Shown here: positions 1-64,000 of the stretch, in pieces | Layout: every line of letters starts with the position of its first letter | How positions within the stretch are numbered: position 1 is the first letter of the stretch | Source of the DNA: a bacterium | GTDB lineage: Bacteria; Verrucomicrobiota; Kiritimatiellia; CAIKKV01; CAITUY01 | Length of the DNA stretch: 64,000 nucleotides | Assembly: GCA_037143175.1 (NCBI GenBank) | Contig: JBAWZF010000010.1 | Coordinates: forward strand, 1 to 64,000 | Reading direction: 5' to 3' | Notes under the pieces: model-generated | The model's input: only the letters and a program-made list of their open reading frames with translations | Told to the model about the DNA's origin: nothing | Database searches by the model: none | Translations under genes and position numbers: made by a program

Positions 1-366
1 TGTTTCCCGCGAACGGGATCAGTCATTTATCTAAGCGATCAACCCGAAACCGCGTGCCGCTTTCGCGACAACACGAGGCGGGCCACCTCAGGTTCCCTAT
101 TTGATCTTGCTCCGAATGGGGTTTGCCATGCGACGCTCATCTCTGCGCGCCCGGTGGTCTCTTACACCACCTTTTCACCCTTACCGCAACGTTCCTTTTC
201 AGGTCTGCAGCGGCGGTATAGTCTCTGTGGCACTTTCCGTGAACTCCCTTTGAGAAGAGCCCCCCGGGCTTATTAAGCACCGGCATTCTGCCCTATGGAG
301 TCCGGACTTTCCTCCCCGATCCGCTTGCGCTAAAACCGGAGCGACCGAACGCCCCCTGCCTTTCAA
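1..366 (-). ncRNA. rnpB: RNase P RNA (bacterial type A), 3' end cut by window edge
   Basis: The minus strand reads as the catalytic RNA of RNase P, which removes 5' leaders from pre-tRNAs. Visible conserved blocks are GAGGAAAGTCCGGACTCC (the 5' strand of P4 and its surroundings) near 322-340, the AAGGGTGAAAAGGTG block near 170-190, and AAATGACTGATC near 19-30. The 5' end is placed near 366 from the start of the GC-rich P1 strand and is uncertain by a few bases. The last part (P1 3' strand and terminator) lies outside the window. It starts just downstream of the zinc-ribbon gene, in the same direction, so the two may be co-transcribed. Confidence 0.93.
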
Positions 367-385
367 CATCACAACCTCGACAACC

Positions 386-1084
386 TCAATACAACATTCG
401 CCCGCAATAACCACAGGCGACAACATCCGCTTGCTTTTTGGCATCATGGCAGATATAGGGTGGCAGCTTCATGTGACAACCTCCACAAGTACCATTGTCT
501 TCCACCGCAACAAGAACCTTTGCTTTTTTGTTCTTAAAAAAACGGTCATACTGAGCGAGGCGAACCGGGTCCACATCCGCTGCGTATCCAGCCCGGAGCT
601 GTTTCACGCGATCGAGTTCCCCTTTGATCTCACTCCCCCGCCCTTCGATGGTCGAAAATTCATGGCTGACGCCCTTTTCTTCCAATTTAAGCGCATCCTC
701 GCGCAGTTTGACATCCTCTTGGGCGGACTCAACGGTCTCCATGATTTCAAGGATTTTGTCTTCACATTGCCGAATCAGTTTTTCCACACCAGTGATTTCG
801 TTCTCCATGGCGCGGAATTCCTGATTATTCTTGAGCTGCATCTGCTGCTCACGGTATTTGCGAATCTTGTCGCGGTAAGCTTCGATCTCCTGCTCACATT
901 TCTTGATGCCAGCCTGACGGGTCTTCAAGACTTCCTTGGCAGCCGTAACGGCCTGCCGATGCTCATCAAGCATGGAATCAATGGCTTTCTTCCGTAACGG
1001 AATGTCCGCCAATTCTTTTTCAAATTTCAAGATTCGCAGGTCGTGATCTTGAATAATCAGCAACTTCTCGATAATAGGCGTCAT
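386..1084 (-). CDS. Coiled-coil protein with C-terminal zinc ribbon (CT398/COG1579 family)
   Basis: A 232-residue protein. Residues 1 to about 180 form a long charged coiled coil with many Glu/Lys/Arg/Gln heptads, and the last 33 residues form a C4 zinc ribbon: CGGC at 200-203 and CGYC at 224-227. The family is widespread; Chlamydia CT398 is a structural member with links to sigma-54 and secretion, but its general function is not settled. I chose the ATG at 1084 (MTPIIEKLL) because a GGAG lies just upstream and the family starts here; an upstream ATG at 1123 would add 13 atypical residues. rnpB follows in the same direction after about 20 bases. Confidence 0.85.
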   Translation of the reverse strand: MTPIIEKLLIIQDHDLRILKFEKELADIPLRKKAIDSMLDEHRQAVTAAKEVLKTRQAGIKKCEQEIEAYRDKIRKYREQQMQLKNNQEFRAMENEITGVEKLIRQCEDKILEIMETVESAQEDVKLREDALKLEEKGVSHEFSTIEGRGSEIKGELDRVKQLRAGYAADVDPVRLAQYDRFFKNKKAKVLVAVEDNGTCGGCHMKLPPYICHDAKKQADVVACGYCGRMLY

Positions 1085-1346
1085 AACACTCCGCGGTAAA
1101 AGGTTGGAAAAATCGCCCCACAATATGGCATACGAAAAGATTCAAGTCAACGCCAACAGCGGCCCCGTTCCCCCTTTCCTCTTTCAAGGGACTGACACGT
1201 TAAAAGGAGATGGTGGGAATCCCTCGGCATTTCGCAAATTGGTCTGCTGCGTCACGAGCCAGCAGAATCATCTGATTAACTTCACTTTTTAAAAACCAAG
1301 GAACCATCTTCATTATTTTCGACGATTTTGAAAGCATAAATCTGAT

Positions 1347-1773
1347 CTAGAGCGAATCCACCTGCCCGTTTCTGAAAACATATCGATGCACCCTACCCCC
1401 GATCTCCTCGATACGGTAGTCAAAGTGGATGCAGAGTCCCATGGAGGCGGGGATCCCGTAACCGATCTCCCCATCGGGTCACGCCATCGTACCCACTGTT
1501 GAGCAAGCAGAATGCTGCCAGCCGACAGTCCAGCCAATAGGGCTCCGGCCTGAAACCGTTTATGGATCAATACCGACCCGCACCGTGTTGCACTAAAAGG
1601 TTCTTGATTGCCTTGAAAAAATGGAGGTCATCGCCGCTGGCAGCTCCGATATATGCAACGGACGGTTTGCAAAGATCGGTATCCCCAAGCATTTTTGAAA
1701 TCAGCGGATCGCGTGATTCACGGCGGAAGTGTGGCCCTCCTGCGAGAAGATAAACGGGTTTGATGGGGTTCAC
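1347..1773 (-). pseudogene. Peptidase S51 (peptidase E-like) pseudogene with two internal losses
   Basis: Three pieces of one family are recognisable in order but not in one frame. The N-terminal piece (1773-1567) has the start MNPIKPVYLLAGGPHFR and the KPSVAYIGAASGDD strand. The middle piece (around 1556-1480, another frame) has the nucleophile region GLSAGSILLAQQWVRWRDP. The C-terminal piece (about 1470-1347, a third frame) has IGYGIPASMGLCIHF and ends at TAG. The stretch that normally joins the first two pieces (aspartate, GG-loop) and the one after WVRWRDP are missing, so the gene lost two segments and its frame. Intact members are single-domain serine peptidases of about 220-240 residues. 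No function is expected. Confidence 0.8.
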
Positions 1774-1777
1774 CGTC

Positions 1778-2971
1778 TTATTCCGACTGGCTTAGCCGTT
1801 GAACGGGTTGATCAAAGAGACTTTTGTGGGCGTCGGTTAGCAGGCCGGGAATTTGCCTGGCGAAGGGACTCAAATTCAAGGCTTCTGACAAGTCCTGCTC
1901 ACCAGCATGGGCGGCGTTTTGGCCCGGAAACCAGTGCCCTGCCTGCCCTAACAAATTATAGCGCATCTTGGCAAAATCCGCCATATCCAAGCCACGGGCA
2001 AAATTCCATAGGCGCAGGATCTCATGAAGATTGATTTGATTCGGGACCTTTTCCCATTCGGGTAAGCCCACATGCCAGCGAGCCATCCAATCAGCCCCAC
2101 ACACCCGAGCTAACTCGGCATCCAGTTTGGCGGCGATGGCAGCAGGTATTGATTGATCACCCAGTCTGGACATGGCACGAACATGTTCGTCGTAATCCGA
2201 CGGACGAGCCGCCCCGATACTTAACGTGTGGACCTCCGGTCGGGCAAGACAGTAGAGGACATTAAAAGTCATTGGGGACAGGGGCTGGCATAAATCCACA
2301 AGCTTTTGAGGCGGGGCATAGAGTTTGCCGCCTTTGTCGTTGGGGCTGATGATGAGCACCCCCATATCCTGGGCCGCAGCGGCCTGCACGGCTGGCCAGG
2401 TAAATGGGTTAACGTAATACCAGTGCAAGTTGACGTAATCAAACTCACCAGTCTGGATAGCGCGCACGGTCACTTCCGGCGGTCCATGCGTGGCAAATCC
2501 GATGAAGCCACACCGCCCCTCACGCTGAAACCGGCGCGCCACATCCAGACATCCGCCCCGGCGCAAAACCATTTCGAGAATTTCCTGGTTATTGATTCCG
2601 TGGATGGCCAACAGATCCACACGTTCCTGTCCCAGTCGCTTGAGTGAGAGCTCTACCTGTGCCGCAAAAATGTCGGAGTTGGCATCCGGCCCGACCTTGG
2701 TTTGGAGAATAAACTGGTTACGGGGCAAAGTTTTGATGGCACGTCCTAGCTGAACCTCAGATGAACCATAGCCGCGGGCCGTCTCAATATGGCGAAGCCC
2801 GAGAGCGAAGGCCCTCTGGACGGTGGCCTCGAGATTTTTCTGATTTTCAGTCGTGATATCATCGGTATCCTGCCAGGACTGCTGGAATCGCATACCACCA
2901 CAAGTCAGTACAGGCATCTCAAGTTCGGTTCGTCCGAACCGCCTGGTTGGAATAAGGTTTGAAGTAGTCAT
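1778..2971 (-). CDS. Aldo/keto reductase (COG1453-like) without the usual iron-sulfur cysteines
   Basis: An NAD(P)H-dependent (beta/alpha)8-barrel oxidoreductase. The barrel covers about residues 10-290: [18 protein letters not shown] (catalytic Asp/Tyr region; the Asp position reads Glu-Thr-Ala-Arg here), [16 protein letters not shown] and a [15 protein letters not shown] segment. A C-terminal extension of about 100 residues matches the length of the extension that in COG1453 proteins carries Cys motifs for 4Fe-4S clusters. Here it has one Cys (VCGADW), so the clusters are probably absent. The ATG at 2971 ([17 protein letters not shown]) fits the family start; an in-frame ATG at 3007 gives a poor extra 12 residues. 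No strong ribosome binding site precedes either. Substrate unknown. Confidence 0.82.
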
Positions 2972-3024
2972 GTGCAGGAAAGTAAAAGATCGTACTAATG
3001 AAATCAATGATTGAAGTCGAACTG

Positions 3025-4137
3025 TCAGGAACGGGGCGTAATAACCGCCCGGATGGTCTCAGAAAGGGTTGTCAGTTGATAGGGCTTTTGAAGAAAGCCC
3101 GCCATGCCTTTCCCCAAAGCACGTGCTTCAATTTCCTGGGGATTGTAGCCACTCGAAAGAATGATTGGAACTTCGGCTCGGATCCGGAGCATTTCGCTTA
3201 ATGCCACATCCCCATCCATGTAAGGCATCGTCAGATCCATAAGTACGCAAACCAGTTTATCGCTGGATTCTTCAAATACTTGTACGGCTTCTTTTCCATT
3301 CGTTGCAGTAAGAACGCTAAAGCCCATTCGTTCCAGCATGCGTCGGGTCACAGACCGGACCGACTCTTCATCATCCGCCAGCAGGATCGTCCCGGATCCT
3401 TGCCAGACGGGGGCCGCAGGACCTCGCATTTCAACAGCTACTATTGCTCCAGATGCGGGAAATAGCACTGTGAACGTTGAACCTTTCCAGGGCTCACTTA
3501 TAATTTTAATCATCCCCTTATGGCCCCTTACTATTCCCATCACGGCAGCAAGCCCGAGCCCACGGCCTGTAAATTTTGTAGTGTAGAAGGGGTCAAAAAT
3601 CCTGGATTGAGTCTCGTTATCCATCCCGCATCCGGAATCAGACACTTCCAGATAAACATATTGTCCTGGCGAACAGGCCTCGCTGTGATAAGCGCCCTGC
3701 AGGAAGTTTTCATCACAGTACATGACCCCCGTCGAGAGCGAGATAGAGCCACTCATGTCCCCGATCGCTTCCGAGGCGTTGATGACCAGATTCATAATTA
3801 CCTGTCTTATCTGGGTGGCATCCGCTTCAATAGCAGGTAGTTTTTCGGATAGTTGATAATGAAGGGCAACCTTTTTCGAGACGGATACTTCAATAAGTTT
3901 CGATATATCACTGATAAGACGGGAAATAAACACGGCCTCCACGACGAATTTGCCTTTCCCCGAATAGGCAAGCATTTGCTTGCATAGTTCAGCCGCCTGA
4001 AGAGATATTTGTTTGATTTGAAAGAGATTTGGCTTAAGCGGTGATCCTGTGGGGAGATCCGCAATCGCCAGATCGGTATTGCCGAGAATTGCCATAAGAA
4101 GATTGTTGAAATCATGCGCAATCCCGCCAGCCAACAA
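3025..4137 (-). CDS. C-terminal part of split hybrid histidine kinase (HisKA-HATPase-receiver)
   Basis: Carries the phospho-acceptor helix [13 protein letters not shown] (the His is the autophosphorylation site), the ATP-binding N box [13 protein letters not shown]1 DSGCGMDNE and G2 GRGLGLAAV, then a receiver domain with phospho-acceptor Asp in [13 protein letters not shown] and the Lys in FLQKPYQL. It is in the same frame as the sensor half at 4210-5247; one TAA codon at 4210-4212 separates them, and the 24 intervening codons (KHLEAERLKEQEQLQHVQKL...) are the expected linker. The given start is a TTG with no clear ribosome binding site, so independent translation is doubtful. Originally one protein of about 740 residues. 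Confidence 0.7.
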
Positions 4138-4209
4138 GCCTAACCCCTCCAGTTTTTGGACGTGCTGGAGTTGCTCCTGTTCCTTCAGTCGCTCTGCTTC
4201 TAAATGTTT

Positions 4210-5247
4210 TTACTGAGTAATATCGGCAATGATGCAGGCGAATTGGCCGGGCACGGGACGATAAGCCGTCACTTGGAAGTAACAATCAAGATCCTGAGAA
4301 TAATTCTCATAATGAATGGGCACGCCAGTGAGAACGACCTTACCATAGGCTTCGATCCAATAAGCCTCAGTCTGGGGTAAAACTTCTTTCACCGTTCTGC
4401 CCAGAATAGTTGATCCAACTAACCCTGTTAGCTTTTCAAAAGCGGGATTCACATCAAGAAACCTGTAATCAACGGGTTTCCCCTCGGCATCAAAAATCAT
4501 TTCGTGGAGGGCAAAGCCATTTACCATTTGTTCAAACAGCATTCTGTAGTCCCGGGCCAGCGTTCGACAATGATCCTCACTAATTTGCAAGGCTTCACTG
4601 GCATTCCTGTGATCCTTTTCAGCCCACAGGACTCGCCGACCAAACCACCAGACGCCCAGTCCGTTGAGCATGGCAAGACCGAGGGCAGCCATAATACCCA
4701 GCAGCAGGGACCGCCTCATGCCCGAGAGGCGCTCGCTGTACTCTTGAAGTTTCAAATCCACTCCCACAATTCCCACACAGTGTCCGCTGGAATCATGAAT
4801 AGGCGCATATCCGCTCAGAAAAGTTCCCCACAGGTCTTTGATAGGTTCGGAATCAACCCCTGTCGTCCCAGTTCTCAGGGCCTCCACAAGGGCGGGCGCA
4901 GGTGTGTCAAAGGGCTCCATAATCGAAGAATGGTCCTTAATACCGTCATGATCCGAGTCCTCTGGTGAAGTGGCATCCAGGATGAAGTAAGGCTTTCCGT
5001 CGCGCAGGATCATGGTATAGAGAAAACGGATTTCAGGATGAGCCGCCAATATTCTCTTCAAAGGCAGAACGGCCTGAAGATAAGCAGGACTCTTTTCCTG
5101 TTCGGGGGAGATGAGGGTTTTATGAATATCCCCATCCACAAAAACCGCTGCCGTTTTGGCCAACTGAATAAGACTTCGCTGTACTTCCCGGGTAAGTGCT
5201 TCAGCACCGCCAAAATACAGGAGCGTAAGACAGAGGCAACTGATCAA
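4210..5247 (-). CDS. N-terminal sensor part of split hybrid histidine kinase (membrane, PAS)
   Basis: Begins with a membrane segment (ISCLCLTLLYFGG), then an extracytoplasmic domain of about 150 residues containing a D-x-D-x-D-G stretch (DSDHDGIKDH), a second membrane helix (LLLGIMAALGLAMLNGLGVWWF), and a PAS domain ending in IADITQ, immediately followed by TAA. The normal continuation into the kinase core follows in frame. No ATG or GTG precedes the first membrane helix in frame. The TTG at 5247 has no ribosome binding site, whereas a GAGGAG at about 5311-5316 would suit a rare ATT start near 5304, which would give a proper N-terminal RRLLRRAAT leader. Either the start is unusual or the 5' end is also damaged. 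Confidence 0.65.
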   Translation of the reverse strand: MISCLCLTLLYFGGAEALTREVQRSLIQLAKTAAVFVDGDIHKTLISPEQEKSPAYLQAVLPLKRILAAHPEIRFLYTMILRDGKPYFILDATSPEDSDHDGIKDHSSIMEPFDTPAPALVEALRTGTTGVDSEPIKDLWGTFLSGYAPIHDSSGHCVGIVGVDLKLQEYSERLSGMRRSLLLGIMAALGLAMLNGLGVWWFGRRVLWAEKDHRNASEALQISEDHCRTLARDYRMLFEQMVNGFALHEMIFDAEGKPVDYRFLDVNPAFEKLTGLVGSTILGRTVKEVLPQTEAYWIEAYGKVVLTGVPIHYENYSQDLDCYFQVTAYRPVPGQFACIIADITQ

Positions 5248-5337
5248 AAACGAAACCAGTGAAGCCGTGGCTGCTCTTCGTAGTAATCTCCTGTAAAACT
5301 GAGTAAAAATCTGAATAACAAACTCCTCATCATAAAC

Positions 5338-5354
5338 ATTAACATTATGTTAAT
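5338..5354. promoter_or_regulatory. 17-bp palindrome between divergent genes
   Basis: A perfect inverted repeat, ATTAACAT-T-ATGTTAAT, lies in the 244-bp gap between the split sensor kinase (leftward) and the lactonase gene (rightward). Its size and position suit a dimeric regulator site for one or both genes. No regulator gene adjoins it, so the protein that binds is unknown. Confidence 0.4.
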
Positions 5355-5491
5355 TTCCGAATAAAATACCACGAGTTATGTCAATTGTCTATTTCGAGGC
5401 ACTTCGGATACGGGAACATGATTGCGATCCTTTCATTTTTTTGACATCTTCCTTTCCCGTACGCGGAAATTATCTTTCAGGAACAGTTATC

Positions 5492-6586
5492 ATGACATCA
5501 TCATTGCTTTCCTTGCAGGCATTAACAGCCCAATCCATAGACGTTTATTTTGGAACCTATACCAAGCCAAATTCTGCTGAAGGCATTTATCACGCCACAT
5601 TCTACCTTAAAACTGGAAGGCTTTCCGCACCAGACCTTTCTTGTGTGACACCCAGTCCGACATTTATTGAAATACATCCCAATTCCAAGTTTCTTTATGC
5701 GGTATCCGAACGGGATCCTGGAGCCGTTAGCTCCTTCAAGATTGAGTCTGAGTCAAAAAAACTTAAATTGATCAATAAAGCCGCTACCGGCGGCAAAGGC
5801 CCCTGCCACCTCTGCATTTCCAGGGACGGACGAACCCTGCTCGTTGCCAACTACGGGGGCGGAAGCGTGGCCTCCATTCCGATCAATAATGACGGTTCAC
5901 TGTCAGAAGCGGTCAGCGTGATTCAGCACACAGGTTCAAGCGTAAATCACCAGCGACAGCAGGAACCACATGTCCATAGTGTTAATCTCAGTCCTGATAG
6001 CCGGTTTGCCTATGTTGCAGATCTCGGTATCGACAAAATCATGATTTATACGCTAGAGGCCCAATTCAGTCGAATGCTGTCTGGTGAACCTGCTGAGATT
6101 AAAATTAAGCCCGGAGCTGGCCCCCGTCATTTGTCTTTCGACCCTGCCGGGAAGTTCGCCTACCTGATCAACGAGCTTGACAATACCATCATCGTCTTTG
6201 CGCATGAGGCAAAATCCGGAAACCTTGCGGAGATACAAACCATCCCCACGCTGCCAAAGGGGTATTCAGGGACGAGTATTTGTGCCGAAGTGAGAGTTCA
6301 CCCCAATGGTAAATTTCTTTACGGCTCGAATCGCGGACACGACTCCATTGCCATTTATAACATCCACCCGAAAAATGGGACGCTGACGCTGATTGGCTTC
6401 CAGAACACCGGCATCAAAACTCCGAGAAATTTCAATATTGACCCGACAGGGCAGTTCTGTTTGGTTGCCAATCAAGACGCCAATACCGTAATCGTCTTCC
6501 GCATTAATCAAGAAACAGGAATGCTGGAACCGACCACCGAGGTGATCAAAATCGGCACTCCGGTTTGTGTCCGTTTCATGCTATAA
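5492..6586 (+). CDS. Lactonase family beta-propeller (6-phosphogluconolactonase-like)
   Basis: A 364-residue seven-bladed propeller of the lactonase_7/YbhE type. Repeated blade motifs are visible: FIEIHPNSKFLYAVSE, HLCISRDGRTLLVANY, SVNLSPDSRFAYVADLG, HLSFDPAGKFAYLINE, EVRVHPNGKFLYGSNRG and NFNIDPTGQFCLVANQ. The family includes E. coli Pgl, which hydrolyses 6-phosphogluconolactone in the pentose phosphate pathway, but many members have other lactone substrates. The ATG at 5492 has AGGA about 12 bases upstream; the preceding in-frame ATG at 5378 would add 38 unlikely residues. MTSSLLSLQALTAQS might act as a weak signal peptide, but it lacks a good hydrophobic core. The M14 peptidase gene follows after 8 bases. 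Confidence 0.85.
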   Translation: MTSSLLSLQALTAQSIDVYFGTYTKPNSAEGIYHATFYLKTGRLSAPDLSCVTPSPTFIEIHPNSKFLYAVSERDPGAVSSFKIESESKKLKLINKAATGGKGPCHLCISRDGRTLLVANYGGGSVASIPINNDGSLSEAVSVIQHTGSSVNHQRQQEPHVHSVNLSPDSRFAYVADLGIDKIMIYTLEAQFSRMLSGEPAEIKIKPGAGPRHLSFDPAGKFAYLINELDNTIIVFAHEAKSGNLAEIQTIPTLPKGYSGTSICAEVRVHPNGKFLYGSNRGHDSIAIYNIHPKNGTLTLIGFQNTGIKTPRNFNIDPTGQFCLVANQDANTVIVFRINQETGMLEPTTEVIKIGTPVCVRFML

Positions 6587-6594
6587 GGCCATTT

Positions 6595-7728
6595 ATGAGT
6601 CTCAAAGCCACTTCTCATTTTTCTGGCGGCAATGCCGCTGATATCGAAATCCTAACGGGCGGACAGATTCCCGAGGTGCGATTCGCCTCTGATCCATGTG
6701 GGGGCGCCCAGGCGATGTGGTTTCACTTCCGGCTGGAGGAAACCGATCCTGATCCAGCCACCCAAACCAAGGTGCGCTTAACCTGGACGTATATCGATAC
6801 TGTGCCGGGTATTTCTGAGTCGCCGGACTGTATCCCTGTCTGCCTTGTGCCAGGCCAAACGTGGACGCGTCTCAAACAAGGTGAGGAAACGCGAACCCCT
6901 GACGGCCGCCGCCAAATCTCGTGGACGATCCCTTATCCTTCACCGTCGGTTATGATTGCATTCTGCATTCCCTATGGGCTATCCGATGTTGAAGCCATGC
7001 TCGATCGTTCAAAGGACTACTGGCAGGCTGTGCCTATTGGCCTCAGCCAGGGAGGGCGCCGTATTCTCCGCCTGCATAATGCCCCCGGCACACTGGGCGG
7101 CACTCAGCCGGGAATCTACATCATGGCCCGGCAGCACGCGGGAGAAACGCCAGGATCCTGGGTTCTTGACGGCTTTCTGCGGCACTGGGCACAGGTACGT
7201 AAGGGAGCCTATGTCATCTGGGCAGTCCCTCTTGCGGATATTGATGGCGTAGTGAACGGGCATTACGGCAAATCCGGAGACCTGTTCGACCTAAATTGTG
7301 CATGGGGTGCCCCCCCTGTCCGTCATGAATCGCGAGTGATCCGACAGGATGTAGAACGCTGGAAAGCACGGTGCCGCCCGATTTTAGCTTTGGATTTTCA
7401 TGCCCCCGGAGCCTGTGATCGGGATGGGGTTTACGCCCTGGTATCGAAAGCGCCAACTGAGCCGCAGGCCGCCGAGGAAATCAAGTGGTGTAACGTCATT
7501 CAAAATGAGCTACAGGCGGAATTTGCCGCTCCTGAGTTCAAACACTTGACGATCCCCTCTTTTGGAGAAACGCAGGATTTTGCGGGCTATATGCGTGCCG
7601 AAATGGGCGTGCCGACCCTGAGACTCAAGATCCCCTATTCCCATGTGGCAGATACGGTTCTTACTCAAAAAAGTTATCGCGAAATAGGCCGCCGTATTGC
7701 ATTGGCAATCTTACGCCGACACGGATGA
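6595..7728 (+). CDS. M14-type zinc carboxypeptidase (cytosolic carboxypeptidase-like)
   Basis: A 377-residue protein with an N-terminal beta-rich domain (about 1-130) and a carboxypeptidase domain. Zinc ligands are seen as HxxE in MARQHAGETPGSW and the distal His in ALDFHAPGACD. The next motif reads FDLNCAW where most M14 enzymes have DLNR-x-W, so the arginine that holds the substrate C-terminal carboxylate is replaced by cysteine. The catalytic glutamate, usually in a YTLE-like motif near the end, is not obvious (the segment reads PTLRLKIPYS). It may act on unusual substrates or be inactive. The ATG at 6595 was chosen over 6565, which overlaps the lactonase gene. Likely co-transcribed with the lactonase. 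Confidence 0.78.
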   Translation: MSLKATSHFSGGNAADIEILTGGQIPEVRFASDPCGGAQAMWFHFRLEETDPDPATQTKVRLTWTYIDTVPGISESPDCIPVCLVPGQTWTRLKQGEETRTPDGRRQISWTIPYPSPSVMIAFCIPYGLSDVEAMLDRSKDYWQAVPIGLSQGGRRILRLHNAPGTLGGTQPGIYIMARQHAGETPGSWVLDGFLRHWAQVRKGAYVIWAVPLADIDGVVNGHYGKSGDLFDLNCAWGAPPVRHESRVIRQDVERWKARCRPILALDFHAPGACDRDGVYALVSKAPTEPQAAEEIKWCNVIQNELQAEFAAPEFKHLTIPSFGETQDFAGYMRAEMGVPTLRLKIPYSHVADTVLTQKSYREIGRRIALAILRRHG

Positions 7729-7790
7729 CGTGGATATCAAAGCCCGGCCCGACGATCCTGACATTGTGATTCAGTCTGTACCATAACAAA

Positions 7791-10184
7791 TCAATTCAAA
7801 ACCCCATTCAATACCGCGTATAACTGAAATTGTGTGTAGGGCTTCGTAAGTACTCCTTTAAATCCGTACAGATAGTAATTCGACATAATCGAGCCTTCAG
7901 CGTAACCGCTTGACACAATGGCCTTAGCACCCGGATCGAGGGTTAAAATTTGCTTCACCACTTCTTGTCCGCCAATCCCGCCGGGGATAGTAAGGTCTAG
8001 AATGACCACATCAAATGGGGGGCCATTGCTCAGGGATCGTTTATACATCTCGATTGCCTGCAGCCCATCCAGTGTGGTCTCAACGGAACAGTCATATTTT
8101 TTGAGCCAGCGAGGAATCACCGCAAGAATATACTCATCATCGTCCAGAACGAGGATTTTTGGAGAAGATTTCAAAATCTGAGGGACCACATCAACTGATT
8201 TAGTTGACGATAGTTGAGGTGCCGCAGGAGTAGGTAAATATATCGTAAAGGTTGTGCCTTTTCCCAGTTCCGACTCAACCCCGATGTAGCCGTTGTGTTT
8301 ATTGATAATAGAATAGGCCGTGGCTAGTCCCAGTCCATGGCCTGTTTGTTTTGTGGAAAAATAGGGATCGAATATTCGGGGAAGAGTCTGAGGGGCAATA
8401 CCTGTACCCTCATCCCTTACCGTAATTTTCACATAGTTGCCTTGAGGGAGGCCGGGAATTGCGTCTGGTGGCAGTTTTCTGTTTTCCACGTTGATAAACA
8501 GATGACCACCGTTGGGCATAGCCTGGCGGGCATTAAGTGTTAGATTAGAGATGACCTGCTGAATCTGGCCTTTGTCGGCATTAGCCAACCATAGGTCAGC
8601 CGCCGTGTTACACAAGAGTATGACGTTGCTACCAGAAAGGTCAAATTCAGCGACTTCCTCAACGAGAAGCCCTAAACTAAAATTTTCTCTGATAGGTTCT
8701 CCGCCTTTAGCAAAAGTGAGAAGTTGTTTGGTCAACCGTATGGCCCGGCCCATCGATCTTTCCGCATCTTCCAGGGGCTTGAAGCCAGGATGATCTTTTG
8801 AAAGCTCATTTCGCGCCAAAGAGATATTCCCGTATAATCCCATCAAAATATTATTGAAATCATGAGCGATCCCCCCCGCAAGCGTTCCCACACTCGTGAG
8901 ATTCTGAATTTTCTGAAGTTCAGCTTCCTCCCGTATTCGGTCCGTGATATCTCGCGCAGTCGAAATGGCGCCTTTGACGATACCCTGATCAGATCTCAAT
9001 TCCTCGCACCACCATGCCAGAAGTCGTTTCTCGCCATCTTTACGCCTCTGCCAACTCTCAATATAGATTACTTGTTCTTTCCCCCCGAATAGTGGTTGGA
9101 TTGTCTGGTAGGTATCCTGCTCGTCTTCGAAAAAATGCGCTGCTTCTTTGCCAATAACATCCTCCCCGAAAAAATCCAAACCAGCGGGATTGGCCCAGGT
9201 GTAGACCTTATTGATGTTTACCTCCATGATGATATCGGGGACGGCTGCAAGAATAGCTTCCTGACGAATGGACAAACTTCTCAAAGCCTCTACACTGGCC
9301 TTTAACTCAGCTGTTCGAATTGTAACCCTCTTACGCAGGACACGATTCCAAACAAAAAGGAGCAACATCAGCGAAGACAAGCTCCCTGAAATCATTAAAA
9401 AGAACCGGAGTAAACGACGATCCTCCACCGATGAGCCACACCATTTTGTATGAATTTTCTCATACTCTTCTTTCGAAATCTTTGCGAAGCCCTCTTCAAC
9501 CATTTTTAAGAGTTCTTGATTCCCCTTTTTTACTGCACGATGAAAATGACCAACGTTCAGTGGCACGGACTGCTTGAACTGATTCTGGATTCCAAGTTTG
9601 TTAAGAAAATAATGCCCCGGGGGGGCGTCAACCACAAACACGGTAACTTTATGCTCTTTGGCTGCCAGGATGACTGCCTCATAGCTATCGAAAAGCATCA
9701 GATTGTTAACCCCGTTGCTCTTGAGAATATCGACCGCCGCATCGCCGGTTTTAACGGCCACAGAGAAGCCTTTAAGCGAGGAGGCATCAGTAATCCCGGA
9801 AATGGCATTGATGAAAAAAATAGGAACTTCAAGCCGGGCATAGGGGCGTGTAAAATCGAGCCAAACGGAACGATCCTGAGTCATGAATACCGTATCGATA
9901 ACATCGAATTCTCCAGCTCGCATAGCGCTGAGGGCCTTCCCCCAGTCCATGGCATGAATTTCAACTTTTGTTCCAGTTTTTTGTTCCCACAACTGCCATT
10001 GGTCAATCAAAATCCCCTGAAGCTTGCCGTGATTATTTTGAAAAACATAGGGTGGGTAATTGTTATCCATGACGACATGGATGGTTTGCGTTTGCGCCTC
10101 ACACAAGGGTGAGATTGCAAGGAAAAGTGTCGCAAGCACGAGTGGCCAGAGAACAAATAGCCTAAGACGATAAGTTAGTTGCAT
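7791..10184 (-). CDS. Hybrid histidine kinase with periplasmic solute-binding sensor domain
   Basis: A 797-residue protein. Residues 1-30 form a signal peptide (LFVLWPLVLATLFLAISPLCEAQ). Residues 31-250 are a family 3 solute-binding (SBP_bac_3) domain: VVMDNNYPPYVFQNNHGKLQG and DVIDTVFMTQDR. A membrane helix follows (LLRFFLMISGSLSSLMLLLFVW), then PAS, HisKA with [15 protein letters not shown], HATPase_c (NLTLNARQAM, DEGTGIAPQ, GHGLGLATA) and a receiver with DVVILDLTIPGG. The architecture resembles BvgS/EvgS sensors, which detect small periplasmic ligands such as amino acids. The kinase core and receiver resemble those of the split kinase at 3025-5247, so the two may be paralogues. No separate response regulator adjoins it. 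Confidence 0.9.
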   Translation of the reverse strand: MQLTYRLRLFVLWPLVLATLFLAISPLCEAQTQTIHVVMDNNYPPYVFQNNHGKLQGILIDQWQLWEQKTGTKVEIHAMDWGKALSAMRAGEFDVIDTVFMTQDRSVWLDFTRPYARLEVPIFFINAISGITDASSLKGFSVAVKTGDAAVDILKSNGVNNLMLFDSYEAVILAAKEHKVTVFVVDAPPGHYFLNKLGIQNQFKQSVPLNVGHFHRAVKKGNQELLKMVEEGFAKISKEEYEKIHTKWCGSSVEDRRLLRFFLMISGSLSSLMLLLFVWNRVLRKRVTIRTAELKASVEALRSLSIRQEAILAAVPDIIMEVNINKVYTWANPAGLDFFGEDVIGKEAAHFFEDEQDTYQTIQPLFGGKEQVIYIESWQRRKDGEKRLLAWWCEELRSDQGIVKGAISTARDITDRIREEAELQKIQNLTSVGTLAGGIAHDFNNILMGLYGNISLARNELSKDHPGFKPLEDAERSMGRAIRLTKQLLTFAKGGEPIRENFSLGLLVEEVAEFDLSGSNVILLCNTAADLWLANADKGQIQQVISNLTLNARQAMPNGGHLFINVENRKLPPDAIPGLPQGNYVKITVRDEGTGIAPQTLPRIFDPYFSTKQTGHGLGLATAYSIINKHNGYIGVESELGKGTTFTIYLPTPAAPQLSSTKSVDVVPQILKSSPKILVLDDDEYILAVIPRWLKKYDCSVETTLDGLQAIEMYKRSLSNGPPFDVVILDLTIPGGIGGQEVVKQILTLDPGAKAIVSSGYAEGSIMSNYYLYGFKGVLTKPYTQFQLYAVLNGVLN

Positions 10185-10260
10185 GAATTGACCGTAACCT
10201 TTATTGCATTCTAACCGCTCCTTCCATACGAACGCAATAAAACAAAATCACGAACGGGGA

Positions 10261-11199
10261 TTAGCCTGCCCGCATTCCCACTTGCAATGCATGTCCGCAA
10301 AGAAAAGCGGTACCAGACATAGGCTTTCGGCCTTCAGGCTGGACTTCAAGTAGTCGAAGGGCCCGGCCATGGCCCGCCTGAATGAGGGGCCCCTCACCGC
10401 CTAACGCTATTAGTGTCCCGGGGATACCGGTTCCAGCCTCCGCGCGAACGGTGAGAACCTTAACGATTTTCCCACCATCGGCAGGAATAACGCAGAAGGA
10501 ACCTGGCCAGGGATTGAACCCTTGAACCTGGGCACGGATTATATCGGCTGGAAGCGTCCAATCAATTCGGCCATCGCTTTTCTTCAGCTTGGGTGCCACG
10601 GTCGCCTCGTTTTCATTCTGCACCTCGCGCGGGGCACGCCCTTGCCGGATAAGATCCACGGTATCATTCAGTAATTCGGCTCCCACCAAGGCCAACTTAT
10701 CATGATAACTGCCGCCGGTGTCGGCGGGGTCGATAGGCAGTTCACGCTTCAAGATCATGTCCCCGGCATCCATTCGTTCATTGAGATACATCGTCGTAAC
10801 ACCTGAGATAGTATCCCCGTTAGCCACGGCCCATTGAATGGGCGCTGCCCCACGATATTTTGGAAGAAGTGATCCATGCACATTGATGATGCCCAGTGGT
10901 GCCATCTCAAGTAGCGCGGATTTGAGCAATTGTCCATATGCCACAACGACCATAAGATCAGGGTGTAACGTGCGTATGGCTGCCAAACTTTCGCTGGTGT
11001 TGATTTTTTCCGGGGAAAGCACCGGAATTTGGTGCGAACCCAGATACGTTTTTACCGGGCAGGATGACAGCTGCAGATTCCGCCCTTTAGGTCGATCCGG
11101 CTGGGTAACCACCCCTACGACTTCATCCTGATTATTCCGTAACAGTGTTTCAAGACACGGGCAAGCGAACCCAGCAGAACCCATAAATAATATTCGCAT
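10261..11199 (-). CDS. fmt: Methionyl-tRNA formyltransferase
   Basis: Transfers a formyl group from 10-formyl-THF to Met-tRNAfMet, required for bacterial initiation. Signature elements are ILFMGSAGFACPCLETLL at the start, the active-site segment NVHGSLLPKYRGAAPIQWA (with Asn and His), DAGDMI with the catalytic Asp, and a C-terminal OB-like tRNA-binding domain with FNPWPGSFC. Length (312 residues) is normal. The ATG at 11199 has GAGGG six bases upstream; the GTG at 11211 overlaps the stop of the fumarase gene and is less likely. No def gene adjoins it; it sits behind the two fumarase genes, suggesting transcription from upstream. Confidence 0.95.
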   Translation of the reverse strand: MRILFMGSAGFACPCLETLLRNNQDEVVGVVTQPDRPKGRNLQLSSCPVKTYLGSHQIPVLSPEKINTSESLAAIRTLHPDLMVVVAYGQLLKSALLEMAPLGIINVHGSLLPKYRGAAPIQWAVANGDTISGVTTMYLNERMDAGDMILKRELPIDPADTGGSYHDKLALVGAELLNDTVDLIRQGRAPREVQNENEATVAPKLKKSDGRIDWTLPADIIRAQVQGFNPWPGSFCVIPADGGKIVKVLTVRAEAGTGIPGTLIALGGEGPLIQAGHGRALRLLEVQPEGRKPMSGTAFLCGHALQVGMRAG

Positions 11200-11207
11200 G
11201 TTCGCCC

Positions 11208-11804
11208 TCACGCTTCAAATCGCTCAGAAGCCACAAGCTTTTGCCATATCTTGCGGGAAGTGGCCTGAACTGTTTTCATCAGATTTTTACCACGGGAATC
11301 AATCGCGACAATCGCGGGGAAATCCTTTACATCCAGCACCCACATAGCCTCTGCAGGACCGAACTCTGAGCCAAAATACACTTCTTTGACCGCGATCACC
11401 CGATCTGCCAATACCTGAGCGGCGCCACCAACGGCATGGAGATAAACGCATCCACCATCCAAACAGGCTTGTTCCGTGGTTTTTCCCATGGAGCCCTTCC
11501 CGATTACCACCCGCACGCCATGTTCGTTGATGATGCGGGGCAGATAAGGCTCCTCCCGAATCGAGGTTGTCGGTCCTGCCGCACGAACCACCCACTTGCT
11601 TTCCTTCCGGATCACCACGGGCCCGCAATGATATAAAGCTCCATCCTTGAGATCCACAGGGCTTTCCCCGCCCTCAAAAAGGTATTTATGCATCCGGTCA
11701 CGCGCCGTAAAAAGCTCCCCACTCAAAAGGACAAATTGGCCAGCCTGCAAAGGGGCAATCTGTTCTGCGGAAAAGGGATAAGAAAGTCTGCGAGTTAATG
11801 CCAT
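11208..11804 (-). CDS. Class I fumarate hydratase, beta (C-terminal) subunit
   Basis: Matches the C-terminal half of class I fumarases and L-tartrate dehydratase beta (Fe-S type, Fumerase_C): SGELFTARDRMHKYL, YHCGPVV, AAGPTTSIREEPYLP, GKGSMGKTT and GGAAQVLADRV. With the alpha subunit it would interconvert fumarate and malate in the TCA cycle. The ATG at 11804 is preceded by GGAGG with ideal spacing and overlaps the alpha gene by ten bases, so translation is coupled. An in-frame ATG at 11861 would add a frame-shadow of the alpha gene and is rejected. Confidence 0.9.
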   Translation of the reverse strand: MALTRRLSYPFSAEQIAPLQAGQFVLLSGELFTARDRMHKYLFEGGESPVDLKDGALYHCGPVVIRKESKWVVRAAGPTTSIREEPYLPRIINEHGVRVVIGKGSMGKTTEQACLDGGCVYLHAVGGAAQVLADRVIAVKEVYFGSEFGPAEAMWVLDVKDFPAIVAIDSRGKNLMKTVQATSRKIWQKLVASERFEA

Positions 11805-12679
11805 TTTTTGAATCCTCCCCGGGCGGAAAGCAAAACACCACGCCGGCGAAACGCCCAGCACATATATGAGATCGTGACAAAAAAGGAGGCAGGCAAGCGA
11901 CTCAATGCCCCGATCTTGACCCCGAGCAAGGCGGTGCTACCACCAAACCCCATCGGGCCGATCATCAATTGTTTCGACTCTTTCAGAATGCGCTCTTCTA
12001 ACCGCCCCAGGACTTTAACCGGGGACCGATCATCAATTTTTCGAAGAAACTGTGCTTTTGAACATTCATAGCCCGTAGCGCGATCGCCCCCAATGCAAAC
12101 GCCCAAAATGCCAGGCGCGCAGCCATTTCCCTGGGCTGAAACAACAGCATCCAGAATACAACGACGCACACCGTCAAGATCTCGCCCCGCATTCAATTCT
12201 GCATTGGGGAGGCTATATTGGTGGCCAACATTCTCGCATCCCCCACCCTTCATAAGCAGCCGAACATCTACTGTCGTACGGGCACATTGCTCAAAATAGA
12301 ATATTGGTGCCCCATGAGCCACATTGGTGGCGCAGGATTCACCGGTCAGGGAGTCAATGGTATTCTGACGAAGATAACCCAGTCGTGTGGCTCGCGCGAC
12401 CGCCATCCGTGTGGCGGCAACCAGGAAGTTGGTGTCAAATCCAAGAGGGACCTGAAAATAGAAGATCAAACTCCCCGTATCCTGACAAAGCGGCGCATCA
12501 TTGTCGCGCGCCTTTTGCACATTTTCGAGGATTGTATCCAGAACCCAGCGAGCCCGACTGTCTTTTTTTTCATTTTTATAAGACCGGCGAAGTGCTTGCT
12601 CCACATCGGCAGGCAAATCTACCGAGGTACGACGGATCAACTCAAACAGACTCGCTTCCCATAAGGCATGCTTCTTCAT
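11795..12679 (-). CDS. Class I fumarate hydratase, alpha (N-terminal, Fe-S) subunit
   Basis: Two-subunit class I fumarase (or tartrate dehydratase) alpha chain, which carries the oxygen-sensitive 4Fe-4S cluster. Candidate cluster ligands are the Cys residues in PLCQDTG, KGGGCENVG and GNGCAPGILGVCIGGDRATG. Other family blocks are DSLTGESCATNVAHGAPIFYFEQ and the C-terminal IGPMGFGGSTALLGVKIG. Length 294 is typical. Tartrate and other hydroxy-acid dehydratases have the same organisation, so the substrate is inferred, but fumarate is the common case. Order alpha-beta-fmt. Confidence 0.9.
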   Translation of the reverse strand: MKKHALWEASLFELIRRTSVDLPADVEQALRRSYKNEKKDSRARWVLDTILENVQKARDNDAPLCQDTGSLIFYFQVPLGFDTNFLVAATRMAVARATRLGYLRQNTIDSLTGESCATNVAHGAPIFYFEQCARTTVDVRLLMKGGGCENVGHQYSLPNAELNAGRDLDGVRRCILDAVVSAQGNGCAPGILGVCIGGDRATGYECSKAQFLRKIDDRSPVKVLGRLEERILKESKQLMIGPMGFGGSTALLGVKIGALSRLPASFFVTISYMCWAFRRRGVLLSARGGFKKWH

Positions 12680-12697
12680 ACTATGACCATACCATAC

Positions 12698-13873
12698 TCA
12701 TGGCATCAATTCAACCGCCACGTAATCTGCCATTGCCCGGCCCTTGGCCGTAAGTCGCCAGCGACCGGCCGGTTGTGCCACAAGATGCTCCCGCTCCAAC
12801 CGCCGCAAAGATTGCCGCCATACCGACCCTTGTTCCGACTGACCCATGCCGGTCGTCGCCAGGATCTCCTCAAGATCGACTCCTTCCGCCATCCTCATCC
12901 CAAATACAAGCCGCTCGACAGCATCAGTAAGTGGCGATAATGTTTCGCGGTCCTGATTGGATATTCCCGCACAATAAGTTTTAATATCGGCGCCATGGGT
13001 CCAACGTTCGTTTCCCACCCTTGATGCAGCGGCACAGCCGAGACCAAGATAATTTCCCCCGCGCCAACAGGACAGGTTATGGCGACATTCGAAGCCGGGA
13101 CGGGCATAGTTGGAGATTTCGTAGCGCATGATACCAGCCGCTTCCAACGTGGCCTCGGCCACATCCAGCATCCGGAGTTGTTCCTCGTCCTCCATCAGGC
13201 AAGTGGCGCCAGTCTCACAATCCTGATGAAGCCGAGTTCCCTCTTCGCGGGTCAACGCATAAACTGAAATATGTTTGGGATCCATACTCAGGGTGGCCTT
13301 AAGTGTTTTTTGCCAGGCGTCCCGACTCACGCCGGGAATGCAGGCAATGAGATCTAATCCCCAGTTGGTAATTCCGGACGCATGAATAGCATTTACGGCG
13401 GCATAGATGTCAGCGACAGAATGCCGCCGCCCAAGCTGACGCAACACGGGATCAGTCATGGCCTGAACGCCTAGACTGATACGGTTAACCCCAAAAGCTT
13501 TCATCAAGGCCAGCGTCTCGAAGGTGAGCGAACCGGGATTGGCCTCACTGGTCCATTCAAGCTCCGCCGGAGTGAGATGCGGTGTTAGGGTGTTGCGTTG
13601 TTGCGTTGTTAAGAAGGAACTCAGAATCTTGAAAAGTTGTTCCAACTGATCGATAGGCAACATACTCGGTGTTCCTCCACCCATAAAGATGGAGGTCAGT
13701 GGCAAGGGGCCATAGCGCTCAAGCGCCTGATCCCGCTCTTTCCTTATTGCCGCGAGCCATGCTGTTGCGAGGTCGCGACAATAAGGAACGGAATAGAAAG
13801 CACAGTAGTGGCATTTTCCATCGCAAAAAGGAACATGGATATAAAGTCCATCAATCTTTGGGTCGTCGCTCAT
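12698..13873 (-). CDS. hemW: Radical SAM heme chaperone HemW (coproporphyrinogen oxidase-like)
   Basis: Radical SAM motif HVPFCDGKCHYCAFYS supplies three cluster cysteines; MGGGTPSML, SEANPGSLT, RISLGVQAM and GLDLIACIPG are typical of HemW, which binds heme and passes it to respiratory proteins and is not a true coproporphyrinogen oxidase. The C-terminal HemW domain is present. After residue about 85 an extra segment (FLTTQQRNTLTPHLTP) appears where relatives are shorter; it is encoded by a tandem TTGCGTTG run at 13592-13610 and looks like an in-frame repeat insertion. The start overlaps the PHP gene stop by 23 bases. Confidence 0.9.
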   Translation of the reverse strand: MSDDPKIDGLYIHVPFCDGKCHYCAFYSVPYCRDLATAWLAAIRKERDQALERYGPLPLTSIFMGGGTPSMLPIDQLEQLFKILSSFLTTQQRNTLTPHLTPAELEWTSEANPGSLTFETLALMKAFGVNRISLGVQAMTDPVLRQLGRRHSVADIYAAVNAIHASGITNWGLDLIACIPGVSRDAWQKTLKATLSMDPKHISVYALTREEGTRLHQDCETGATCLMEDEEQLRMLDVAEATLEAAGIMRYEISNYARPGFECRHNLSCWRGGNYLGLGCAAASRVGNERWTHGADIKTYCAGISNQDRETLSPLTDAVERLVFGMRMAEGVDLEEILATTGMGQSEQGSVWRQSLRRLEREHLVAQPAGRWRLTAKGRAMADYVAVELMP

Positions 13874-14696
13874 AAAGCAGATCCACTAATTCATCAGGTA
13901 TATCAAGGGATCCAAAGCCGATGCCAAGATGAATATGAGGGTTCATGGCACCATGAAAATCCGAGCCCCCGGTGACCACCCAGCCCAAGTCACGCGCCAT
14001 ATTCAAGCAGAAACGATGTTGTTCATGGCTGTGCTCAGAATAATAAGCTTCGATCCCCTGCAATCCTTTTGCGGCCAATTCCGCCAGAAACTCCCGTAAT
14101 CTCCTGCGTCCCATATTGAGGGTGCAAGGATGAGCCAATACGGGGACTCCCCCTGCCCCCCGGATCAGGCCGATGCTTTCCTCGATCGTAAAACGATCCC
14201 GTTCGACGTAGGCCGGTTTCCCCTTGCCAAGATAATTATCAAAGGCCTCATCTTTTTTCTTCACATACCCCTTGGCAATCATGGCCTGGGCAAAATGAGG
14301 GCGTCCGACAACATCCTCCTTGGCCAGACTGGAGACTTCTTCCCAGGACAACGGCAGTCCCAAACTATTGAGACGTTCAAGGATGAATTGATTACGTGTC
14401 TCTCGGCCCCGTCGTAACCGTGCCAAGGCTTCAATAATCCGAGGATTATGTTGATCGATAAAATACCCGAGTATGTGCATGGTTCCGCCTGACAGCTCAA
14501 TACTAATCTCCACGCCGGGAATCCCTCGCAGCCCCTGCAGTTCACAGGCCGCCATGAAACGATCAATTCCCATCATGCCATCATGATCTGTTAAAGCGAT
14601 GGCGGTGAGTCCCGCTTTCGCGGCGAGTTCAACCAACTCCTCCGGAGTCATGCTGCCATCAGAAAATGTCGAATGAGTATGTAAATCAATCACCAA
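13851..14696 (-). CDS. PHP-domain phosphoesterase (YciV/RNase AM-like)
   Basis: A 281-residue PHP metal-dependent hydrolase: DLHTHSTFSDG (metal His pair), ALTDHDGM, GVEIS, VLAHPC and GGSDFHG supply the metal-binding residues in the standard order. The family includes E. coli YciV (RNase AM, acting on 5' ends of RNA) and 3',5'-nucleotide bisphosphate phosphatases. The 100-residue insert between GVEIS and VLAHP (GRPHFAQAMIAKGYV...) is the typical RNase AM-type helical insert. Substrate cannot be read from sequence. hemW follows with a 23-base overlap. Confidence 0.85.
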   Translation of the reverse strand: MVIDLHTHSTFSDGSMTPEELVELAAKAGLTAIALTDHDGMMGIDRFMAACELQGLRGIPGVEISIELSGGTMHILGYFIDQHNPRIIEALARLRRGRETRNQFILERLNSLGLPLSWEEVSSLAKEDVVGRPHFAQAMIAKGYVKKKDEAFDNYLGKGKPAYVERDRFTIEESIGLIRGAGGVPVLAHPCTLNMGRRRLREFLAELAAKGLQGIEAYYSEHSHEQHRFCLNMARDLGWVVTGGSDFHGAMNPHIHLGIGFGSLDIPDELVDLLYERRPKD

Positions 14697-14720
14697 ATAC
14701 TCCCCACACTGCTTTCTCGA

Positions 14721-15713
14721 CTACCAGTAATAAAGTTCCTGATACCATTTAGCCCAGGTTTTGAGGTCACCATTGTCACTCATTTGCGCTGCATTGAGTA
14801 ACTGGTCAGACGAGAACCAGGAGAAACAATCCTTTTGCCCGAGCAGATCATGAAAAGCCTGCATGGCTGGCAACAAACTGGTATTCCCGGGATGATGCAC
14901 AACAGAAAAAAACGCTTTTTTATAACGGCCGTTCGGATCCGTCTCGATGGCTGTCGCCAGCAACTGGGTGCGCCACAGCTGATTCATCCCGCCTCTGAAC
15001 GGACATGCCTTATCTTTCTGCAGGTTCTCAGGAGGAAACATATCTTTGTTTTTCAACGTAATACTCCAATAATTGAACCTTTTTGCGGAATGGAGAAAGC
15101 AATTTTCCCGCCCCTGCCGGGCGGCTGCATTGCGATCACAATCATCTTTGTGCTGATTAGCAGGATTGCGATATCCACCACAGGCAGTGAAATCATTCTC
15201 CGTTAATTTATGGGTAATCAGCCACAAACAAAGATCATCATCATGGTTGCGATAGGCAATAGCGATATCCGCATCAGTCGCCCCCTGGGCCCCCTGATCC
15301 CCCAGACGATTGGCCCCTTCATCACCAAATTCCATGCGGAGTCCCCTGTCAAATTCCTCAACCGCAATAGATTTTAAATCCGGCTTCACTTCCCTCAGAA
15401 TTTGAGCTGCGAGCAGTGGTGTTTCCATTAGCGGCAAGAAAAGATTGGCAGAGGCTATTTGTGAACTTGCCATGTGCCCCGCAAACTTATGCGTCTTAAA
15501 GTGAAACTTATTCTGATGTTCCCGGAACCGTGCCCGCACTGGATCATAGAGATGCGGCAGGGCCTGCTGCAATTTTCCAGGCAAAATAACATCATACATT
15601 TTTCCGCCAAAACTGCCCGGCAAGGGAGTTATGTTCCGGCTCTTCCACTCACATAAATGCAGGTACATCCCGCGCTGAAATTCACTCAACTGCTCTGGTA
15701 TCTTATATTGCAT
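14721..15713 (-). CDS. Putative PD-(D/E)XK endonuclease (PGN_0703-like)
   Basis: A 330-residue protein that I match only by general pattern. A segment ATDADIAIAYRNHDDDLCLWLITHKLTENDFTAC-type (about residues 143-180) has an Asp, a beta hairpin, then a strand ending in HK followed by LTE; this resembles the D...(E)xK core of the PGN_0703 restriction-like family, in which KLTE is usually preceded by Glu. Here the Glu is replaced by Thr-His, so the active site may be altered. Several Cys/His residues follow (CGGY, DDCDRN, CPF). It stands alone between divergent neighbours, with no methylase gene, so a defence role is a guess. The ATG at 15713 has GGAG upstream. Confidence 0.5.
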   Translation of the reverse strand: MQYKIPEQLSEFQRGMYLHLCEWKSRNITPLPGSFGGKMYDVILPGKLQQALPHLYDPVRARFREHQNKFHFKTHKFAGHMASSQIASANLFLPLMETPLLAAQILREVKPDLKSIAVEEFDRGLRMEFGDEGANRLGDQGAQGATDADIAIAYRNHDDDLCLWLITHKLTENDFTACGGYRNPANQHKDDCDRNAAARQGRENCFLHSAKRFNYWSITLKNKDMFPPENLQKDKACPFRGGMNQLWRTQLLATAIETDPNGRYKKAFFSVVHHPGNTSLLPAMQAFHDLLGQKDCFSWFSSDQLLNAAQMSDNGDLKTWAKWYQELYYW

Positions 15714-15849
15714 CAACTTGATTCTCCGATTTCTCTACCGCAGAATACCAGATATCAGACTAATAAGCGCGCAATTTTAAAGATCTAATGCTGGACAGCT
15801 AAAAGTGCCAATAGTAGAATGCAGGCATAGGCATGAAACGGGGGAAATT

Positions 15850-16128
15850 ATGAATGAAGCTGAACGTCCATCGATGATGGAAAATCACAAATCAGCCGCT
15901 TCGGCTTTCGCGGATGCGACCTCAATCTACAACGCTGCTACAGCAGCGTATGATGATGCCACCCGAGCCTACGAAAGTGCCACCAAGGCCTACAGGGCTG
16001 CCCGCGATCTCTTCATGGCCGCCCAAGCTGGCGCTTCTGACGCAGTCACTTCAACCGACAACGACTACGAAACTGCCCTAGCCGCCTACGAAAAGGGCTG
16101 CATCGACTCAGGGGATCAACCTGTTTGA
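15850..16128 (+). CDS. Small alanine-rich protein with seven-residue repeats
   Basis: A 92-residue acidic protein, family not recognised. From about residue 19 to 58 it has a run of seven-residue units of the form xATxxYx: DATSIYN, AATAAYD, DATRAYE, SATKAYR, AARDLFM. Such a unit predicts a long amphipathic helix with Tyr/Phe on one face, for example an oligomeric coiled coil or membrane-surface helix. No signal peptide or membrane helix. GGGGGAAATT precedes the ATG. The MFS transporter gene follows 34 bases downstream, so both may be in one transcript. Confidence 0.65.
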   Translation: MNEAERPSMMENHKSAASAFADATSIYNAATAAYDDATRAYESATKAYRAARDLFMAAQAGASDAVTSTDNDYETALAAYEKGCIDSGDQPV

Positions 16129-16162
16129 ATCTTTTAGTGCGTTGGGGTAATCTTTCGCGATC

Positions 16163-17362
16163 ATGATTACTCAACTTCTTACACGCTGCCGTGGGCTGGA
16201 GCGAAACCTGTTTTTGTTCCTGGCCGGCATGGCTCTTCTGGGGGTCAGTGGCGGCATGATGGAAACCACGTTCAACAACTACGTCAGCGACACGTTTAAC
16301 CTCGGGGCCGATGCCCGCGGTATACTCGAATTCCCCCGTGAACTTCCCGGTTTCCTGACGGCACTGTTCGCTGGCATTCTGTTCTTTCTCGCCGAGACCC
16401 GAATCGCGGGATTCTCGGCCTTGGCTGTCGGACTCGGGCTACTCGGATTGGCTTTTATCGGGCCTCATTGGGCTGGCATGCTCGTATTCCTGACCATTTG
16501 GAGCACCGGTGCCCATCTTATGATGCCAGTCCGATCGTCCATTGCCATGGAACTCGCCACTTCAACCCAACGTGGTCGGCGTCTGGGGCAAATTTCCGCC
16601 ACGGCTATAGCGGCCAGCATCGTCGGCTGTTTGATCGTATGGATAACCATGCGCTGGCTGCAGGCAAGTTATCGACTAATCTTCGTGTTGGCCGGCCTCG
16701 CATCAGTCGCCGCCTCTGTTTTTCTATTTTCCATGCGCCTGCCCAACGCACATCTTCAACGGCCAAAGTATATTTGGAACAACCATTACTGGCTCTACTA
16801 TACATTGGCGCTTCTCTTTGGCGCCCGCAAACAGGTATTCATTACATTCGGCCCGTGGGTTCTTATCCGCATATTTCATCAACCGGCCTGGATCTTCGCC
16901 CAGCTCTGGATCGCCGCCGCCATTCTGGGCGTAGTATTTCAACCGATGCTCGGCCGTGCGATCGACCGGTATGGCGAACGTGCGGTCTTACTGACAGACT
17001 CATTCCTCATTCTGTTGGTCTGTCTGGGCTATGGGTTCGCCCACTGCCTGTCGAGTCACACGGCTGCCCTGGGACTACTCTATGCGTGCTTCGTGGCCGA
17101 CAACCTGCTGTTCGGCGTGAACATGGCGCGAGATACATACCTGTCTAAGATCGTGCTACAGAAAGATCATTTGGCACCAACACTCTCGCTCGGCATCTCA
17201 ATCAACCACGCCGTATCGATGTCCATCCCCGCTCTTGGCGGACTGATGTGGATTCGCTATGGCCACTCCTCCGTATTTCTAGCCACGGCTGGCGTCGCGG
17301 TGCTGATGGGTGTGTTTAGCGCCTTTGTACGGATTCCCTTAGGGGGATGCCTGAATAAGTAA
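16163..17362 (+). CDS. MFS transporter
   Basis: A 399-residue integral membrane protein with about 12 hydrophobic helices in two halves, typical of the major facilitator superfamily. The first half has LFLAGMALLGVSGGMMETTFNNYV and a helix 2-3 region rich in Gly and Arg; the helix 4-5 region holds PVRSSIAMELATSTQRGRRLG, like the conserved RxGRR loop; the second half begins near YIWNNHYWLYYTLALLFG. Substrate is not predictable. Start ATG at 16163 follows the small heptad-repeat gene by 34 bases. Confidence 0.85.
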   Translation: MITQLLTRCRGLERNLFLFLAGMALLGVSGGMMETTFNNYVSDTFNLGADARGILEFPRELPGFLTALFAGILFFLAETRIAGFSALAVGLGLLGLAFIGPHWAGMLVFLTIWSTGAHLMMPVRSSIAMELATSTQRGRRLGQISATAIAASIVGCLIVWITMRWLQASYRLIFVLAGLASVAASVFLFSMRLPNAHLQRPKYIWNNHYWLYYTLALLFGARKQVFITFGPWVLIRIFHQPAWIFAQLWIAAAILGVVFQPMLGRAIDRYGERAVLLTDSFLILLVCLGYGFAHCLSSHTAALGLLYACFVADNLLFGVNMARDTYLSKIVLQKDHLAPTLSLGISINHAVSMSIPALGGLMWIRYGHSSVFLATAGVAVLMGVFSAFVRIPLGGCLNK

Positions 17363-17410
17363 TCAGGCGTTTCCTGATGAAGGGATCAACAGCCTCAAAA
17401 TGGTCACCCC

Positions 17411-18022
17411 CTACTTGTGGGCATGGGCTTTCTCGAGTTGGCGGATACCATCCGCAATGTACTGATAGGCAGCGACCAAGGTGAAACCGGCCGCGGACCA
17501 AAGTAGCCACGGGAAACCAGCAATTGACGCCTGGCCCAGGACCCATAGGATCAGGATCATCTGAAAAAAGGTGGCGATCTTGCCAGAGAGGCGGGGCTTG
17601 ACTTCAGTATGACCCACGGCGACATGAATGACAACGGCCCCTATAACCAGAAACACATCGCGGCTGATGACCAAAAACACATACCAAAGGGGAAGATGCG
17701 GGTTAAAACACTGTTGTCCCCAGGGGCCAGTCAAAAGAATCAGAGAGGAAATGAGTAACGTCTTGTCGGCCAGGGGATCGAGCAACGTTCCGAGACGTGT
17801 AATCTCATTACGAGACCTAGCAAAATAACCATCCAGCGCATCTGTAAGGCAGGTAATGACATACAACATGAGGGCGAACCAGCGGAACATTTCTTCCGGG
17901 TGATGCTCATTGACGCTCTGTATATAATAGAGAGTTACCAAAATGTAGACAGGGATGAGCAACAGCCGCCCAATGGTGATGCGGTTTGCAAGTGTAAGGT
18001 TAGCAGTCAAAAGATTTCTCAT
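17411..18022 (-). CDS. CDP-alcohol phosphatidyltransferase (PgsA-like)
   Basis: A 203-residue membrane enzyme. The signature D-x2-DG-x2-AR-x8-G-x3-D-x3-D is complete: DALDGYFARSR, then LGTLLDPLAD. N-terminal ANRITIGRLLLIPVYIL matches PgsA, which makes phosphatidylglycerol phosphate from CDP-diacylglycerol and glycerol 3-phosphate. Cardiolipin- or inositol-type members share the motif, so the alcohol acceptor is inferred. Five or six membrane helices. It converges with the MFS gene across 48 bases. Confidence 0.88.
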   Translation of the reverse strand: MRNLLTANLTLANRITIGRLLLIPVYILVTLYYIQSVNEHHPEEMFRWFALMLYVITCLTDALDGYFARSRNEITRLGTLLDPLADKTLLISSLILLTGPWGQQCFNPHLPLWYVFLVISRDVFLVIGAVVIHVAVGHTEVKPRLSGKIATFFQMILILWVLGQASIAGFPWLLWSAAGFTLVAAYQYIADGIRQLEKAHAHK

Positions 18023-18049
18023 TTTACACTATCTTCCTGCCCTGATCGG

Positions 18050-18307
18050 CTATCTGTAGATTTCCTTGCGATGTCCGACTGCGACTACAAATACAATCAG
18101 CAAGTCATCTTTGATTGAGTAAAGAATCCGATAGTTGCCTTGCCTGAGGCGGTACTGATCCATCCCTGAGAGCTTCTTGGATTGAGGCGGACGCGGATCA
18201 TCAACCAGCGACTCAATTGCCACGAGGATGCGCTGAAGGTCTTTCTTGGGGAGTGAGTCAAAATCCTTTAGAACACTTTTCTTAAACTCAATTCTATATT
18301 TTCCCAT
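18050..18307 (-). CDS. RelE/ParE-superfamily toxin
   Basis: An 85-residue RelE-fold protein: YRIEFKKSVLKDFDSLPKKDLQRIL (helical hairpin), RPPQSKKLSGMDQYRLRQGNYRILYSI and VVAVGHRKEIYR at the end, with the basic residues that in RelE enzymes cut mRNA at the ribosome. It overlaps the antitoxin gene upstream by 14 bases, the usual antitoxin-first order. The Arg/Lys/His set at the C-terminus looks complete, so it is probably an active toxin. Confidence 0.88.
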   Translation of the reverse strand: MGKYRIEFKKSVLKDFDSLPKKDLQRILVAIESLVDDPRPPQSKKLSGMDQYRLRQGNYRILYSIKDDLLIVFVVAVGHRKEIYR

Positions 18308-18527
18308 CTCGCTTCAGCTCCTTGAGGGCAGACTCCAACGAAATAGTAGGTTCATTCGCCCGTTTGCGAAAGATCTCCAAATCATCGAGATCTTCGTGAA
18401 GAGCTGTTGATACGGCCTCATTGACCAATTCAGACACGCTTCGCGATGTTTCGACGGATTTCAGCCGCAACACGCGGTGAAGCGATGAGTCGAAATACAC
18501 TGTTGCCCGTTTGACTGCGACGCTCAT
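18294..18527 (-). CDS. Ribbon-helix-helix antitoxin of the RelE pair
   Basis: A 77-residue protein with an N-terminal ribbon-helix-helix region (VKRATVYFDSSLHRVLRLKSVETSRSVSELVNEAV) for DNA binding and a charged C-terminal tail (FRKRANEPTISLESALKELKRDGKI) that would wrap the toxin. GGGGAAC lies eight bases before the ATG. A promoter with a palindromic operator in its spacer lies directly upstream, as expected for autorepression by the toxin-antitoxin complex. Confidence 0.87.
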   Translation of the reverse strand: MSVAVKRATVYFDSSLHRVLRLKSVETSRSVSELVNEAVSTALHEDLDDLEIFRKRANEPTISLESALKELKRDGKI

Positions 18528-18552
18528 GTTTGTTCCCCTTTTCTCTTATGCC

Positions 18553-18581
18553 AACATAGCGTTATGACGTCATAATGTCAA
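18553..18581 (-). promoter_or_regulatory. Promoter with embedded palindromic operator for the toxin-antitoxin pair
   Basis: On the minus strand TTGACA (18581-18576) and TATGTT (18558-18553) are separated by exactly 17 bases, a near-consensus sigma-70 promoter. The spacer contains a perfect 14-bp palindrome, TTATGACGTCATAA (18562-18575). Binding of the ribbon-helix-helix antitoxin here would block polymerase directly. It lies about 25 bases before the antitoxin start codon. Confidence 0.75.
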
Positions 18582-18694
18582 TTTATCATCGCACGGCGCC
18601 CACCTTCTCCAGGGTCTTCTGCTTTGGCGCTGTAAGTCGTTGATAGCAAACAATTGAAAATATTCCTTACCTCTGAGGCGTCTTTTTGGTCACA

Positions 18695-19066
18695 TCAGCA
18701 TGGATGAAAGCAAAAAAAGATACGGATCAAAGCGGCCGTTTCGCCATACGTGAGGCTGGGAAACCAGAGAAGAAGCGGTTTGATAAGTTGCTTGAAGAGG
18801 GGCATCCGCAACAAACCCCCAAGCAGATGGGGCATGAACTTCGGATGATTGTGAAGGAAGATGGGATAGATCTGGTAATCCTGTGAGGATGAAAACTCCA
18901 TGGAAAATCCGAAGTCATAATTGTTCTTCCTGCTCGTCTGCCGGAGGGCCTCAAAATTCCTGACCGTTGGAATGGTGGCGAGGATCCGGGCGGCTTGAAG
19001 AAAGTCGTGTTCTGGTTGTGATCCGGAGGGGTGCTTGAGCTTGAATACCACTGTGTGACGAATCAT
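18695..19066 (-). CDS. Stress-responsive A/B-barrel (Dabb) protein, C-terminal end altered
   Basis: The first 60 residues are a good Dabb half-barrel: MIRHTVVFKLKH, ILATIPTVRNFEALRQTSRKNNYDFGFSMEFSS. Relatives end with a Y-x2-HP-x-H-x-FV strand and a short acidic tail; here the sequence after SQDYQIY continues with about 60 unrelated basic-hydrophobic residues. The gene has probably lost its true end, by recombination or frameshift. The ATG at 19066 has GAGG upstream and overlaps the stop of the aldose-epimerase gene by four bases, so the two form one unit. Dabb proteins are small dimeric proteins of mostly unknown function. Confidence 0.55.
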   Translation of the reverse strand: MIRHTVVFKLKHPSGSQPEHDFLQAARILATIPTVRNFEALRQTSRKNNYDFGFSMEFSSSQDYQIYPIFLHNHPKFMPHLLGGLLRMPLFKQLIKPLLLWFPSLTYGETAALIRIFFCFHPC

Positions 19067-19804
19067 AAACCCGCCTCGATACCAAAGTGGAATTTTCGCT
19101 CCGTACCGGGGGCCAGCACAATATCCTTTGCGCATTCGGGGCGGTTGATCGCGTTAGTCATAAATTCAACAGGCTCCAATGCCACCGAAACCCGTTTACG
19201 TTCAGGAACGCCATCTCCGGTATAAATGTGCATCAGCCCACGTTCCTGAAAAACTGATACCCGCAGGCCGGTCTCGGGGTTTTCAATATAGCTGCGAGCC
19301 AACCCATCGCTGTCAGCAATAAGTTCGCGATACGCACCGTCCAGTACACGACCAGCAATCACATTCCCGGCATTGGGGCGATTGGGTCGGAAATCAAGAT
19401 CAGGCGCGCTCTCCATGTCGACGAAGGCGGCAGCGCCCGCAAGGGGTAGCAGTCGGTCTCCAACAGCAATCCGGCCTTTACTAGGAATGACCAACCGGAG
19501 TTTTTCGATTCCGTCCTCACTGGCTCGGAAGTAAGGATGCCAGCCACAGCCGAAAAAGGCGGAGGCATCACCCACATTCTTCCCCGAAATTGTGACCTCC
19601 AGCCCGCCTTTGCCAGCCTCCAGTTCGTCAGGTGTCTGAAACCCGTCAGTGACATCGAAAAGCCTGCCTTTCACGGGTACGCGATATGCCAGAAGGTTAG
19701 CCCCCGAAACACGCAATTTGGGCTTCAGAACCAGTCTTGGTGTCACGCAGGATAATCGTTTGATACTTGCCGAAACCGGCATGTTCAGTAATAAAGCGCG
19801 CCAT
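19063..19804 (-). pseudogene. Aldose 1-epimerase family gene with a frameshift at a G run
   Basis: The true start is the ATG at 19804 (GGGAG six bases upstream), reading MARFITEHAGFGKYQTIIL...AQIACFGG and then hitting TAA. The remainder lies one base out of frame from about 19700: ANLLAYRVPVKGRLFDVTDGFQTPDEL, then GCGWHPYFRASEDGIEKL (the catalytic His region), VLDGAYREL, and FMTNAINRPECAKDIVLAPG at the end. The switch falls in a run of five G (CCCCC at 19701-19705 on the plus strand); six would restore one frame. The enzyme family interconverts sugar anomers. Either a recent inactivating slip, a phase-variable tract, or an assembly error. Confidence 0.82.
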
Positions 19805-19900
19805 AATACTCCCTTGCTAGATTAGTCAGATTAGAAATATCAAATTGGAATTCTCCGATTTTCGGCTTTTGTTCCGTGATTGGCGTGATAGGATTCGGAA

Positions 19901-20644
19901 ATGCGTCCACTTGTCACAGCCATACGAACATTGACCCTTCTTCCTATTCCCGGGAAGGATTCTGCCAATTTGGCGAGTGCCCTTCCCTTCTTCCCGGCCA
20001 TAGGGGTTCTCATTGGTGCGCTCGTAGTTCTTACGCTTTATGTGGCTAGTCTAACCGGTTGGATCGCAGGAGCTGGTGTGATTGCCATGATTGTGGCCGT
20101 TTGGATCACCCGTGGGCTGCATGTCGACGGTCTGGCGGATGTCATGGATGCCCTGGGCGCGAGCCGCACACGGGAACGACGACTGGAGATCATGAAGGAT
20201 CCGCACATGGGGGCGTTTGGCGTTATGGCGATTGTCGGGGACCTTCTCCTGAAAACCGTTGCCCTCAGCCATCTTGCCGCCCTGAGTCAATGGTCGCTCG
20301 CCTTGGTTCCCTTTATCGTATCACGTACCGCACAAGTCTTTCTAGCCACCTCACTTCCTTACGCCAGGCAGGAGGGCGGCAAAGCGGCAGCCTTCGTGCA
20401 GGAAGCGCGTCACTATCATCTCCTTCTGGCGCTCCTCGCCGCAGTTGTGTTTTGTTTCGCCGCATCAGGATTAGCCGGACTGCTTCTGCTTTTGCAGGGC
20501 TTGATCTTTGCACTTTTCTTGAAATTCTGGATGCATCGTCACTTTGGTGGTGTCACGGGTGATCTTCTTGGGGCTTCCAACGAAGTGATTGAAACGGGCC
20601 TACTGACCTTTGCGGCCTTTATTGCCACGGCGGGATACGGATGA
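19901..20644 (+). CDS. cobS: Adenosylcobinamide-GDP ribazoletransferase (cobalamin synthase)
   Basis: A 247-residue membrane protein with the CobS pattern: LTLLPIPG, LPFFPAIGVLIGAL, RGLHVDGLADVMDALGAS, RRLEIMKDPHMGAFG and a C-terminal HFGGVTGDLLGASNEVIET. It joins adenosylcobinamide-GDP with alpha-ribazole in the last step of cobamide assembly. It leads a plus-strand run in which each gene overlaps the next (cobS, 774-residue membrane protein, btuF, btuC), so it is part of a cobamide salvage/import unit. I see no cobalamin riboswitch in the 96 bases upstream. Confidence 0.95.
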   Translation: MRPLVTAIRTLTLLPIPGKDSANLASALPFFPAIGVLIGALVVLTLYVASLTGWIAGAGVIAMIVAVWITRGLHVDGLADVMDALGASRTRERRLEIMKDPHMGAFGVMAIVGDLLLKTVALSHLAALSQWSLALVPFIVSRTAQVFLATSLPYARQEGGKAAAFVQEARHYHLLLALLAAVVFCFAASGLAGLLLLLQGLIFALFLKFWMHRHFGGVTGDLLGASNEVIETGLLTFAAFIATAGYG

Positions 20645-22965
20645 CGACATTAAGCGTATTCTGGTTTCTGCTGGTTATCGTAATTGCCGGAGGCATAAGT
20701 GCCTCCATTTTCCTGGCACTACGCGAGCGACTCCGAGGCAACTCCCTCATCACCCACATCCTTCTGGCGCTCTCTATTATGGCCGCCGGGTTTCTGTTAC
20801 TTCGCCCTCATGAGGACACTTTTACCGGGCTCGATACATCCTGTTACCGATTGATGGCTCATGCCTTTATGGAGGGCCGTCAACTTCACGACACAGACCG
20901 GACTTTACTTGAAATCCCCGAACCGCTCCGCCGGACCGTATTGCTGGAATACAGGAAATGGGGCAGAGACACACGGGATCGTTCATTTCAGATCACCTCG
21001 TTTATTACCGGCTCCATTCAACCCTATTTCTATCCTTTTCTCCCCATGGCGGCTGTCGGGCTTGATGTGCTGAGCGGCTCCCTGGGCGGCGATTATTTCG
21101 TCCCGCTCATGGGCCTACTGATCTTTGCGCTTATCCTTTGCACTGGCGCGGCTCTGGGAAATAAGTATGGACTGCTTGTCGGCGTCGTATTGTTGATTGG
21201 AACGCCTTTACCCGCCTACCTCTTCCGTGGGTATTATGCCGAAGCCGTCGCGGCAGGGCTTGTCATCATGGTTTTATTAGGCATTACGCTCTCCGCTCAT
21301 TCACGCCTTTTTAGAATATTCTCCCCACTGGCCATCGGACTCGCCGTGTGCTTTCATCCCGTCGCCATCATCCTTGCCCTGCCCGCCCTCATCATGATCC
21401 TGATTGACCCCTCAATATCCAGAAAAGGAATTTTCTTAAGCCTTATCGGATTTGCGATCGGACTGGCCCCGTGGTGGGCCATGACCGTTTGGGGGTGCCA
21501 GCCCTATGGCAATTTTTTTAATTTCAACGACTTCTCTGAACGGCTTTCAAAGGAAGCCCTACTTCGGTTTTTAGGCCTGTTCGTGGTGATCTTCGTTGTG
21601 GGTGTAGGGACACTGGTATTGGGGCCAACTTCACTTAAAAATCGAATTACCCTTGCGGTTAAACGAATCCTGTCTCACCCTGCACTTATTCTGATACTGC
21701 TTCTATTAGCCCTTTGCCCCTTTGCTCTGCCTTCGTCAATATGGCATGGTAAAACACTGATAATGTCAGGACTTGCTGAATATTGGGACGGTGTCCGCTG
21801 GGGTTATGGCTCCATTCTGCTGGCCGGTCTGCTTTCCACATTCTTCATCAAAGAGCATCCCCGTTCCCGTGCCTTACTTCTGCTGGCAGTGTTTCTGTCA
21901 CCTTTCTTCTTTTACTTAAAGGGCTTTGAACCCATGGGACTCTGGAGTCAACGTAGGTTCATTCCCTTTACGTTACTTTTGATCATAGCTCTCGCCCCCC
22001 CACTGGCAACGGCATGCCGCCTATTCGCAGCTAGAGCGGGACATATCCCAGCAACCCTCCTTTCGGGAGGATTGCTGATTGTCGGCCTGTTCAACTTTAT
22101 TCAATGGCCGGCCCCGTATCTTGCCCGCCACGAAAAAGGTGCCACCAAGTGGGTGGCATCACTCTCCCGTGACATTGGTCAACGGCTCACTTTTTTTGAT
22201 TACTATCCCTATAGCGTACCATTTGCCGCCTCCGGCAAAATGCGGGTTATCGGGCTGAGTGAATTTGGCTATGTGGCACATCCCAAACTATCCCAATGGC
22301 TGACCGAGCGCGCTGGACAGGAGGAAGTGTTATGGGTGACAGCCTACAGTAACCCAGGACTTGAGGACGGAGTAGTGTTCCAAAGTCTGGGGCATCAGAC
22401 AGTAAGTTTTGATCGTATTGTCAGTAAAACGGCGCTCCCAGCAGAATGCCGCAAATATGTGATGGATATAGATATCCTAAAAGGTGTCCCCGTTACCAAT
22501 TCCGCTGGCCTCGTCGTTCGCAAGATTCTGGATGATGGGCCCTTAGCATTGCGCGGCCCCTGGGGGCGAGGAAGCCAAATTCAGACGACAAACGCCCTGC
22601 TTCCAGCCCGCTGGAGCCGGGAGGGCTCTGGAATAATCGGCCCCATCCCGCAAGTCGGGCGCTCTGTCCGTATCACGATCGAGGCTGCGGCCTCACGTGA
22701 TGATGGGCTTCCGAGGCAAATACTGAAAATCACACCACCCTGGTCAGGCCCTGGCTTGGCGCTAACCATCAGCAACGAGTTTACGAGGGTATCTGGTATT
22801 CTCGCCCGCCCCGATGGTTCGCCCGGCGGATCGCCCACAGGAATCTACAAGATTTCTTCCGAAATGCCTTATGACCCCGGGAAAATTGGCATTAGCGGAT
22901 ATCCCTCCGACCTTGGTGCACGGATCCATCTGATTGTAATTGAAGACACGGAAAGTCATTTATGA
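20641..22965 (+). CDS. Large polytopic membrane protein, GT-C glycosyltransferase-like
   Basis: A 774-residue protein with about 12 membrane helices in residues 1-490 and a soluble C-terminal region of about 280 residues. An early extracytoplasmic loop contains GLDTSCYRLMAHAFMEGR and IQPYFYPFLPM, the acidic residue and aromatic pattern seen in GT-C (dolichol/undecaprenyl-phosphate sugar) transferases such as the PMT/ArnT superfamily. I cannot name the family with certainty. Start ATG overlaps the cobS stop (ATGA), and the btuF start overlaps its stop, so it is translated inside the cobamide operon. What it adds to that pathway is unknown. Confidence 0.6.
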   Translation: MTTLSVFWFLLVIVIAGGISASIFLALRERLRGNSLITHILLALSIMAAGFLLLRPHEDTFTGLDTSCYRLMAHAFMEGRQLHDTDRTLLEIPEPLRRTVLLEYRKWGRDTRDRSFQITSFITGSIQPYFYPFLPMAAVGLDVLSGSLGGDYFVPLMGLLIFALILCTGAALGNKYGLLVGVVLLIGTPLPAYLFRGYYAEAVAAGLVIMVLLGITLSAHSRLFRIFSPLAIGLAVCFHPVAIILALPALIMILIDPSISRKGIFLSLIGFAIGLAPWWAMTVWGCQPYGNFFNFNDFSERLSKEALLRFLGLFVVIFVVGVGTLVLGPTSLKNRITLAVKRILSHPALILILLLLALCPFALPSSIWHGKTLIMSGLAEYWDGVRWGYGSILLAGLLSTFFIKEHPRSRALLLLAVFLSPFFFYLKGFEPMGLWSQRRFIPFTLLLIIALAPPLATACRLFAARAGHIPATLLSGGLLIVGLFNFIQWPAPYLARHEKGATKWVASLSRDIGQRLTFFDYYPYSVPFAASGKMRVIGLSEFGYVAHPKLSQWLTERAGQEEVLWVTAYSNPGLEDGVVFQSLGHQTVSFDRIVSKTALPAECRKYVMDIDILKGVPVTNSAGLVVRKILDDGPLALRGPWGRGSQIQTTNALLPARWSREGSGIIGPIPQVGRSVRITIEAAASRDDGLPRQILKITPPWSGPGLALTISNEFTRVSGILARPDGSPGGSPTGIYKISSEMPYDPGKIGISGYPSDLGARIHLIVIEDTESHL

Positions 22966-23825
22966 AAAGTGACTGCTCATTCGCGTATTTCACGTGTTTC
23001 GCATTACTGTTATCCGGCTGTAGACCTGCCCCACTGCCCCCACCTTCGGCCTCCACGCCCCGCATTATTTCTCTGGCCCCCAGTATTACCGAAATAGTTT
23101 ATGCCCTGGGTGGAACTAACCAATTGATCGGACGGAGTTCAGCCTGCGATTATCCTCCTGCAGCCGTGAGCAATGTTCCGGTCATCGGTGACTTTGGTGT
23201 CCCTTCGCTGGAACGTATCGTATCGCTCCGGCCCGATCAGGTGCTCTATACAGATGTAGCTGACCCGATGATGGACAGTAAAATGACCCGTGTGGGGCTC
23301 CATCCCGTTCACATTGCATGTGAACGCCTTACAGATATTCCCCCTGCCATAATTCACGTTGGACAACTAATTCATAGGGAACCTCAAGCTAAAGCCCTTG
23401 CGGCTAGCCTCATCTCCCAAATTCAGACGGCCCGTGAACAGGCGACAACCTTCATAAATCGACCCCGCATTCTGGTGTTAATCTGGCATGACCCCTTTTA
23501 TGCGGCCGGCAGTAAATCATTTGTCTCAGACCTTATCGCATTGGCAGGCGGCCAAAACATCGGTGACGAAATCAACAGGGACTATTTCCAAGCCTCATCC
23601 GAATGGGTGTTAGCTCATGATCCGGATATTATTTTTTGTTTTTTTATGGCGAGCAGTACTCCTGTCAGTCAAACCATCATCCGACAGCCCGGTTGGAGCC
23701 ACATTAAAGCAGTCCGAGATGGACGGGTATATGACGGGTTTGATAACAATGTTGCCTTACGACCCGGCCCGCGCGTGATGCAGGGCTTTGAAGTAATTAA
23801 AAATCAAATTCATGCGAAACAGTAG
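22962..23825 (+). CDS. btuF: Cobalamin-type ABC transporter substrate-binding lipoprotein
   Basis: A lipobox LLLSGC at about residues 15-20 follows a short hydrophobic signal. The mature protein is a class III binding protein: PRIISLAPSITEIVYALGG, VPVIGDFGVPSLERIVSLRPDQVL, then DLIALAGGQNIGD and an HIKAVRDGRVYDG end. Adjacent btuC, btuD and cobS make corrinoid the likely ligand; siderophore or heme binders look alike. The signal-peptide codons coincide with a dispersed repeat (22980-23006). Start overlaps the preceding gene by four bases. Confidence 0.85.
   Translation: MKSDCSFAYFTCFALLLSGCRPAPLPPPSASTPRIISLAPSITEIVYALGGTNQLIGRSSACDYPPAAVSNVPVIGDFGVPSLERIVSLRPDQVLYTDVADPMMDSKMTRVGLHPVHIACERLTDIPPAIIHVGQLIHREPQAKALAASLISQIQTAREQATTFINRPRILVLIWHDPFYAAGSKSFVSDLIALAGGQNIGDEINRDYFQASSEWVLAHDPDIIFCFFMASSTPVSQTIIRQPGWSHIKAVRDGRVYDGFDNNVALRPGPRVMQGFEVIKNQIHAKQ
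22980..23006. repeat. Dispersed repeat, copy 1 (inside btuF signal sequence)
   Basis: A TTCGCGTATTTCACGTG-TTTCGCATTA stretch, closely similar to stretches at 31659-31685 and 47004-47032 (shared core: TTTCGCG, then GTTT, then GTAGTT-like end). The other two copies are intergenic; this one encodes part of the BtuF signal peptide (SFAYFTCFAL). Confidence 0.5.
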
Positions 23826-24777
23826 AAATTTCTGGCTGATGATGGCATTGACCCCGTTTATTCTGACGCTCTGCGTCATGATGGGGCCTTCTGGCATTGG
23901 CATGCCGGATCTGAATACGGATCGCGAAATACTCATGCTCCGCTTGACGCGGGTGCTATGCGGGCTGATTATCGGGGCGGCGTTGTCCTGTGCCGGTGTT
24001 GTCTTTCAAGCCATTTTGCGCAATCCCCTGGCCGAGCCCTATATTCTGGGCGTCAGCAGCGGTGCAGGTCTGGGCGCGGCCATCGCCATTGTTACGGGCA
24101 TAGCGGCAGCGGGAGCCTACGTCCTTCCCCTTTGCGCTTTTGTAATGGCCGTCATCACGCTGGCACTTGTTTATGCCTTGTCACGCAATGGGGATTCACC
24201 GTCCATCTACGGATTGATTCTGAGCGGAGTCATTGTCAGCGCCGTCTGCTCCAGTCTCCTGATGTTCATGGTCTCTGTATCGTCCATCGAGGGAATGCAC
24301 AGCATTCTCTGGTGGATGCTGGGAAATCTGGAAGTCAGTTCCAATAACGTCCTGATGCTCATTGGAGTGGTTGTGGTTACCGGATGTTTTGGCCTATGGG
24401 CAATGTCTCGGGAACTGAATGCCCTCACTCTCGGCCACCACATGGCCCATCACCTCGGCATCCAGGTCAAGGTTACCATTATCACCGCCCTGCTTCTGGC
24501 TACCTTAGTGGCCTCGGCGGCCGTAGGGGTCGCCGGGCTGATCGGCTTCGTGGGTTTGATTGTCCCTCACATCATGCGAAACCTGGTGGGGGCCGATCAC
24601 CGGCGCTTGATTCCCGCCGCCGCCATTGGCGGCGGGGTTTTTCTGGCCGCCTGCGATGCGCTGGCAAGAACCATCCTGGCCGTTGAAATCCCGGTAGGTG
24701 TCATCACCGCCCTGCTTGGGGGCCCTTTTTTTCTTTTCCTCCTGAAGCGACGCCGTACCCAGAGTTGGCTTGATTGA
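23812..24777 (+). CDS. btuC: Cobalamin-type ABC transporter permease (FecCD family)
   Basis: A 321-residue permease with about ten membrane helices. Family blocks: RLTRVLCGLIIGAALSCAGVVFQAILRNPLAEPYILGVSSGAGLGA, then GLIGFVGLIVPHIMRNLVGADHR, and VGVITALLGGPFFLFLLKR. It would pass corrinoid across the inner membrane with the BtuF binder and the ATPase encoded next. Overlaps btuF by 14 bases. Confidence 0.92.
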   Translation: MRNSRNFWLMMALTPFILTLCVMMGPSGIGMPDLNTDREILMLRLTRVLCGLIIGAALSCAGVVFQAILRNPLAEPYILGVSSGAGLGAAIAIVTGIAAAGAYVLPLCAFVMAVITLALVYALSRNGDSPSIYGLILSGVIVSAVCSSLLMFMVSVSSIEGMHSILWWMLGNLEVSSNNVLMLIGVVVVTGCFGLWAMSRELNALTLGHHMAHHLGIQVKVTIITALLLATLVASAAVGVAGLIGFVGLIVPHIMRNLVGADHRRLIPAAAIGGGVFLAACDALARTILAVEIPVGVITALLGGPFFLFLLKRRRTQSWLD

Positions 24778-24785
24778 CCCCCCCC

Positions 24786-26045
24786 ATGACGACTGCTATT
24801 CAACTTGATCATGTAACGGCTAAGTACCGGGAGCATCCGGTACTACAGGATATTTCGTTGACGATCAATTCAGGTGAAATGGTTGGAATTCTGGGCCCCA
24901 ATGGAGCAGGTAAATCAACCTTATTTAATATTGTATCCGGTCTTTTGACACCTGCCACGGGAACGGTAAAGTTATTTAATGCGGATCTACGCCAGATGCC
25001 CCCCCGAGAGCGAGCCAAAGCCATTGCCGTGGTTCCACAGGAACTCGACATTCCTGTTCCCTATACAGTCGAGGAAATTGTCATGATGGGGCGTACGGTT
25101 TCAATGGGCCGGTTTGCAAAACCGACTTCACAGGATCGTCAAGCTGTCGAGCGGGCCATGGTTTATACCGATGTGGCAGATATCCGCCACCGCCACCTGA
25201 ATGAGTTGAGCGGCGGAGAACGACAACGCGCCATTGTTGCGATGGTTCTGGCGCAGGAACCCCGTATCATTCTCATGGATGAAGCCACCTCTCATCTCGA
25301 CATCAATCATCGGCTGGAAATCATGCAATTGGTTGAACGACTGAACCGTGAATCAGGGGTCACGGTGTTGATGATCAGCCATGATCTCCAAATGGCCGCT
25401 GAATTCAGCCGCCGTCTGATCGTGTTGCAGCATGGGAACATTGTGGCTGATGGCATTCCCAGCATGGTACTAACGGAAGAGACGCTGCGTCGGGTTTATA
25501 ATTGTGATGTTCGCGTCAGTCAGGATCCCCAGACAGGAGGTCTTAGCATTCTGGCGGCCCCGCGTCTGCCTGCGGCCGCAGCAGGCAAAGGAATCCAGAT
25601 CCACGCGGTGGCAGGAGGCGGTTGCGGGGAAGCCACCTTGCGCAGACTGGCCCTCTGCGGCTACACGCTGAGTTGCGGGGTGGTCAGTCAGGGTGACATG
25701 GATGCCGAGATTGGTGCTGTATTGGGTGCCAAACTGGCCTTGGAAAAACCCTTTTCCCCGATCAGTCGTGAAGCACTTCAAGTGGCGCAGGATCTGGCCT
25801 TTAAAGCCGATGCCTTGGTGTTAACCCCGATTCCATTTGGTACAGGGAATTTGCCTAATCTGGAATTGCTGGAGAGTGCGTTAACCGCAGGGAAACCGGT
25901 CTTTATTGCATCAGGCATTGGAAATCGGGATTACACCCCGACCCGTCAAGCCGAAAAATGGGTACAAACACTGATAGATCGCGGCGCAAAACCCTATCAA
26001 GATGTAGCCGAATTATTAACCCTGCTTCCCGCGAAGTCAGGTTGA
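24786..26045 (+). CDS. btuD: Cobalamin-type ABC ATPase with extra C-terminal domain
   Basis: Residues 1-255 are an ABC ATPase: Walker A GPNGAGKSTL, Q-loop VPQEL, signature LSGGERQR, Walker B RIILMDEAT and the switch His in ISHDLQ. Residues about 270-419 form a second domain (IQIHAVAGGGCGEATLRRLALCGY, AKLALEKPFSPIS, GTGNLPNLELLESALTAGKPVF, RDYTPTRQAEKW) seen fused to ATPases of this class in some bacteria and archaea; its role is unknown, possibly nucleotide or cobinamide binding. The ATG at 24786 fits the family start but has only a C run before it; a TTG at 24774 overlaps btuC. Confidence 0.88.
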   Translation: MTTAIQLDHVTAKYREHPVLQDISLTINSGEMVGILGPNGAGKSTLFNIVSGLLTPATGTVKLFNADLRQMPPRERAKAIAVVPQELDIPVPYTVEEIVMMGRTVSMGRFAKPTSQDRQAVERAMVYTDVADIRHRHLNELSGGERQRAIVAMVLAQEPRIILMDEATSHLDINHRLEIMQLVERLNRESGVTVLMISHDLQMAAEFSRRLIVLQHGNIVADGIPSMVLTEETLRRVYNCDVRVSQDPQTGGLSILAAPRLPAAAAGKGIQIHAVAGGGCGEATLRRLALCGYTLSCGVVSQGDMDAEIGAVLGAKLALEKPFSPISREALQVAQDLAFKADALVLTPIPFGTGNLPNLELLESALTAGKPVFIASGIGNRDYTPTRQAEKWVQTLIDRGAKPYQDVAELLTLLPAKSG

Positions 26046-26067
26046 GGAATTAAAGGAGGAAATATAT

Positions 26068-27465
26068 ATGTTCGCTAAAGTCACTTTTCTTGGGGCGGCT
26101 GAAAATGTTACCGGATCACGCTATCTGCTGGAGATTAATGGAAGCCGTCTGTTGATCGATTGCGGCTTATATCAGGAACGTGCACTTGCAGATCGCAATT
26201 GGGGGCCTTTCCCCGTCGCTCCATCAAGTATCGATGCGGTTCTTCTAACGCATGCCCACATTGACCACTGCGGTTATCTGCCCCGGCTTGTTCGTGATGG
26301 ATTCCAGGGGCCCATCCATGCAACCTCCCAAACGGCTGAAATCGCCAAAATCGTCCTGATGGATTCCGCTAAAATCCAAGCAGAAGATGTGGCGTTCAAA
26401 AAGAAACGGCATGAGAAGGAGCAGCGCCCGAATCCACGTCCTTTGGAACCTTTATTCACCGTCAACGACGTGGAGCAGTGTTGCTCACATTTTTCGCCTG
26501 TCGGCTACAGGCAGACCGTCACCCTTGCCGATGGCGTAGAGGCCATCTATACAGATGCCGGTCACATCCTGGGCTCAGCCTCAATTAAAATCCAGGCGAA
26601 TGGCCGCTCCATTATATTTTCAGGTGATATCGGACGGTGGAACCGACCTATTCTGGAGGATCCTGATTTCTGCCCCACTGCCGATTATGTCGTCATGGAA
26701 TCTACCTACGGTGACAGACTCCATGAAAAAACGGAGTTGATTAGCGAACGGTTGTGCCAAATCCTCAAGGATACCGCCCAAAGAGGCGGGAATTTGATCA
26801 TTCCCACTTTTGCCATCGAGCGGGCTCAGGAAGTGCTTTATTACTTTAACGCATTACTCAAAGCTAAATGTATTCCCAATATCATTGTGTTCCTGGACAG
26901 CCCCATGGCCGTCACCGTGACGAAGGTTTTTGAGCATTCCATGGATATTCTTGATTCCGATATGAATCAGCTGATCCGGGATCGCCAATCACCCTTCCAT
27001 TTCCCGGGCTTGGAAATGGTGCAAACGGTTGACGCATCCAAGGCCATCAATGCCATCAAGGGAACAGTCGTTGTGATGGCTGGTGCAGGCATGTGTACAG
27101 GGGGGCGCATCAAGCATCATCTCGCGAACAATCTCAGCCGTCCCGAAAGCACAGTCCTATTTGTGGGCTATCAAGCGAATGGCACGCTAGGCCGACTTCT
27201 TCTCAACGGGGTCTCACCAGTCCGACTCTTGGGACAATCATGCACTGTTAAGGCCAAACTTGAGCAAATTTCGGGATTTTCAGCGCATGCGGATCGAGGT
27301 GAGCTTTTGCAATGGCTGTCCCGGTTTGGCAACACACCCCCGCGTAATGTGTTTATCACCCACGGTGAACCTGAAACGGCACATCGATTTGCGGAAACGG
27401 TCAAAAAGGAAAAAGGGTTTTCCTCCTCAGTTCCAAAATATGGACAGGTCGCCGAACTTGAGTAA
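26068..27465 (+). CDS. Beta-CASP metallo-beta-lactamase ribonuclease
   Basis: A 465-residue protein. Metallo-beta-lactamase part: FLGAAENVTGSRYLLEI, zinc motif THAHIDHCGYLPRL, TDAGHILGSASI and FSGDIGR; beta-CASP part with ESTYGDRLHEK, GNLIIPTFAIERAQEVLYYF, GAGMCTGGRIKHHL and a final GFSAHADRGELLQW with ITHGEPE. Such proteins (YSH1/CPSF-73-like bacterial members) are exo- or endoribonucleases acting on RNA ends. A strong ribosome binding site, AAGGAGG, lies nine bases before the ATG. Confidence 0.92.
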   Translation: MFAKVTFLGAAENVTGSRYLLEINGSRLLIDCGLYQERALADRNWGPFPVAPSSIDAVLLTHAHIDHCGYLPRLVRDGFQGPIHATSQTAEIAKIVLMDSAKIQAEDVAFKKKRHEKEQRPNPRPLEPLFTVNDVEQCCSHFSPVGYRQTVTLADGVEAIYTDAGHILGSASIKIQANGRSIIFSGDIGRWNRPILEDPDFCPTADYVVMESTYGDRLHEKTELISERLCQILKDTAQRGGNLIIPTFAIERAQEVLYYFNALLKAKCIPNIIVFLDSPMAVTVTKVFEHSMDILDSDMNQLIRDRQSPFHFPGLEMVQTVDASKAINAIKGTVVVMAGAGMCTGGRIKHHLANNLSRPESTVLFVGYQANGTLGRLLLNGVSPVRLLGQSCTVKAKLEQISGFSAHADRGELLQWLSRFGNTPPRNVFITHGEPETAHRFAETVKKEKGFSSSVPKYGQVAELE

Positions 27466-27482
27466 GACGTGGTGAATCTATC

Positions 27483-28808
27483 ATGCGCAGGTTTGCCATC
27501 ATTCTATTTTTTCTGATTGCCGCCATTCCATTCCTGCTCATGCCGGGACGGCATGGTGCCCAGCTACCCAAGGGAAATGCTAATGAATCGCTCACCATCA
27601 TTTCGCCACATCGCCGGGAGGTCAGGCTGGAGTATTCACGGGGCTTTGCGGAATGGATGAACACCCGATATCACCGTAATGTGGCGATTCAATGGCTTGA
27701 TGTCGGTGGTGCCTCCAAGGTCATGAAGGAACTCGAATCACGATATGCGTCCTCACCCGGGAATCCCGGTGTGGACCTTATGTTTGGTGGAGGGATTGCC
27801 CCCTTCCTGACTGCGATTCAGAAAAACTGGCTCAATCAAACGGAGTTACCCGCTAAGCTCCTGAGCGACATCCCTGCAACCTGCGCCGGGTCACCCGTCT
27901 TAGATCCCGGCCAACGCTGGTTTGGCGTCACCCTGAGCGCCTTTGGAATTCTATATAACCGTCCGCTGGTTCAACGGCTCGGGCTGCCTGTTCCAGTGTC
28001 CTGGCATGATCTTGCACGCCCGGAATATTATTCGTGGGTAGGCTCAGGCGACCCCCGCTCCAGCGGCTCGGTTCATATGTGTTATGAGATCATTCTTCAA
28101 TCCTACGGTTTTGAAAAGGGGTGGCCGATCATTACGCGAATCTGTGCCAACGTACGGGGATTCGGGGAAGCAGGCGGCACAGTGCCGAGGGAGGTTGCCG
28201 CTGGCGACATTGCAGCGGGCATGGTGATTGACCAGTATGCCCAGACCGTTATCAAGTCAGTGGGCAATGACGCCCTGGCGCTGGTACTGCCTGAAAAGGA
28301 GACCATTATCGGCCCGGATCCTATTGCCATGCTGCGGGGAGCCAAACAGCCTGAGCTGGCTAAACTTTTTATCGAATTTACACTTTCTGAGGAGGGACAA
28401 CGTCTCTTGTACCAGTCGGCTGGAACAAACGGCCAAAAACACAACCTTTACCGAATGCCGGTGCTCAAGGCGCTTTACGCCGAGGCCGCCGCACCCAAGC
28501 CTAATCCCTATGATTTCCCCTCAGGGCTCGCCTATGACAATGAACTTGCGACACGGCGTTGGAATATCCTGAACGATCTCATGGGCGTGTGGCTGATAGA
28601 TGCCCATGCCGACCTCAAAATAGCTTGGAAAGATTGCATGAACCGGGATCCCGGACTCGCGGAGGAACTCTGTCGTCCGCCCCTGACTGAAAAATCGCTG
28701 GAAGCATTGATCCCTATATGGAAAGATTCGCGTCGCAAACAGGAAGTCATGCAACAATGGTCCAAAGAAGCTCAGTTACGTTATCTCAAAAGGTCGATCT
28801 CACGGTGA
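27483..28808 (+). CDS. Extracellular solute-binding protein, iron/polyamine type
   Basis: A 441-residue secreted protein with an N-terminal membrane/signal segment (RFAIILFFLIAAIPFLLM) and the periplasmic binding fold of the Fe3+/putrescine/thiamine class: LTIISPHRREVRLEYSRGFAEWMN, VDLMFGGG, VSWHDLARPEYYSWVGSGDPRSSGS, FIEFTLSEEGQRLL. No permease or ATPase gene accompanies it, so it may work with a transporter elsewhere or in sensing. The DUF481 gene starts within its stop codon. Confidence 0.8.
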   Translation: MRRFAIILFFLIAAIPFLLMPGRHGAQLPKGNANESLTIISPHRREVRLEYSRGFAEWMNTRYHRNVAIQWLDVGGASKVMKELESRYASSPGNPGVDLMFGGGIAPFLTAIQKNWLNQTELPAKLLSDIPATCAGSPVLDPGQRWFGVTLSAFGILYNRPLVQRLGLPVPVSWHDLARPEYYSWVGSGDPRSSGSVHMCYEIILQSYGFEKGWPIITRICANVRGFGEAGGTVPREVAAGDIAAGMVIDQYAQTVIKSVGNDALALVLPEKETIIGPDPIAMLRGAKQPELAKLFIEFTLSEEGQRLLYQSAGTNGQKHNLYRMPVLKALYAEAAAPKPNPYDFPSGLAYDNELATRRWNILNDLMGVWLIDAHADLKIAWKDCMNRDPGLAEELCRPPLTEKSLEALIPIWKDSRRKQEVMQQWSKEAQLRYLKRSISR

Positions 28809-29779
28809 ATAGTAATCGTCAAAAACTTTTTTTGGCTGCCCTGATCGCAGTCTCACTCCATGGGGCAGCATTGGCCCAAATCCCGTTGGCGCCGGATACT
28901 ACCGCAACCAACCTTACGCCCGAGGTCGTCCCCACCCCCGTCGAGGTCACTCCCGTGGTAACCAATCCAATACCGGTGATCACTAATCAGATACCGGTGA
29001 TTAAACCCAAAGGAACCGTTAAACCGGGCTCCTCCAATGTCCTGAGTGCCCTGGCGGGAAGCTTTGGTGGTAATTATAGTGTTTCCGGTCGCACGCTCAG
29101 GTTCCCCGCTCCCGAAGCGACCCCTCGCAGCGCAACCGACTGGAGGCGAAATCTGGACTTCGGCATGAATATGACACGCGGAAACAGTGATACTCTGCGT
29201 TATTCACTTGGAGTTGATACTGTAAAGGAAAAGGATGCCAATACCATTCGCTTCCGAGCTCACGGAGCCTACGGGGAAAGTGATGGAAGCAAGGACACAG
29301 AAAATGCCGGAGCGACATTGCGCTATGAGCGACAACTTACGCCGATTGTTTATGCCCTCGCCAATCTCGACTGGATGACCGATCCCATCGCCGAACTGGA
29401 TTATCGTTTTACCGGTATTCTCTCGCCAGGATTTCACCTGCTCCGCACCAAGACAACCCTTCTGAATTTCGAAATCGGGGCCGGGTATGTTGAGGAAAAA
29501 AAGGACAAGAATGAAGACGGCTATACGGCAGGCCGTGCTGCGGTAACGGCGGAAAAGCTTTTTAATGACCATGTTTTGGGTTGGATCACCGTCGAATATA
29601 TCCCGAAGCTGGCTGATCCCAGCGTGTTTTTTGTCAATACCGAAATTGGTCTTGCATCCTATATCACCCGCGATCTCAGTCTTAACATCTGCTATCAGGA
29701 GCGCTACGATAGCAATCCCGGGGAAGACAAAAAGTCGCGCGACTCCATTCTCTCAACGGCGTTAAGTTTGAATTTCTGA
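28805..29779 (+). CDS. DUF481 outer-membrane beta-barrel protein
   Basis: A 324-residue protein with a signal peptide (KLFLAALIAVSLHGAALA), a Pro/Thr/Val-rich linker (about 25-75: VVPTPVEVTPVVTNPIPV), and a C-terminal DUF481 barrel with alternating strands (NLDFGMNMTRGNSDTLRYSLG, LNFEIGAGYVEEKK, GWITVEYIPKL, ending in LSTALSLNF). DUF481 proteins are salt-induced or adhesion-linked outer-membrane barrels. The GTG at 28805 overlaps the previous stop (GTGA) and puts the signal peptide at the N-terminus; the ATG at 28718 does not. Confidence 0.82.
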   Translation: MNSNRQKLFLAALIAVSLHGAALAQIPLAPDTTATNLTPEVVPTPVEVTPVVTNPIPVITNQIPVIKPKGTVKPGSSNVLSALAGSFGGNYSVSGRTLRFPAPEATPRSATDWRRNLDFGMNMTRGNSDTLRYSLGVDTVKEKDANTIRFRAHGAYGESDGSKDTENAGATLRYERQLTPIVYALANLDWMTDPIAELDYRFTGILSPGFHLLRTKTTLLNFEIGAGYVEEKKDKNEDGYTAGRAAVTAEKLFNDHVLGWITVEYIPKLADPSVFFVNTEIGLASYITRDLSLNICYQERYDSNPGEDKKSRDSILSTALSLNF

Positions 29780-29797
29780 TGAGAATCAGGTAATTTT

Positions 29798-30598
29798 ATG
29801 GTCATGCAAACCAAATGGACAGCCGACCGGATTAAGCATCTTAAAGGGGGTGAAAAAATCACCTGTCTGACCGCCTATGATTATACAACCGCAAAATTTG
29901 TAGATGCGTCCGGCATTCAACTGGTGCTGGTGGGTGATTCACTGGCCAACACCATGCTCGGGCATACCACGACCCTTTCCGTCACCATGGAGCAAATGCT
30001 GCATCATACTTCCGCTGTGGCGCGCGGAGTCACGTCCGCCTTGGTTGTAGCTGATATGCCCTTCATGTCCTATCAGGTCTCTACGGAACAAGCCCTGGAA
30101 AATGCGGGCCGATTTCTCAAGGAAGCTGGCGCCGATGCCGTAAAGATTGAGGGTGGGGCTTTCCGGACATCGACCATTTCCGCGCTTGTGGCTAATGGCA
30201 TCCCTGTTCTCGGCCATATCGGCCTGACCCCTCAAAGTATCCGACAGAGCGGCTACAAGGTGCAGGGGCGGCAAACTTCAGATGCAGAACGTCTGGTGCT
30301 GGATGCCCGGGCTTTGGAAGAAGCGGGAGTGTTCGGCATCGTCATTGAATGTGTTCCCGCGCAACTTGGAGCAATCATTACCAGGACGGTGGGCGTTCCC
30401 ACGATAGGCATCGGTGCTGGCCCGGATTGTGATGGGCAAATATTAGTGAGCCATGACCTATTGGGATTATCAGGCAGTACCGCACCCAAGTTCATCAAAT
30501 GCTACGCTGACCTTGGGGACCGAATGGTTAAGGCATTCAAAGAGTATAAAACCGAAGTGGAGTCTGGCGCGTTTCCCACAGATAAACAGTGCTACTGA
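29798..30598 (+). CDS. panB: 3-methyl-2-oxobutanoate hydroxymethyltransferase
   Basis: First step of pantothenate synthesis: adds a hydroxymethyl group from methylene-THF to alpha-ketoisovalerate. Motifs: ITCLTAYDYTTAKFVDASG, LVGDSLANTMLGHTTTL, VVADMPFMSYQVS, AVKIEGG, VLGHIGLTPQSI, GVPTIGIGAGPDCDGQILVSHDLLG. Metal-binding Asp residues lie in VGDS and ADMP. Length 266 is normal. panC is not adjacent. Confidence 0.96.
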   Translation: MVMQTKWTADRIKHLKGGEKITCLTAYDYTTAKFVDASGIQLVLVGDSLANTMLGHTTTLSVTMEQMLHHTSAVARGVTSALVVADMPFMSYQVSTEQALENAGRFLKEAGADAVKIEGGAFRTSTISALVANGIPVLGHIGLTPQSIRQSGYKVQGRQTSDAERLVLDARALEEAGVFGIVIECVPAQLGAIITRTVGVPTIGIGAGPDCDGQILVSHDLLGLSGSTAPKFIKCYADLGDRMVKAFKEYKTEVESGAFPTDKQCY

Positions 30599-31650
30599 TA
30601 CTCCAGGATGTCCAACCAGCGTGTCCCTTTTTCCCCTAACCGCCAGCGCCCGCGATCTTCAACAATAAGACGACATCCGTTGCGTCCCAGCGCCTTGGCA
30701 TCCACGCCGAGGATCGTGACTTTGGGCGAAGAGGCCACCCGGATCTCATCAGGGGTCGCATTACGACCCGATAAAATGGCGCCATTTTCAGAACACGTCA
30801 TAACAACCCCACCGCTCTGAAAAGGGGTTCCTGCCCATAATCCCGGATAACGCCGGAAATAATCCAACGGGTGGTTAACCTGAATCATGAGCGTAAAAGC
30901 CCGAGGAACCTCCGAAATCAGACCTTTAAAACCTGCAACAGAAATAGTGTCCAGGTGATTGAAAAACGTGAGAGGATTGAGTGCAATCAAATTGCCGCCG
31001 TTGAAGAGACCATGATCCGGCTTCAATTTCTGTGCGCGAAACCAGATCCCAAAGTGTTCATTCACGATCAAGCCAACCTCGAAATGGAGATGGGCTCGAC
31101 TCAGGGGAATGGCGCCGGAAGATGTATTCCCCATCATTCCCAATAGCCGTCCCGGTTCCACGGCCTGCCCCACGCGCAAATCAGGCGAAATAGCGGCGAG
31201 ATGGGCATACAAGGTGTAGACCGCCCCGATGGGGTCCTGATGAAGCAGAACGACATAGTTCCCATAATTGGAGTTTCCGGATTTCTGATTGATATACCCC
31301 ACGGTTCCTGCCGCCACAGCATGGACTTCATCTAGCGGAACCCCCCGGCCATTACGTTGCAGGGGGGCAATGTCGATCCCTTCGTGAAAAGAGGGATAGA
31401 GATGCTTCCCGATTTGAACCGTCCGAACAGATCCATATAGTGCCGACTCCACTGTGCCAGCAGCCGTAGGTTGGAAGTTTCCCGGAACTGCGGGATCCAA
31501 TGTTTTGCGATCCGTTGGCATCACGACCTGATTGAAGGGCGTCGTCGCATAAACCGTGAAATCCGGACAAATCAACACGAACAAAATCACCAAAATCAGG
31601 CAGTTCACATCACTGCCAAACACGCGGAATCCGCGAAAAGTATTAATCAT
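30592..31650 (-). CDS. M23-family metallopeptidase (LytM/peptidoglycan-type)
   Basis: A 352-residue protein with an N-terminal hydrophobic signal segment (CLILVILFVLICPDFTVYA). Peptidase core at about 85-200: HEGID (zinc His and Asp), the GTVGYI strand, NYVVLLHQ and the second zinc motif HLHFEVG. The C-terminal region (about 220-352) is immunoglobulin-like and not recognised. M23 enzymes cut peptidoglycan cross-bridges or act as LytM activators. It converges with panB, overlapping by seven bases. Confidence 0.85.
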   Translation of the reverse strand: MINTFRGFRVFGSDVNCLILVILFVLICPDFTVYATTPFNQVVMPTDRKTLDPAVPGNFQPTAAGTVESALYGSVRTVQIGKHLYPSFHEGIDIAPLQRNGRGVPLDEVHAVAAGTVGYINQKSGNSNYGNYVVLLHQDPIGAVYTLYAHLAAISPDLRVGQAVEPGRLLGMMGNTSSGAIPLSRAHLHFEVGLIVNEHFGIWFRAQKLKPDHGLFNGGNLIALNPLTFFNHLDTISVAGFKGLISEVPRAFTLMIQVNHPLDYFRRYPGLWAGTPFQSGGVVMTCSENGAILSGRNATPDEIRVASSPKVTILGVDAKALGRNGCRLIVEDRGRWRLGEKGTRWLDILEYQ

Positions 31651-31658
31651 GATCTATT

Positions 31659-31685
31659 TTGCGTCTTTCGCGTGTTTCGTAGTTA
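31659..31685. repeat. Dispersed repeat, copy 2
   Basis: TTTGCGTCTTTCGCGTG then TTTCGTAGTTA, the intergenic sibling of copies at 22980-23006 and 47004-47032. It lies in the 62-bp gap between the M23 and lipid-kinase genes. Confidence 0.5.
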
Positions 31686-31712
31686 AATAGCTCTTTTTCA
31701 TAGCATGCTTGC

Positions 31713-32708
31713 TTATAGTGGTTCGACAGGGGTTTTGATTAAAATAGCCCGGGGTATGATTGTTATTTTGAACAACGAATCTTCCCTGAACTCCTCACCA
31801 TCAATCTGGGCAGGTTCATGACGAGTCATCCGGACTTCAATATTACGCCCTTGAATATGCATGGAACGCCGGTGAAGTTCATCCGAATAGTCCCGGATTT
31901 TGTCCGGGTTGTGACGGATTGCAAGAAGATATCGGGTTAAATAATCGGTGTGATCAGTAAACAAAACCACATCCAGCATCCCGTCATCCGGATAGGCATC
32001 CATGCTGAAGTCAAAATCGCCAGCGTAGATCCGGGTATTATTAATGACCACATTGATCATCTGGCCTTTGTACCAACTGCGTCCATCTACAATAACTTCC
32101 GCCTCAACGGGTTCATGCATAAAAAAACGTGAACCAACAGAGAGAGAATACAGAAATTTCCCGCGCGCCAAAAATTTCAGGAAAGGAATTTTCTCGATTT
32201 TACGTTTGCTGACATTACGTTTCTGTAAAATCCGGGAATCGAGACCAATAGTAAGGGCATCCACAAAATAGGTCCCGTTGATCCGGCCCAGATCAAGCCG
32301 ATAATCTGCCCCATGCAAGATGGTTGAAACGGCGCGCCGGAGGTCCTTTGCCGAATACTCACTCCGCAGCCGGATCCCCAATGATTTAGCAATATCATTG
32401 CCCGTTCCCATGGGGATGAACGCATACGCCGGAATCTTGGCGGAGGGGGAACTTGCCCCGAATTGCATGATCCCATTCATCACCCCTGAATGAGTGCCAT
32501 CCCCTCCAATTCCTGCCACAACGCTGTAGGCGTTGGGGGGGGCGGCATCAAGGTATGCCGAGACCTGATCTTTTATTGTAAGATCACCTTGCACGGAGAG
32601 AAGATCAAAGTCGATACTTTGCCTTTGCAGTAACTCGGCCACATCAGGCCATAACCGCTTGGCATCGCCTCCCGCCGCATTATGATTGAGTACGCATAAT
32701 ACCTTCAT
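31713..32708 (-). CDS. Diacylglycerol/lipid kinase family protein
   Basis: A 331-residue cytosolic kinase: N-terminal VLCVLNHNAAGGDAKR, nucleotide motif VVAGIGGDGTHSGVMNGI (GGDGT), IPMGTGNDIAKSLGI and a C-terminal lid QIDGEEF. Fits the DagK/YegS/BmrU family that phosphorylates diacylglycerol or related lipids. Lipid substrate not predictable. Confidence 0.88.
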   Translation of the reverse strand: MKVLCVLNHNAAGGDAKRLWPDVAELLQRQSIDFDLLSVQGDLTIKDQVSAYLDAAPPNAYSVVAGIGGDGTHSGVMNGIMQFGASSPSAKIPAYAFIPMGTGNDIAKSLGIRLRSEYSAKDLRRAVSTILHGADYRLDLGRINGTYFVDALTIGLDSRILQKRNVSKRKIEKIPFLKFLARGKFLYSLSVGSRFFMHEPVEAEVIVDGRSWYKGQMINVVINNTRIYAGDFDFSMDAYPDDGMLDVVLFTDHTDYLTRYLLAIRHNPDKIRDYSDELHRRSMHIQGRNIEVRMTRHEPAQIDGEEFREDSLFKITIIPRAILIKTPVEPL

Positions 32709-32754
32709 AAATCACCATTCAAATATTTAGCCACAGAATTGGTGAAAATGAACG

Positions 32755-32793
32755 AAAAAAAACCGGCAACGCCTGTTTTCAAGGCAATGCCGG
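32755..32793 (-). terminator. Rho-independent terminator of the small basic protein gene
   Basis: On the minus strand a stem built from GCCGGCATTGCCT and AGGCGTTGCCGG arms (CCGGCA/TGCCGG and GCCT/AGGC pairs with a two-base internal loop) is followed directly by eight T. It lies 22 bases after the stop of the 61-residue gene, indicating that gene is transcribed as a single-gene unit. Confidence 0.85.
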
Positions 32794-32814
32794 CTAAATC
32801 GATATGCAACGTCG

Positions 32815-33000
32815 TTACTTTTTGATTTTTTTCGGAGCCTTGAGCATGATCCGAACTGCGGAAGCGTCCATTTTCTTGACCTTATCAGCATCCACACCAA
32901 GACCTACCAGACGCTTGCGTTGAACTTTCTCACGTCGTTTCTTGTCAGACGCCCCTTTTACAGGACGCCCAGCACGGGTATCTCCACCTTTTCCAGCCAT
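32815..33000 (-). CDS. Small lysine/arginine-rich protein
   Basis: A 61-residue protein of very high basic content (MAGKGGDTRAGRPVKGASDK..., ending in APKKIKK). Family not recognised. A strong ribosome binding site (AGAGAGGAT) precedes the ATG and a strong terminator follows, so it is a real, independently and probably well expressed gene. Size and charge suggest a nucleic-acid or ribosome-associated protein, similar in kind, not in sequence, to the small basic proteins described in other PVC bacteria. Confidence 0.8.
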   Translation of the reverse strand: MAGKGGDTRAGRPVKGASDKKRREKVQRKRLVGLGVDADKVKKMDASAVRIMLKAPKKIKK

Positions 33001-33129
33001 AGTTACATCCTCTCTAATAAATACGTTGCTTCATTCATCCAATGCATAAGAATGCAAGGGCGCACACGATGCCGTTAAAAACCGCGTAAGTCAATATCAA
33101 TCCTAACTCAAATCATGCCATAAATAAGC

Positions 33130-33170
33130 GGGCGACACCTATGGACTTTTCATTCCACCCGATGTCGCCC
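33130..33170. other. Inverted repeat in 383-bp intergenic region
   Basis: GGGCGACA (33130-33137) pairs with TGTCGCCC (33163-33170) around a 25-base loop. A second, tighter hairpin, GGCCGG-AAG-CCGGCC, lies at 33228-33242. Together they occupy the gap of 383 bases between the small basic gene and the subtilase. No T run follows either, so they are not obvious terminators; an unannotated small RNA or upstream leader is possible. Nothing else is visible in the gap. Confidence 0.4.
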
Positions 33171-33383
33171 TATCCTCTTGTGGAGAAATGTTCTTAAGAG
33201 TGGGCACAATAACTGCAACCTAATCTTGGCCGGAAGCCGGCCTTGGCCTGGCCCCACTCTCTCTCCACGGGTTCATTATACAATAGTTGTGCCGCACCGT
33301 ATAGCTGCCACGATTAACTATTTTTTAAAAATAGAAAATATGTAACGTGCAACAAACGGCCTGATTTAGTAACATTAACAAAT

Positions 33384-36300
33384 ATGGACAACCGGGCAAA
33401 AATAGAGCTAAAGGTGGTCATACTGATTGGCTGTTTGCTTGTGGCTTTGAGTTGGTGGATTTTTCGAACCACCCTATCGCCAATCCTAATCCCCGTCACT
33501 GATCTTTCGTCCACCTCTTCCCTGCTTCCACAGTCTTCTTTAACCACAACTCAGTCCCTGCTGAACAACCGAACCCAGCTAAACAACCAGCAAAACACCA
33601 ACTCAACAACCGGCGCATCTCCCGTCCCCGTATCCTCGCCAGTTTCGACCATCCCTGACGACCCAACAATGGGGATGCCTGTACTCCAGGTTTCGGAAAC
33701 ACCGGAAACCAGTCATCCTGACAGCATTAAAAGGGTCAGGATTGTTCGTGCTAACTTCAAATACCCGCTCTGGCGTGTTGAGGAGTTTGTGATGAAAGCA
33801 CCGGCAGGAAAATCTGAAACCATTCAGTCCCGCAACATCATGATCGCCGACCATGTCATGATACGATTAAATCCTGAGGCAGCACCCATGAATTTGGAGG
33901 CTCTTGTAAAAGAACAAGGCCTGACTATTCGTAAGGTAATGAAAATGCCCGGTTGTTACCTGATCAGCATCCCAGACGAGTCTATTGCCGCCCTGCCCCG
34001 CCTGTTAACGATCCTGGGGCAGCAGAAGGGCCTCATCCGATATGTCGAACCGGATTACGTGGTCCGTTCTCAACAGACCATTCCTAATGATCCCAAATTC
34101 GGATTGCTCTGGGGGCTCAATAATAACCCAACCCCGGCCGCGGATATCTCTGCCCCTCAAATCTGGGATCTTACGACCGGTGATAAGCAGGTTGTCATTG
34201 CTGGCATCGATACCGGCATGGACTACAATCATCCGGACCTTGCCTCCAATATCTGGCACAACACAGCAGAAACTCTTAATGGTTTGGATGACGATGGCAA
34301 CGGCTATATCGACGACATTCGTGGTTGGAATTTTGTGGATGCCACCAATACCCCCATGGACGGGCAAGGCCATGGGACCCACACGGCGGGAACCATGGGT
34401 GCAGTGGGCAACAATGGAATTGGTGTTGTGGGCGTCAACTGGAACTGCCAGCTCATGCCTTTGAAGTTTCTGGATAACAGCGGCAATGGTGTAATTTCCG
34501 ACGCTGCCGATGCCCTTCACTATGTCGCCGATTTACGGCGACGCGGAGTCAATATCAAGATCACCAACAACAGCTGGGGTGGCGGCGGCTACAGTTCAAC
34601 GTTTAAAGATGCTCTGGATGAGAATGCGGGGCTCGGAATTTTGTTCATGGCAGCGGCAGGTAATGATAGCCAAAATAATGATATATACCCTTTTTACCCC
34701 TCTTCCTACAGTGATTCGAACGTCCTCGCCATTGCGGCAACGGATGGCTACGACGCGCTCGCCACCTTCTCGCATTACGGCTCCAACTCTGTCCACCTCG
34801 CCGCGCCCGGCGTTGATATCTACAGCTCACTTTACGGGGGGCGTTATGGTTATATGAGCGGAACCTCCATGGCCACGCCTCATGTCGCAGGCGTTGCCGC
34901 CCTGTTGTGGAGCCTTTGGCCTACGGCCCGAGCCGAAGACATCAGGGATGCCATTCTTAAAGGGGTAGATGTAATTCCCTCCCTGATCGGGAAAACGATA
35001 ACCGGAGGCCGACTTAACGCACGTAAGTCAGTTGATGCCTTGTTTCGAATCGTACACAGTGCTCACGGGAATACCTTTAACAGTGGCGCCAGCTATCCCA
35101 TCGAATGTGAAGTGGGCCCCTCTATTTTGACAGATACCAATCAGATTTTCGTCTATTGGGCTGCAAATGGATCCACCAATTTCAGCGTGGCATCCTGCTA
35201 TAAGGTGAGTAATACTTGTTTCAGAGCATTTATCCCAGAACATCCGGAAAGTACCCAAATCCGATATTGGATTCAAGCGGCCACCACAAACGGACTCATT
35301 GTACACCTACCCACTGATGCCCCGACCAACACCTTTGACTTTACCGTTGTTCCCCCCGTAAGTCTTTTAGTTGCCGGAACGCCCGCCTTCATCTCCAGTC
35401 CCAGTCCTGACTACGGGGCGCAAGCCTGCCCTTCCGGTAAAATTGTTCAAGCGAGTGTCCCTGCCGCGACCCCCCAGACTAATGGCATGCGCTGGGCCTG
35501 CAGCGGTTGGCTTGGGACAGGTAGCGTCCCGGCCTCCGGAACCAGTAACGTTGTCTCCTTTACGCTAACCACCAATTCTTCGTTGACCTGGCAATGGCAG
35601 TCCCAATGTGCTTTGACGCATACCTCGCTCTATTCCCGTTTAAATACCACAACGTGGTGGGCCTCAGGAACCATCGCAACGTCTCTGCCTGCCCCCGCCT
35701 CAATCTACGTCAGCCGCATACTTCATGAATTTACAGGGTGGACTTTAGATGGGGCGCGGCAGCCGGACTTGACCAGCCCTGCCGTTAACCCCATAACGGG
35801 GATTCTCATGAACACTCCGCACCAAGCCATAGCGCTGTTTGTTCCTGAAGCCTTGGATAGCGATGGGAATGGAATGAATGATTGGTGGGAGATTTTCTAT
35901 CTGGGGCACAACGCCTGCGATCCCAATGCAGATCCCGATGGCGATGGCTTTAATAATCTTAGCGAGTTCAAAGATCAGACAAATCCAAATGACTCGCGAT
36001 ATGTCCCCACCCCCGCAGTCATCAATCATACCCCGCTGAACTACCGGCAACCGCTTCCTGCGCCTTACACCGTTTCAGCCATCATTACCGATAATTTCAA
36101 AGTAGTCTCAACCATCATGTGCTGGAGCCGCAATGGTGGTCCGGTAACAGCAACCCCCATGACGGCTGGTATCGGACAGGTATTCACCGCCTCCATTCCC
36201 CCGCCGGGTACAAACGGGGATAGCTTTGTATATTCAATCATTGCTACCGATCCACTAACCGCCACTACGAACGGCCCCTATAGCGTGATTCCAAGTTATC

Positions 36301-38507
36301 CTGAAATCCAATCATCACCTTCATGCTATAACCCGATGATTCTCCCCGAAACCACTTCCAATCTGATGTTGTCTGTGACGAATTCAGGAGTGGGCTCCTG
36401 GCATGGCAATGTCTCCATTTTGTGGGGCGGCTTTAGCAATGATATCGAAAACGGTGCAGGCGCCTGGACTCACTCTGGTTCCAACGATTTATGGAATATC
36501 TCGACAAATCTGGCATTTTCAGGGGCACAAGCGTGGTATTGCGGGGATCCCGGTGCTTCTCTTTATGCGCCGAGTATGCATGCTAAACTGGACTCTGCCC
36601 CATTTTATGTAACCCCTGGGGCACAACTGACGTTCCGGCATTGGATTAAATGTGAACTCGACGGTCAGTATTGGCGGCCGGGCTGGAAATATAATAATTG
36701 CTGGGATGGCGGCATTGTTGAGATTTCCACAAATAACGGGGCCTCGTTCAAACAGATTTCGCCAATTGGCGGTTACCCGAATTTAATTTCAGGATATGCG
36801 GCCTCGCCCTGGCCTGACAGAACCCCTTGTTTTGCAGGCAATGGTTCTTCCTGGACTCAGCCTGCATTCGATCTTTCCTCGTTTGAAGGCTGTGTAGCTA
36901 TTCTCCGCTTTCATTTCGGATCGGATGATAATACCGAGGAAACCGGCTGGTTTATCGACGATATTATGGTCTCACCCATAATCCAGCCTCAAGCCTGGCT
37001 GACGCCGGTCAGTACCAACGTGATAGTTCCCTCAAAAAGCAGTGCCTGCCTGCCCTTCGCCATATTGAACAGCGCAGAGATTCCGACCGGTGACCGCACC
37101 TCTGTCCTTTGGATCGCCGGCAACACGATCACTAATCTGAACACGTTCATCCCCGTTCATTTAAAGGTACGGTCCCCCGCCACCTTGATCTGGTGTTACG
37201 CCGGGCAAACTTCGACCAACGGGACAGGTCAAATTACACTGACCAACCAATTGCACGATGCCGATGGGGACGCCTGCCTTGCATCTATCGAATGGAGTAC
37301 TATCCCCGGGGTGTGGCGTAACACATGGCTCACATCAGTCCAGTCTACTATTGGTTCAGCCACACTCATCGGAGATGAAGCCTGGCCGCTTTCCAACCTC
37401 CTTACCCGAAGCGAGGCAGGAGTGGTTACAAACAACCTTGTCTCCATTTGGGATTCTCAAGCCACGGGGTGTGCAATTGTCTATTCGAGTAACACGTTCC
37501 TTCGAGTCCGCACCTGGGATGGCCTCTTTTTGAGCAGTTGGGTGACCAGTCAGCCTTTTAGGGTGGATAATGAAGCTCCGCCCACCCCGCCACATCTTTT
37601 CTCACTCGTTCATCAAACAAATGCCTGGTCTAAAAACTCAGTCATGAGTCTTCGCTGGGATTCGGTTCAGGAAACGCGCGGGAGTGGGGTGACCAATTAC
37701 TTATTTGGGACAACTACTAATTTATCAGTCCTGATAACAACCAATACGACTACAGGCCTAACGGGATCCCCGCCCCCTCTGTCCGACGGCACCAATTACT
37801 GGGGCTGGGTTCGTGCCAGAGACAAAATGGGAAACCTTGGCGTACCTGCATTTTACGGACCTTGCTGGATTGATGCCACACCTCCCTCGGCAGCTCTTGC
37901 CGGGATCACCCTCAAACTGAGCCCTTATGGTAGCTATATAGTGGGCTCAAATTCTGTAACGGGCGTCTGGTCAAACTTTACTGACGGGGCCGGCTCTGGC
38001 ATTTCGGGATACTACTTTGCCCCTACCAATGCAGGAGGCACCACGAAAGGCACCTGGACAACCAATACGCAAGGCCTGATTTCAAGCCTCCTAACGGATC
38101 GAACTAATACGATGTATGTGTGGGCCAAAGATCAGGCCGGGTGGATTGGACAGGCAACCTATGCCTCATTTATAGTGCTTTCGCCAAATAGTGACTGGGA
38201 TCATGACGGAGTACTGAACTGGCAGGAAGAAATTTCCGGAACCGATGCCTTGCTCGGAGGAAGCGTATTCCAAATTGGGGCCTCAAACAATACACCAGGC
38301 CTTGAAGGTGGATTCACATTACAGTGGCCCGGCCTTACCAACCGGCACTATACCATTTCGTATAAGGATACCATGGGCCCCATTGGTAGTTGGATCAACT
38401 TGCCAGGGGCAACTGGTCTCACAGGAACGACGGGAATAATGAGCTATACCGATAACACGCTGACGCACCCCAGCAGGTTCTACCGGATCTCAGTGACCGC
38501 GCCGTAA
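33384..38507 (+). CDS. Very long secreted subtilisin-like protease (S8)
   Basis: A 1707-residue protein. Residues 13-28 are a signal/membrane helix, then a Ser/Thr/Asn/Gln-rich stretch (about 45-90) and a propeptide-like segment (about 150-235). The S8 catalytic triad is complete: Asp276 in AGIDTGMDYNHPDL, His330 in GHGTHTAG, Ser495 in SGTSMATPHVAG. The remaining 1100 residues hold beta-sandwich repeats, an Asp-rich calcium-type segment (DSDGNGMNDWWEIFYLG, then DPDGDGFNNLSEF, near 840-880), an immune-inhibitor-like accessory domain (about 1020-1200), and a second DHDGVLNWQEE site before the C-terminal domain. No sorting signal of PEP-CTERM or LPXTG type. No good ribosome binding site is visible. 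Likely secreted to degrade external protein. Confidence 0.88.
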   Translation: MDNRAKIELKVVILIGCLLVALSWWIFRTTLSPILIPVTDLSSTSSLLPQSSLTTTQSLLNNRTQLNNQQNTNSTTGASPVPVSSPVSTIPDDPTMGMPVLQVSETPETSHPDSIKRVRIVRANFKYPLWRVEEFVMKAPAGKSETIQSRNIMIADHVMIRLNPEAAPMNLEALVKEQGLTIRKVMKMPGCYLISIPDESIAALPRLLTILGQQKGLIRYVEPDYVVRSQQTIPNDPKFGLLWGLNNNPTPAADISAPQIWDLTTGDKQVVIAGIDTGMDYNHPDLASNIWHNTAETLNGLDDDGNGYIDDIRGWNFVDATNTPMDGQGHGTHTAGTMGAVGNNGIGVVGVNWNCQLMPLKFLDNSGNGVISDAADALHYVADLRRRGVNIKITNNSWGGGGYSSTFKDALDENAGLGILFMAAAGNDSQNNDIYPFYPSSYSDSNVLAIAATDGYDALATFSHYGSNSVHLAAPGVDIYSSLYGGRYGYMSGTSMATPHVAGVAALLWSLWPTARAEDIRDAILKGVDVIPSLIGKTITGGRLNARKSVDALFRIVHSAHGNTFNSGASYPIECEVGPSILTDTNQIFVYWAANGSTNFSVASCYKVSNTCFRAFIPEHPESTQIRYWIQAATTNGLIVHLPTDAPTNTFDFTVVPPVSLLVAGTPAFISSPSPDYGAQACPSGKIVQASVPAATPQTNGMRWACSGWLGTGSVPASGTSNVVSFTLTTNSSLTWQWQSQCALTHTSLYSRLNTTTWWASGTIATSLPAPASIYVSRILHEFTGWTLDGARQPDLTSPAVNPITGILMNTPHQAIALFVPEALDSDGNGMNDWWEIFYLGHNACDPNADPDGDGFNNLSEFKDQTNPNDSRYVPTPAVINHTPLNYRQPLPAPYTVSAIITDNFKVVSTIMCWSRNGGPVTATPMTAGIGQVFTASIPPPGTNGDSFVYSIIATDPLTATTNGPYSVIPSYPEIQSSPSCYNPMILPETTSNLMLSVTNSGVGSWHGNVSILWGGFSNDIENGAGAWTHSGSNDLWNISTNLAFSGAQAWYCGDPGASLYAPSMHAKLDSAPFYVTPGAQLTFRHWIKCELDGQYWRPGWKYNNCWDGGIVEISTNNGASFKQISPIGGYPNLISGYAASPWPDRTPCFAGNGSSWTQPAFDLSSFEGCVAILRFHFGSDDNTEETGWFIDDIMVSPIIQPQAWLTPVSTNVIVPSKSSACLPFAILNSAEIPTGDRTSVLWIAGNTITNLNTFIPVHLKVRSPATLIWCYAGQTSTNGTGQITLTNQLHDADGDACLASIEWSTIPGVWRNTWLTSVQSTIGSATLIGDEAWPLSNLLTRSEAGVVTNNLVSIWDSQATGCAIVYSSNTFLRVRTWDGLFLSSWVTSQPFRVDNEAPPTPPHLFSLVHQTNAWSKNSVMSLRWDSVQETRGSGVTNYLFGTTTNLSVLITTNTTTGLTGSPPPLSDGTNYWGWVRARDKMGNLGVPAFYGPCWIDATPPSAALAGITLKLSPYGSYIVGSNSVTGVWSNFTDGAGSGISGYYFAPTNAGGTTKGTWTTNTQGLISSLLTDRTNTMYVWAKDQAGWIGQATYASFIVLSPNSDWDHDGVLNWQEEISGTDALLGGSVFQIGASNNTPGLEGGFTLQWPGLTNRHYTISYKDTMGPIGSWINLPGATGLTGTTGIMSYTDNTLTHPSRFYRISVTAP

Positions 38508-38951
38508 TGTACTGCCCCAGCGCGGAACTCTTCCCGTTGACTTCATCCAGCCGGCGATCAGCTTTCGCAACGGCCAGGGTTCAAGCTGGTTCCGGCCAAG
38601 CCCAGATAGCGGAATCCATTTAAAACTAATCCAGCCCTCACAGGCTTCGGGTGTTTTTCCAGGGGATAGCGCCGAAATCGTCATCGCAAACATCAAATTA
38701 ATTTCACAATGACGCTCCCCTTTTTGGATGAAAGTATGCTCTACGGATCCGAGAAATTCCTTTACCACTGCTTTTACGCCAAGTTCTTCCTCAATTTCGC
38801 GTTTCAACCCCTCAGCCGCTTGCTCATTCCATTCCACATGTCCACCCGGAAGATAGGTGTTTGCGGCACCCTTTCCCTGACAAACAAGCAACTGCCCCTG
38901 TTTCACACAAACGCCCCGAACCAGAATCTCAATATGTTTAGTATTTTTCAT
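38490..38951 (-). CDS. NUDIX hydrolase
   Basis: A 153-residue protein; the Nudix box is complete: G-x5-E-x7-REEEE-type in GGHVEWNEQAAEGLKREIEEELGV. It hydrolyses nucleoside diphosphate derivatives; the exact substrate is unknown. The ATG at 38951 (MKNTKHIEILVRG) is the family start; the upstream in-frame ATG would intrude 57 bases into folC. It overlaps folC by 14 bases and its 3' end overlaps the subtilase gene tail to tail by 18 bases. Confidence 0.87.
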   Translation of the reverse strand: MKNTKHIEILVRGVCVKQGQLLVCQGKGAANTYLPGGHVEWNEQAAEGLKREIEEELGVKAVVKEFLGSVEHTFIQKGERHCEINLMFAMTISALSPGKTPEACEGWISFKWIPLSGLGRNQLEPWPLRKLIAGWMKSTGRVPRWGSTLRRGH

Positions 38952-40233
38952 ATGACAATACTTCCCCTGCCAAAAATAATGAACCCGCGATGCACACCGC
39001 GCCTTCATTTTCCTGTGCCCATTTCTTTGCCAATTCCATTGCCTCCGGAAGCGGACTTGTCATCGTCTCCCAACCCTCTGTTTTTGCGATCTGCAACAAT
39101 TTCCGTGGATCCGCATTCCGTTCCGAGTTAATGGGAACAATCCAGCAACGCTTTACTGTAGCACCCATGGCCTTGGCAAAACCGAGCGCATCCTTGTCAT
39201 CACACATTCCCCAGATCAGCCCCACCTTCTTTTTCTTCAACAAATCCTTCAAGGTCACGGCCAGAGCACGGGCACCATCCGGATTGTGGGCGCCATCCAA
39301 TATCGTGGGGGGATCCTGAACGAGAACCTGTAGACGCCCCAGCCATTTGGCCGCAGCAAGCCCTGCCCGAATCACCTCAATAGGGATTTTGAGAGGACTG
39401 CAGTCAGCGAGGACCTCCAGAGTCGCAACGACAGTAGCGACATTTTCAAGCTGATGTTTACCCAATAATTTTATTGGAACGGTTCCGTAATCGATATCCC
39501 CACTCGTAATTGCCACCTTTTGGCCCATAAGATTCTGCGACACCCGCCGAACCGCTACGGCGTCCTCAACTTCGACGAGTCGGGATTTCTTGGCGCCAGC
39601 CGTAGCCCGGATGACGGTTTTGGCTTCATCCGGCGTTGCTCCACAAATGACCGGCCGGCCGTCTTTGATAATCCCTGCTTTTTCACCGGCAATCGCGGCC
39701 AGGGTGGTTCCCAAGTAGGCTGTATGATCAAGCCCGATGCGAGTAATGACTGAAACCAGAGGCATCACCACGTTGGTTGAATCCAGTCGCCCACCCATCC
39801 CTGTCTCTACCACCGCCACCTGGACACCCTTTCTCCTGAAATATTCAAAGGCCAGGGCCGTGGTAAACTCAAAGAAAGTTACTTCACGCTCCGCGACCGA
39901 CACCGCAGCCGCGTGGGCTTCCATATCCTCAAATAGGGCAGCCAACTCCTCGTCATTGATCGCCTCTCCGTTGACCTGAATCCGTTCATTGAAATTAATC
40001 AGGTGTGGTGACGTATACAGGCCGACCCGCAGCCCTGCTTGCCGCAGAACCGATTCCAGCATGGCGCAAACGGATCCCTTACCATTGGTCCCGGCCACAT
40101 GGATGGCGGCAAAGGCATGATGGGGATTCCCCAATCGGTTCAATAAGGAGACCGTTACATCGAGTCCCGGCTTAATGCCAAAGGTTCGCAAGGCATATAA
40201 ACGTTCGAGTGATTGTTTAAGATTTTGTTTCAT
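38938..40233 (-). CDS. folC: Folylpolyglutamate/dihydrofolate synthase
   Basis: A 431-residue Mur-ligase-like enzyme: P-loop VAGTNGKGSVCAMLES, GLYTSPHLINFNERI, VVETGMGGRLDSTNVV, RIGLDHTAYLG and LDGAHNPDGARAL. It adds glutamate to folates, and in many bacteria also makes dihydrofolate. The ATG at 40233 follows AAGGGG by nine bases; that ribosome binding site and start codon lie inside a 43-bp direct repeat that recurs at 43426-43468, so the 5' edge of folC is the left border of the ABC-3C island. Confidence 0.93.
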   Translation of the reverse strand: MKQNLKQSLERLYALRTFGIKPGLDVTVSLLNRLGNPHHAFAAIHVAGTNGKGSVCAMLESVLRQAGLRVGLYTSPHLINFNERIQVNGEAINDEELAALFEDMEAHAAAVSVAEREVTFFEFTTALAFEYFRRKGVQVAVVETGMGGRLDSTNVVMPLVSVITRIGLDHTAYLGTTLAAIAGEKAGIIKDGRPVICGATPDEAKTVIRATAGAKKSRLVEVEDAVAVRRVSQNLMGQKVAITSGDIDYGTVPIKLLGKHQLENVATVVATLEVLADCSPLKIPIEVIRAGLAAAKWLGRLQVLVQDPPTILDGAHNPDGARALAVTLKDLLKKKKVGLIWGMCDDKDALGFAKAMGATVKRCWIVPINSERNADPRKLLQIAKTEGWETMTSPLPEAMELAKKWAQENEGAVCIAGSLFLAGEVLSYEKY

Positions 40234-40266
40234 CAACTCACCCCTTAAGTTGAGCCACCAATGATG
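40224..40266. repeat. 43-bp direct repeat, left copy (folC start)
   Basis: Matches 43426-43468 in the same orientation at 40 of 43 positions (mismatches at one T/A, one C/T and one A/T). Both contain CATCAACTCA then TTAAGTTG and CCACCAATGATG. Weaker similarity continues beyond (GAGCGCG in both). The pair brackets 3.2 kb holding exactly the three ABC-3C genes, as expected for attachment or target-site copies, or for ectopic recombination points. Confidence 0.7.
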
Positions 40267-40394
40267 TTCCCTGATCGAGCGCGATGATAGAAGGTAAAGT
40301 CATGATTATATCCTGATTGTATAAGACCGGCACGATTTTCAGCAAGATTAGCCGCGAACTCGGCCTGACTAACATTATGTTTTGAAAGCTCCAT
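40245..40394 (-). CDS. Unrecognised 49-codon open frame, possible gene remnant
   Basis: Reads MELSKHNVSQAEFAANL and ends SGNIIGGST just before folC; the same frame is open about 45 bases further upstream. No family recognised. A similar C-terminal peptide (TGRIIGGTT) ends a short frame at the other repeat copy near 43450, because the repeat covers both. An overlapping 21-codon frame (40303-40238), MTLPSIIALDQGTS, resembles the start of FGGY carbohydrate kinases. The rest of the 320-bp gap up to the ATPase gene (40395-40623) shows nothing I can identify. Confidence 0.25.
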   Translation of the reverse strand: MELSKHNVSQAEFAANLAENRAGLIQSGYNHDFTFYHRARSGNIIGGST

Positions 40395-40623
40395 GTATCG
40401 ACGGGAGCAGTCGACGATCCGTGACGGATCACCTAGTTATGCCTAAGTTACCGTTTGCAAACAATAATACCCGAATGAATGCCCAGTTATGTTCCTGCCC
40501 GATAATGTTCACCGACACACCTTTTCATATGCAGAAAGTAACGATAAACGTGAATCTCTGCAAATGGCTCCGACCTCGCCGAATAGCTCGTCTGGTTATC
40601 GTTTCGCACTTCCCTGCACCGAA

Positions 40624-42366
40624 TCAATACCTGATACCAAGCAAGCATCCTGCTTGATCCGCATCCGTAAGAGTCAACCGGACGTATTTCTTTATATCGA
40701 AACCGCTAGAAAATTCACTATATGGGACGGCATCACTATTAAGGGTACAAATGTATTGAAATCCATCCGAGTTCGCGTCCTTCGCTGCAATTTCCAAGGC
40801 CAGGGCACGTTGTCTTTCATCGACACCATCAAAAATCAAACTGTCGTGTATGAGAATTCCGGGCGAAACAATTTTTCGGGCCCATATTGCAGCCAAGGTC
40901 ATGTCATAACAGAACACCTTCATGTTATTGATGCCGGTGCTACCTGACCGTTCAATCTCAACATCAAACTTGAATCCATTGAGGCCAACATCAATGACAA
41001 GTTTTCCAGGCACGCTATAGAGCCCCTGGGAGTAGCGATTAAATAATCTGATGGCGGTCTCCCGAATTTCCCGTCGTTCTTCATAGTCGCGGAGAGATCG
41101 CTGTTGCAGCACCTGCTGATCAATCTTGAATTGGCTCATGCCCGTTTCACATGACTTTAAATTGTCAATGGTCGCGGTAATGGAGTTCAAAGTGTTTTGC
41201 GTTTCCAAATGCCGTTTCTGCAAAAGGGTATATTCTTCAAGCGCGCCATGCGTCTTCAAAACCTCCATAACAACAGCCCGCTCGTTCGATTTCGCCTTAA
41301 TCAATTGCTCGCGAGCCTCGATGGCCATTTTCAACCGGGAGACTTCCGCCTCAAGAAAAAGCCGCCGGTTCTCAATTATGGTGTGATGAAATGCCTGAAC
41401 ATCCTCAATACGACGTAGTGCCACGCCCGGCAAAGCAACACCCGCATCGGCATAGAGTTTTTCTACTGCATTAGGAACGGGTGCATTTTCCTCGGCTAAG
41501 CTCTTCTCGTATAGCGACAATATCCGCTGATCCTTGGAATTATGATTGGCCTCAACATGGATCTCTTCCGTAAGTTGATTCGCCTGCATCCGGATGTCCT
41601 CATACTGAGGATGTACCTTGAAGGATTCCAGATTTGCAGCCTCTTCCCCCGCTTTTTCACTTAATCGAACACGCCTGGCCTCCAAATCACCCCGAGACCC
41701 AACAAAGCCTTTCAGTACGCCCGTTTTGGCGGCCTTGATCAAACCTTCGAGGCCTTTCTTCCGATCTTTCAGAACCTGCACTTCCACAGCGTTCTCCCAC
41801 GCCAAACCAAGAAGAAATGCATTATTAACCTGCCGAGCCCATTCGGCCTGTTTCCCGTGGTGCTCAAATGGTGTAAAATAAGCGTCTTTCTGACGCCTGA
41901 CAAAGTATGAGAAAAGACTGCGGAAAGTCGGTTGATATTTCAGGCTGTCATCAGCACCGGGCAACCCGAAGAAAAGGCCCCCTAAAATCAGATTCCAATC
42001 CCGAACGGAGAAAACATATTTATCTTTTTTCTTTTTGGGCCTGAATGGACATTCGTCGGGAAGCCCGTTAACCACAACATCGTTGGGTGCATCAATGGAA
42101 CGGATGGCAGTAATGGACCGCCCCCCCACTTCCAGTTCCACTGTAAAAGCCCACCCACTGAGGGCATCCACAAGCAGCCCCTTGCCTTTAGCCGCCTTGG
42201 CCCCCAGACAGAAATGAATGATTTCAATTAAAGTGGATTTCCCCAGCCCGTTACGGGAATCAAGTTTTGTTGACTCATGGGTGCGTTCTGCCAATAACAC
42301 ATTGAAGCCCGGTTTGAATTCTACGGTTTTGAATGACGCATGATTTGAAGAGACTCGCTTAATCAT
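40624..42366 (-). CDS. ABC-3C conflict system ATPase (DUF2326-type)
   Basis: A 580-residue SMC/RecN-like ATPase. Walker A is RNGLGKSTLIE (residues 39-48); a central coiled coil spans about 190-430; the C-terminal DUF2326-like part carries the Walker B region ILIHDSLIFDGVDERQ (about 503-519). In ABC-three-component systems this protein senses an invader signal and licenses the effector. It is the last gene of the operon, its ATG overlapping the middle-component stop by four bases (ATGA). The 3' end lies 358 bases from the left repeat copy. Confidence 0.85.
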   Translation of the reverse strand: MIKRVSSNHASFKTVEFKPGFNVLLAERTHESTKLDSRNGLGKSTLIEIIHFCLGAKAAKGKGLLVDALSGWAFTVELEVGGRSITAIRSIDAPNDVVVNGLPDECPFRPKKKKDKYVFSVRDWNLILGGLFFGLPGADDSLKYQPTFRSLFSYFVRRQKDAYFTPFEHHGKQAEWARQVNNAFLLGLAWENAVEVQVLKDRKKGLEGLIKAAKTGVLKGFVGSRGDLEARRVRLSEKAGEEAANLESFKVHPQYEDIRMQANQLTEEIHVEANHNSKDQRILSLYEKSLAEENAPVPNAVEKLYADAGVALPGVALRRIEDVQAFHHTIIENRRLFLEAEVSRLKMAIEAREQLIKAKSNERAVVMEVLKTHGALEEYTLLQKRHLETQNTLNSITATIDNLKSCETGMSQFKIDQQVLQQRSLRDYEERREIRETAIRLFNRYSQGLYSVPGKLVIDVGLNGFKFDVEIERSGSTGINNMKVFCYDMTLAAIWARKIVSPGILIHDSLIFDGVDERQRALALEIAAKDANSDGFQYICTLNSDAVPYSEFSSGFDIKKYVRLTLTDADQAGCLLGIRY

Positions 42367-42593
42367 GGCGCCTCCCTTCTGGCAATCAGACCATCGGCCA
42401 ACTCAATGGTCCCAATTGCATAGAGAAAATCGAGAGTTAACAGAAACCTCCCATACGAACCAATTTCTGGAGTTTCTTTAACACGTTCCCATATTCCCGT
42501 GACGGTCATGGGCGTTTTCAGTTCCGGCAGAACTGTCGCGCCAGCCCCAAGAAGGGATTTATCCAATGAAATATGTTTCGTAGGTAAAATCAT
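42363..42593 (-). CDS. ABC-3C middle component (MC6-like)
   Basis: A 76-residue protein: MILPTKHISLDKSLLGAGA, then TVTGIWERVKETPEIGSYGRFLLTLDFLYAIGTIELADG. This matches the winged-helix-like middle components of ABC-three-component systems, which link the ATPase to the effector; the MILPTKHI start and LDFLYAIG segment are those of the type called MC6. It overlaps both neighbours by four bases, so the three proteins are made in step. Confidence 0.82.
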   Translation of the reverse strand: MILPTKHISLDKSLLGAGATVLPELKTPMTVTGIWERVKETPEIGSYGRFLLTLDFLYAIGTIELADGLIARREAP

Positions 42594-43339
42594 TTTTCAA
42601 ATACATCACATTTCTCGAATAGGCACACCAAAACAGCCAAGCCGGCAGACCGTCTCGCCTGCCCTATCATGCCTCGTTGCGCAAACTCACACATCATATC
42701 AAATAAATCATCGCCTTTGAAACCATCATGACGGAGCCTGTAATACTCTGTCAAGAAACCGGCCTTCAAACGTTCAGGGTAATCCGCATCAATCTGGGCT
42801 TCATCCTGAATAAAATCACTCACCAGACGCGCGACACTCAAACCCATCGTGATGGTTAGCCGACTCGCCAAGCTAAGGTCGTTTTTCAGAATTTTCGCAT
42901 CTGGCGTCAAGAGAGAGAAGTCATGCAAGTCTGTGCCGGGCTTGAACTTGTACACCCACTCGGTTGCGATCCGGAGTTCAGGGGAACCAATCTCAGCAAA
43001 AGCGTCGTTCATTCCATCCCGCACTTTTGACTCATGATCAGTTTTCATTTTAGTCAGCAACGCCACGGGGAAGTGTTCCACCTGCTTATCTATTTGGGTG
43101 TGGTGATCGCCACAAAGATAAATGAGGTTGTTATTGTGATCTCTCTCGTCATCAGTCATGGCGGCGTCAAACCGAGGGGCATCCGGTTTATCACCTGCAA
43201 TATGAGCGGCCTGCCCGACGACAACAGGGTCACCTCCTCCTGGAGCATCAACCGTTAGCCATTTGCCACACCCCGGAAACGCACACCGGTCACCGCTACG
43301 AAATGCCAGAAGAAGTTTTGTTTTAGGAGCCGCACTCAT
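42590..43339 (-). CDS. ABC-3C effector: HNH endonuclease with ABC-3C C-terminal domain
   Basis: A 249-residue protein. The N-terminal HNH nuclease has CAFPGC (Cys19, Cys24), QAAHI (His46), then HNNNLIYLCGDHHTQID (Asn71, Cys76, His79, His80), a complete HNH set with zinc cysteines. Residues about 150-249 form the helical CTD typical of ABC-3C systems, with YYRLRHDGFKGDDLFDMMCEFA and a final FEKCDVFEK. The CTD keeps the nuclease under control of the ATPase and middle component. First gene of the operon; an extended -10 promoter lies just upstream and the leader is about 16 bases with no ribosome binding site. Confidence 0.85.
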   Translation of the reverse strand: MSAAPKTKLLLAFRSGDRCAFPGCGKWLTVDAPGGGDPVVVGQAAHIAGDKPDAPRFDAAMTDDERDHNNNLIYLCGDHHTQIDKQVEHFPVALLTKMKTDHESKVRDGMNDAFAEIGSPELRIATEWVYKFKPGTDLHDFSLLTPDAKILKNDLSLASRLTITMGLSVARLVSDFIQDEAQIDADYPERLKAGFLTEYYRLRHDGFKGDDLFDMMCEFAQRGMIGQARRSAGLAVLVCLFEKCDVFEK

Positions 43340-43361
43340 GTAATAATCTAATACCAGTTAA

Positions 43362-43370
43362 ATTATAACA
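43362..43370 (-). promoter_or_regulatory. Extended -10 promoter of the ABC-3C operon
   Basis: The minus strand reads TGTTATAAT, a perfect TG-n-TATAAT extended -10 element, 23 bases before the ATG of the HNH gene. No good -35 hexamer lies at the right distance, which is acceptable for extended -10 promoters. The predicted transcript begins about 16 bases before the start codon. Confidence 0.55.
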
Positions 43371-43425
43371 GTGCAACATCTTCATTTGTGCAGGAGTTTC
43401 CAAAGATTGGTCGATGACTGCGGGC

Positions 43426-43468
43426 TTTGATTCATCAACTCATCCCTTAAGTTGTGCCACCAATGATG
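43426..43468. repeat. 43-bp direct repeat, right copy
   Basis: Right partner of 40224-40266, 40 of 43 positions equal. It lies between the ABC-3C promoter and the nuclease relic. On the minus strand it keeps the folC-like ribosome binding site and ATG (GGGATGAGTTGATGAA), now followed by only a 17-codon frame, so this copy looks like a displaced copy of the folC 5' edge. Confidence 0.7.
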
Positions 43469-43508
43469 CGCCCCGTCCCAAATCTAGAGCGCGCAGTTCT
43501 ACTACTGT

Positions 43509-43802
43509 TCATGGTGGAGTTGCGCTTCGTAATTTATTACGAATGTAGGCATCCCGTCGAGAGACATGCCCCAAGTGAACGGAGGCACCATCAATATAGA
43601 TCGCCAGCTGGCGCTCCGGGACCGCGAAGTCAGCAATCGTAATGGGGGTAGTCCCGTCAGGGATACCGATTTCCACCTGCTTGGCTGGCTGAAAACCGTG
43701 CTTCTCAAACAAGCGCAGGAACTTGAGTTCGAGTGGCGATCCGACACCTGCGGCATAGGACTCAAGCCACGGACGTGGGTCATGGGTATCCCCCAACTCC
43801 AC
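43509..43802 (-). pseudogene. C-terminal nuclease fragment of a helicase (DUF559/Vsr-like fold)
   Basis: A 97-codon frame with GSPLELKFLRLFEKHGFQPAKQ, then TIADFAVPERQLAIYIDG and RRDAYIRNKL, the layout of small restriction-type nuclease domains (Asp...IDG...). Such domains end several large SNF2-type helicases. It lies one frame away from the helicase fragment upstream, overlapping it by 23 bases, so the two are parts of one deleted gene. Activity is unlikely. Confidence 0.6.
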
Positions 43803-44463
43803 CCCCTGGACTAACCGGATCCTTGATGTGATCTTTCAGGCGGCGCACCACATGCGACTGGAATCGTGTCCCGCGCAGGCCGCCCCGGCTATCCACAAGA
43901 GAATAGTCAAGAAGTTCACAGAGCGACGCAAAGGAGCGGTCGTTCCCGTCATGCGGCGTGGCCGTGGTAAGAATCAGGCAATCACAGCGGCGCGCCAGGA
44001 CTTCAGCCATACGTCGGCGCAGGGAATCATCCCGTTCTCCTGATGCGCCCAAATCCATGCAGTGATGGGCCTCATCAATCACAACCACGTCATAAGTGGC
44101 GCGCTCCAGTTGATCAAGAACGGTCTCCTGCTTGAGAAAATCCATGGAGGCTAACCCAATGGCGATGTGATCGAACGGGTTGGCTCCAAATTCGGTACTT
44201 CTGTGGATATCATTCAGTTTGGCACGGTCAATGACTGTTGCCCGCAAACCAAACCGTTCCAGCATCTCGGTCTTCCACTGTTCCATGAGGGGACCTGCGG
44301 GTGAGACAATCAGGATCCGGTGAGCAATACGCCGGGCCATCAACTCCGTCAGGATCAAACCGGCCTGAATGGTTTTACCGAGACCAACGCCATCGGCCAG
44401 AAGCAAGCGGGGTCGGCTCATGCGTATTGAGCGGAGGATCGGAACAAGTTGGTAAGGCTCCAC
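43780..44463 (-). pseudogene. N-terminal SNF2/DISARM-like helicase fragment
   Basis: Contains helicase motifs Q-like [27 protein letters not shown] (a normal DEVGLGKT with E changed to G), Ia [26 protein letters not shown] (DEAH) and [13 protein letters not shown], then ends at KDPVSPGGG. The whole second RecA domain (motifs IV-VI) is missing. The frame continues upstream without ATG to a TAG at 44602-44604, with typical family sequence ([18 protein letters not shown]), so the N-terminus is also lost. Relic of a large defence-type helicase. Confidence 0.75.
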
Positions 44464-44673
44464 CCGAAGACGACCGGGCTGGGTTGCAAGGAGGGCATCG
44501 GCCCCGAGCGCCTGCTCCAGGAGAAATGCCTGATGGTAAACAAGCCAGTACCACTTCCCACCGCAAGCCGCGGGTGTGAACTTCGGTTCCAGGGAGGAGG
44601 TCTATCGAGGCTTTAAACATTTGTTGGACGTTACACCATCTGGATAATTAATCAAGAACGGGCGGTCTCAAAA

Positions 44674-44853
44674 CTACAATTCTAATTCTGATCCTCGCCC
44701 GTGAACAATCGCCACGCATTCGTCAATCACACCGTAGACGGGGCGCTTCACCCAACATAAATAATCTAACATGATTCCTGCCATGGCATTTGTGGAGGAT
44801 CCTGCTCCGTCAGGCCCGGTCCAATGAGCGGCAAAATCAAAAGACCATGGATA
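44674..44853 (-). other. Unrecognised coding-like fragment
   Basis: An open frame between a TGA at 44854-44856 and a TAG at 44674 reads YPWSFDFAAHWTGPDGAGSS..., then MAGIMLDYLCWVKRPVYGVI, and ends GRGSELEL. It has protein-like composition but no family I know, and may be a gene remnant or a short gene from the ATG near 44796. Apart from this, the 285 bases between the helicase relic and the antitoxin (44580-44864) hold nothing visible. Confidence 0.25.
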
Positions 44854-44864
44854 TCATTTTCTCA

Positions 44865-45215
44865 TCATGCTGGTTTACTGGTTCCGTAGGCAGTCACGGC
44901 TTCGGCCACGCGCATCCCTGTCCGAGGGGGCTCCGCTTCAAACACAACATGAACGTGGGCGTGGAGCGCCTTGGCCACACGACGCAACATGCTTAACGAG
45001 TGGCCTTCGTATGAGGGCGACTCGAGGCGGCTGACCTGTTGCTGGGTAGTTTTGAGTTTCTGCGCGAGAGCCTTTTGCGAAAGCCCCGCCTTCTCCCTCA
45101 ATTCCGCAATCTGTAAGGCCACATCCCACGCCTCGCCCGCTTGTTCAAACCGCTCGGCAAAGTCCGGATCCTTCAGTTGCTCTTCCAAGTAAAGGTCAAA
45201 ATTGGTCTTTTTCAT
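44865..45215 (-). CDS. HigA-type antitoxin (helix-turn-helix)
   Basis: A 116-residue protein with an acidic N-terminal part (about 1-35) and an Xre-type helix-turn-helix (AELREKAGLSQKALAQKLKTTQQQVSRLES). The ATG at 45215 overlaps the toxin stop by four bases with GGGGAAC upstream; the longer start at 45224 is less likely. Toxin-first order is typical of HigBA-like pairs. Confidence 0.87.
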   Translation of the reverse strand: MKKTNFDLYLEEQLKDPDFAERFEQAGEAWDVALQIAELREKAGLSQKALAQKLKTTQQQVSRLESPSYEGHSLSMLRRVAKALHAHVHVVFEAEPPRTGMRVAEAVTAYGTSKPA

Positions 45216-45565
45216 GTTCCCCATCTTTCCTGCCAGTCACGCATCCGATTCTGTGCCGTTTGAAGATCCTGGATCAGAATGGTCTGCCCTTTGTTACGGA
45301 TGCCATGAACTGCAATAATGCGCCGCCCTTTCATAAAGAACCACAGCACGCGCGTGTTTAACCTTCCAACGTGACGCAACTCAAAGAGGCCGTTGCCCAA
45401 CGCCTTGGACAGCGGCTCGCGGTGATACTGGCGATCACGCAATTTCACCATACCGCGCAACACTGCCGCGTGGTCAGCCGGGTCACTCTTCTTAAGCGTA
45501 TCAAGGAATGCTCGAACGGGCGACTGTCCGCTCGCACTCTCGTAAAACTCTACGATGAACTCCAT
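45212..45565 (-). CDS. HigB/Gp49-type toxin (RelE superfamily)
   Basis: A 117-residue protein of the phage-derived Gp49-like/HigB family: FIVEFYESASGQSPVRAFLDTLKK, then LFELRHVGRLNTRVLWFFMKGRRIIAVHGIRNK. These toxins cut mRNA on ribosomes. It leads the pair; the antitoxin follows with a four-base overlap. Presence in the island fits the usual stabilising role near mobile DNA. Confidence 0.87.
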   Translation of the reverse strand: MEFIVEFYESASGQSPVRAFLDTLKKSDPADHAAVLRGMVKLRDRQYHREPLSKALGNGLFELRHVGRLNTRVLWFFMKGRRIIAVHGIRNKGQTILIQDLQTAQNRMRDWQERWGT

Positions 45566-45691
45566 AAACGGTCAACATCAAATTTAGTGTGAATCAAAGC
45601 CTCTCATGGGTGGACTTTTTCACAAACACCCGCCCCAGCCACCCATTGCTCAGTACAATACACTAAATCACTACTATTATATAGCACTATT

Positions 45692-45814
45692 TTAGATATA
45701 TCTATGCCCGAGGACTTTTCCTCTTCTCATTTTGACGAACAACTGCCGCAAAAGGGCGGCAGAGATGGCGTTTAAGCGGGCGACGAGTTCATCTGGTGTG
45801 GGAAACTCCGACAT
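45692..45814 (-). other. 40-codon open frame, possible gene remnant
   Basis: Reads MSEFPTPDELVARLNAISAALL, ends RGKVLGHRYI. The frame is open upstream as well (FFFPSGRPFDPRP), so it may be the end of a lost gene; not recognised. It lies in the gap 45566-45933, which also has an AT-rich segment near 45665-45705 containing the palindrome AGATATATCT and a possible toxin promoter; I see nothing else there. Confidence 0.25.
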
Positions 45815-45906
45815 AGGACGCGGATCGAAGGGGCGTCCGGATGGAAAGAAAAACAAAAGACCCAGGATATCATTTATGAACTGCCTAAGTTTACGCTTGA
45901 TACATT

Positions 45907-45933
45907 GAACAACCTATGTTTATAAGGTTGTTC
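45907..45933. promoter_or_regulatory. 27-bp palindrome before LacI-type gene, copy 1
   Basis: GAACAACCT (45907-45915) and AGGTTGTTC (45925-45933) form a perfect inverted repeat with a nine-base centre, ending one base before the ATG of the LacI-type gene. The flanks TT and AT are shared with copy 2 at 46952-46978. Position and symmetry suit an autoregulatory operator, though a hairpin over the ribosome binding site is also possible. Confidence 0.6.
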
Positions 45934-46953
45934 ATGAGTGATAAAGTTTCAATAATGGATGTTGCCAGGGCGGCAGGAGTCTCTAAAACTACCGTCTCGC
46001 GGGTAATCAATGAGAAGCTCGATAAGTTCCGGATCGGCATTGATACGCAGAAGCGGGTTCGCGATATGGCCCGGCAGATGGGCTATCAGCCGGATCCGGC
46101 GGCACGGGATGTTGCTCTGGGGAAGTTCCATCCAGTGAAATCGCTGGATGGAATCTCAAATGAAAAATCTCAGATTGCAGAAGCGAAAAAGCAGAGACAG
46201 ATTGGCATCATCATCTCAACCGACACCACCATCACCACCCTGGGCCTGATCCCCGGGATTGAGGCGGTACTGGAAGCGGAGGATTACCTGGTGGTCATCG
46301 TCATTGTTTCGCCGGAGCCAACGGCTGTTCGCGAGCGGGTGACCAGATTGCTCCAGGACGGCGTTGCGGGAATTCTTGGTTGTCCCAGCGTTTATCCGGT
46401 GGTGTCGGCGATGACGGCGGGAAAATGCCAGACGATCGTCTTGTGGCAGGGGGCGGGGAAGGCGATGCTAGCGAAAGAAGTGGGGAGCGCGGAGTACGGA
46501 GCGCCGGAGGCGGAGGTCCGGCGACCAGGCGCCAATGAGCGCGGGCCGATTGGGACTTCAACAACCAACAACGCATCAACTCAGCAACCTCAGGCGCAAC
46601 CTGCGCCTGCCATGCCACCGCAGCCGACACCGGTTACACCCGTTGCAACGCCAAAGCCGGTCGTCATCGTGATGCCAATACCGATAGTGCCGAAGCCGAT
46701 ACCGGCGGTGGAGCCGGTCGCAAGGCCGGAGCCGGCCATCTCCGTGGAACCTGCTCCCGAACCGCCTCTCACGATCTCGGAATCGGAGACCGTAAGCCAT
46801 GAGGTAACACCGCCTATCATCGAGACGGCAACACCGGATCCCGTGGCTGAATCGTTGCCAGTTGAGACAACAGTCACAACTCCAGAACCGGAGATCACAT
46901 CAGAAACTCCTCCGCCTGAAACTGACTCAAGACCAGAAACGACTACCTCTTGA
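45934..46953 (+). CDS. LacI-type DNA-binding protein with truncated sensor and proline-rich tail
   Basis: Residues 1-55 are an intact LacI helix-turn-helix and hinge (SIMDVARAAGVSKTTVSRVIN). Residues about 85-170 are the first part of the periplasmic-binding-like sensor (QIGIIISTDTTITTLGLIPGIEAVLEAEDYLVVI, GVAGILGCPS) and then the fold is lost. From about 180 a repeat-derived segment (46471-46600, GGAG-type and CAAC-type units) leads into a 120-residue Pro/Thr/Glu-rich tail. It can probably bind DNA but not sense a sugar in the usual way. Start at 45934 has AAGG upstream; a frame start at 45916 lies inside the palindrome. Confidence 0.7.
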   Translation: MSDKVSIMDVARAAGVSKTTVSRVINEKLDKFRIGIDTQKRVRDMARQMGYQPDPAARDVALGKFHPVKSLDGISNEKSQIAEAKKQRQIGIIISTDTTITTLGLIPGIEAVLEAEDYLVVIVIVSPEPTAVRERVTRLLQDGVAGILGCPSVYPVVSAMTAGKCQTIVLWQGAGKAMLAKEVGSAEYGAPEAEVRRPGANERGPIGTSTTNNASTQQPQAQPAPAMPPQPTPVTPVATPKPVVIVMPIPIVPKPIPAVEPVARPEPAISVEPAPEPPLTISESETVSHEVTPPIIETATPDPVAESLPVETTVTTPEPEITSETPPPETDSRPETTTS

Positions 46954-46978
46954 ACAACCTATACTGTATTGGTTGTTC
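46952..46978. promoter_or_regulatory. 27-bp palindrome after LacI-type gene, copy 2
   Basis: GAACAACC (46952-46959) and GGTTGTTC (46971-46978), with the same overall length and flanks as copy 1 (TTGAACAACCTAT on the left, GGTTGTTCAT on the right). It overlaps the stop codon of the LacI-type gene. Identical arms at both ends of the gene suggest two operators of one regulator or a duplicated insertion border. Confidence 0.6.
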
Positions 46979-47003
46979 ATACGTCATCATTCACAAATAA
47001 ATT

Positions 47004-47032
47004 TTCGCGCCTTTCGCGAGTTTAGTAGTTTA
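47004..47032. repeat. Dispersed repeat, copy 3
   Basis: TTCGCGCCTTTCGCGAG then TTTAGTAGTTTA, third relative of copies at 22980-23006 and 31659-31685. It lies in the 189-bp gap before the histidinol-phosphatase-type gene, which otherwise shows no feature beyond the palindrome. Confidence 0.5.
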
Positions 47033-47142
47033 TCCCCTCTTCCGCGCGTCACTAAAAGACGGGAATACGATTATCAAATTCTTCCACCCTCTTTATCCGT
47101 GACATCAGCATCTTCCACGGTTAGATTAATTTACCGAATTTT

Positions 47143-47985
47143 ATGAACAACACATCAACCTCTTCGCCCCTTGTTTTACTGCCTCCGGATTATCATACCC
47201 ATACCCGCCTCTGTAAGCATGCCGAGGGGACACCTCAGGAGTTCAGGCAACAGGCCCAGGAACAGGGGCTCGCGGAATTATGTTTCACCGACCATTGCCC
47301 CGAACCATCCGGATACGATCCCAAATACCGGATGACGCTTGAGGAAATCCCCGAGTATTATGACCTCGTGAAGCCACTTCAAGATGGCGATTCCCCACAG
47401 GTTTTGCTGGGATTGGAGGCCGATTTCTTTCCGGGCTGTGAGCCTTTTTTAACGGAGTTTCTTCCTAGCCAACCACTAGACCTGGTAATGGGCTCGGTTC
47501 ACTACATCAAAGACTGGGGATTTGATAATCCTGACTACATAAAGACCTGGGCATCGGTGGACCTGAAAGGAGTCTGGATTGAATATTTACGGCTTATCAA
47601 ACAGCTTATCGACACCAACTTGTTTGATGTGATCAGTCATTTTGACCTTCCAAAGAAATTCGGGCATCGTCTCAGGGATCGGGAGATGAAAGAGCTGGTT
47701 CAGCCGGTACTTGATCATATTTCAAAAAAAGGGATGGCCTTTGAGATCAATACTTCGGGCTGGCGCCGGGATGCAGCCGAAGCCTATCCCTCGCCTTTGA
47801 TCCTCAGTCTCGCCGCTGAACGGGAAATCCCCATCACGTTTGGATCTGATGCACACGCACCCAATGAAGTTGGATACCATTTCGCTGAAGCCTTGGCACT
47901 GGCGCTCGATACTGGATGCAAAGACTCACTTCTCTACAAGAACAGGGTTGCGACCCGTGTTCCCTTGTCCTCATGGAGGGTTTAG
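47143..47985 (+). CDS. Histidinol-phosphatase, PHP type (HisK family)
   Basis: A 280-residue PHP hydrolase: DYHTHTRLCKHAEGTP, CFTDHCPEP, GLEADFFPG, MGSVHYIKDWGFD, VISHFDLPKKFG, FEINTSGWRR and GSDAHAPNEVG supply the three-metal site as in Bacillus/Thermus HisK. It dephosphorylates histidinol phosphate in histidine synthesis. No other his gene adjoins, so the substrate is inferred from family alone. A second PHP-like gene follows after five bases. Confidence 0.87.
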   Translation: MNNTSTSSPLVLLPPDYHTHTRLCKHAEGTPQEFRQQAQEQGLAELCFTDHCPEPSGYDPKYRMTLEEIPEYYDLVKPLQDGDSPQVLLGLEADFFPGCEPFLTEFLPSQPLDLVMGSVHYIKDWGFDNPDYIKTWASVDLKGVWIEYLRLIKQLIDTNLFDVISHFDLPKKFGHRLRDREMKELVQPVLDHISKKGMAFEINTSGWRRDAAEAYPSPLILSLAAEREIPITFGSDAHAPNEVGYHFAEALALALDTGCKDSLLYKNRVATRVPLSSWRV

Positions 47986-47990
47986 GCATC

Positions 47991-48809
47991 ATGGATACCA
48001 CTCTCTCAACGCTGATGATCGATGGGCATGTTCACATTTATAAGCACTATGATTGGACTGTTGCGATCAATGCCTTGATTACTAATCTATCACTCACCAG
48101 ACGCACCCTGGCTCCAAATCAGCCTGTCATTCCCATCGGACTGCTGGCAGAAAGCACAGCGAACCGTTTCTATAACGAAGTGATTGAACGTGGCTCCCCC
48201 TTAACAAAAGGATCTCTTCAACTGGAGGCTGGGCCGAATGCCGACAGTCTTGTCATTCGTGAGTTCGGGATCATAAAAGGCTACCTGATCGCCGGACGGC
48301 AATGGGTAACTTCGGAAAATCTGGAAGTTCTCGCACTTGGCCGCATTACCTCCATTTCGAAAAGGCTCCCACTTCAGGAAACCATACAGGCCATTACCGA
48401 ACAGGGGGGCGTGCCGGTCCTGAGTTGGTCGCCTGGGAAATGGTTTTTTGGCCGGGGAAAGTTAGTGAAATCACTCATAACTTCAAATGCCCCCGAAAGT
48501 TTCCTGATCGGGGACATTGGACTGCGCCCCACCCTATGGCCAAAGCCCGGCTTAATGAAACTAGCTATAAAGCAGGGGTTTAAAATCATTGGCGGATCCG
48601 ACTCACTGCCCCGTCCCGGAGAAGAGTGCTGGATTGGTCGCACAGGCTTTCAGGCTGCGGGTGAGTTTGATACACAAAATCCGGCAGCCAGCCTTCGACA
48701 TATCCTGCTCAACCATTCCAGCGAATTTATCCCGGTAGGACAGCATAGCTCCCTTATGGCGTTCGCTTCACGTTGGGGACGGAATCAATGGCCGGCACCG
48801 TCAACGTGA
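47991..48809 (+). CDS. PHP-superfamily protein with altered metal motifs
   Basis: A 272-residue protein. The start MIDGHVHIYKHYDW keeps the first His pair (HVH), a WSPGKWFFGRGK segment stands where PHP enzymes have AHP, and IIGGSDSLPRPGEE stands for the usual GSDAH. The ends of the metal set are therefore changed. Function not recognised. The ATG at 47991 has GGAGGG about ten bases upstream, inside the end of the previous gene. Its 3' end overlaps the sensor-kinase gene tail to tail by 56 bases. Confidence 0.55.
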   Translation: MDTTLSTLMIDGHVHIYKHYDWTVAINALITNLSLTRRTLAPNQPVIPIGLLAESTANRFYNEVIERGSPLTKGSLQLEAGPNADSLVIREFGIIKGYLIAGRQWVTSENLEVLALGRITSISKRLPLQETIQAITEQGGVPVLSWSPGKWFFGRGKLVKSLITSNAPESFLIGDIGLRPTLWPKPGLMKLAIKQGFKIIGGSDSLPRPGEECWIGRTGFQAAGEFDTQNPAASLRHILLNHSSEFIPVGQHSSLMAFASRWGRNQWPAPST

Positions 48810-50709
48810 CGCATGTTCCTTTTCCGGGCTCGCTCGCCACCTCAAATGTGCCGCCGATGTATGCGAGGCGTTCTCGTAAGTGGAACAATCCGAACCCACT
48901 TGAAGTAATACCAATACGGGATTCTCCAGCAGGAAACCCCTTGCCAATGTCAGAAACAACGATCCGGAGTGTTTTTGCATTCGGATGATCCACTCGTACG
49001 GTTGCCTTGTTGACTCCGGAATGTTTGACGATATTAAATAACAATTCCCTCACGGCCTGAAAAAGCAGGCTACAAAGGGGGCCTGGAAGTGATCGGGTAT
49101 CATCTCCAGAGACATCGACAATCAACCCATGCTTGTCTCTCATCCATTCAGCAAGCCAGCGTAAGCCCGGCATGAGCCCGGCTTCAAGCAGAACCGGAGG
49201 ACACAAACTGACGGTGAGGGATCGTGAGGACTCAAGTGCCTCGCCCAAAAGCGCTAGAGCCCCCTGAGCGCACCGGGCATGCTCATCCGCCGGCATTTTG
49301 CTATCAAGCAGGCTGATTTTCATCATCACAGCAGCCATATATTGCTGAACATTGTCATGAAGCATGACCGCCAGCCTTTTGCGCTCCAGCTCTTCAGCCT
49401 GTGTTAATTCCATGGCCAGTTTACGAAGTTGAGCCACGCTTTGATCCAATGCCACATTCTTTTCTCGTAGCGCGTCATCAGCCAGCCTACGATCTGTCAC
49501 ATCCTGAAAAGTACCATAGATCCGACCATGCTCAAGGTCTGGCTTGCCGATGGCGTGTACCCATCGGGGATTACCCTTAGCCGTAAAGAATGGGTATTCA
49601 AAGTCGAATGACTCGCCCTTTTCAGCACACTGCCTTACGGCATTTTCAATGATAGGCCTCACTTCCGGGGAATAAAATTCGATGCCATTATCTTTTGACG
49701 GCTCGAAGTCCAGGTCAACCTCGTGGATATGATAAACTTCTTCAGTCCAAACCTGTTTTCCGGTTTGAATATCGAGCTCCCATCCGCCGACATTTGCAAT
49801 TCTACCCACTTCATTAAGCAACGCCTGGTTGGCTTGAATTTGCTGTACACTATGTTTCAGGGTAGTATTAGCTTTTTGCAGCTCATTGGTACGTTCCTCA
49901 ACGCGTTGAGCGAGTAACTTCGCAAAATTTAAAAGCGAGGTTTCCGTACTCTTGCGTTCGGTTATGTCGCGATAGATGGATTGATAGGTTCCATCGGGCA
50001 TCATTTTGGTTCGCATCTCAATAAACGCCACCGAGCCGTCCACGTGAAATACTTGGCGCTCGCTGACAACGATTTCGCCTTTTTCCAATAAATCAAAACG
50101 TAATGGAGTATTCGCCAGACTCTCAGGTGTGAAAAGCACAGCACTTATGTGTTTTCCGACCAATTCATCATGTCTTAATCCGGTAAGCTTGCACATGAAC
50201 CGGTTGGCATCAAGAATGATACCATCCTTTGAGCCGACCAATATCCCATCAACAGCCAAGTCAACAAGTTCCCGATACCGAGTCTCACTTTGTTGCAGGG
50301 CCTTCTCCCAGCGCTTACGCTCGGTGATATCCTGTATGGTGCCAGTCATGATAACCGGAAGGTTATTCTCATCCAATTCGAGATCACCGTGTCCCTGAAC
50401 CCAGCGTTCAGCTCCATCTACTATCCGGCAAATTCTGTATTCTTTGTTAAATCGCCGCCTCAGCCCCAGAACCTCCTGCCGGAAATACTCAATTATGATC
50501 TGCCGATCATCAGGGTGAATAATCGACGTCCATAACTCGTAAGTATGAGGCGTATCTGGTTGAATTCCGAAAATATCATCAAGAACAGGAGAAGCTTTAA
50601 AACGTCCTGTAGGAATATCCATCACAAACGATCCCAAGCCTGCGATCTGCTGGGCCTGATATAACAATCGCTCGTTCTCACTAAGGGCTTTTTTGATTTC
50701 GTTAACCAT
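48754..50709 (-). CDS. PAS-domain sensor histidine kinase (HisKA_3/NarX-type)
   Basis: A 651-residue cytosolic kinase without membrane helices: PAS 1 (about 15-130) ends IQDITERK, PAS 2 (about 135-255) ends YRDITERK, a coiled coil follows, PAS 3 (about 305-420) ends FQDVTDRR, then HisKA_3 with LAVMLHDNVQQYMAA (phospho-His) and HATPase_c (ELLFNIVKHSG, DIGKGFPAG, GFGLFHLRERLAYIGG). The ATG at 50709 begins two bases after the cinA stop; an upstream ATG at 50820 gives 37 residues out of cinA. Its NarL-type partner regulator is not nearby. It is the last gene of the secA operon. Confidence 0.88.
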   Translation of the reverse strand: MVNEIKKALSENERLLYQAQQIAGLGSFVMDIPTGRFKASPVLDDIFGIQPDTPHTYELWTSIIHPDDRQIIIEYFRQEVLGLRRRFNKEYRICRIVDGAERWVQGHGDLELDENNLPVIMTGTIQDITERKRWEKALQQSETRYRELVDLAVDGILVGSKDGIILDANRFMCKLTGLRHDELVGKHISAVLFTPESLANTPLRFDLLEKGEIVVSERQVFHVDGSVAFIEMRTKMMPDGTYQSIYRDITERKSTETSLLNFAKLLAQRVEERTNELQKANTTLKHSVQQIQANQALLNEVGRIANVGGWELDIQTGKQVWTEEVYHIHEVDLDFEPSKDNGIEFYSPEVRPIIENAVRQCAEKGESFDFEYPFFTAKGNPRWVHAIGKPDLEHGRIYGTFQDVTDRRLADDALREKNVALDQSVAQLRKLAMELTQAEELERKRLAVMLHDNVQQYMAAVMMKISLLDSKMPADEHARCAQGALALLGEALESSRSLTVSLCPPVLLEAGLMPGLRWLAEWMRDKHGLIVDVSGDDTRSLPGPLCSLLFQAVRELLFNIVKHSGVNKATVRVDHPNAKTLRIVVSDIGKGFPAGESRIGITSSGFGLFHLRERLAYIGGTFEVASEPGKGTCVTLTVPAIDSVPNVKRTP

Positions 50710-50711
50710 TT

Positions 50712-51974
50712 TCACAGCTGGCACCCTATTGCCTTCAGTAATTCCAAACGCAATAGATTGAGCGCGGTCTTGGCCGCCCGATCTCTGATCATATCGCGAT
50801 TGCCGGGGAAGCGAAAACACTCAGCATGGGTTGTCACTTGCGTGCCATCTCTGCCTCCAATGGCAATCCAGACCAGACCCACTGGTTTTTCATCAGATCC
50901 GCCATCCGGTCCGGCAATACCGGTTAGTGCTATCGAATAATCAGCCGTCGAATGCTTCAAAGCCCCCGCAGCCATTGCACAGGCGACAGCTTCACTCACA
51001 GCCCCTTCCTGCTCAACTAAGGTGGAAGACACAGTCAATTCATCACTCTTCATGGCATTCGAATAGGTCACCCACCCTCCATCAAACCAGGCGCTGGATC
51101 CCGGGACATCCGTTAACATTTTTGCCACCAACCCACCCGTACAGCTTTCTGCAGTGACCAATCGCTTCGACTTTGCCTTCGCCAATTGTCCCAAGGCTTC
51201 AGGCAAGGACTGCTTCCCTTCGGCGAAAACGAGTACACCTAAACGCTCCCTAACCAACGCCACTATTCTAACGAGTTGTTTCTGAGCCAATTCAACGGTG
51301 GGTGCCTCACTGCGGAACCGCACTGTCACGATCCCTCCGGAAACCGTAGTGCCCACAAGTGGATTGCGATCCCGTCGCATCAGTTCCCCTAATTTCTCGG
51401 CAACTGTCGATTCACCTGCGCCAAAAGTGGCCAGTGACTCTACCGCAACCACCATCCCTGAGTTCTTTTCAAAAAGCGGAAAAATGTAACGTTCGGACAT
51501 TTTCTCCATCTCATAGGGAACGCCGGGCAATGCAAAAATTAACGTCTTCCCTGCCTTAAGCTTGATACCAGGGGCCGTTCCCCAATCATTATCAAGCACC
51601 TCGGCACCGCGCGGAAAATGGGCCTGAATACGATTGGATAGCGGCATTTCGCGCCCTAACAACTTGAAAAATGCCTTCATCCGCTCAAGGGACGGGGGAT
51701 GCAAATCCAGGGGTTTATTCATGAAAGCTGCAAGCGCCTGCCGGGTCAAGTCGTCCTGGGTCGGCCCCAATCCACCCGTCACAACAACCAAATCTGTCTC
51801 ATCGACAGCAAGCCTCAGCGCCCTGACCGTGGCCTCTAAATCATCCGCAATTGTTTTATGATATAATGGAATAATGCCGCGATCAGCCAACCGGGCGCTT
51901 AACCATGCTGAATTTGAGTCAAGTGTCTGACCTAGCACAAGTTCATCACCGATGGATAGAATTATCGCATTCAT
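50712..51974 (-). CDS. cinA: CinA family protein (NMN deamidase / ADP-ribose pyrophosphatase)
   Basis: Both domains are present: MoCF-like N-terminal part (ILSIGDELVLGQTLDSNSAWLSARL, VVTGGLGPTQDDLTRQALA, ALPGVPYEMEKM) and C-terminal nicotinamide-mononucleotide deamidase part (LVTAESCTGGLVAKMLTDVPGSSAWFDGGWVTYSNAMK, ALTGIAGPDGGSDEKPVGLVWI). It recycles pyridine nucleotides. The ATG lies two bases downstream of the pdxB-like stop. Confidence 0.93.
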   Translation of the reverse strand: MNAIILSIGDELVLGQTLDSNSAWLSARLADRGIIPLYHKTIADDLEATVRALRLAVDETDLVVVTGGLGPTQDDLTRQALAAFMNKPLDLHPPSLERMKAFFKLLGREMPLSNRIQAHFPRGAEVLDNDWGTAPGIKLKAGKTLIFALPGVPYEMEKMSERYIFPLFEKNSGMVVAVESLATFGAGESTVAEKLGELMRRDRNPLVGTTVSGGIVTVRFRSEAPTVELAQKQLVRIVALVRERLGVLVFAEGKQSLPEALGQLAKAKSKRLVTAESCTGGLVAKMLTDVPGSSAWFDGGWVTYSNAMKSDELTVSSTLVEQEGAVSEAVACAMAAGALKHSTADYSIALTGIAGPDGGSDEKPVGLVWIAIGGRDGTQVTTHAECFRFPGNRDMIRDRAAKTALNLLRLELLKAIGCQL

Positions 51975-51976
51975 TG

Positions 51977-53179
51977 TTATACTCTCTGTACTCTAAATCC
52001 AAGTTCACTCAATGTGCGATATAATTGTTCATTGCCGCCTGCTAATTTTACCATTGTGTATTGGAACTCACGACGTTCATGGTAGTCGCTGCGCAGAAGG
52101 TCAAAATTCTTCATTCTGGCCTTTTCATCCGCAACAGCGGATTCGCGGAATCGGCGATCATCCCCTTCAAGGTCATAAACCTGACTGACTATTTCCCGAA
52201 GGACCGACTGATCTTCGCGTCCGGCCGCATTCACCCTGACTACCGGGACTAGAGGCGGAGGCAATAGCGCCTCATGTGACCAAGTTGCCGGAATTTCCAA
52301 AAACTTGCAGACTTCTTGATACACCATGACGGTGCCCATGACTTTACCTTCAAAGGAATGGCCGGCAATATGGGGGGTGGCGATATCCACACGGCCAAGT
52401 AAGTCCATCCGATAATTGGGCTCCCCTTCCCAGGTATCCAGAACCGCATGGCTTACCCGCCCCTCATCAAGTGCCGCAAGCAACGCCGGAGAATCCACCA
52501 CGGGGCCACGGGCCGCATTCAGGAAAATAAGACCCTTTTTCGCACGCGAAAAAAATGCCGCATCAGCCAGATGAACCGTCTTGTCCACACCCTCTTTGGT
52601 CAACGGCACATGCACGGTAATAATATCCGCCTCCGCCAGTACCCGATCCAGACTGACAAACGGGTTTGCCATCTCCTGATTTTCGCTACTGCCCTCTGAC
52701 CTCTGCCTGCTGCCTTCTTCTCTCTCTCTCGGCGGATCATTCATCAGGACACGCATACCCAAGGCATGAGTTTTTTGCACCACACGGCGGCCCACATTCC
52801 CAACTCCGATGACTCCAATGGTCTTCCCTTTCAGAATAAATCCATGTTTGCTGGCAAGATACAACAGCGCTGCGGTGATGTATTCGGAAACGCTATTGGC
52901 ATTGCATCCCGGCGCAAAACACCATTTGATGCCCGCCTTGTCAAAATACGGAATATCCAAATGATCCGTCCCAATCGTCGCCGTCCCGACAAAACGGACC
53001 TTGCTTCCATCCAACAGCGCGCGATTGACTTTGGTAGTGGAGCGAAGTGCCAGAATATCCGTCTCCCGCACATCATCAAATTTGATATTACGGCCTTCCA
53101 GAATCCGCGTTTCACCCAGAGTACTAAAGGCCTCCATGGCAAATGGCATATTCGTTGCACAGATGATTTTCAGGGCCAT
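51977..53179 (-). CDS. pdxB: 4-phosphoerythronate dehydrogenase-like (D-2-hydroxyacid dehydrogenase)
   Basis: A 400-residue NAD-dependent dehydrogenase: LALRSTTKVNRALLDGSKVRFVGTATIGTDHLDI, CNANSVSEYITAALLYLA, nucleotide motif IGVIGVGNVGRRV, catalytic LNAARGPVVDSPALLAAL, the Glu in TWEGEP and His in TPHIAGHSFEGK, with a PdxB-type C-terminal domain. PdxB oxidises 4-phosphoerythronate in pyridoxal phosphate synthesis. About 20 Glu/Ser/Arg/Gln residues (EREEGSRQRSEGSSENQ) are inserted after the NAD loop at about 52675-52732, from a GCAGAGG-type repeat. The insert lies in a surface loop, so activity may survive. Confidence 0.82.
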   Translation of the reverse strand: MALKIICATNMPFAMEAFSTLGETRILEGRNIKFDDVRETDILALRSTTKVNRALLDGSKVRFVGTATIGTDHLDIPYFDKAGIKWCFAPGCNANSVSEYITAALLYLASKHGFILKGKTIGVIGVGNVGRRVVQKTHALGMRVLMNDPPREREEGSRQRSEGSSENQEMANPFVSLDRVLAEADIITVHVPLTKEGVDKTVHLADAAFFSRAKKGLIFLNAARGPVVDSPALLAALDEGRVSHAVLDTWEGEPNYRMDLLGRVDIATPHIAGHSFEGKVMGTVMVYQEVCKFLEIPATWSHEALLPPPLVPVVRVNAAGREDQSVLREIVSQVYDLEGDDRRFRESAVADEKARMKNFDLLRSDYHERREFQYTMVKLAGGNEQLYRTLSELGFRVQRV

Positions 53180-53182
53180 AGC

Positions 53183-53974
53183 TCACCTCTCAAAATTAAA
53201 CAACCGAGTCGCATTTTCTGATGTAACCGCTGACAGGCTTTCAATTGTCACCCCACGTATATTTGCAGCCAGGGCCGCTACGGCAGGCAGATAGCAGGGC
53301 TCATTGGGTTTGCCACGATGCGGAACAGGCGTGAGATAAGGCGAATCCGTTTCCAATAATAACCGGTCATCAGGAATGACTTTAGCCACCGCGCGCAAAG
53401 GATCGGCATTCCGGAAGGTGACAATCCCGCTGAAACTGATCATGAACCCCAAATCCAGCAATCGTCGGGCAAACGGCTCTTCACCAGTAAAACAATGTAG
53501 AACCCCTATCAGAGCTGCATCACCTGACCAGACTTTTGAATGGGTAGTCAATAAAGCCAACGTTTCGCTGTCCGCTTGCCGACTGTGCACAATCACCGGC
53601 AAGCAGAGTTCCCGGGCCAGGGCAAGCTGAGATTCCATTAATTCCTGCTGTGCCTCAGCCGTTTCCGGTTCATAATATAAGTCGAGTCCGATTTCCCCGA
53701 TGGCTGTCACCTGACCAGTCGGAGCAGACTGAATCAGACGCCGGATATCGTCGGCCTTGGCATCAGAGCCAGCCAGACTCCGATCATAGGCTACTGCGGC
53801 CTTTACGCGATCTGGATAAGCCGCTGCCAGACGTAGGGCAGACGCATTGGTGTCTGGCTCACACCCGACAGCCATGATTCGCCCCACCCCTGCAAAACGA
53901 GCCCGCTCCATGATCCCCGCAATTTCGCCTGGCGTCATGGTTTCACGGAAATGAGCATGGGTATCGATCAGCAT
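53183..53974 (-). CDS. tatD: TatD-family metal-dependent hydrolase (DNase)
   Basis: A 263-residue TIM-barrel hydrolase with the TatD metal residues: LIDTHAHFRE, AIGEIGLDLYYE, LPVIVHSRQADSE, GVLHCFTG and LLLETDSPYLTP. TatD proteins are 3'-5' DNases/phosphoesterases. Starts within the end of gmk (overlap seven bases) and ends three bases before the pdxB-like start. Confidence 0.93.
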   Translation of the reverse strand: MLIDTHAHFRETMTPGEIAGIMERARFAGVGRIMAVGCEPDTNASALRLAAAYPDRVKAAVAYDRSLAGSDAKADDIRRLIQSAPTGQVTAIGEIGLDLYYEPETAEAQQELMESQLALARELCLPVIVHSRQADSETLALLTTHSKVWSGDAALIGVLHCFTGEEPFARRLLDLGFMISFSGIVTFRNADPLRAVAKVIPDDRLLLETDSPYLTPVPHRGKPNEPCYLPAVAALAANIRGVTIESLSAVTSENATRLFNFER

Positions 53975-54570
53975 GGGTTTCGGTCATGCTCCGCGCGAAT
54001 AATAGTTTTTAACTCAGTAAATGCCTGCTTAAGATTGTCATTTACGACCAGGTATTGGTATTCATTCCCCCGCTCCATTTCGCCCAGGGCATTGACCAAA
54101 CGGCGCTCAATCACATCCGCTGCATCTTCGCCACGTTTTTGAAGCCTGTCCCGCAGGGCCTCAATCGAGGGTGGAGCGATGAATATGTCCACATAGGCAC
54201 GGCCCAGTAGGCCGCCCAGAGATTGGGCCGCCTTGCGAACCGCGGCAGCCCCTTGGACATCAATGACGAGCAGAACATCCCTACCCGCTTTCAGGACGGA
54301 CTCCACATTGCTGCGCAAAGTTCCGTACTGGTTCCCATGCACAACGGCATGCTCCAAAAACAGGCCTTCGGATACCCGACGATCGAATTCAGTCGCTGAC
54401 AGAAAATGATAATCCTTGCCATCAATCTCCGCCCCACGCGGTGCCCGGGTCGTGCAGGAAACAGAACGTGTCATGCCGTCATGCTCGGCAAGCAACCGGT
54501 TGCACAATGTCGTTTTCCCGGCACCAGATGGTGCTGACACCACCAGCAGTAACGCTCTCCCATGTTTCAT
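53968..54570 (-). CDS. gmk: Guanylate kinase
   Basis: Phosphorylates GMP to GDP. P-loop VVSAPSGAGKTTLCNRLL, GMP-binding SVSCTTRAPRGAEIDGKDYHFLS, HGNQYGT and lid FIAPPSIEALRDRLQKRG are all present in normal order over 200 residues. It follows yicC, the common arrangement in bacteria, after 25 bases. Confidence 0.96.
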   Translation of the reverse strand: MKHGRALLLVVSAPSGAGKTTLCNRLLAEHDGMTRSVSCTTRAPRGAEIDGKDYHFLSATEFDRRVSEGLFLEHAVVHGNQYGTLRSNVESVLKAGRDVLLVIDVQGAAAVRKAAQSLGGLLGRAYVDIFIAPPSIEALRDRLQKRGEDAADVIERRLVNALGEMERGNEYQYLVVNDNLKQAFTELKTIIRAEHDRNPC

Positions 54571-54595
54571 CCTTCACCCCTCACCCTTTGCCCTG

Positions 54596-55480
54596 TTATT
54601 CGATATTCTGAACCTGCTCACGGATCCGTTCCAACTCGGTTTTAAATTCAATCACCTGGCGTGTAATGCGGACTTCATTAGCCTTGGATCCGATGGTATT
54701 GATTTCCCGGAACATCTCCTGGGCCAGAAAGTCTAAAGTCCGACCGACCGGTTCCCGCGATTTGAATAAAGTATGGGCCTGCTTGAGATGACTCTCCAGC
54801 CGTGTGATTTCTTCGGTGATGTCCGACCGATCTGCAAACACGGCCAGATCCTTCATCACTACCGGATCCGAGGCATCCAGTATCACCCCGGCCTGGGCCA
54901 GACGCTTGCGAATGGCTTCGCGATAGCGTTCGGTAACAAGTGGCGCCTCCTGACGGATGCCATCGAGATGCTCACTAAGTTTTTTTAACCGACCTTCCAA
55001 ATCGTGGACCAACTCCGTGCCTTCCTTAAGCCGCATGATCAGAAGCTGGGCAATGGCCGCCTTGAGGCCCTTTTCGATTACTGGCCACACAAAATCCACA
55101 TCCTGATCCACCCCGGAATAACTCACGACTTCCGGTAGGCTCAATAGTAGGCTGGCAGAGAGGTCGTCCTTCAATTTCAACGCCTTGGCAGTCTTGCGAA
55201 GTTCGGATGCATAAACTGCCGCTAACGCCCGGTTTACTTTTAAACTCTTTGCCCGTAATGCTTCGGAGACATGTACTACGATCGAGCCGGAAACCTGACC
55301 TCTGGAAATGGATTCCTGAACCAACTCGCCAACCCTTGATTCCAAGGCCTGCCAGGCTCGTTGCAGTGAAATCCTGACTTCCAACTGTTTGCGATTGACG
55401 GAAGTCAGTTCCACCTCGACACGGAGCCCTTTTGCGGTCGCTTCTCCCCGCCCATATCCAGTCATACTGCGTATCAACAT
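54596..55480 (-). CDS. yicC: YicC-family endoribonuclease
   Basis: A 294-residue protein with the YicC start IRSMTGYGRGEA, the LTSVNRKQLEVRI block, EGTELVHDLEGR and the C-terminal DUF1732 part ending GRTLDFLAQEMFREINTIGSKANEVRITRQVIEFKTELERIREQVQNIE-type sequence. YicC proteins are RNases linked to small-RNA turnover and stationary-phase survival. Sits directly between prfB (4 bases) and gmk. Confidence 0.93.
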   Translation of the reverse strand: MLIRSMTGYGRGEATAKGLRVEVELTSVNRKQLEVRISLQRAWQALESRVGELVQESISRGQVSGSIVVHVSEALRAKSLKVNRALAAVYASELRKTAKALKLKDDLSASLLLSLPEVVSYSGVDQDVDFVWPVIEKGLKAAIAQLLIMRLKEGTELVHDLEGRLKKLSEHLDGIRQEAPLVTERYREAIRKRLAQAGVILDASDPVVMKDLAVFADRSDITEEITRLESHLKQAHTLFKSREPVGRTLDFLAQEMFREINTIGSKANEVRITRQVIEFKTELERIREQVQNIE

Positions 55481-55484
55481 CGTG

Positions 55485-56610
55485 TTAACTCTTTCTCTCG
55501 GCGGCTTTTTCCTTCTTCAGGTACGCCTCAATGAAACGATCCAAATCCCCATCCATGACGGCTTCAACATTACTGGTTTCGGCCTCTGTACGATGATCTT
55601 TCACCATTGTATAGGGCTGAAAAACATATGATCGAATTTGGTTACCCCAGGCCATTTCACCCTTCTGACCATAGAAGCGTTCCATCTCCTTGCGTTTCTT
55701 ATCCATCTCAAGCTCATATATCTTGGCCTTCAACATCTGCATGGATTTGGCCTTGTTCATGTGTTGGGAGCGTTCTGCCTGACATGACACAACAAGGCCT
55801 GTCGGCATATGGGTGATCCGGATGGCTGAATCCGTCTTGTTGACATGCTGTCCACCCGAACCGCTGGAACGGAAGGTATCAATGCGCAGATCTTTTTCAT
55901 CGATCTCCACCTCAATGTCATCGTCCAATTCAGCAATAACATCCAATGAGGCAAAGGAGGTGTGACGCCGCTTGTTGGAATCAAAGGGGCTGATGCGGAC
56001 TAACCGGTGAATTCCCCGCTCACATTTCATGAATCCATACGCAAACGGACCCCGAACTGCAAAAGTGGCATATTTAATTCCGGCTTCATCACCCGCCTGA
56101 ATATCGAGTACTTCGACCTCAAAGCCTTTTTTTGAAGCAAAGCGCTGAAACATGCGGAATAGCATATTGGCCCAGTCGCAGGACTCCGTACCCCCGGCAC
56201 CGGCATGGACGGTCACAAAGGCATTGCTTCGATCCAGGGGCCCATTCAAGAGCGACCGGGTCTCCAGTTCATTAAAGAGAACCTCGGCGCGATCAAGATC
56301 TTTGGCCGCATCGCTCAACGCATGATCCCGAAGAGGGCCGGGCTCTTCCGCCTCGGACAGCTCGGCCATCAAGCCAGCTTCCTCAACCAGTTTATCAATC
56401 CGGGCGAAGGGATCCAAAACCGCCTTAATCTCATTCACGCGACCGAGATGGTTTTTAGCCTTATTGGGGTCATCCCAAAACCCCGGCATTGCGGTCTGGG
56501 CTTCGAGTTCATTTAACGTCGCTTTCCGTTTGGCGACGTCAAAGATAACCTCGCATCTCATCGGTTTTCTCCCGCATTTCCTGAATGCGGCCCTTAATAT
56601 CTTCATTCAT
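55485..56610 (-). CDS. prfB: Peptide chain release factor 2 with programmed +1 frameshift
   Basis: The zero frame starts at the ATG at 56610 ([19 protein letters not shown]), overlapping the lnt stop (ATGA), and stops at TGA after 23 codons. A +1 shift at CTT TGA C (56544-56538) joins RGYL to [24 protein letters not shown]. The rest has the RF2 stop-reading motif SPF (RISPFDSNK) and the catalytic GGQ ([16 protein letters not shown]). RF2 ends translation at UGA and UAA and controls its own level through this shift. Total length about 374 residues. Reading it only from the downstream frame would give a wrong start. Confidence 0.96.
56538..56544 (-). promoter_or_regulatory. prfB programmed +1 frameshift site
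   Basis: Minus-strand CTTTGAC: the ribosome slips from CTT onto TTT when the UGA is read slowly at low RF2. A Shine-Dalgarno-like GAGG lies four bases upstream (GCGAGGTTAT), near the spacing that stimulates the shift in E. coli (AGGGGGT). Both parts of the control element are kept. Confidence 0.93.
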
Positions 56611-58295
56611 AATTGATCCACTCCCTTATCTGCCAGCAACGTTTTTCGCCGCAGAGTTTGCCATGCTAACACAAAACAAATCACGGCGACAACTCCGCAG
56701 GGTATGCCTAAAAGCCAGTCGCCATAGCGGGTATAAGCGGTCAATTCAAAGTCCGCCTCAGGAATCGGCACCTGCCAGCGCAGTACGGCGGCTTCCGGCG
56801 GTCGTCCGATCCCATTCTCCGTCTGCTCGACAATCAGCCCGGTTGGTTCAATCAGACAGGAAACCCCCGAGTTCGCCACCCGCACGGCCGCCACCCGATT
56901 TTCCACGCACCTGAAAACGCAATGGGCCAAATGTTGTTCCGGGCCTGCCGACCGGTCAAACCAGGCATCATTCGTCTGGTTCACCAACAGCCGGGCACCT
57001 CTCTTGACCGCAGCCCGCGACAAATCCGCCATAATATCTTCGAAACAAATCAGGCAGGAAAAACTCCATTTGGATAAGGAGCCCAGCGTAAAGACGGTTG
57101 CTTCCCGTCCGGGCGAACAATTCCAGCCCATGGGTGCCAGCGTACCCAACCAGGGAATGATCCCGCTCAGAGGTACAAACTCACCAAAAGGAACCAGATG
57201 TTGCTTATAATAATGCTCGGTTACGACACCGTTGGTATCAAACAGGAAACTCGCATTATAATACGAAACACTCCAGCCGACGCTGACTTCATCCATGGAG
57301 CCCACCAACAAGGGGCTCCCCCAGTGACAGAGCTCCTCAACAAAATCCTTCGAGGCGCCCCGTTCATCGGTAACACAATACGGGGTTGCCGTTTCAGGCC
57401 AGACAATGAGATCCGGGAGCCCCTCGGGATCTTTTACCGTCTGCGTCATCAACTGGCGGAATGTGGAATGAATAAGATCCACTTGCTCATCCGTCCATTT
57501 TTTGATCTGTGGGATCGCCGGCTGAATGGCGCTGATGGTGACGGAGCGGATAACCGGGGTATACTCCCGGACGAGTAAAACGCCCGACCTGAAGCAAAGC
57601 GCCATACTCAACAGTGCGACAAACAATTCCAAATGCGGTCGATAGTGTTTCTGCTTACGTGGTGAAACGTAGCGCAAAATAGTAAAGGCCAGGCCGGTAT
57701 TGGCCAGCATCAACACACCCGAAACGCCCGGAGCTCCGACCCATTGGGCCGCTTGAATCAGCAGTACATTCCGGTACTGGGAGATGGCCAGCAAATTCCA
57801 GGGAAAACCGGCAAACAAATAGGAGCGGATTACCTCGCCACCCACCCATAAGACGGGAATTAAGAACGTGAGTAAAAGGGTCTGCCAGAATTTATCCTTG
57901 CCGATATGCTGAGCCAGCCAAGCAACAGACATGGCAAATACGCCCAGAAATAGCGAACAATACCCGCACAACAAAAGCCAACCGATCACAATCAAAACTG
58001 CAGGTGCAGGCGAGGTATCAAACAACCGGAACATCCAACTCATGGTGATGAGCCAGAATATGAGACCGGTGGTCAAGCCCATCTTGAAGGCCGTTTGAAC
58101 CGGGATTCCGGGCTTAGCGTGCGATTGAACTAATAACGCTAACAAGAGCGGGATCAAGGCCACCCAGGCGACCTGTCCCGACTCAAAAGGTGGAAACGCG
58201 AGCACTAACAGCAAACCCGAAACTGCGGCTGCTATCCAACGCCAAGACTCGCGAATCCACCCCACCACCCGGATCAAGTATTTTCCCCACAGCAT
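56607..58295 (-). CDS. lnt: Apolipoprotein N-acyltransferase
   Basis: A 562-residue inner-membrane enzyme that adds the third acyl chain to lipoproteins. N-terminal half: eight or so hydrophobic helices (WIAAAVSGLLLVLAFPPFESG, FLIPVLWVGGEVIRSYLFAGFPW). C-terminal nitrilase-like half: catalytic Glu in IVWPETATPY, Lys region YKQHLVPFGEFVPL and Cys in FSCLICFEDIMADLSR. Its presence supports a diderm with Lol-type lipoproteins (for example BtuF). The start at 58295 overlaps secA by 22 bases; a GTG start slightly downstream is possible. Confidence 0.92.
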   Translation of the reverse strand: MLWGKYLIRVVGWIRESWRWIAAAVSGLLLVLAFPPFESGQVAWVALIPLLLALLVQSHAKPGIPVQTAFKMGLTTGLIFWLITMSWMFRLFDTSPAPAVLIVIGWLLLCGYCSLFLGVFAMSVAWLAQHIGKDKFWQTLLLTFLIPVLWVGGEVIRSYLFAGFPWNLLAISQYRNVLLIQAAQWVGAPGVSGVLMLANTGLAFTILRYVSPRKQKHYRPHLELFVALLSMALCFRSGVLLVREYTPVIRSVTISAIQPAIPQIKKWTDEQVDLIHSTFRQLMTQTVKDPEGLPDLIVWPETATPYCVTDERGASKDFVEELCHWGSPLLVGSMDEVSVGWSVSYYNASFLFDTNGVVTEHYYKQHLVPFGEFVPLSGIIPWLGTLAPMGWNCSPGREATVFTLGSLSKWSFSCLICFEDIMADLSRAAVKRGARLLVNQTNDAWFDRSAGPEQHLAHCVFRCVENRVAAVRVANSGVSCLIEPTGLIVEQTENGIGRPPEAAVLRWQVPIPEADFELTAYTRYGDWLLGIPCGVVAVICFVLAWQTLRRKTLLADKGVDQL

Positions 58296-61200
58296 TTCTT
58301 ATATTTCTTGCCACTCCCGCAAGGGCAGGCGTCATTCCTGCCAACTTTCGCGGTAGTCCGTTGAACCGGCATGGAGGCCGCCTTCATGGCCGCTTGCATG
58401 GCCGCATCTCCGCCACGGACGGCAGACCGGCTCGGTTGAGCGGCCGATTCGGCCGGTTGGCCCAGTGCGACCACGCCGTCGTGAATCGTCTGGGTGGGCA
58501 TCTCCCGCATGAACCGTTCGAAAGCCATCATCTGGGTTGAGGCCCGGAAAATCTTTTCGCAAATATCTTCGCGGATATCATCCATCAGGGTGGCAAACAT
58601 GTCATAGGCTTCACGTTTGTATTCAATCAGCGGATCACGCTGACCATAAGCACGCATCCCAATGCCCTGACGCAGCCCGTCGATCCCCCGCAGGTAGTCC
58701 TGCCAGTGCAGATCAATGGCCTGCAACATCACCTGGCGCTCCACGTTCTGCATCATCTCGCCACCTTCGGATGACACCTTGATCTCGTAGGCATCCCTGA
58801 CTCTTCCGAAAATCAACTTCACTACTTTTTCAAGATCATCCTTGCCCAAGCTCAATTCCTCGCGTTTCACGGCGATCGGGAACGTGCTGTGTACCCAGAT
58901 CAGGAAAGCCTCAATGGCATCCTCTTTACCGCCTTCCAGCACGGATTCGGCACGGTTTGAGATCACATCATAAATGACATCATACAGCTGCTCACGGATT
59001 TCAATCCCACGAACAATATCCCCGCGGAATGCGTAGATAATAGACCGCTGCTTATTCATCACATCGTCATACTCAAGCGTTCGCTTGCGGATGGAGAAGT
59101 TCTGCTGCTCAACTCGGCGCTGGGCTGTCTCAATGGACCGATTCAACATGGAATGTTCGAGCATTTCGCCCTCTTCCATGCCGAACTTTTCCATGAAACT
59201 GGCGATCCGGTCGGACCCGAATAACCGCATCAGATCGTCTTCAAGCGAGACATAGAATCGGGACATCCCGGGGTCACCCTGGCGGGCGCAACGACCGCGC
59301 AACTGGCGGTCAATACGCCGCGATTCATGCCGTTCGGAACCTATCACATAGAGGCCGCAGGGAGTTTCGCTTAACTGCTCCTTCAATGTTTTGCCATTCA
59401 ACTTGTCCGTGAGACTAAGCTGCGACAAAACCACATCGCGAGGCACCCAGACGACGCCCTCACCAAGTTTAATATCCGTACCTCGACCGGCCATATTGGT
59501 GGCGATGGTCACAGCCCCCTTCTGCCCTGCGCGAGTAACAATGTCGGCCTCACGTTCATGGTTCTTGGCATTCAAAACACTATGAGGGATTTTCGCCCGG
59601 TCCAACATCCGACTCACTAATTCTGACGTTTCAACGGAGATGGTGCCCACCAGTACCGGTTGTCCGCGGCCATGGCACTCGGCAATTTCATCGATGATCG
59701 CCTTGAATTTTTCACGCTGGGTCTTGTACACCACGTCGTTCTTGTCCATCCGGCGCACAGGACGATTGGTGGGAATGACCATGACATCGAGTTTATAAAT
59801 CTGATGAAACTCGTCGGCTTCCGTCTCCGCCGTACCCGTCATACCGGCCAGCTTCTTGTACATACGGAAATAATTCTGGATGGTAATCGTCGCGAGAGTC
59901 TGGGTTTCCCGTTCGATCTTCACACCTTCCTTGGCTTCCACAGCCTGATGCAGTCCGTCACTCCAACGACGTCCGGGTAGAATGCGTCCGGTATACTCAT
60001 CCACGATCAAGACTTGATTATCCTGAACCACATACTGCACATCTTTTTCGTACAGACAGTAGGCCTTAATCAATTGATCCACGTTATGAATGCGCTCGCT
60101 ACGCTGGGCAACCCGCTCTTGAAACTCCAATTTCATTTTGGCCCTATCCGTTTCGCTCATGCTGACATCCCCGTCAATGTCCGACATGACTGATACTAAA
60201 TCCGGCAGCACATAAGCGTCTGGGTCGGAAGGGCTCATCTCCTCGCAACCCTTTTCCGTCAGGGTGGCGTCATGGCTTTTTTCATCGATTACAAATAACA
60301 GCTCCTCGCGAAGGGCGCGGGCCTGTTCCTTATACATATCGGTCAGCATCATGCCTTCCACTTTTTCCACCAGCCGCCGCACGGCGGGATCCTCAAGAAG
60401 ATGCGTTAATTGCTTGTGCTTGGGCATACCACGCCGAACCTTGTAAAGCTTCTGCATGGCCACGTCATCATCCTTCTTCTCGATAGCCGTACGCGCTTCA
60501 ACAATCAATTGGTTACACAATTCGGACTGTCGACGAACCAAGCGCTCCACACGGGGCTTCACCTCCTGATACTGGTGCGAAGAAACCGGGGCAGGACCGG
60601 AAATGATCAGCGGGGTACGAGCTTCATCAATCAGAATGCTGTCAATTTCATCAACGATGGCATAGAAATACCCGCGCTGCACTTGATCCTCGGCGCGCCA
60701 GGCCATGCCATTGTCACGCAGATAATCGAAACCGAATTCGCTATTGGTTCCATAGGTGATATCCTTGGCATACTCCGCACGACGTTCCTCGGGGTTCATC
60801 TGGTTTTGGATACAACCGACTGAAAGCCCTAGATATTTTAACAGTATTCCCATCCATTGCGAATCGCGCCGGGCCAGATAATCGTTTACGGTCACCAAGT
60901 GTACATTGAACCCACTCAACGCGTTCAGATATAGCGGAAGGGTGGCGACCAAAGTCTTTCCTTCACCGGTTGCCATTTCGGCAATTTTGCCATGATGCAG
61001 GGCCATACCTCCCATTAACTGGGTATCAAAGGGAATCATTTCCCATGTCAGTTCATGGCCACAGACGTCAAAATGCGTGCCCGATAACCGGCGACAGGCA
61101 TTTTTGACCACGGCAAAAGCTTCGCAAAGAATATCATCGAGCGTTTGTCCCTTAGCCAGCCGTTCCTTGAACTCAATGGTCTTGGCTTTGAGCTGCGCCT

Positions 61201-61315
61201 CGGTCAGAGACTGATACTGCTGTTCAAGTTCATTGATTCGAACCACCAGCGGCTGCATTTTTTTCACATCGCGCTGATTCTTCGTTCCGATAATTTTTTT
61301 CAACAACCACTGCAT
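58274..61315 (-). CDS. secA: Preprotein translocase ATPase SecA
   Basis: A 1013-residue motor of the Sec export channel. Motor 1: [31 protein letters not shown] (Walker A), Walker B [17 protein letters not shown]; motor 2: [49 protein letters not shown]; C-terminal zinc tail [14 protein letters not shown]. The ATG at 61315 ([13 protein letters not shown]) has AGGA eight bases upstream; the frame start at 61435 adds 40 residues not seen in SecA. First gene of the minus-strand operon running to the sensor kinase at 48754. Confidence 0.96.
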   Translation of the reverse strand: [1013 protein letters not shown]

Positions 61316-61428
61316 AGATGATTCCTCATTCACTACCCGATCCCGGGTAAAATCAAAACGGATGCACTGTAGGCCATTACGGCTATGATTGCCAGTCAGA
61401 ATCCTCTGTGATAGGGTTCGCGCCACAA

Positions 61429-62580
61429 ATGACAACGCGATCGACTGAAATCTATGATGATGAAACAGTATTGGAGAGCCAACCGCCCTCCCCTCCTGTT
61501 GATCCGGATATCCGCCGGCTCATCGCGGATTATCATTCTATTATCAAAAGCCGCAGCATCCTATCCCCCATTCCCTATCAATTTTCAAGAGAACTCGGCA
61601 AGGGAAGACAAGGGGTTGTCTTTCTCGCGACCCGGCAGGGGGGCCGCGGCTGCCACACCCGGCATGCCATCAAAATTCACGATCCTGGCATTTATTCCTC
61701 CGCCGAGAAATACTGGATCGACATGGGCCGTCTCGCCAGCCAGGTCTCGAAACTTCAGCCTGTCCACAGTGATAACCTGGTTCCCCACGACACCTATGAT
61801 GAGACCAATGGCATCGGGTATCTTCAAATGTCAGTGATTGACGGCATCGATCTTCAATACCTGTTAAACGGCTCACACCTCGCCATCGCGCGCAGTCAGT
61901 CTTCCGATGAAGAGTGGGACCATTTTATGAATACCCTGTTCCGGGTGGAAGACACCCGGTTTATTCTTCAACCTGGAGTGGCTCTCTATATTCTGCGCAA
62001 GATACTGATGGGGCTGATGGTGCTTCATGAGGCCAATTACCTTCATGCCGACATCAAACCCTCGAACATCATGATCGACCGCATGGGCTCCGTGAAACTG
62101 GTCGACTTTGGCCGCGCGGTTGAGATTGGTGAAAAAATCAGCATTTTACTGGGGAGCCCTATTTACATGGCCCCTGAAACGCACCGGTTGGAGCCGGGCC
62201 GGGCGCAAACCGACCTCTTTAGCGCGGGACTGGTCGCTTTGGAAATGTTATGCGGCGAATCTCTTCATGTCTGCAACGACATGGATGACGCAACCCTGTT
62301 GCAATTCAAGCTTTCCCTGTTTGACCGGGTGGAATCCATGCTTCCGCCCTTCGTCCAAAAGAGTAAGCGCATCGTGCGGCTGCTTAAACGCTTTCTTGAT
62401 CCCGATCCGGAGCAACGCTATAGCAGCGCGCATGAAGCCGAAGAAAGCTATTACCGCCTGCGTGGCATCTATCGCGAAATGGGACAAGATGCGGATGCCG
62501 AGTATGATCGTGAACTTCTGACCTATCTCCAGAAAATTACGGATCCCAATACCGGGTTTCTTAATCCGAGGTTGGAGTAG
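61429..62580 (+). CDS. Hanks-type Ser/Thr protein kinase, soluble
   Basis: A 383-residue kinase without membrane helices. Glycine loop LGKGRQGVVF, catalytic Lys in HAIKIHD, hinge region YLQMSVIDGIDL, catalytic loop YLHADIKPSNIMID (HAD in place of HRD, Asp kept), DFG in KLVDFGRA, and APE in IYMAPETHR. All residues needed for phosphotransfer are present. Substrates unknown; no phosphatase or FHA gene nearby. It diverges from secA across 113 bases. The ATG at 61429 (MTTRSTEIYDDE) was chosen; a GTG at 61408 is possible. Confidence 0.85.
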   Translation: MTTRSTEIYDDETVLESQPPSPPVDPDIRRLIADYHSIIKSRSILSPIPYQFSRELGKGRQGVVFLATRQGGRGCHTRHAIKIHDPGIYSSAEKYWIDMGRLASQVSKLQPVHSDNLVPHDTYDETNGIGYLQMSVIDGIDLQYLLNGSHLAIARSQSSDEEWDHFMNTLFRVEDTRFILQPGVALYILRKILMGLMVLHEANYLHADIKPSNIMIDRMGSVKLVDFGRAVEIGEKISILLGSPIYMAPETHRLEPGRAQTDLFSAGLVALEMLCGESLHVCNDMDDATLLQFKLSLFDRVESMLPPFVQKSKRIVRLLKRFLDPDPEQRYSSAHEAEESYYRLRGIYREMGQDADAEYDRELLTYLQKITDPNTGFLNPRLE

Positions 62581-62647
62581 AGGCCAGTAGGCAGTGCGCA
62601 GTTAGCCGATGCGGGTCTTGATGTGTAATAACAAGTGCCGTCCTGAA

Positions 62648-63883
62648 TCATGATTCAACAACCGACATTGCAATGTCGGCCCACCGGTTCAGGCGTGTGG
62701 GATCGTAATTAACCGTGCTGATGTCCTTGAGAATATACTCCAGTGCGCAGCCGTTCTCCTGGCAATGCCGCAATGTTGTCGTGAGGTCTTTCCTGATCAG
62801 ATCCTCATTGAAGCCCGTCATCGCCACGTGGGCGGGATTCGGCTTGCGTGAATAGACATAATCCCGTCCGATCTCCGCCGCCCCGCGACTCTCATCGGCC
62901 CATGGACTCATCGAGATCTTGCGGACATGAGGTAGCATCCGCACTTCTTTCATCTTGCCGTCCAGGGGGTCACAGCAGCCGTAGTAGACCAAGCCGAACC
63001 GTTCACAGATCCGGGCGGTGTAGTCGATTTCGAATTCCTTGAACATCTCGGGTGATACCGTGGAGAACATTTGAGCCAGCCCGAACATCCATTGATCCCG
63101 CGTTCGAGGGCGTTTAGGATCATAACCCGGTGCCGGCAATTCGTCGGTATATGCGCCGGTACAGTGAATCAACTCCTGAGGCCCATACAACAGGCCTTGG
63201 GTCTCAAGCTGGTCCAGCAGGCCCAGGTAGCCTTCCGTCATGCGCGCAACCACCCGGTGCATGAATTCCGGCCGGTCGATCATCGTATAGAGTGCCCCCT
63301 CCACCCCCATCCAGAACGAGATGGGATCCCACAGGGATAAATAGGGATCATACCCACAGGCTTTGACCTCCAGCAGGCCAGCAAAGAGTTCATGGGCCAC
63401 TTCCAGTCGTCTCCGTGTCTCGGCGACATTATGGTGTACCGTCGGCATCTGGATTTTGTCCAGATCTCCGTCGTCGGCAAATTGGTTCTCAAACTTGTGC
63501 GACACCACGCTATTGGCGGGATCACTTACCGCTATCTCCTCATGGACAGTCAGTCCGAAATCGGTGTTGGTAATCGCCATCGGAACGCGGATATACGGCT
63601 CGATCACCATATCCACCCGGAAATGCTGCCAGCGGTAGAGCACCTGCCGCAGTTCGGTCTCATAAGCGCGGCACCCGGCATCCTTGCATTCCAGCGAGAG
63701 CTCATGGTTCCAATTCAGCTCATGCCAGCAGATCTGGTCGATCATCACCAGGGGTCGTTCCGGTCTCAATCCGTTCAAATTCCGCCAGCGCGCCCGTGTC
63801 TCCTCCTGGTGCGGCAAGGCCGCCAACTCCGCAACTCGGCTTGCCAATCCCCGGATAATGTTCCTGTCGTCAGTTGTGATCAT
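62648..63883 (-). CDS. Uroporphyrinogen-decarboxylase-like methyltransferase (MtaA/CmuA superfamily)
   Basis: A 411-residue URO-D-fold protein: ERPLVMIDQICWHEL, VDMVIEPYIRVPMAI, YDPYLSLWDPISFWMGVEGALYTMIDRPEFMHRVV, ELIHCTGAYTDELPAPG, RFGLVYYGCCDPLDGK, ISMSPWADESRGAAEIG. Too divergent for heme synthesis; PVC genomes hold many such proteins, thought to act in corrinoid-linked methyl transfer. A zinc site from His/Cys residues (IHCTG, YGCCDP) is plausible. The ATG at 63883 has AAGGGAG five bases upstream. A cobamide salvage operon in the same window fits. No feature is visible from 63899 to the end. Confidence 0.8.
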   Translation of the reverse strand: MITTDDRNIIRGLASRVAELAALPHQEETRARWRNLNGLRPERPLVMIDQICWHELNWNHELSLECKDAGCRAYETELRQVLYRWQHFRVDMVIEPYIRVPMAITNTDFGLTVHEEIAVSDPANSVVSHKFENQFADDGDLDKIQMPTVHHNVAETRRRLEVAHELFAGLLEVKACGYDPYLSLWDPISFWMGVEGALYTMIDRPEFMHRVVARMTEGYLGLLDQLETQGLLYGPQELIHCTGAYTDELPAPGYDPKRPRTRDQWMFGLAQMFSTVSPEMFKEFEIDYTARICERFGLVYYGCCDPLDGKMKEVRMLPHVRKISMSPWADESRGAAEIGRDYVYSRKPNPAHVAMTGFNEDLIRKDLTTTLRHCQENGCALEYILKDISTVNYDPTRLNRWADIAMSVVES

Positions 63884-64000
63884 GAGCGCTCCCTTCATTT
63901 AAAATCAGCGCTACTCAACAGTAAAACAGCCTTGACGGCAATAGATGCAGTTTGCGAGGTTAATGGATATTCTTTCGATCAACCATGGAAACCAGAACCA

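Follow-up and report, generated by a model that had tools for sequence, protein, structure and literature searches.

Predicted GT-C glycosyltransferases with a C-terminal sugar-binding domain in Kiritimatiellia, including one coded between cobS and btuF

The window analysed here is the whole stretch of 64,000 nucleotides of contig JBAWZF010000010.1 from a bacterium of the class Kiritimatiellia, and the features under study are collected in Table 1. The central open reading frame starts with ATG, comprises 774 codons and contains no internal stop, and its product is 70-71% identical to that of the closest sister species and 54-55% identical to those of three others of the genus. It overlaps cobS by 4 bases and btuF by 4 bases, and btuF overlaps btuC by 14 bases; this serial arrangement had been described in a first-pass annotation and was borne out by the ORF coordinates and the Pfam assignments of the neighbours. 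Overlaps were ordinary in the window: in a list of ORFs picked by hand, 13 of 35 pairs of same-strand neighbours overlapped, a count inflated by taking mostly the first possible codon as the start. The overlaps alone therefore say little about function.

Table 1. Coordinates of the 774-residue protein gene, its predicted parts and the adjacent genes in the window
Feature	Coordinates	Strand	Basis
cobS (neighbour only)	19901..20644	+	PF02654, E 5.5e-53
Predicted 774-residue GT-C glycosyltransferase with C-terminal sugar-binding domain	20641..22965	+	ORF; AlphaFold2; VIA-align GT-C rows over residues ~30-618
Membrane part, residues 1-499	20641..22137	+	DSSP of the model; 12 hydrophobic segments (simple hydropathy count)
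D65 codon, candidate catalytic Asp (GLDxSxYR)	20833..20835	+	Alignment conservation; role by analogy with GT-C enzymes
R438-R439 codons (WSQRR), candidate lipid-phosphate binders	21952..21957	+	24/24 rows of alignment A2
Alpha/beta part, residues 500-619, probably periplasmic (side inferred)	22138..22497	+	DSSP of the model; D520 in 24/24 rows
CBM35-like beta-sandwich, residues 620-774	22498..22962	+	Residues 610-774 folded alone; VIA-align
btuF-like binding protein (neighbour only)	22962..23825	+	PF01497 (Peripla_BP_2), E 1.4e-31
btuC-like permease (neighbour only)	23812..24777	+	PF01032 (FecCD), E 3.4e-83; BtuC the best NCBIfam row, under cut-off
btuD-like ATPase with C-terminal extension (neighbour only)	24786..26045	+	PF00005 (ABC_tran); PRK09536 the best NCBIfam row, under cut-off

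The surrounding genes had been termed a cobamide salvage operon, which is a generous name. CobS, the binding protein, the permease and the ATPase were all recognised by Pfam, but CobT and CobU are coded away from cobS on other contigs of the same genome (C58 and C7, respectively), and the NCBIfam models for BtuF, BtuC and the corrinoid ATPase all matched the window proteins below their own cut-offs, as did that for heme IsdE, the best NCBIfam row of the btuF-like protein. Cobalamin riboswitches were found neither in the window at the gathering threshold nor between positions 19100 and 23200 at E ≤ 1. The control search at the gathering threshold detected them in two relatives, G001 (locus L092) and G124 (locus L056), and gave none in the other eight of the ten stretches searched, including the locus of the sister genome G004 (L031). 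Corrinoid riboswitch control of the operon was rejected on the basis of these empty searches and the positive control. Co-transcription of the set from cobS through the 774-codon gene to btuF is plausible in the window's species and in G004. For the btuD-like ATPase, the ATG at 24786 was taken as the start, with a TTG at 24774 as an open alternative.

Relatives of the protein were collected from several samples. Family matches were obtained in 28 of 146 relatives at E ≤ 0.001, and these yielded 20 places (L031-L050) in 19 genomes, with the window's own locus counted apart and eight genomes with weak or partial matches left out. A wider contig search with the single 774-residue sequence gave no match, and the same search with the family profile gave 23 loci, 14 of which duplicated contigs already counted (for example, L063 is the same as L035) and nine of which were new (L065, L070, L074, L076-L080 and L083), so that 30 distinct loci including the window were available. 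The loci besides the window are 3.9 to 20 kb long, and the contigs of L032, L033, L049 and L070 are short; missing neighbours there are therefore weak evidence. Neighbours were called by tblastn, and GT2 rows below 90 bits and BtuD rows below 150 bits were excluded. Among 345 genomes of the class Kiritimatiellia, the family was present in 52 (profile, E ≤ 1e-10), of which the 41 with a best match at E ≤ 1e-45 were used as strong-hit genomes and the 11 weaker ones were dropped from the comparison. In a phylum-wide sample, 22 of 387 genomes matched the profile at E ≤ 1e-20 and all 22 were from the window's class. The labels of contigs with profile matches include Kiritimatiellae, Kiritimatiellia, Kiritimatiellota, Lentisphaerae and Verrucomicrobia, and in one case Desulfovibrionales.

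The first-pass annotation had placed the protein outside the known cobamide pathways, with which our analysis agrees, and had suggested that it might modify a corrinoid receptor or act in cobalamin trafficking, a suggestion that was not upheld. If the protein served cobamide uptake or assembly, by glycosylating a corrinoid receptor or transporter or by handling cobalamin, its position between cobS and btuF would reflect that role. Such a role would fit the overlapping order cobS-gene-btuF-btuC-btuD in the window, the full conservation of this order in G004, the occurrence of CobS alongside the family in each of the six genomes of the genus, and the finding that btuFCD again adjoins glycan-type genes in two further species of the genus (G002 and G005). 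It is nevertheless considered very unlikely, because cobS or btu genes flank the family at only two of the 30 distinct loci, namely the window and G004. The earlier annotation had proposed this neighbourhood search itself and had held that homologues found nowhere near cobamide genes would indicate a chance join; the count came close to that outcome. CobS was detected in 9 of the 41 strong-hit genomes (and was thus missing in 32) versus 44 of the 304 others (Fisher p 0.25), and in 12 of 52 versus 41 of 293 when all family genomes were taken (p 0.10), kinship being ignored in both tests; outside the window's genus it occurred in just 3 of 35 strong-hit genomes. In G124, cobS, cobT and cobU lie together on contig C4 behind a cobalamin riboswitch and the enzyme lies on C9. 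The empty riboswitch search by the window's cobS, as well as the GT-C fold and carbohydrate-binding module (CBM) described below, which indicate glycans, also argue against a cobamide role.

Within the genus, the gene was found in different surroundings. In G002 and G003 it is full-length and, as read by eye, divergent from the genes for threonyl-tRNA synthetase and IF3; in G001 it is full-length in a different place without cob genes nearby, and in G005 it is a fragment at a contig end. The cobS genes of these four genomes, and the btuC genes of G001, G002 and G005, are on contigs other than the enzyme's, and no btuC match was found in G003. The gene upstream of btuF likewise varies, which also speaks against a cobamide role: in G002 it codes for a sugar transferase (Bac_transf by Pfam), in G005 for a protein whose sequence looks similar by eye, and in G001 a TonB-dependent receptor and TonB lie there, behind a riboswitch. 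This variation between species of one genus is a reminder that overlapping genes in a single genome do little to show a shared function. In the protein tree, the window's protein and that of G004 form a pair within a five-member genus clade, with support of 100/100 for both groups; among the species sampled, the place by cobS was therefore gained, or retained, in that pair alone. Linkage and co-occurrence with cob and btu genes, as marks of a cobamide protein, were not found for the family, and the position among B12 genes seems to stem from a recent rearrangement at this locus and not to signal a B12 function. This removes a link to vitamin B12 that was tempting for this membrane enzyme but misleading. 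Capture of the glycosyltransferase into the corrinoid operon of the window's species and G004, by which a change in surface glycans would be coupled to cobamide uptake, is regarded as highly improbable; if it had occurred, the access of corrinoids, or of phages using the B12 receptor, to the outer membrane might for example be altered.

Sequence searches assigned the protein to no described family. Pfam and NCBIfam gave zero families for the 774-residue protein at E ≤ 1, and the curated cut-offs of PMT, PMT_2 and similar GT-C families of Pfam were reached neither by the window protein nor in a search with 18 members of the family. Over these 18 members, Pfam returned five stray families, each in a single member, with a best E of 0.014. 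The family profile found nothing among PDB sequences at E ≤ 1, and a search with the 774-residue sequence alone gave one PDB-sequence row (E 2.9), which was judged to be noise. Among the papers found on Kiritimatiellota glycosyltransferases and on cobalamin-gene neighbourhoods, no title names the family. The family is thus covered by no Pfam or NCBIfam model, yet the kind of protein is already known.

The AlphaFold2 model (built with 24 sequences) had a mean pLDDT of 92.6 and a pTM of 0.90. Foldseek gave five PDB matches at E ≤ 0.001, which were ArnT twice (1.8e-5 and 5.8e-5, the former being the top match), ALG12, DPY19 and the yeast oligosaccharyltransferase. By VIA-align, the full model matched AftB (Z 17.9, rmsd 5.2 over 395 residues), ALG12 (Z 17.6), DPY19 (Z 16.4) and ArnT (Z 15.6, rmsd 4.8 over 417 residues), as well as oligosaccharyltransferases and PMT4; since Z can reach about 14 at best for mainly helical models that have no clear counterpart, the GT-C rows stand somewhat above this level and ArnT only slightly. 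A GT-C topology comprises 7-13 transmembrane helices, the first of which is followed by an extracytoplasmic part, and the predicted model, the PDB matches and the 12 hydrophobic segments agree with it. The protein is therefore very probably a glycosyltransferase of the GT-C fold, although the fold by itself is no proof of activity. A GT-C-like membrane protein had been proposed by the first-pass annotation, together with structure prediction as the check, and both the model and its best PDB matches, which are GT-C enzymes, support this assignment.

Residues 610-774 were also modelled separately (pLDDT 92.2). The top five VIA-align rows of this C-terminal domain were all CBM35, led by 2w87 (Z 11.3, rmsd 2.8 over 119 residues). 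With Foldseek, the first two rows were the iota toxin Ib pore and Cry1Ac, and CBM16, CBM6 and CBM35 were among the rows that followed; the toxin rows were taken to reflect a shared beta-sandwich. In the membrane part, D65 follows closely on the model's second long helix and was invariant across the 18 rows of alignment A1; in alignment A2 it was present in 23 of 24 rows, the remaining row being a gap. It is a candidate for the catalytic aspartate, expected in or near the first periplasmic loop, by analogy with GT-C enzymes (PMC11127046), and R438 and R439 are candidate lipid-phosphate binders by analogy with the conserved arginine described for such enzymes (PMC7801869).

The consistent partners of the family were a GT2 synthase similar to GacI and a DUF2304 protein similar to GacJ. 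One or both were found by tblastn within about 5 kb of the enzyme at 20 of the 30 distinct loci (GT2 at 19) and neither at the other 10; in the example loci, Pfam confirmed GT2 in four and DUF2304 in three. All 31 GT2 rows carried the DxDxQ motif, which has been proposed to mark polyprenyl-phosphate sugar transferases (PMC10821137); the rows stand for 22 distinct places, and at 19 of these the enzyme is nearby. Across the 345 genomes, 82 had DUF2304 (two of them under the Pfam cut-off), and its distribution followed that of the family: 38 of the 41 strong-hit genomes versus 44 of the 304 others (p 3.7e-24), or 42 of 52 versus 40 of 293 with all family genomes (p 7.9e-22), kinship again being ignored. 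It was on the enzyme's contig and at most 8 kb away in 22 of the 41, and was not found in three (G157, G324 and G328, which are 80, 56 and 66% complete, respectively). The occurrence of DUF2304 in 44 of the 304 genomes without a strong family match means that the GT2-DUF2304 pair serves other users too. The neighbourhoods read also carry other glycosyltransferases, a UDP-sugar dehydrogenase-like protein and a lipid A acyltransferase (many identified by eye); at L039, for example, GT2 is followed by the lipid A acyltransferase.

In the window's own genome, both the GT2 synthase with DxDxQ and the DUF2304 protein of a Gac-type set are coded, on contig C49 together with LpxK and a GT9 heptosyltransferase-family protein, and no other large membrane protein (frames of at least 250 residues with at least five hydrophobic segments) was found in the 16 kb of C49 that were read. 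The enzyme and the pair lie on different contigs in all six genomes of the genus, three enzyme contigs of which (G002, G003 and G005) are shorter than 9 kb and so bear little on distance; we therefore infer the partnership within the genus. The pair, or one member of it, is coded near the GT-C gene at 20 of the 30 family loci, but neither at the window's locus nor at the genus loci seen; adjacency of synthase and GT-C gene is usual and not required, as the scattered gene numbers of Gac-type systems described for Listeria indicate (PMC8035078). The donor might instead come from another synthase, or be an oligosaccharide, as the separation of pair and enzyme throughout the genus would allow. In G004, moreover, another large membrane protein (about nine hydrophobic segments) adjoins the pair and could be its transferase, which weakens the case for the 774-residue enzyme as the user. 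A donor other than the product of the GacI/GacJ-like pair is rated as rather unlikely, against which stand the proximity of the pair to the enzyme at 20 of 30 loci and the co-occurrence in 38 of 41 genomes.

The set of GT2, DUF2304 and GT-C proteins is the Gac set, and CBMs have precedents in GT136 and EmbC; on these grounds the protein is read as a surface-polysaccharide transferase. It is probably the transferase of a system of the GacI/GacJ/GacL type, in which undecaprenyl phosphate would carry a sugar that the enzyme passes to a polysaccharide of the cell surface, probably lipopolysaccharide (LPS). In the cytoplasm, the GacI-like GT2, aided by the GacJ-like DUF2304 membrane protein, would load one sugar onto undecaprenyl phosphate, with the C49 pair presumably doing so in the window's genome. 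A flippase, which in Gac-type systems is of the GtrA or Wzx type, would then turn the loaded lipid over, and the GT-C protein of the inner membrane would transfer the sugar in the periplasm, most likely onto the O-antigen or core of LPS, while the CBM35-like domain may hold the acceptor. In the window's genus, the gene would have left its GT2-DUF2304 partners, and in two species it would have landed between cobS and btuF. Proteins such as those of the S-layer, pili or lipoproteins might be the acceptors in place of polysaccharide, for the acceptor class is not deducible from a GT-C fold and DPY19, PMT4 and oligosaccharyltransferases were among the PDB matches; this is thought unlikely, in that the CBM35-like domain suggests a glycan acceptor and polysaccharide and LPS genes are among the neighbours.

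For the group A carbohydrate of Streptococcus pyogenes, GacI with GacJ is described as making undecaprenyl-phosphate-GlcNAc; GacK is proposed to flip this lipid, and sugar transfer on the outer side is ascribed to GacL (PMC8035078, PMC8327497, PMC10821137). The present family resembles this system in that a GT2 synthase with DxDxQ, a DUF2304-type helper and a GT-C transferase are coded in one cluster, a likeness of gene set, and differs from it in the LPS-type genes around and in the C-terminal CBM. A GT-C fold with a C-terminal CBM is shared with GT136 (ORF12) of Citrobacter youngae O1, which is described as adding side chains to the O antigen in the periplasm from an undecaprenyl-phosphate sugar and whose CBM binds the acceptor and was non-essential under the conditions tested (PMC11127046). 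GT136 has an essential aspartate at the start of its first periplasmic domain, of which D65 would be the candidate counterpart, and its donor synthase, unlike the GT2 partner found here, uses PRPP and differs from GtrB-type enzymes (PMC11127046).

ArnT, which takes an undecaprenyl-phosphate donor and lipid A as the acceptor (PMC11127046), shares 11-14% identity with the present protein; its VIA-align alignment stops at residue 617, ahead of the CBM, and the Pfam PMT models fail to match the present family. The mycobacterial arabinosyltransferases AftB, AftD and EmbA-C were among the best structural matches, at 9-13% identity in the structural alignment; a CBM is present in EmbC, where it binds acceptor analogues (PMC3044687), and in AftD (PMC11127046). 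The family thus adds to a little-studied Gram-negative class a GT-C group that combines a sugar-binding domain with a clear set of partners, and it may merit a CAZy family of its own.

In two other genomes of the genus (G002 and G005), the binding protein, permease and ATPase genes btuFCD were flanked by genes for a sugar transferase and a membrane glycosyltransferase, which were assigned by Pfam in G002 (Bac_transf and PMT_2, respectively) and judged by eye in G005 (the latter as PMT_2-type). The Bac_transf sugar transferase gene of G002 and btuF shared a 4-base overlap. This is a second instance in the genus of btuFCD adjoined by glycan genes. In a further sister genome, G001 (stretch L092, 137-5419, + strand), a btuF-like stretch and btuC/btuD were preceded by genes for TonB and a TonB-dependent receptor, with a cobalamin riboswitch ahead of them all; such a riboswitch/TonB-receptor head was lost from, or was never present at, the btuFCD of the window. 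Upstream of cobS, a tmRNA was located at most about 2.2 kb away in three sister species.

Coordinates of features in the window and in stretches of other genomes (L-numbers, local coordinates)
Feature	Location	Strand	Basis or remark
Large membrane-type ORF	L039 7658-9556		
Large membrane-type ORF	L043 6800-8716		
Large membrane-type ORF	L046 12060-14513		
Large membrane-type ORF	L047 11732-13738		
Large membrane-type ORF	L059 10085-12073		
PA14-like protein	L036 6365-6928		Pfam PA14 (6365-6925)
PA14-like protein	L036 13215-13772		by eye
PA14-like protein	L035 13922-14455		by eye
PA14-like protein	L031 9745-10176		by eye
btuFCD and flanking glycan-type genes, G002	L093 2703-8889	-	flanking genes by Pfam
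btuFCD and flanking glycan-type genes, G005	L094 6160-12544	+	flanking genes by eye
tmRNA upstream of cobS	L051 4668-5022		
tmRNA upstream of cobS	L054 6298-6652		
tmRNA upstream of cobS	L053 1-115		
Bacterial RNase P RNA class A	window 1-360	-	truncated by window edge
REase-ARP and PDDEXK_13 protein	window 14721-15716	-	Pfam
Subtilase-domain protein, 1707 aa	window 33384-38507	+	
PDC-M68B	window 40624-42366	-	PADLOC, E 3.1e-199
PDC-M68A HNH	window 42590-43339	-	PADLOC, E 8.2e-87
Short ORF, 227 aa, resembling part of helicase DrmD	window 43780-44463	-	model of 1040 positions
ORF, 345 aa, LacI-type DNA-binding domain, proline-rich tail	window 45916-46953	+	

A member of the family of the predicted GT-C glycosyltransferase, adjoined by a GT2 gene and a weak DUF2304 match, was found on a contig titled Desulfovibrionales (L079, 6963-9215), by either transfer or mis-binning. 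The DUF2304 protein of another locus (L037, 7312-8880, - strand; 522 aa) had a long second part beyond the DUF2304 stretch. Large membrane-type ORFs other than the enzyme (about 630-820 aa) repeatedly adjoined the enzyme or its GT2 partner (five loci); their mutual relation was judged by eye, and a PMT_2 match below the cut-off was recorded in one of the five. Small PA14-like proteins were encoded close to the enzyme in three loci.

Within 40624-44463 (- strand) of the window, PDC-M68B and PDC-M68A HNH were detected by PADLOC as a candidate defence pair, and the DrmD-like short ORF adjoined this pair.
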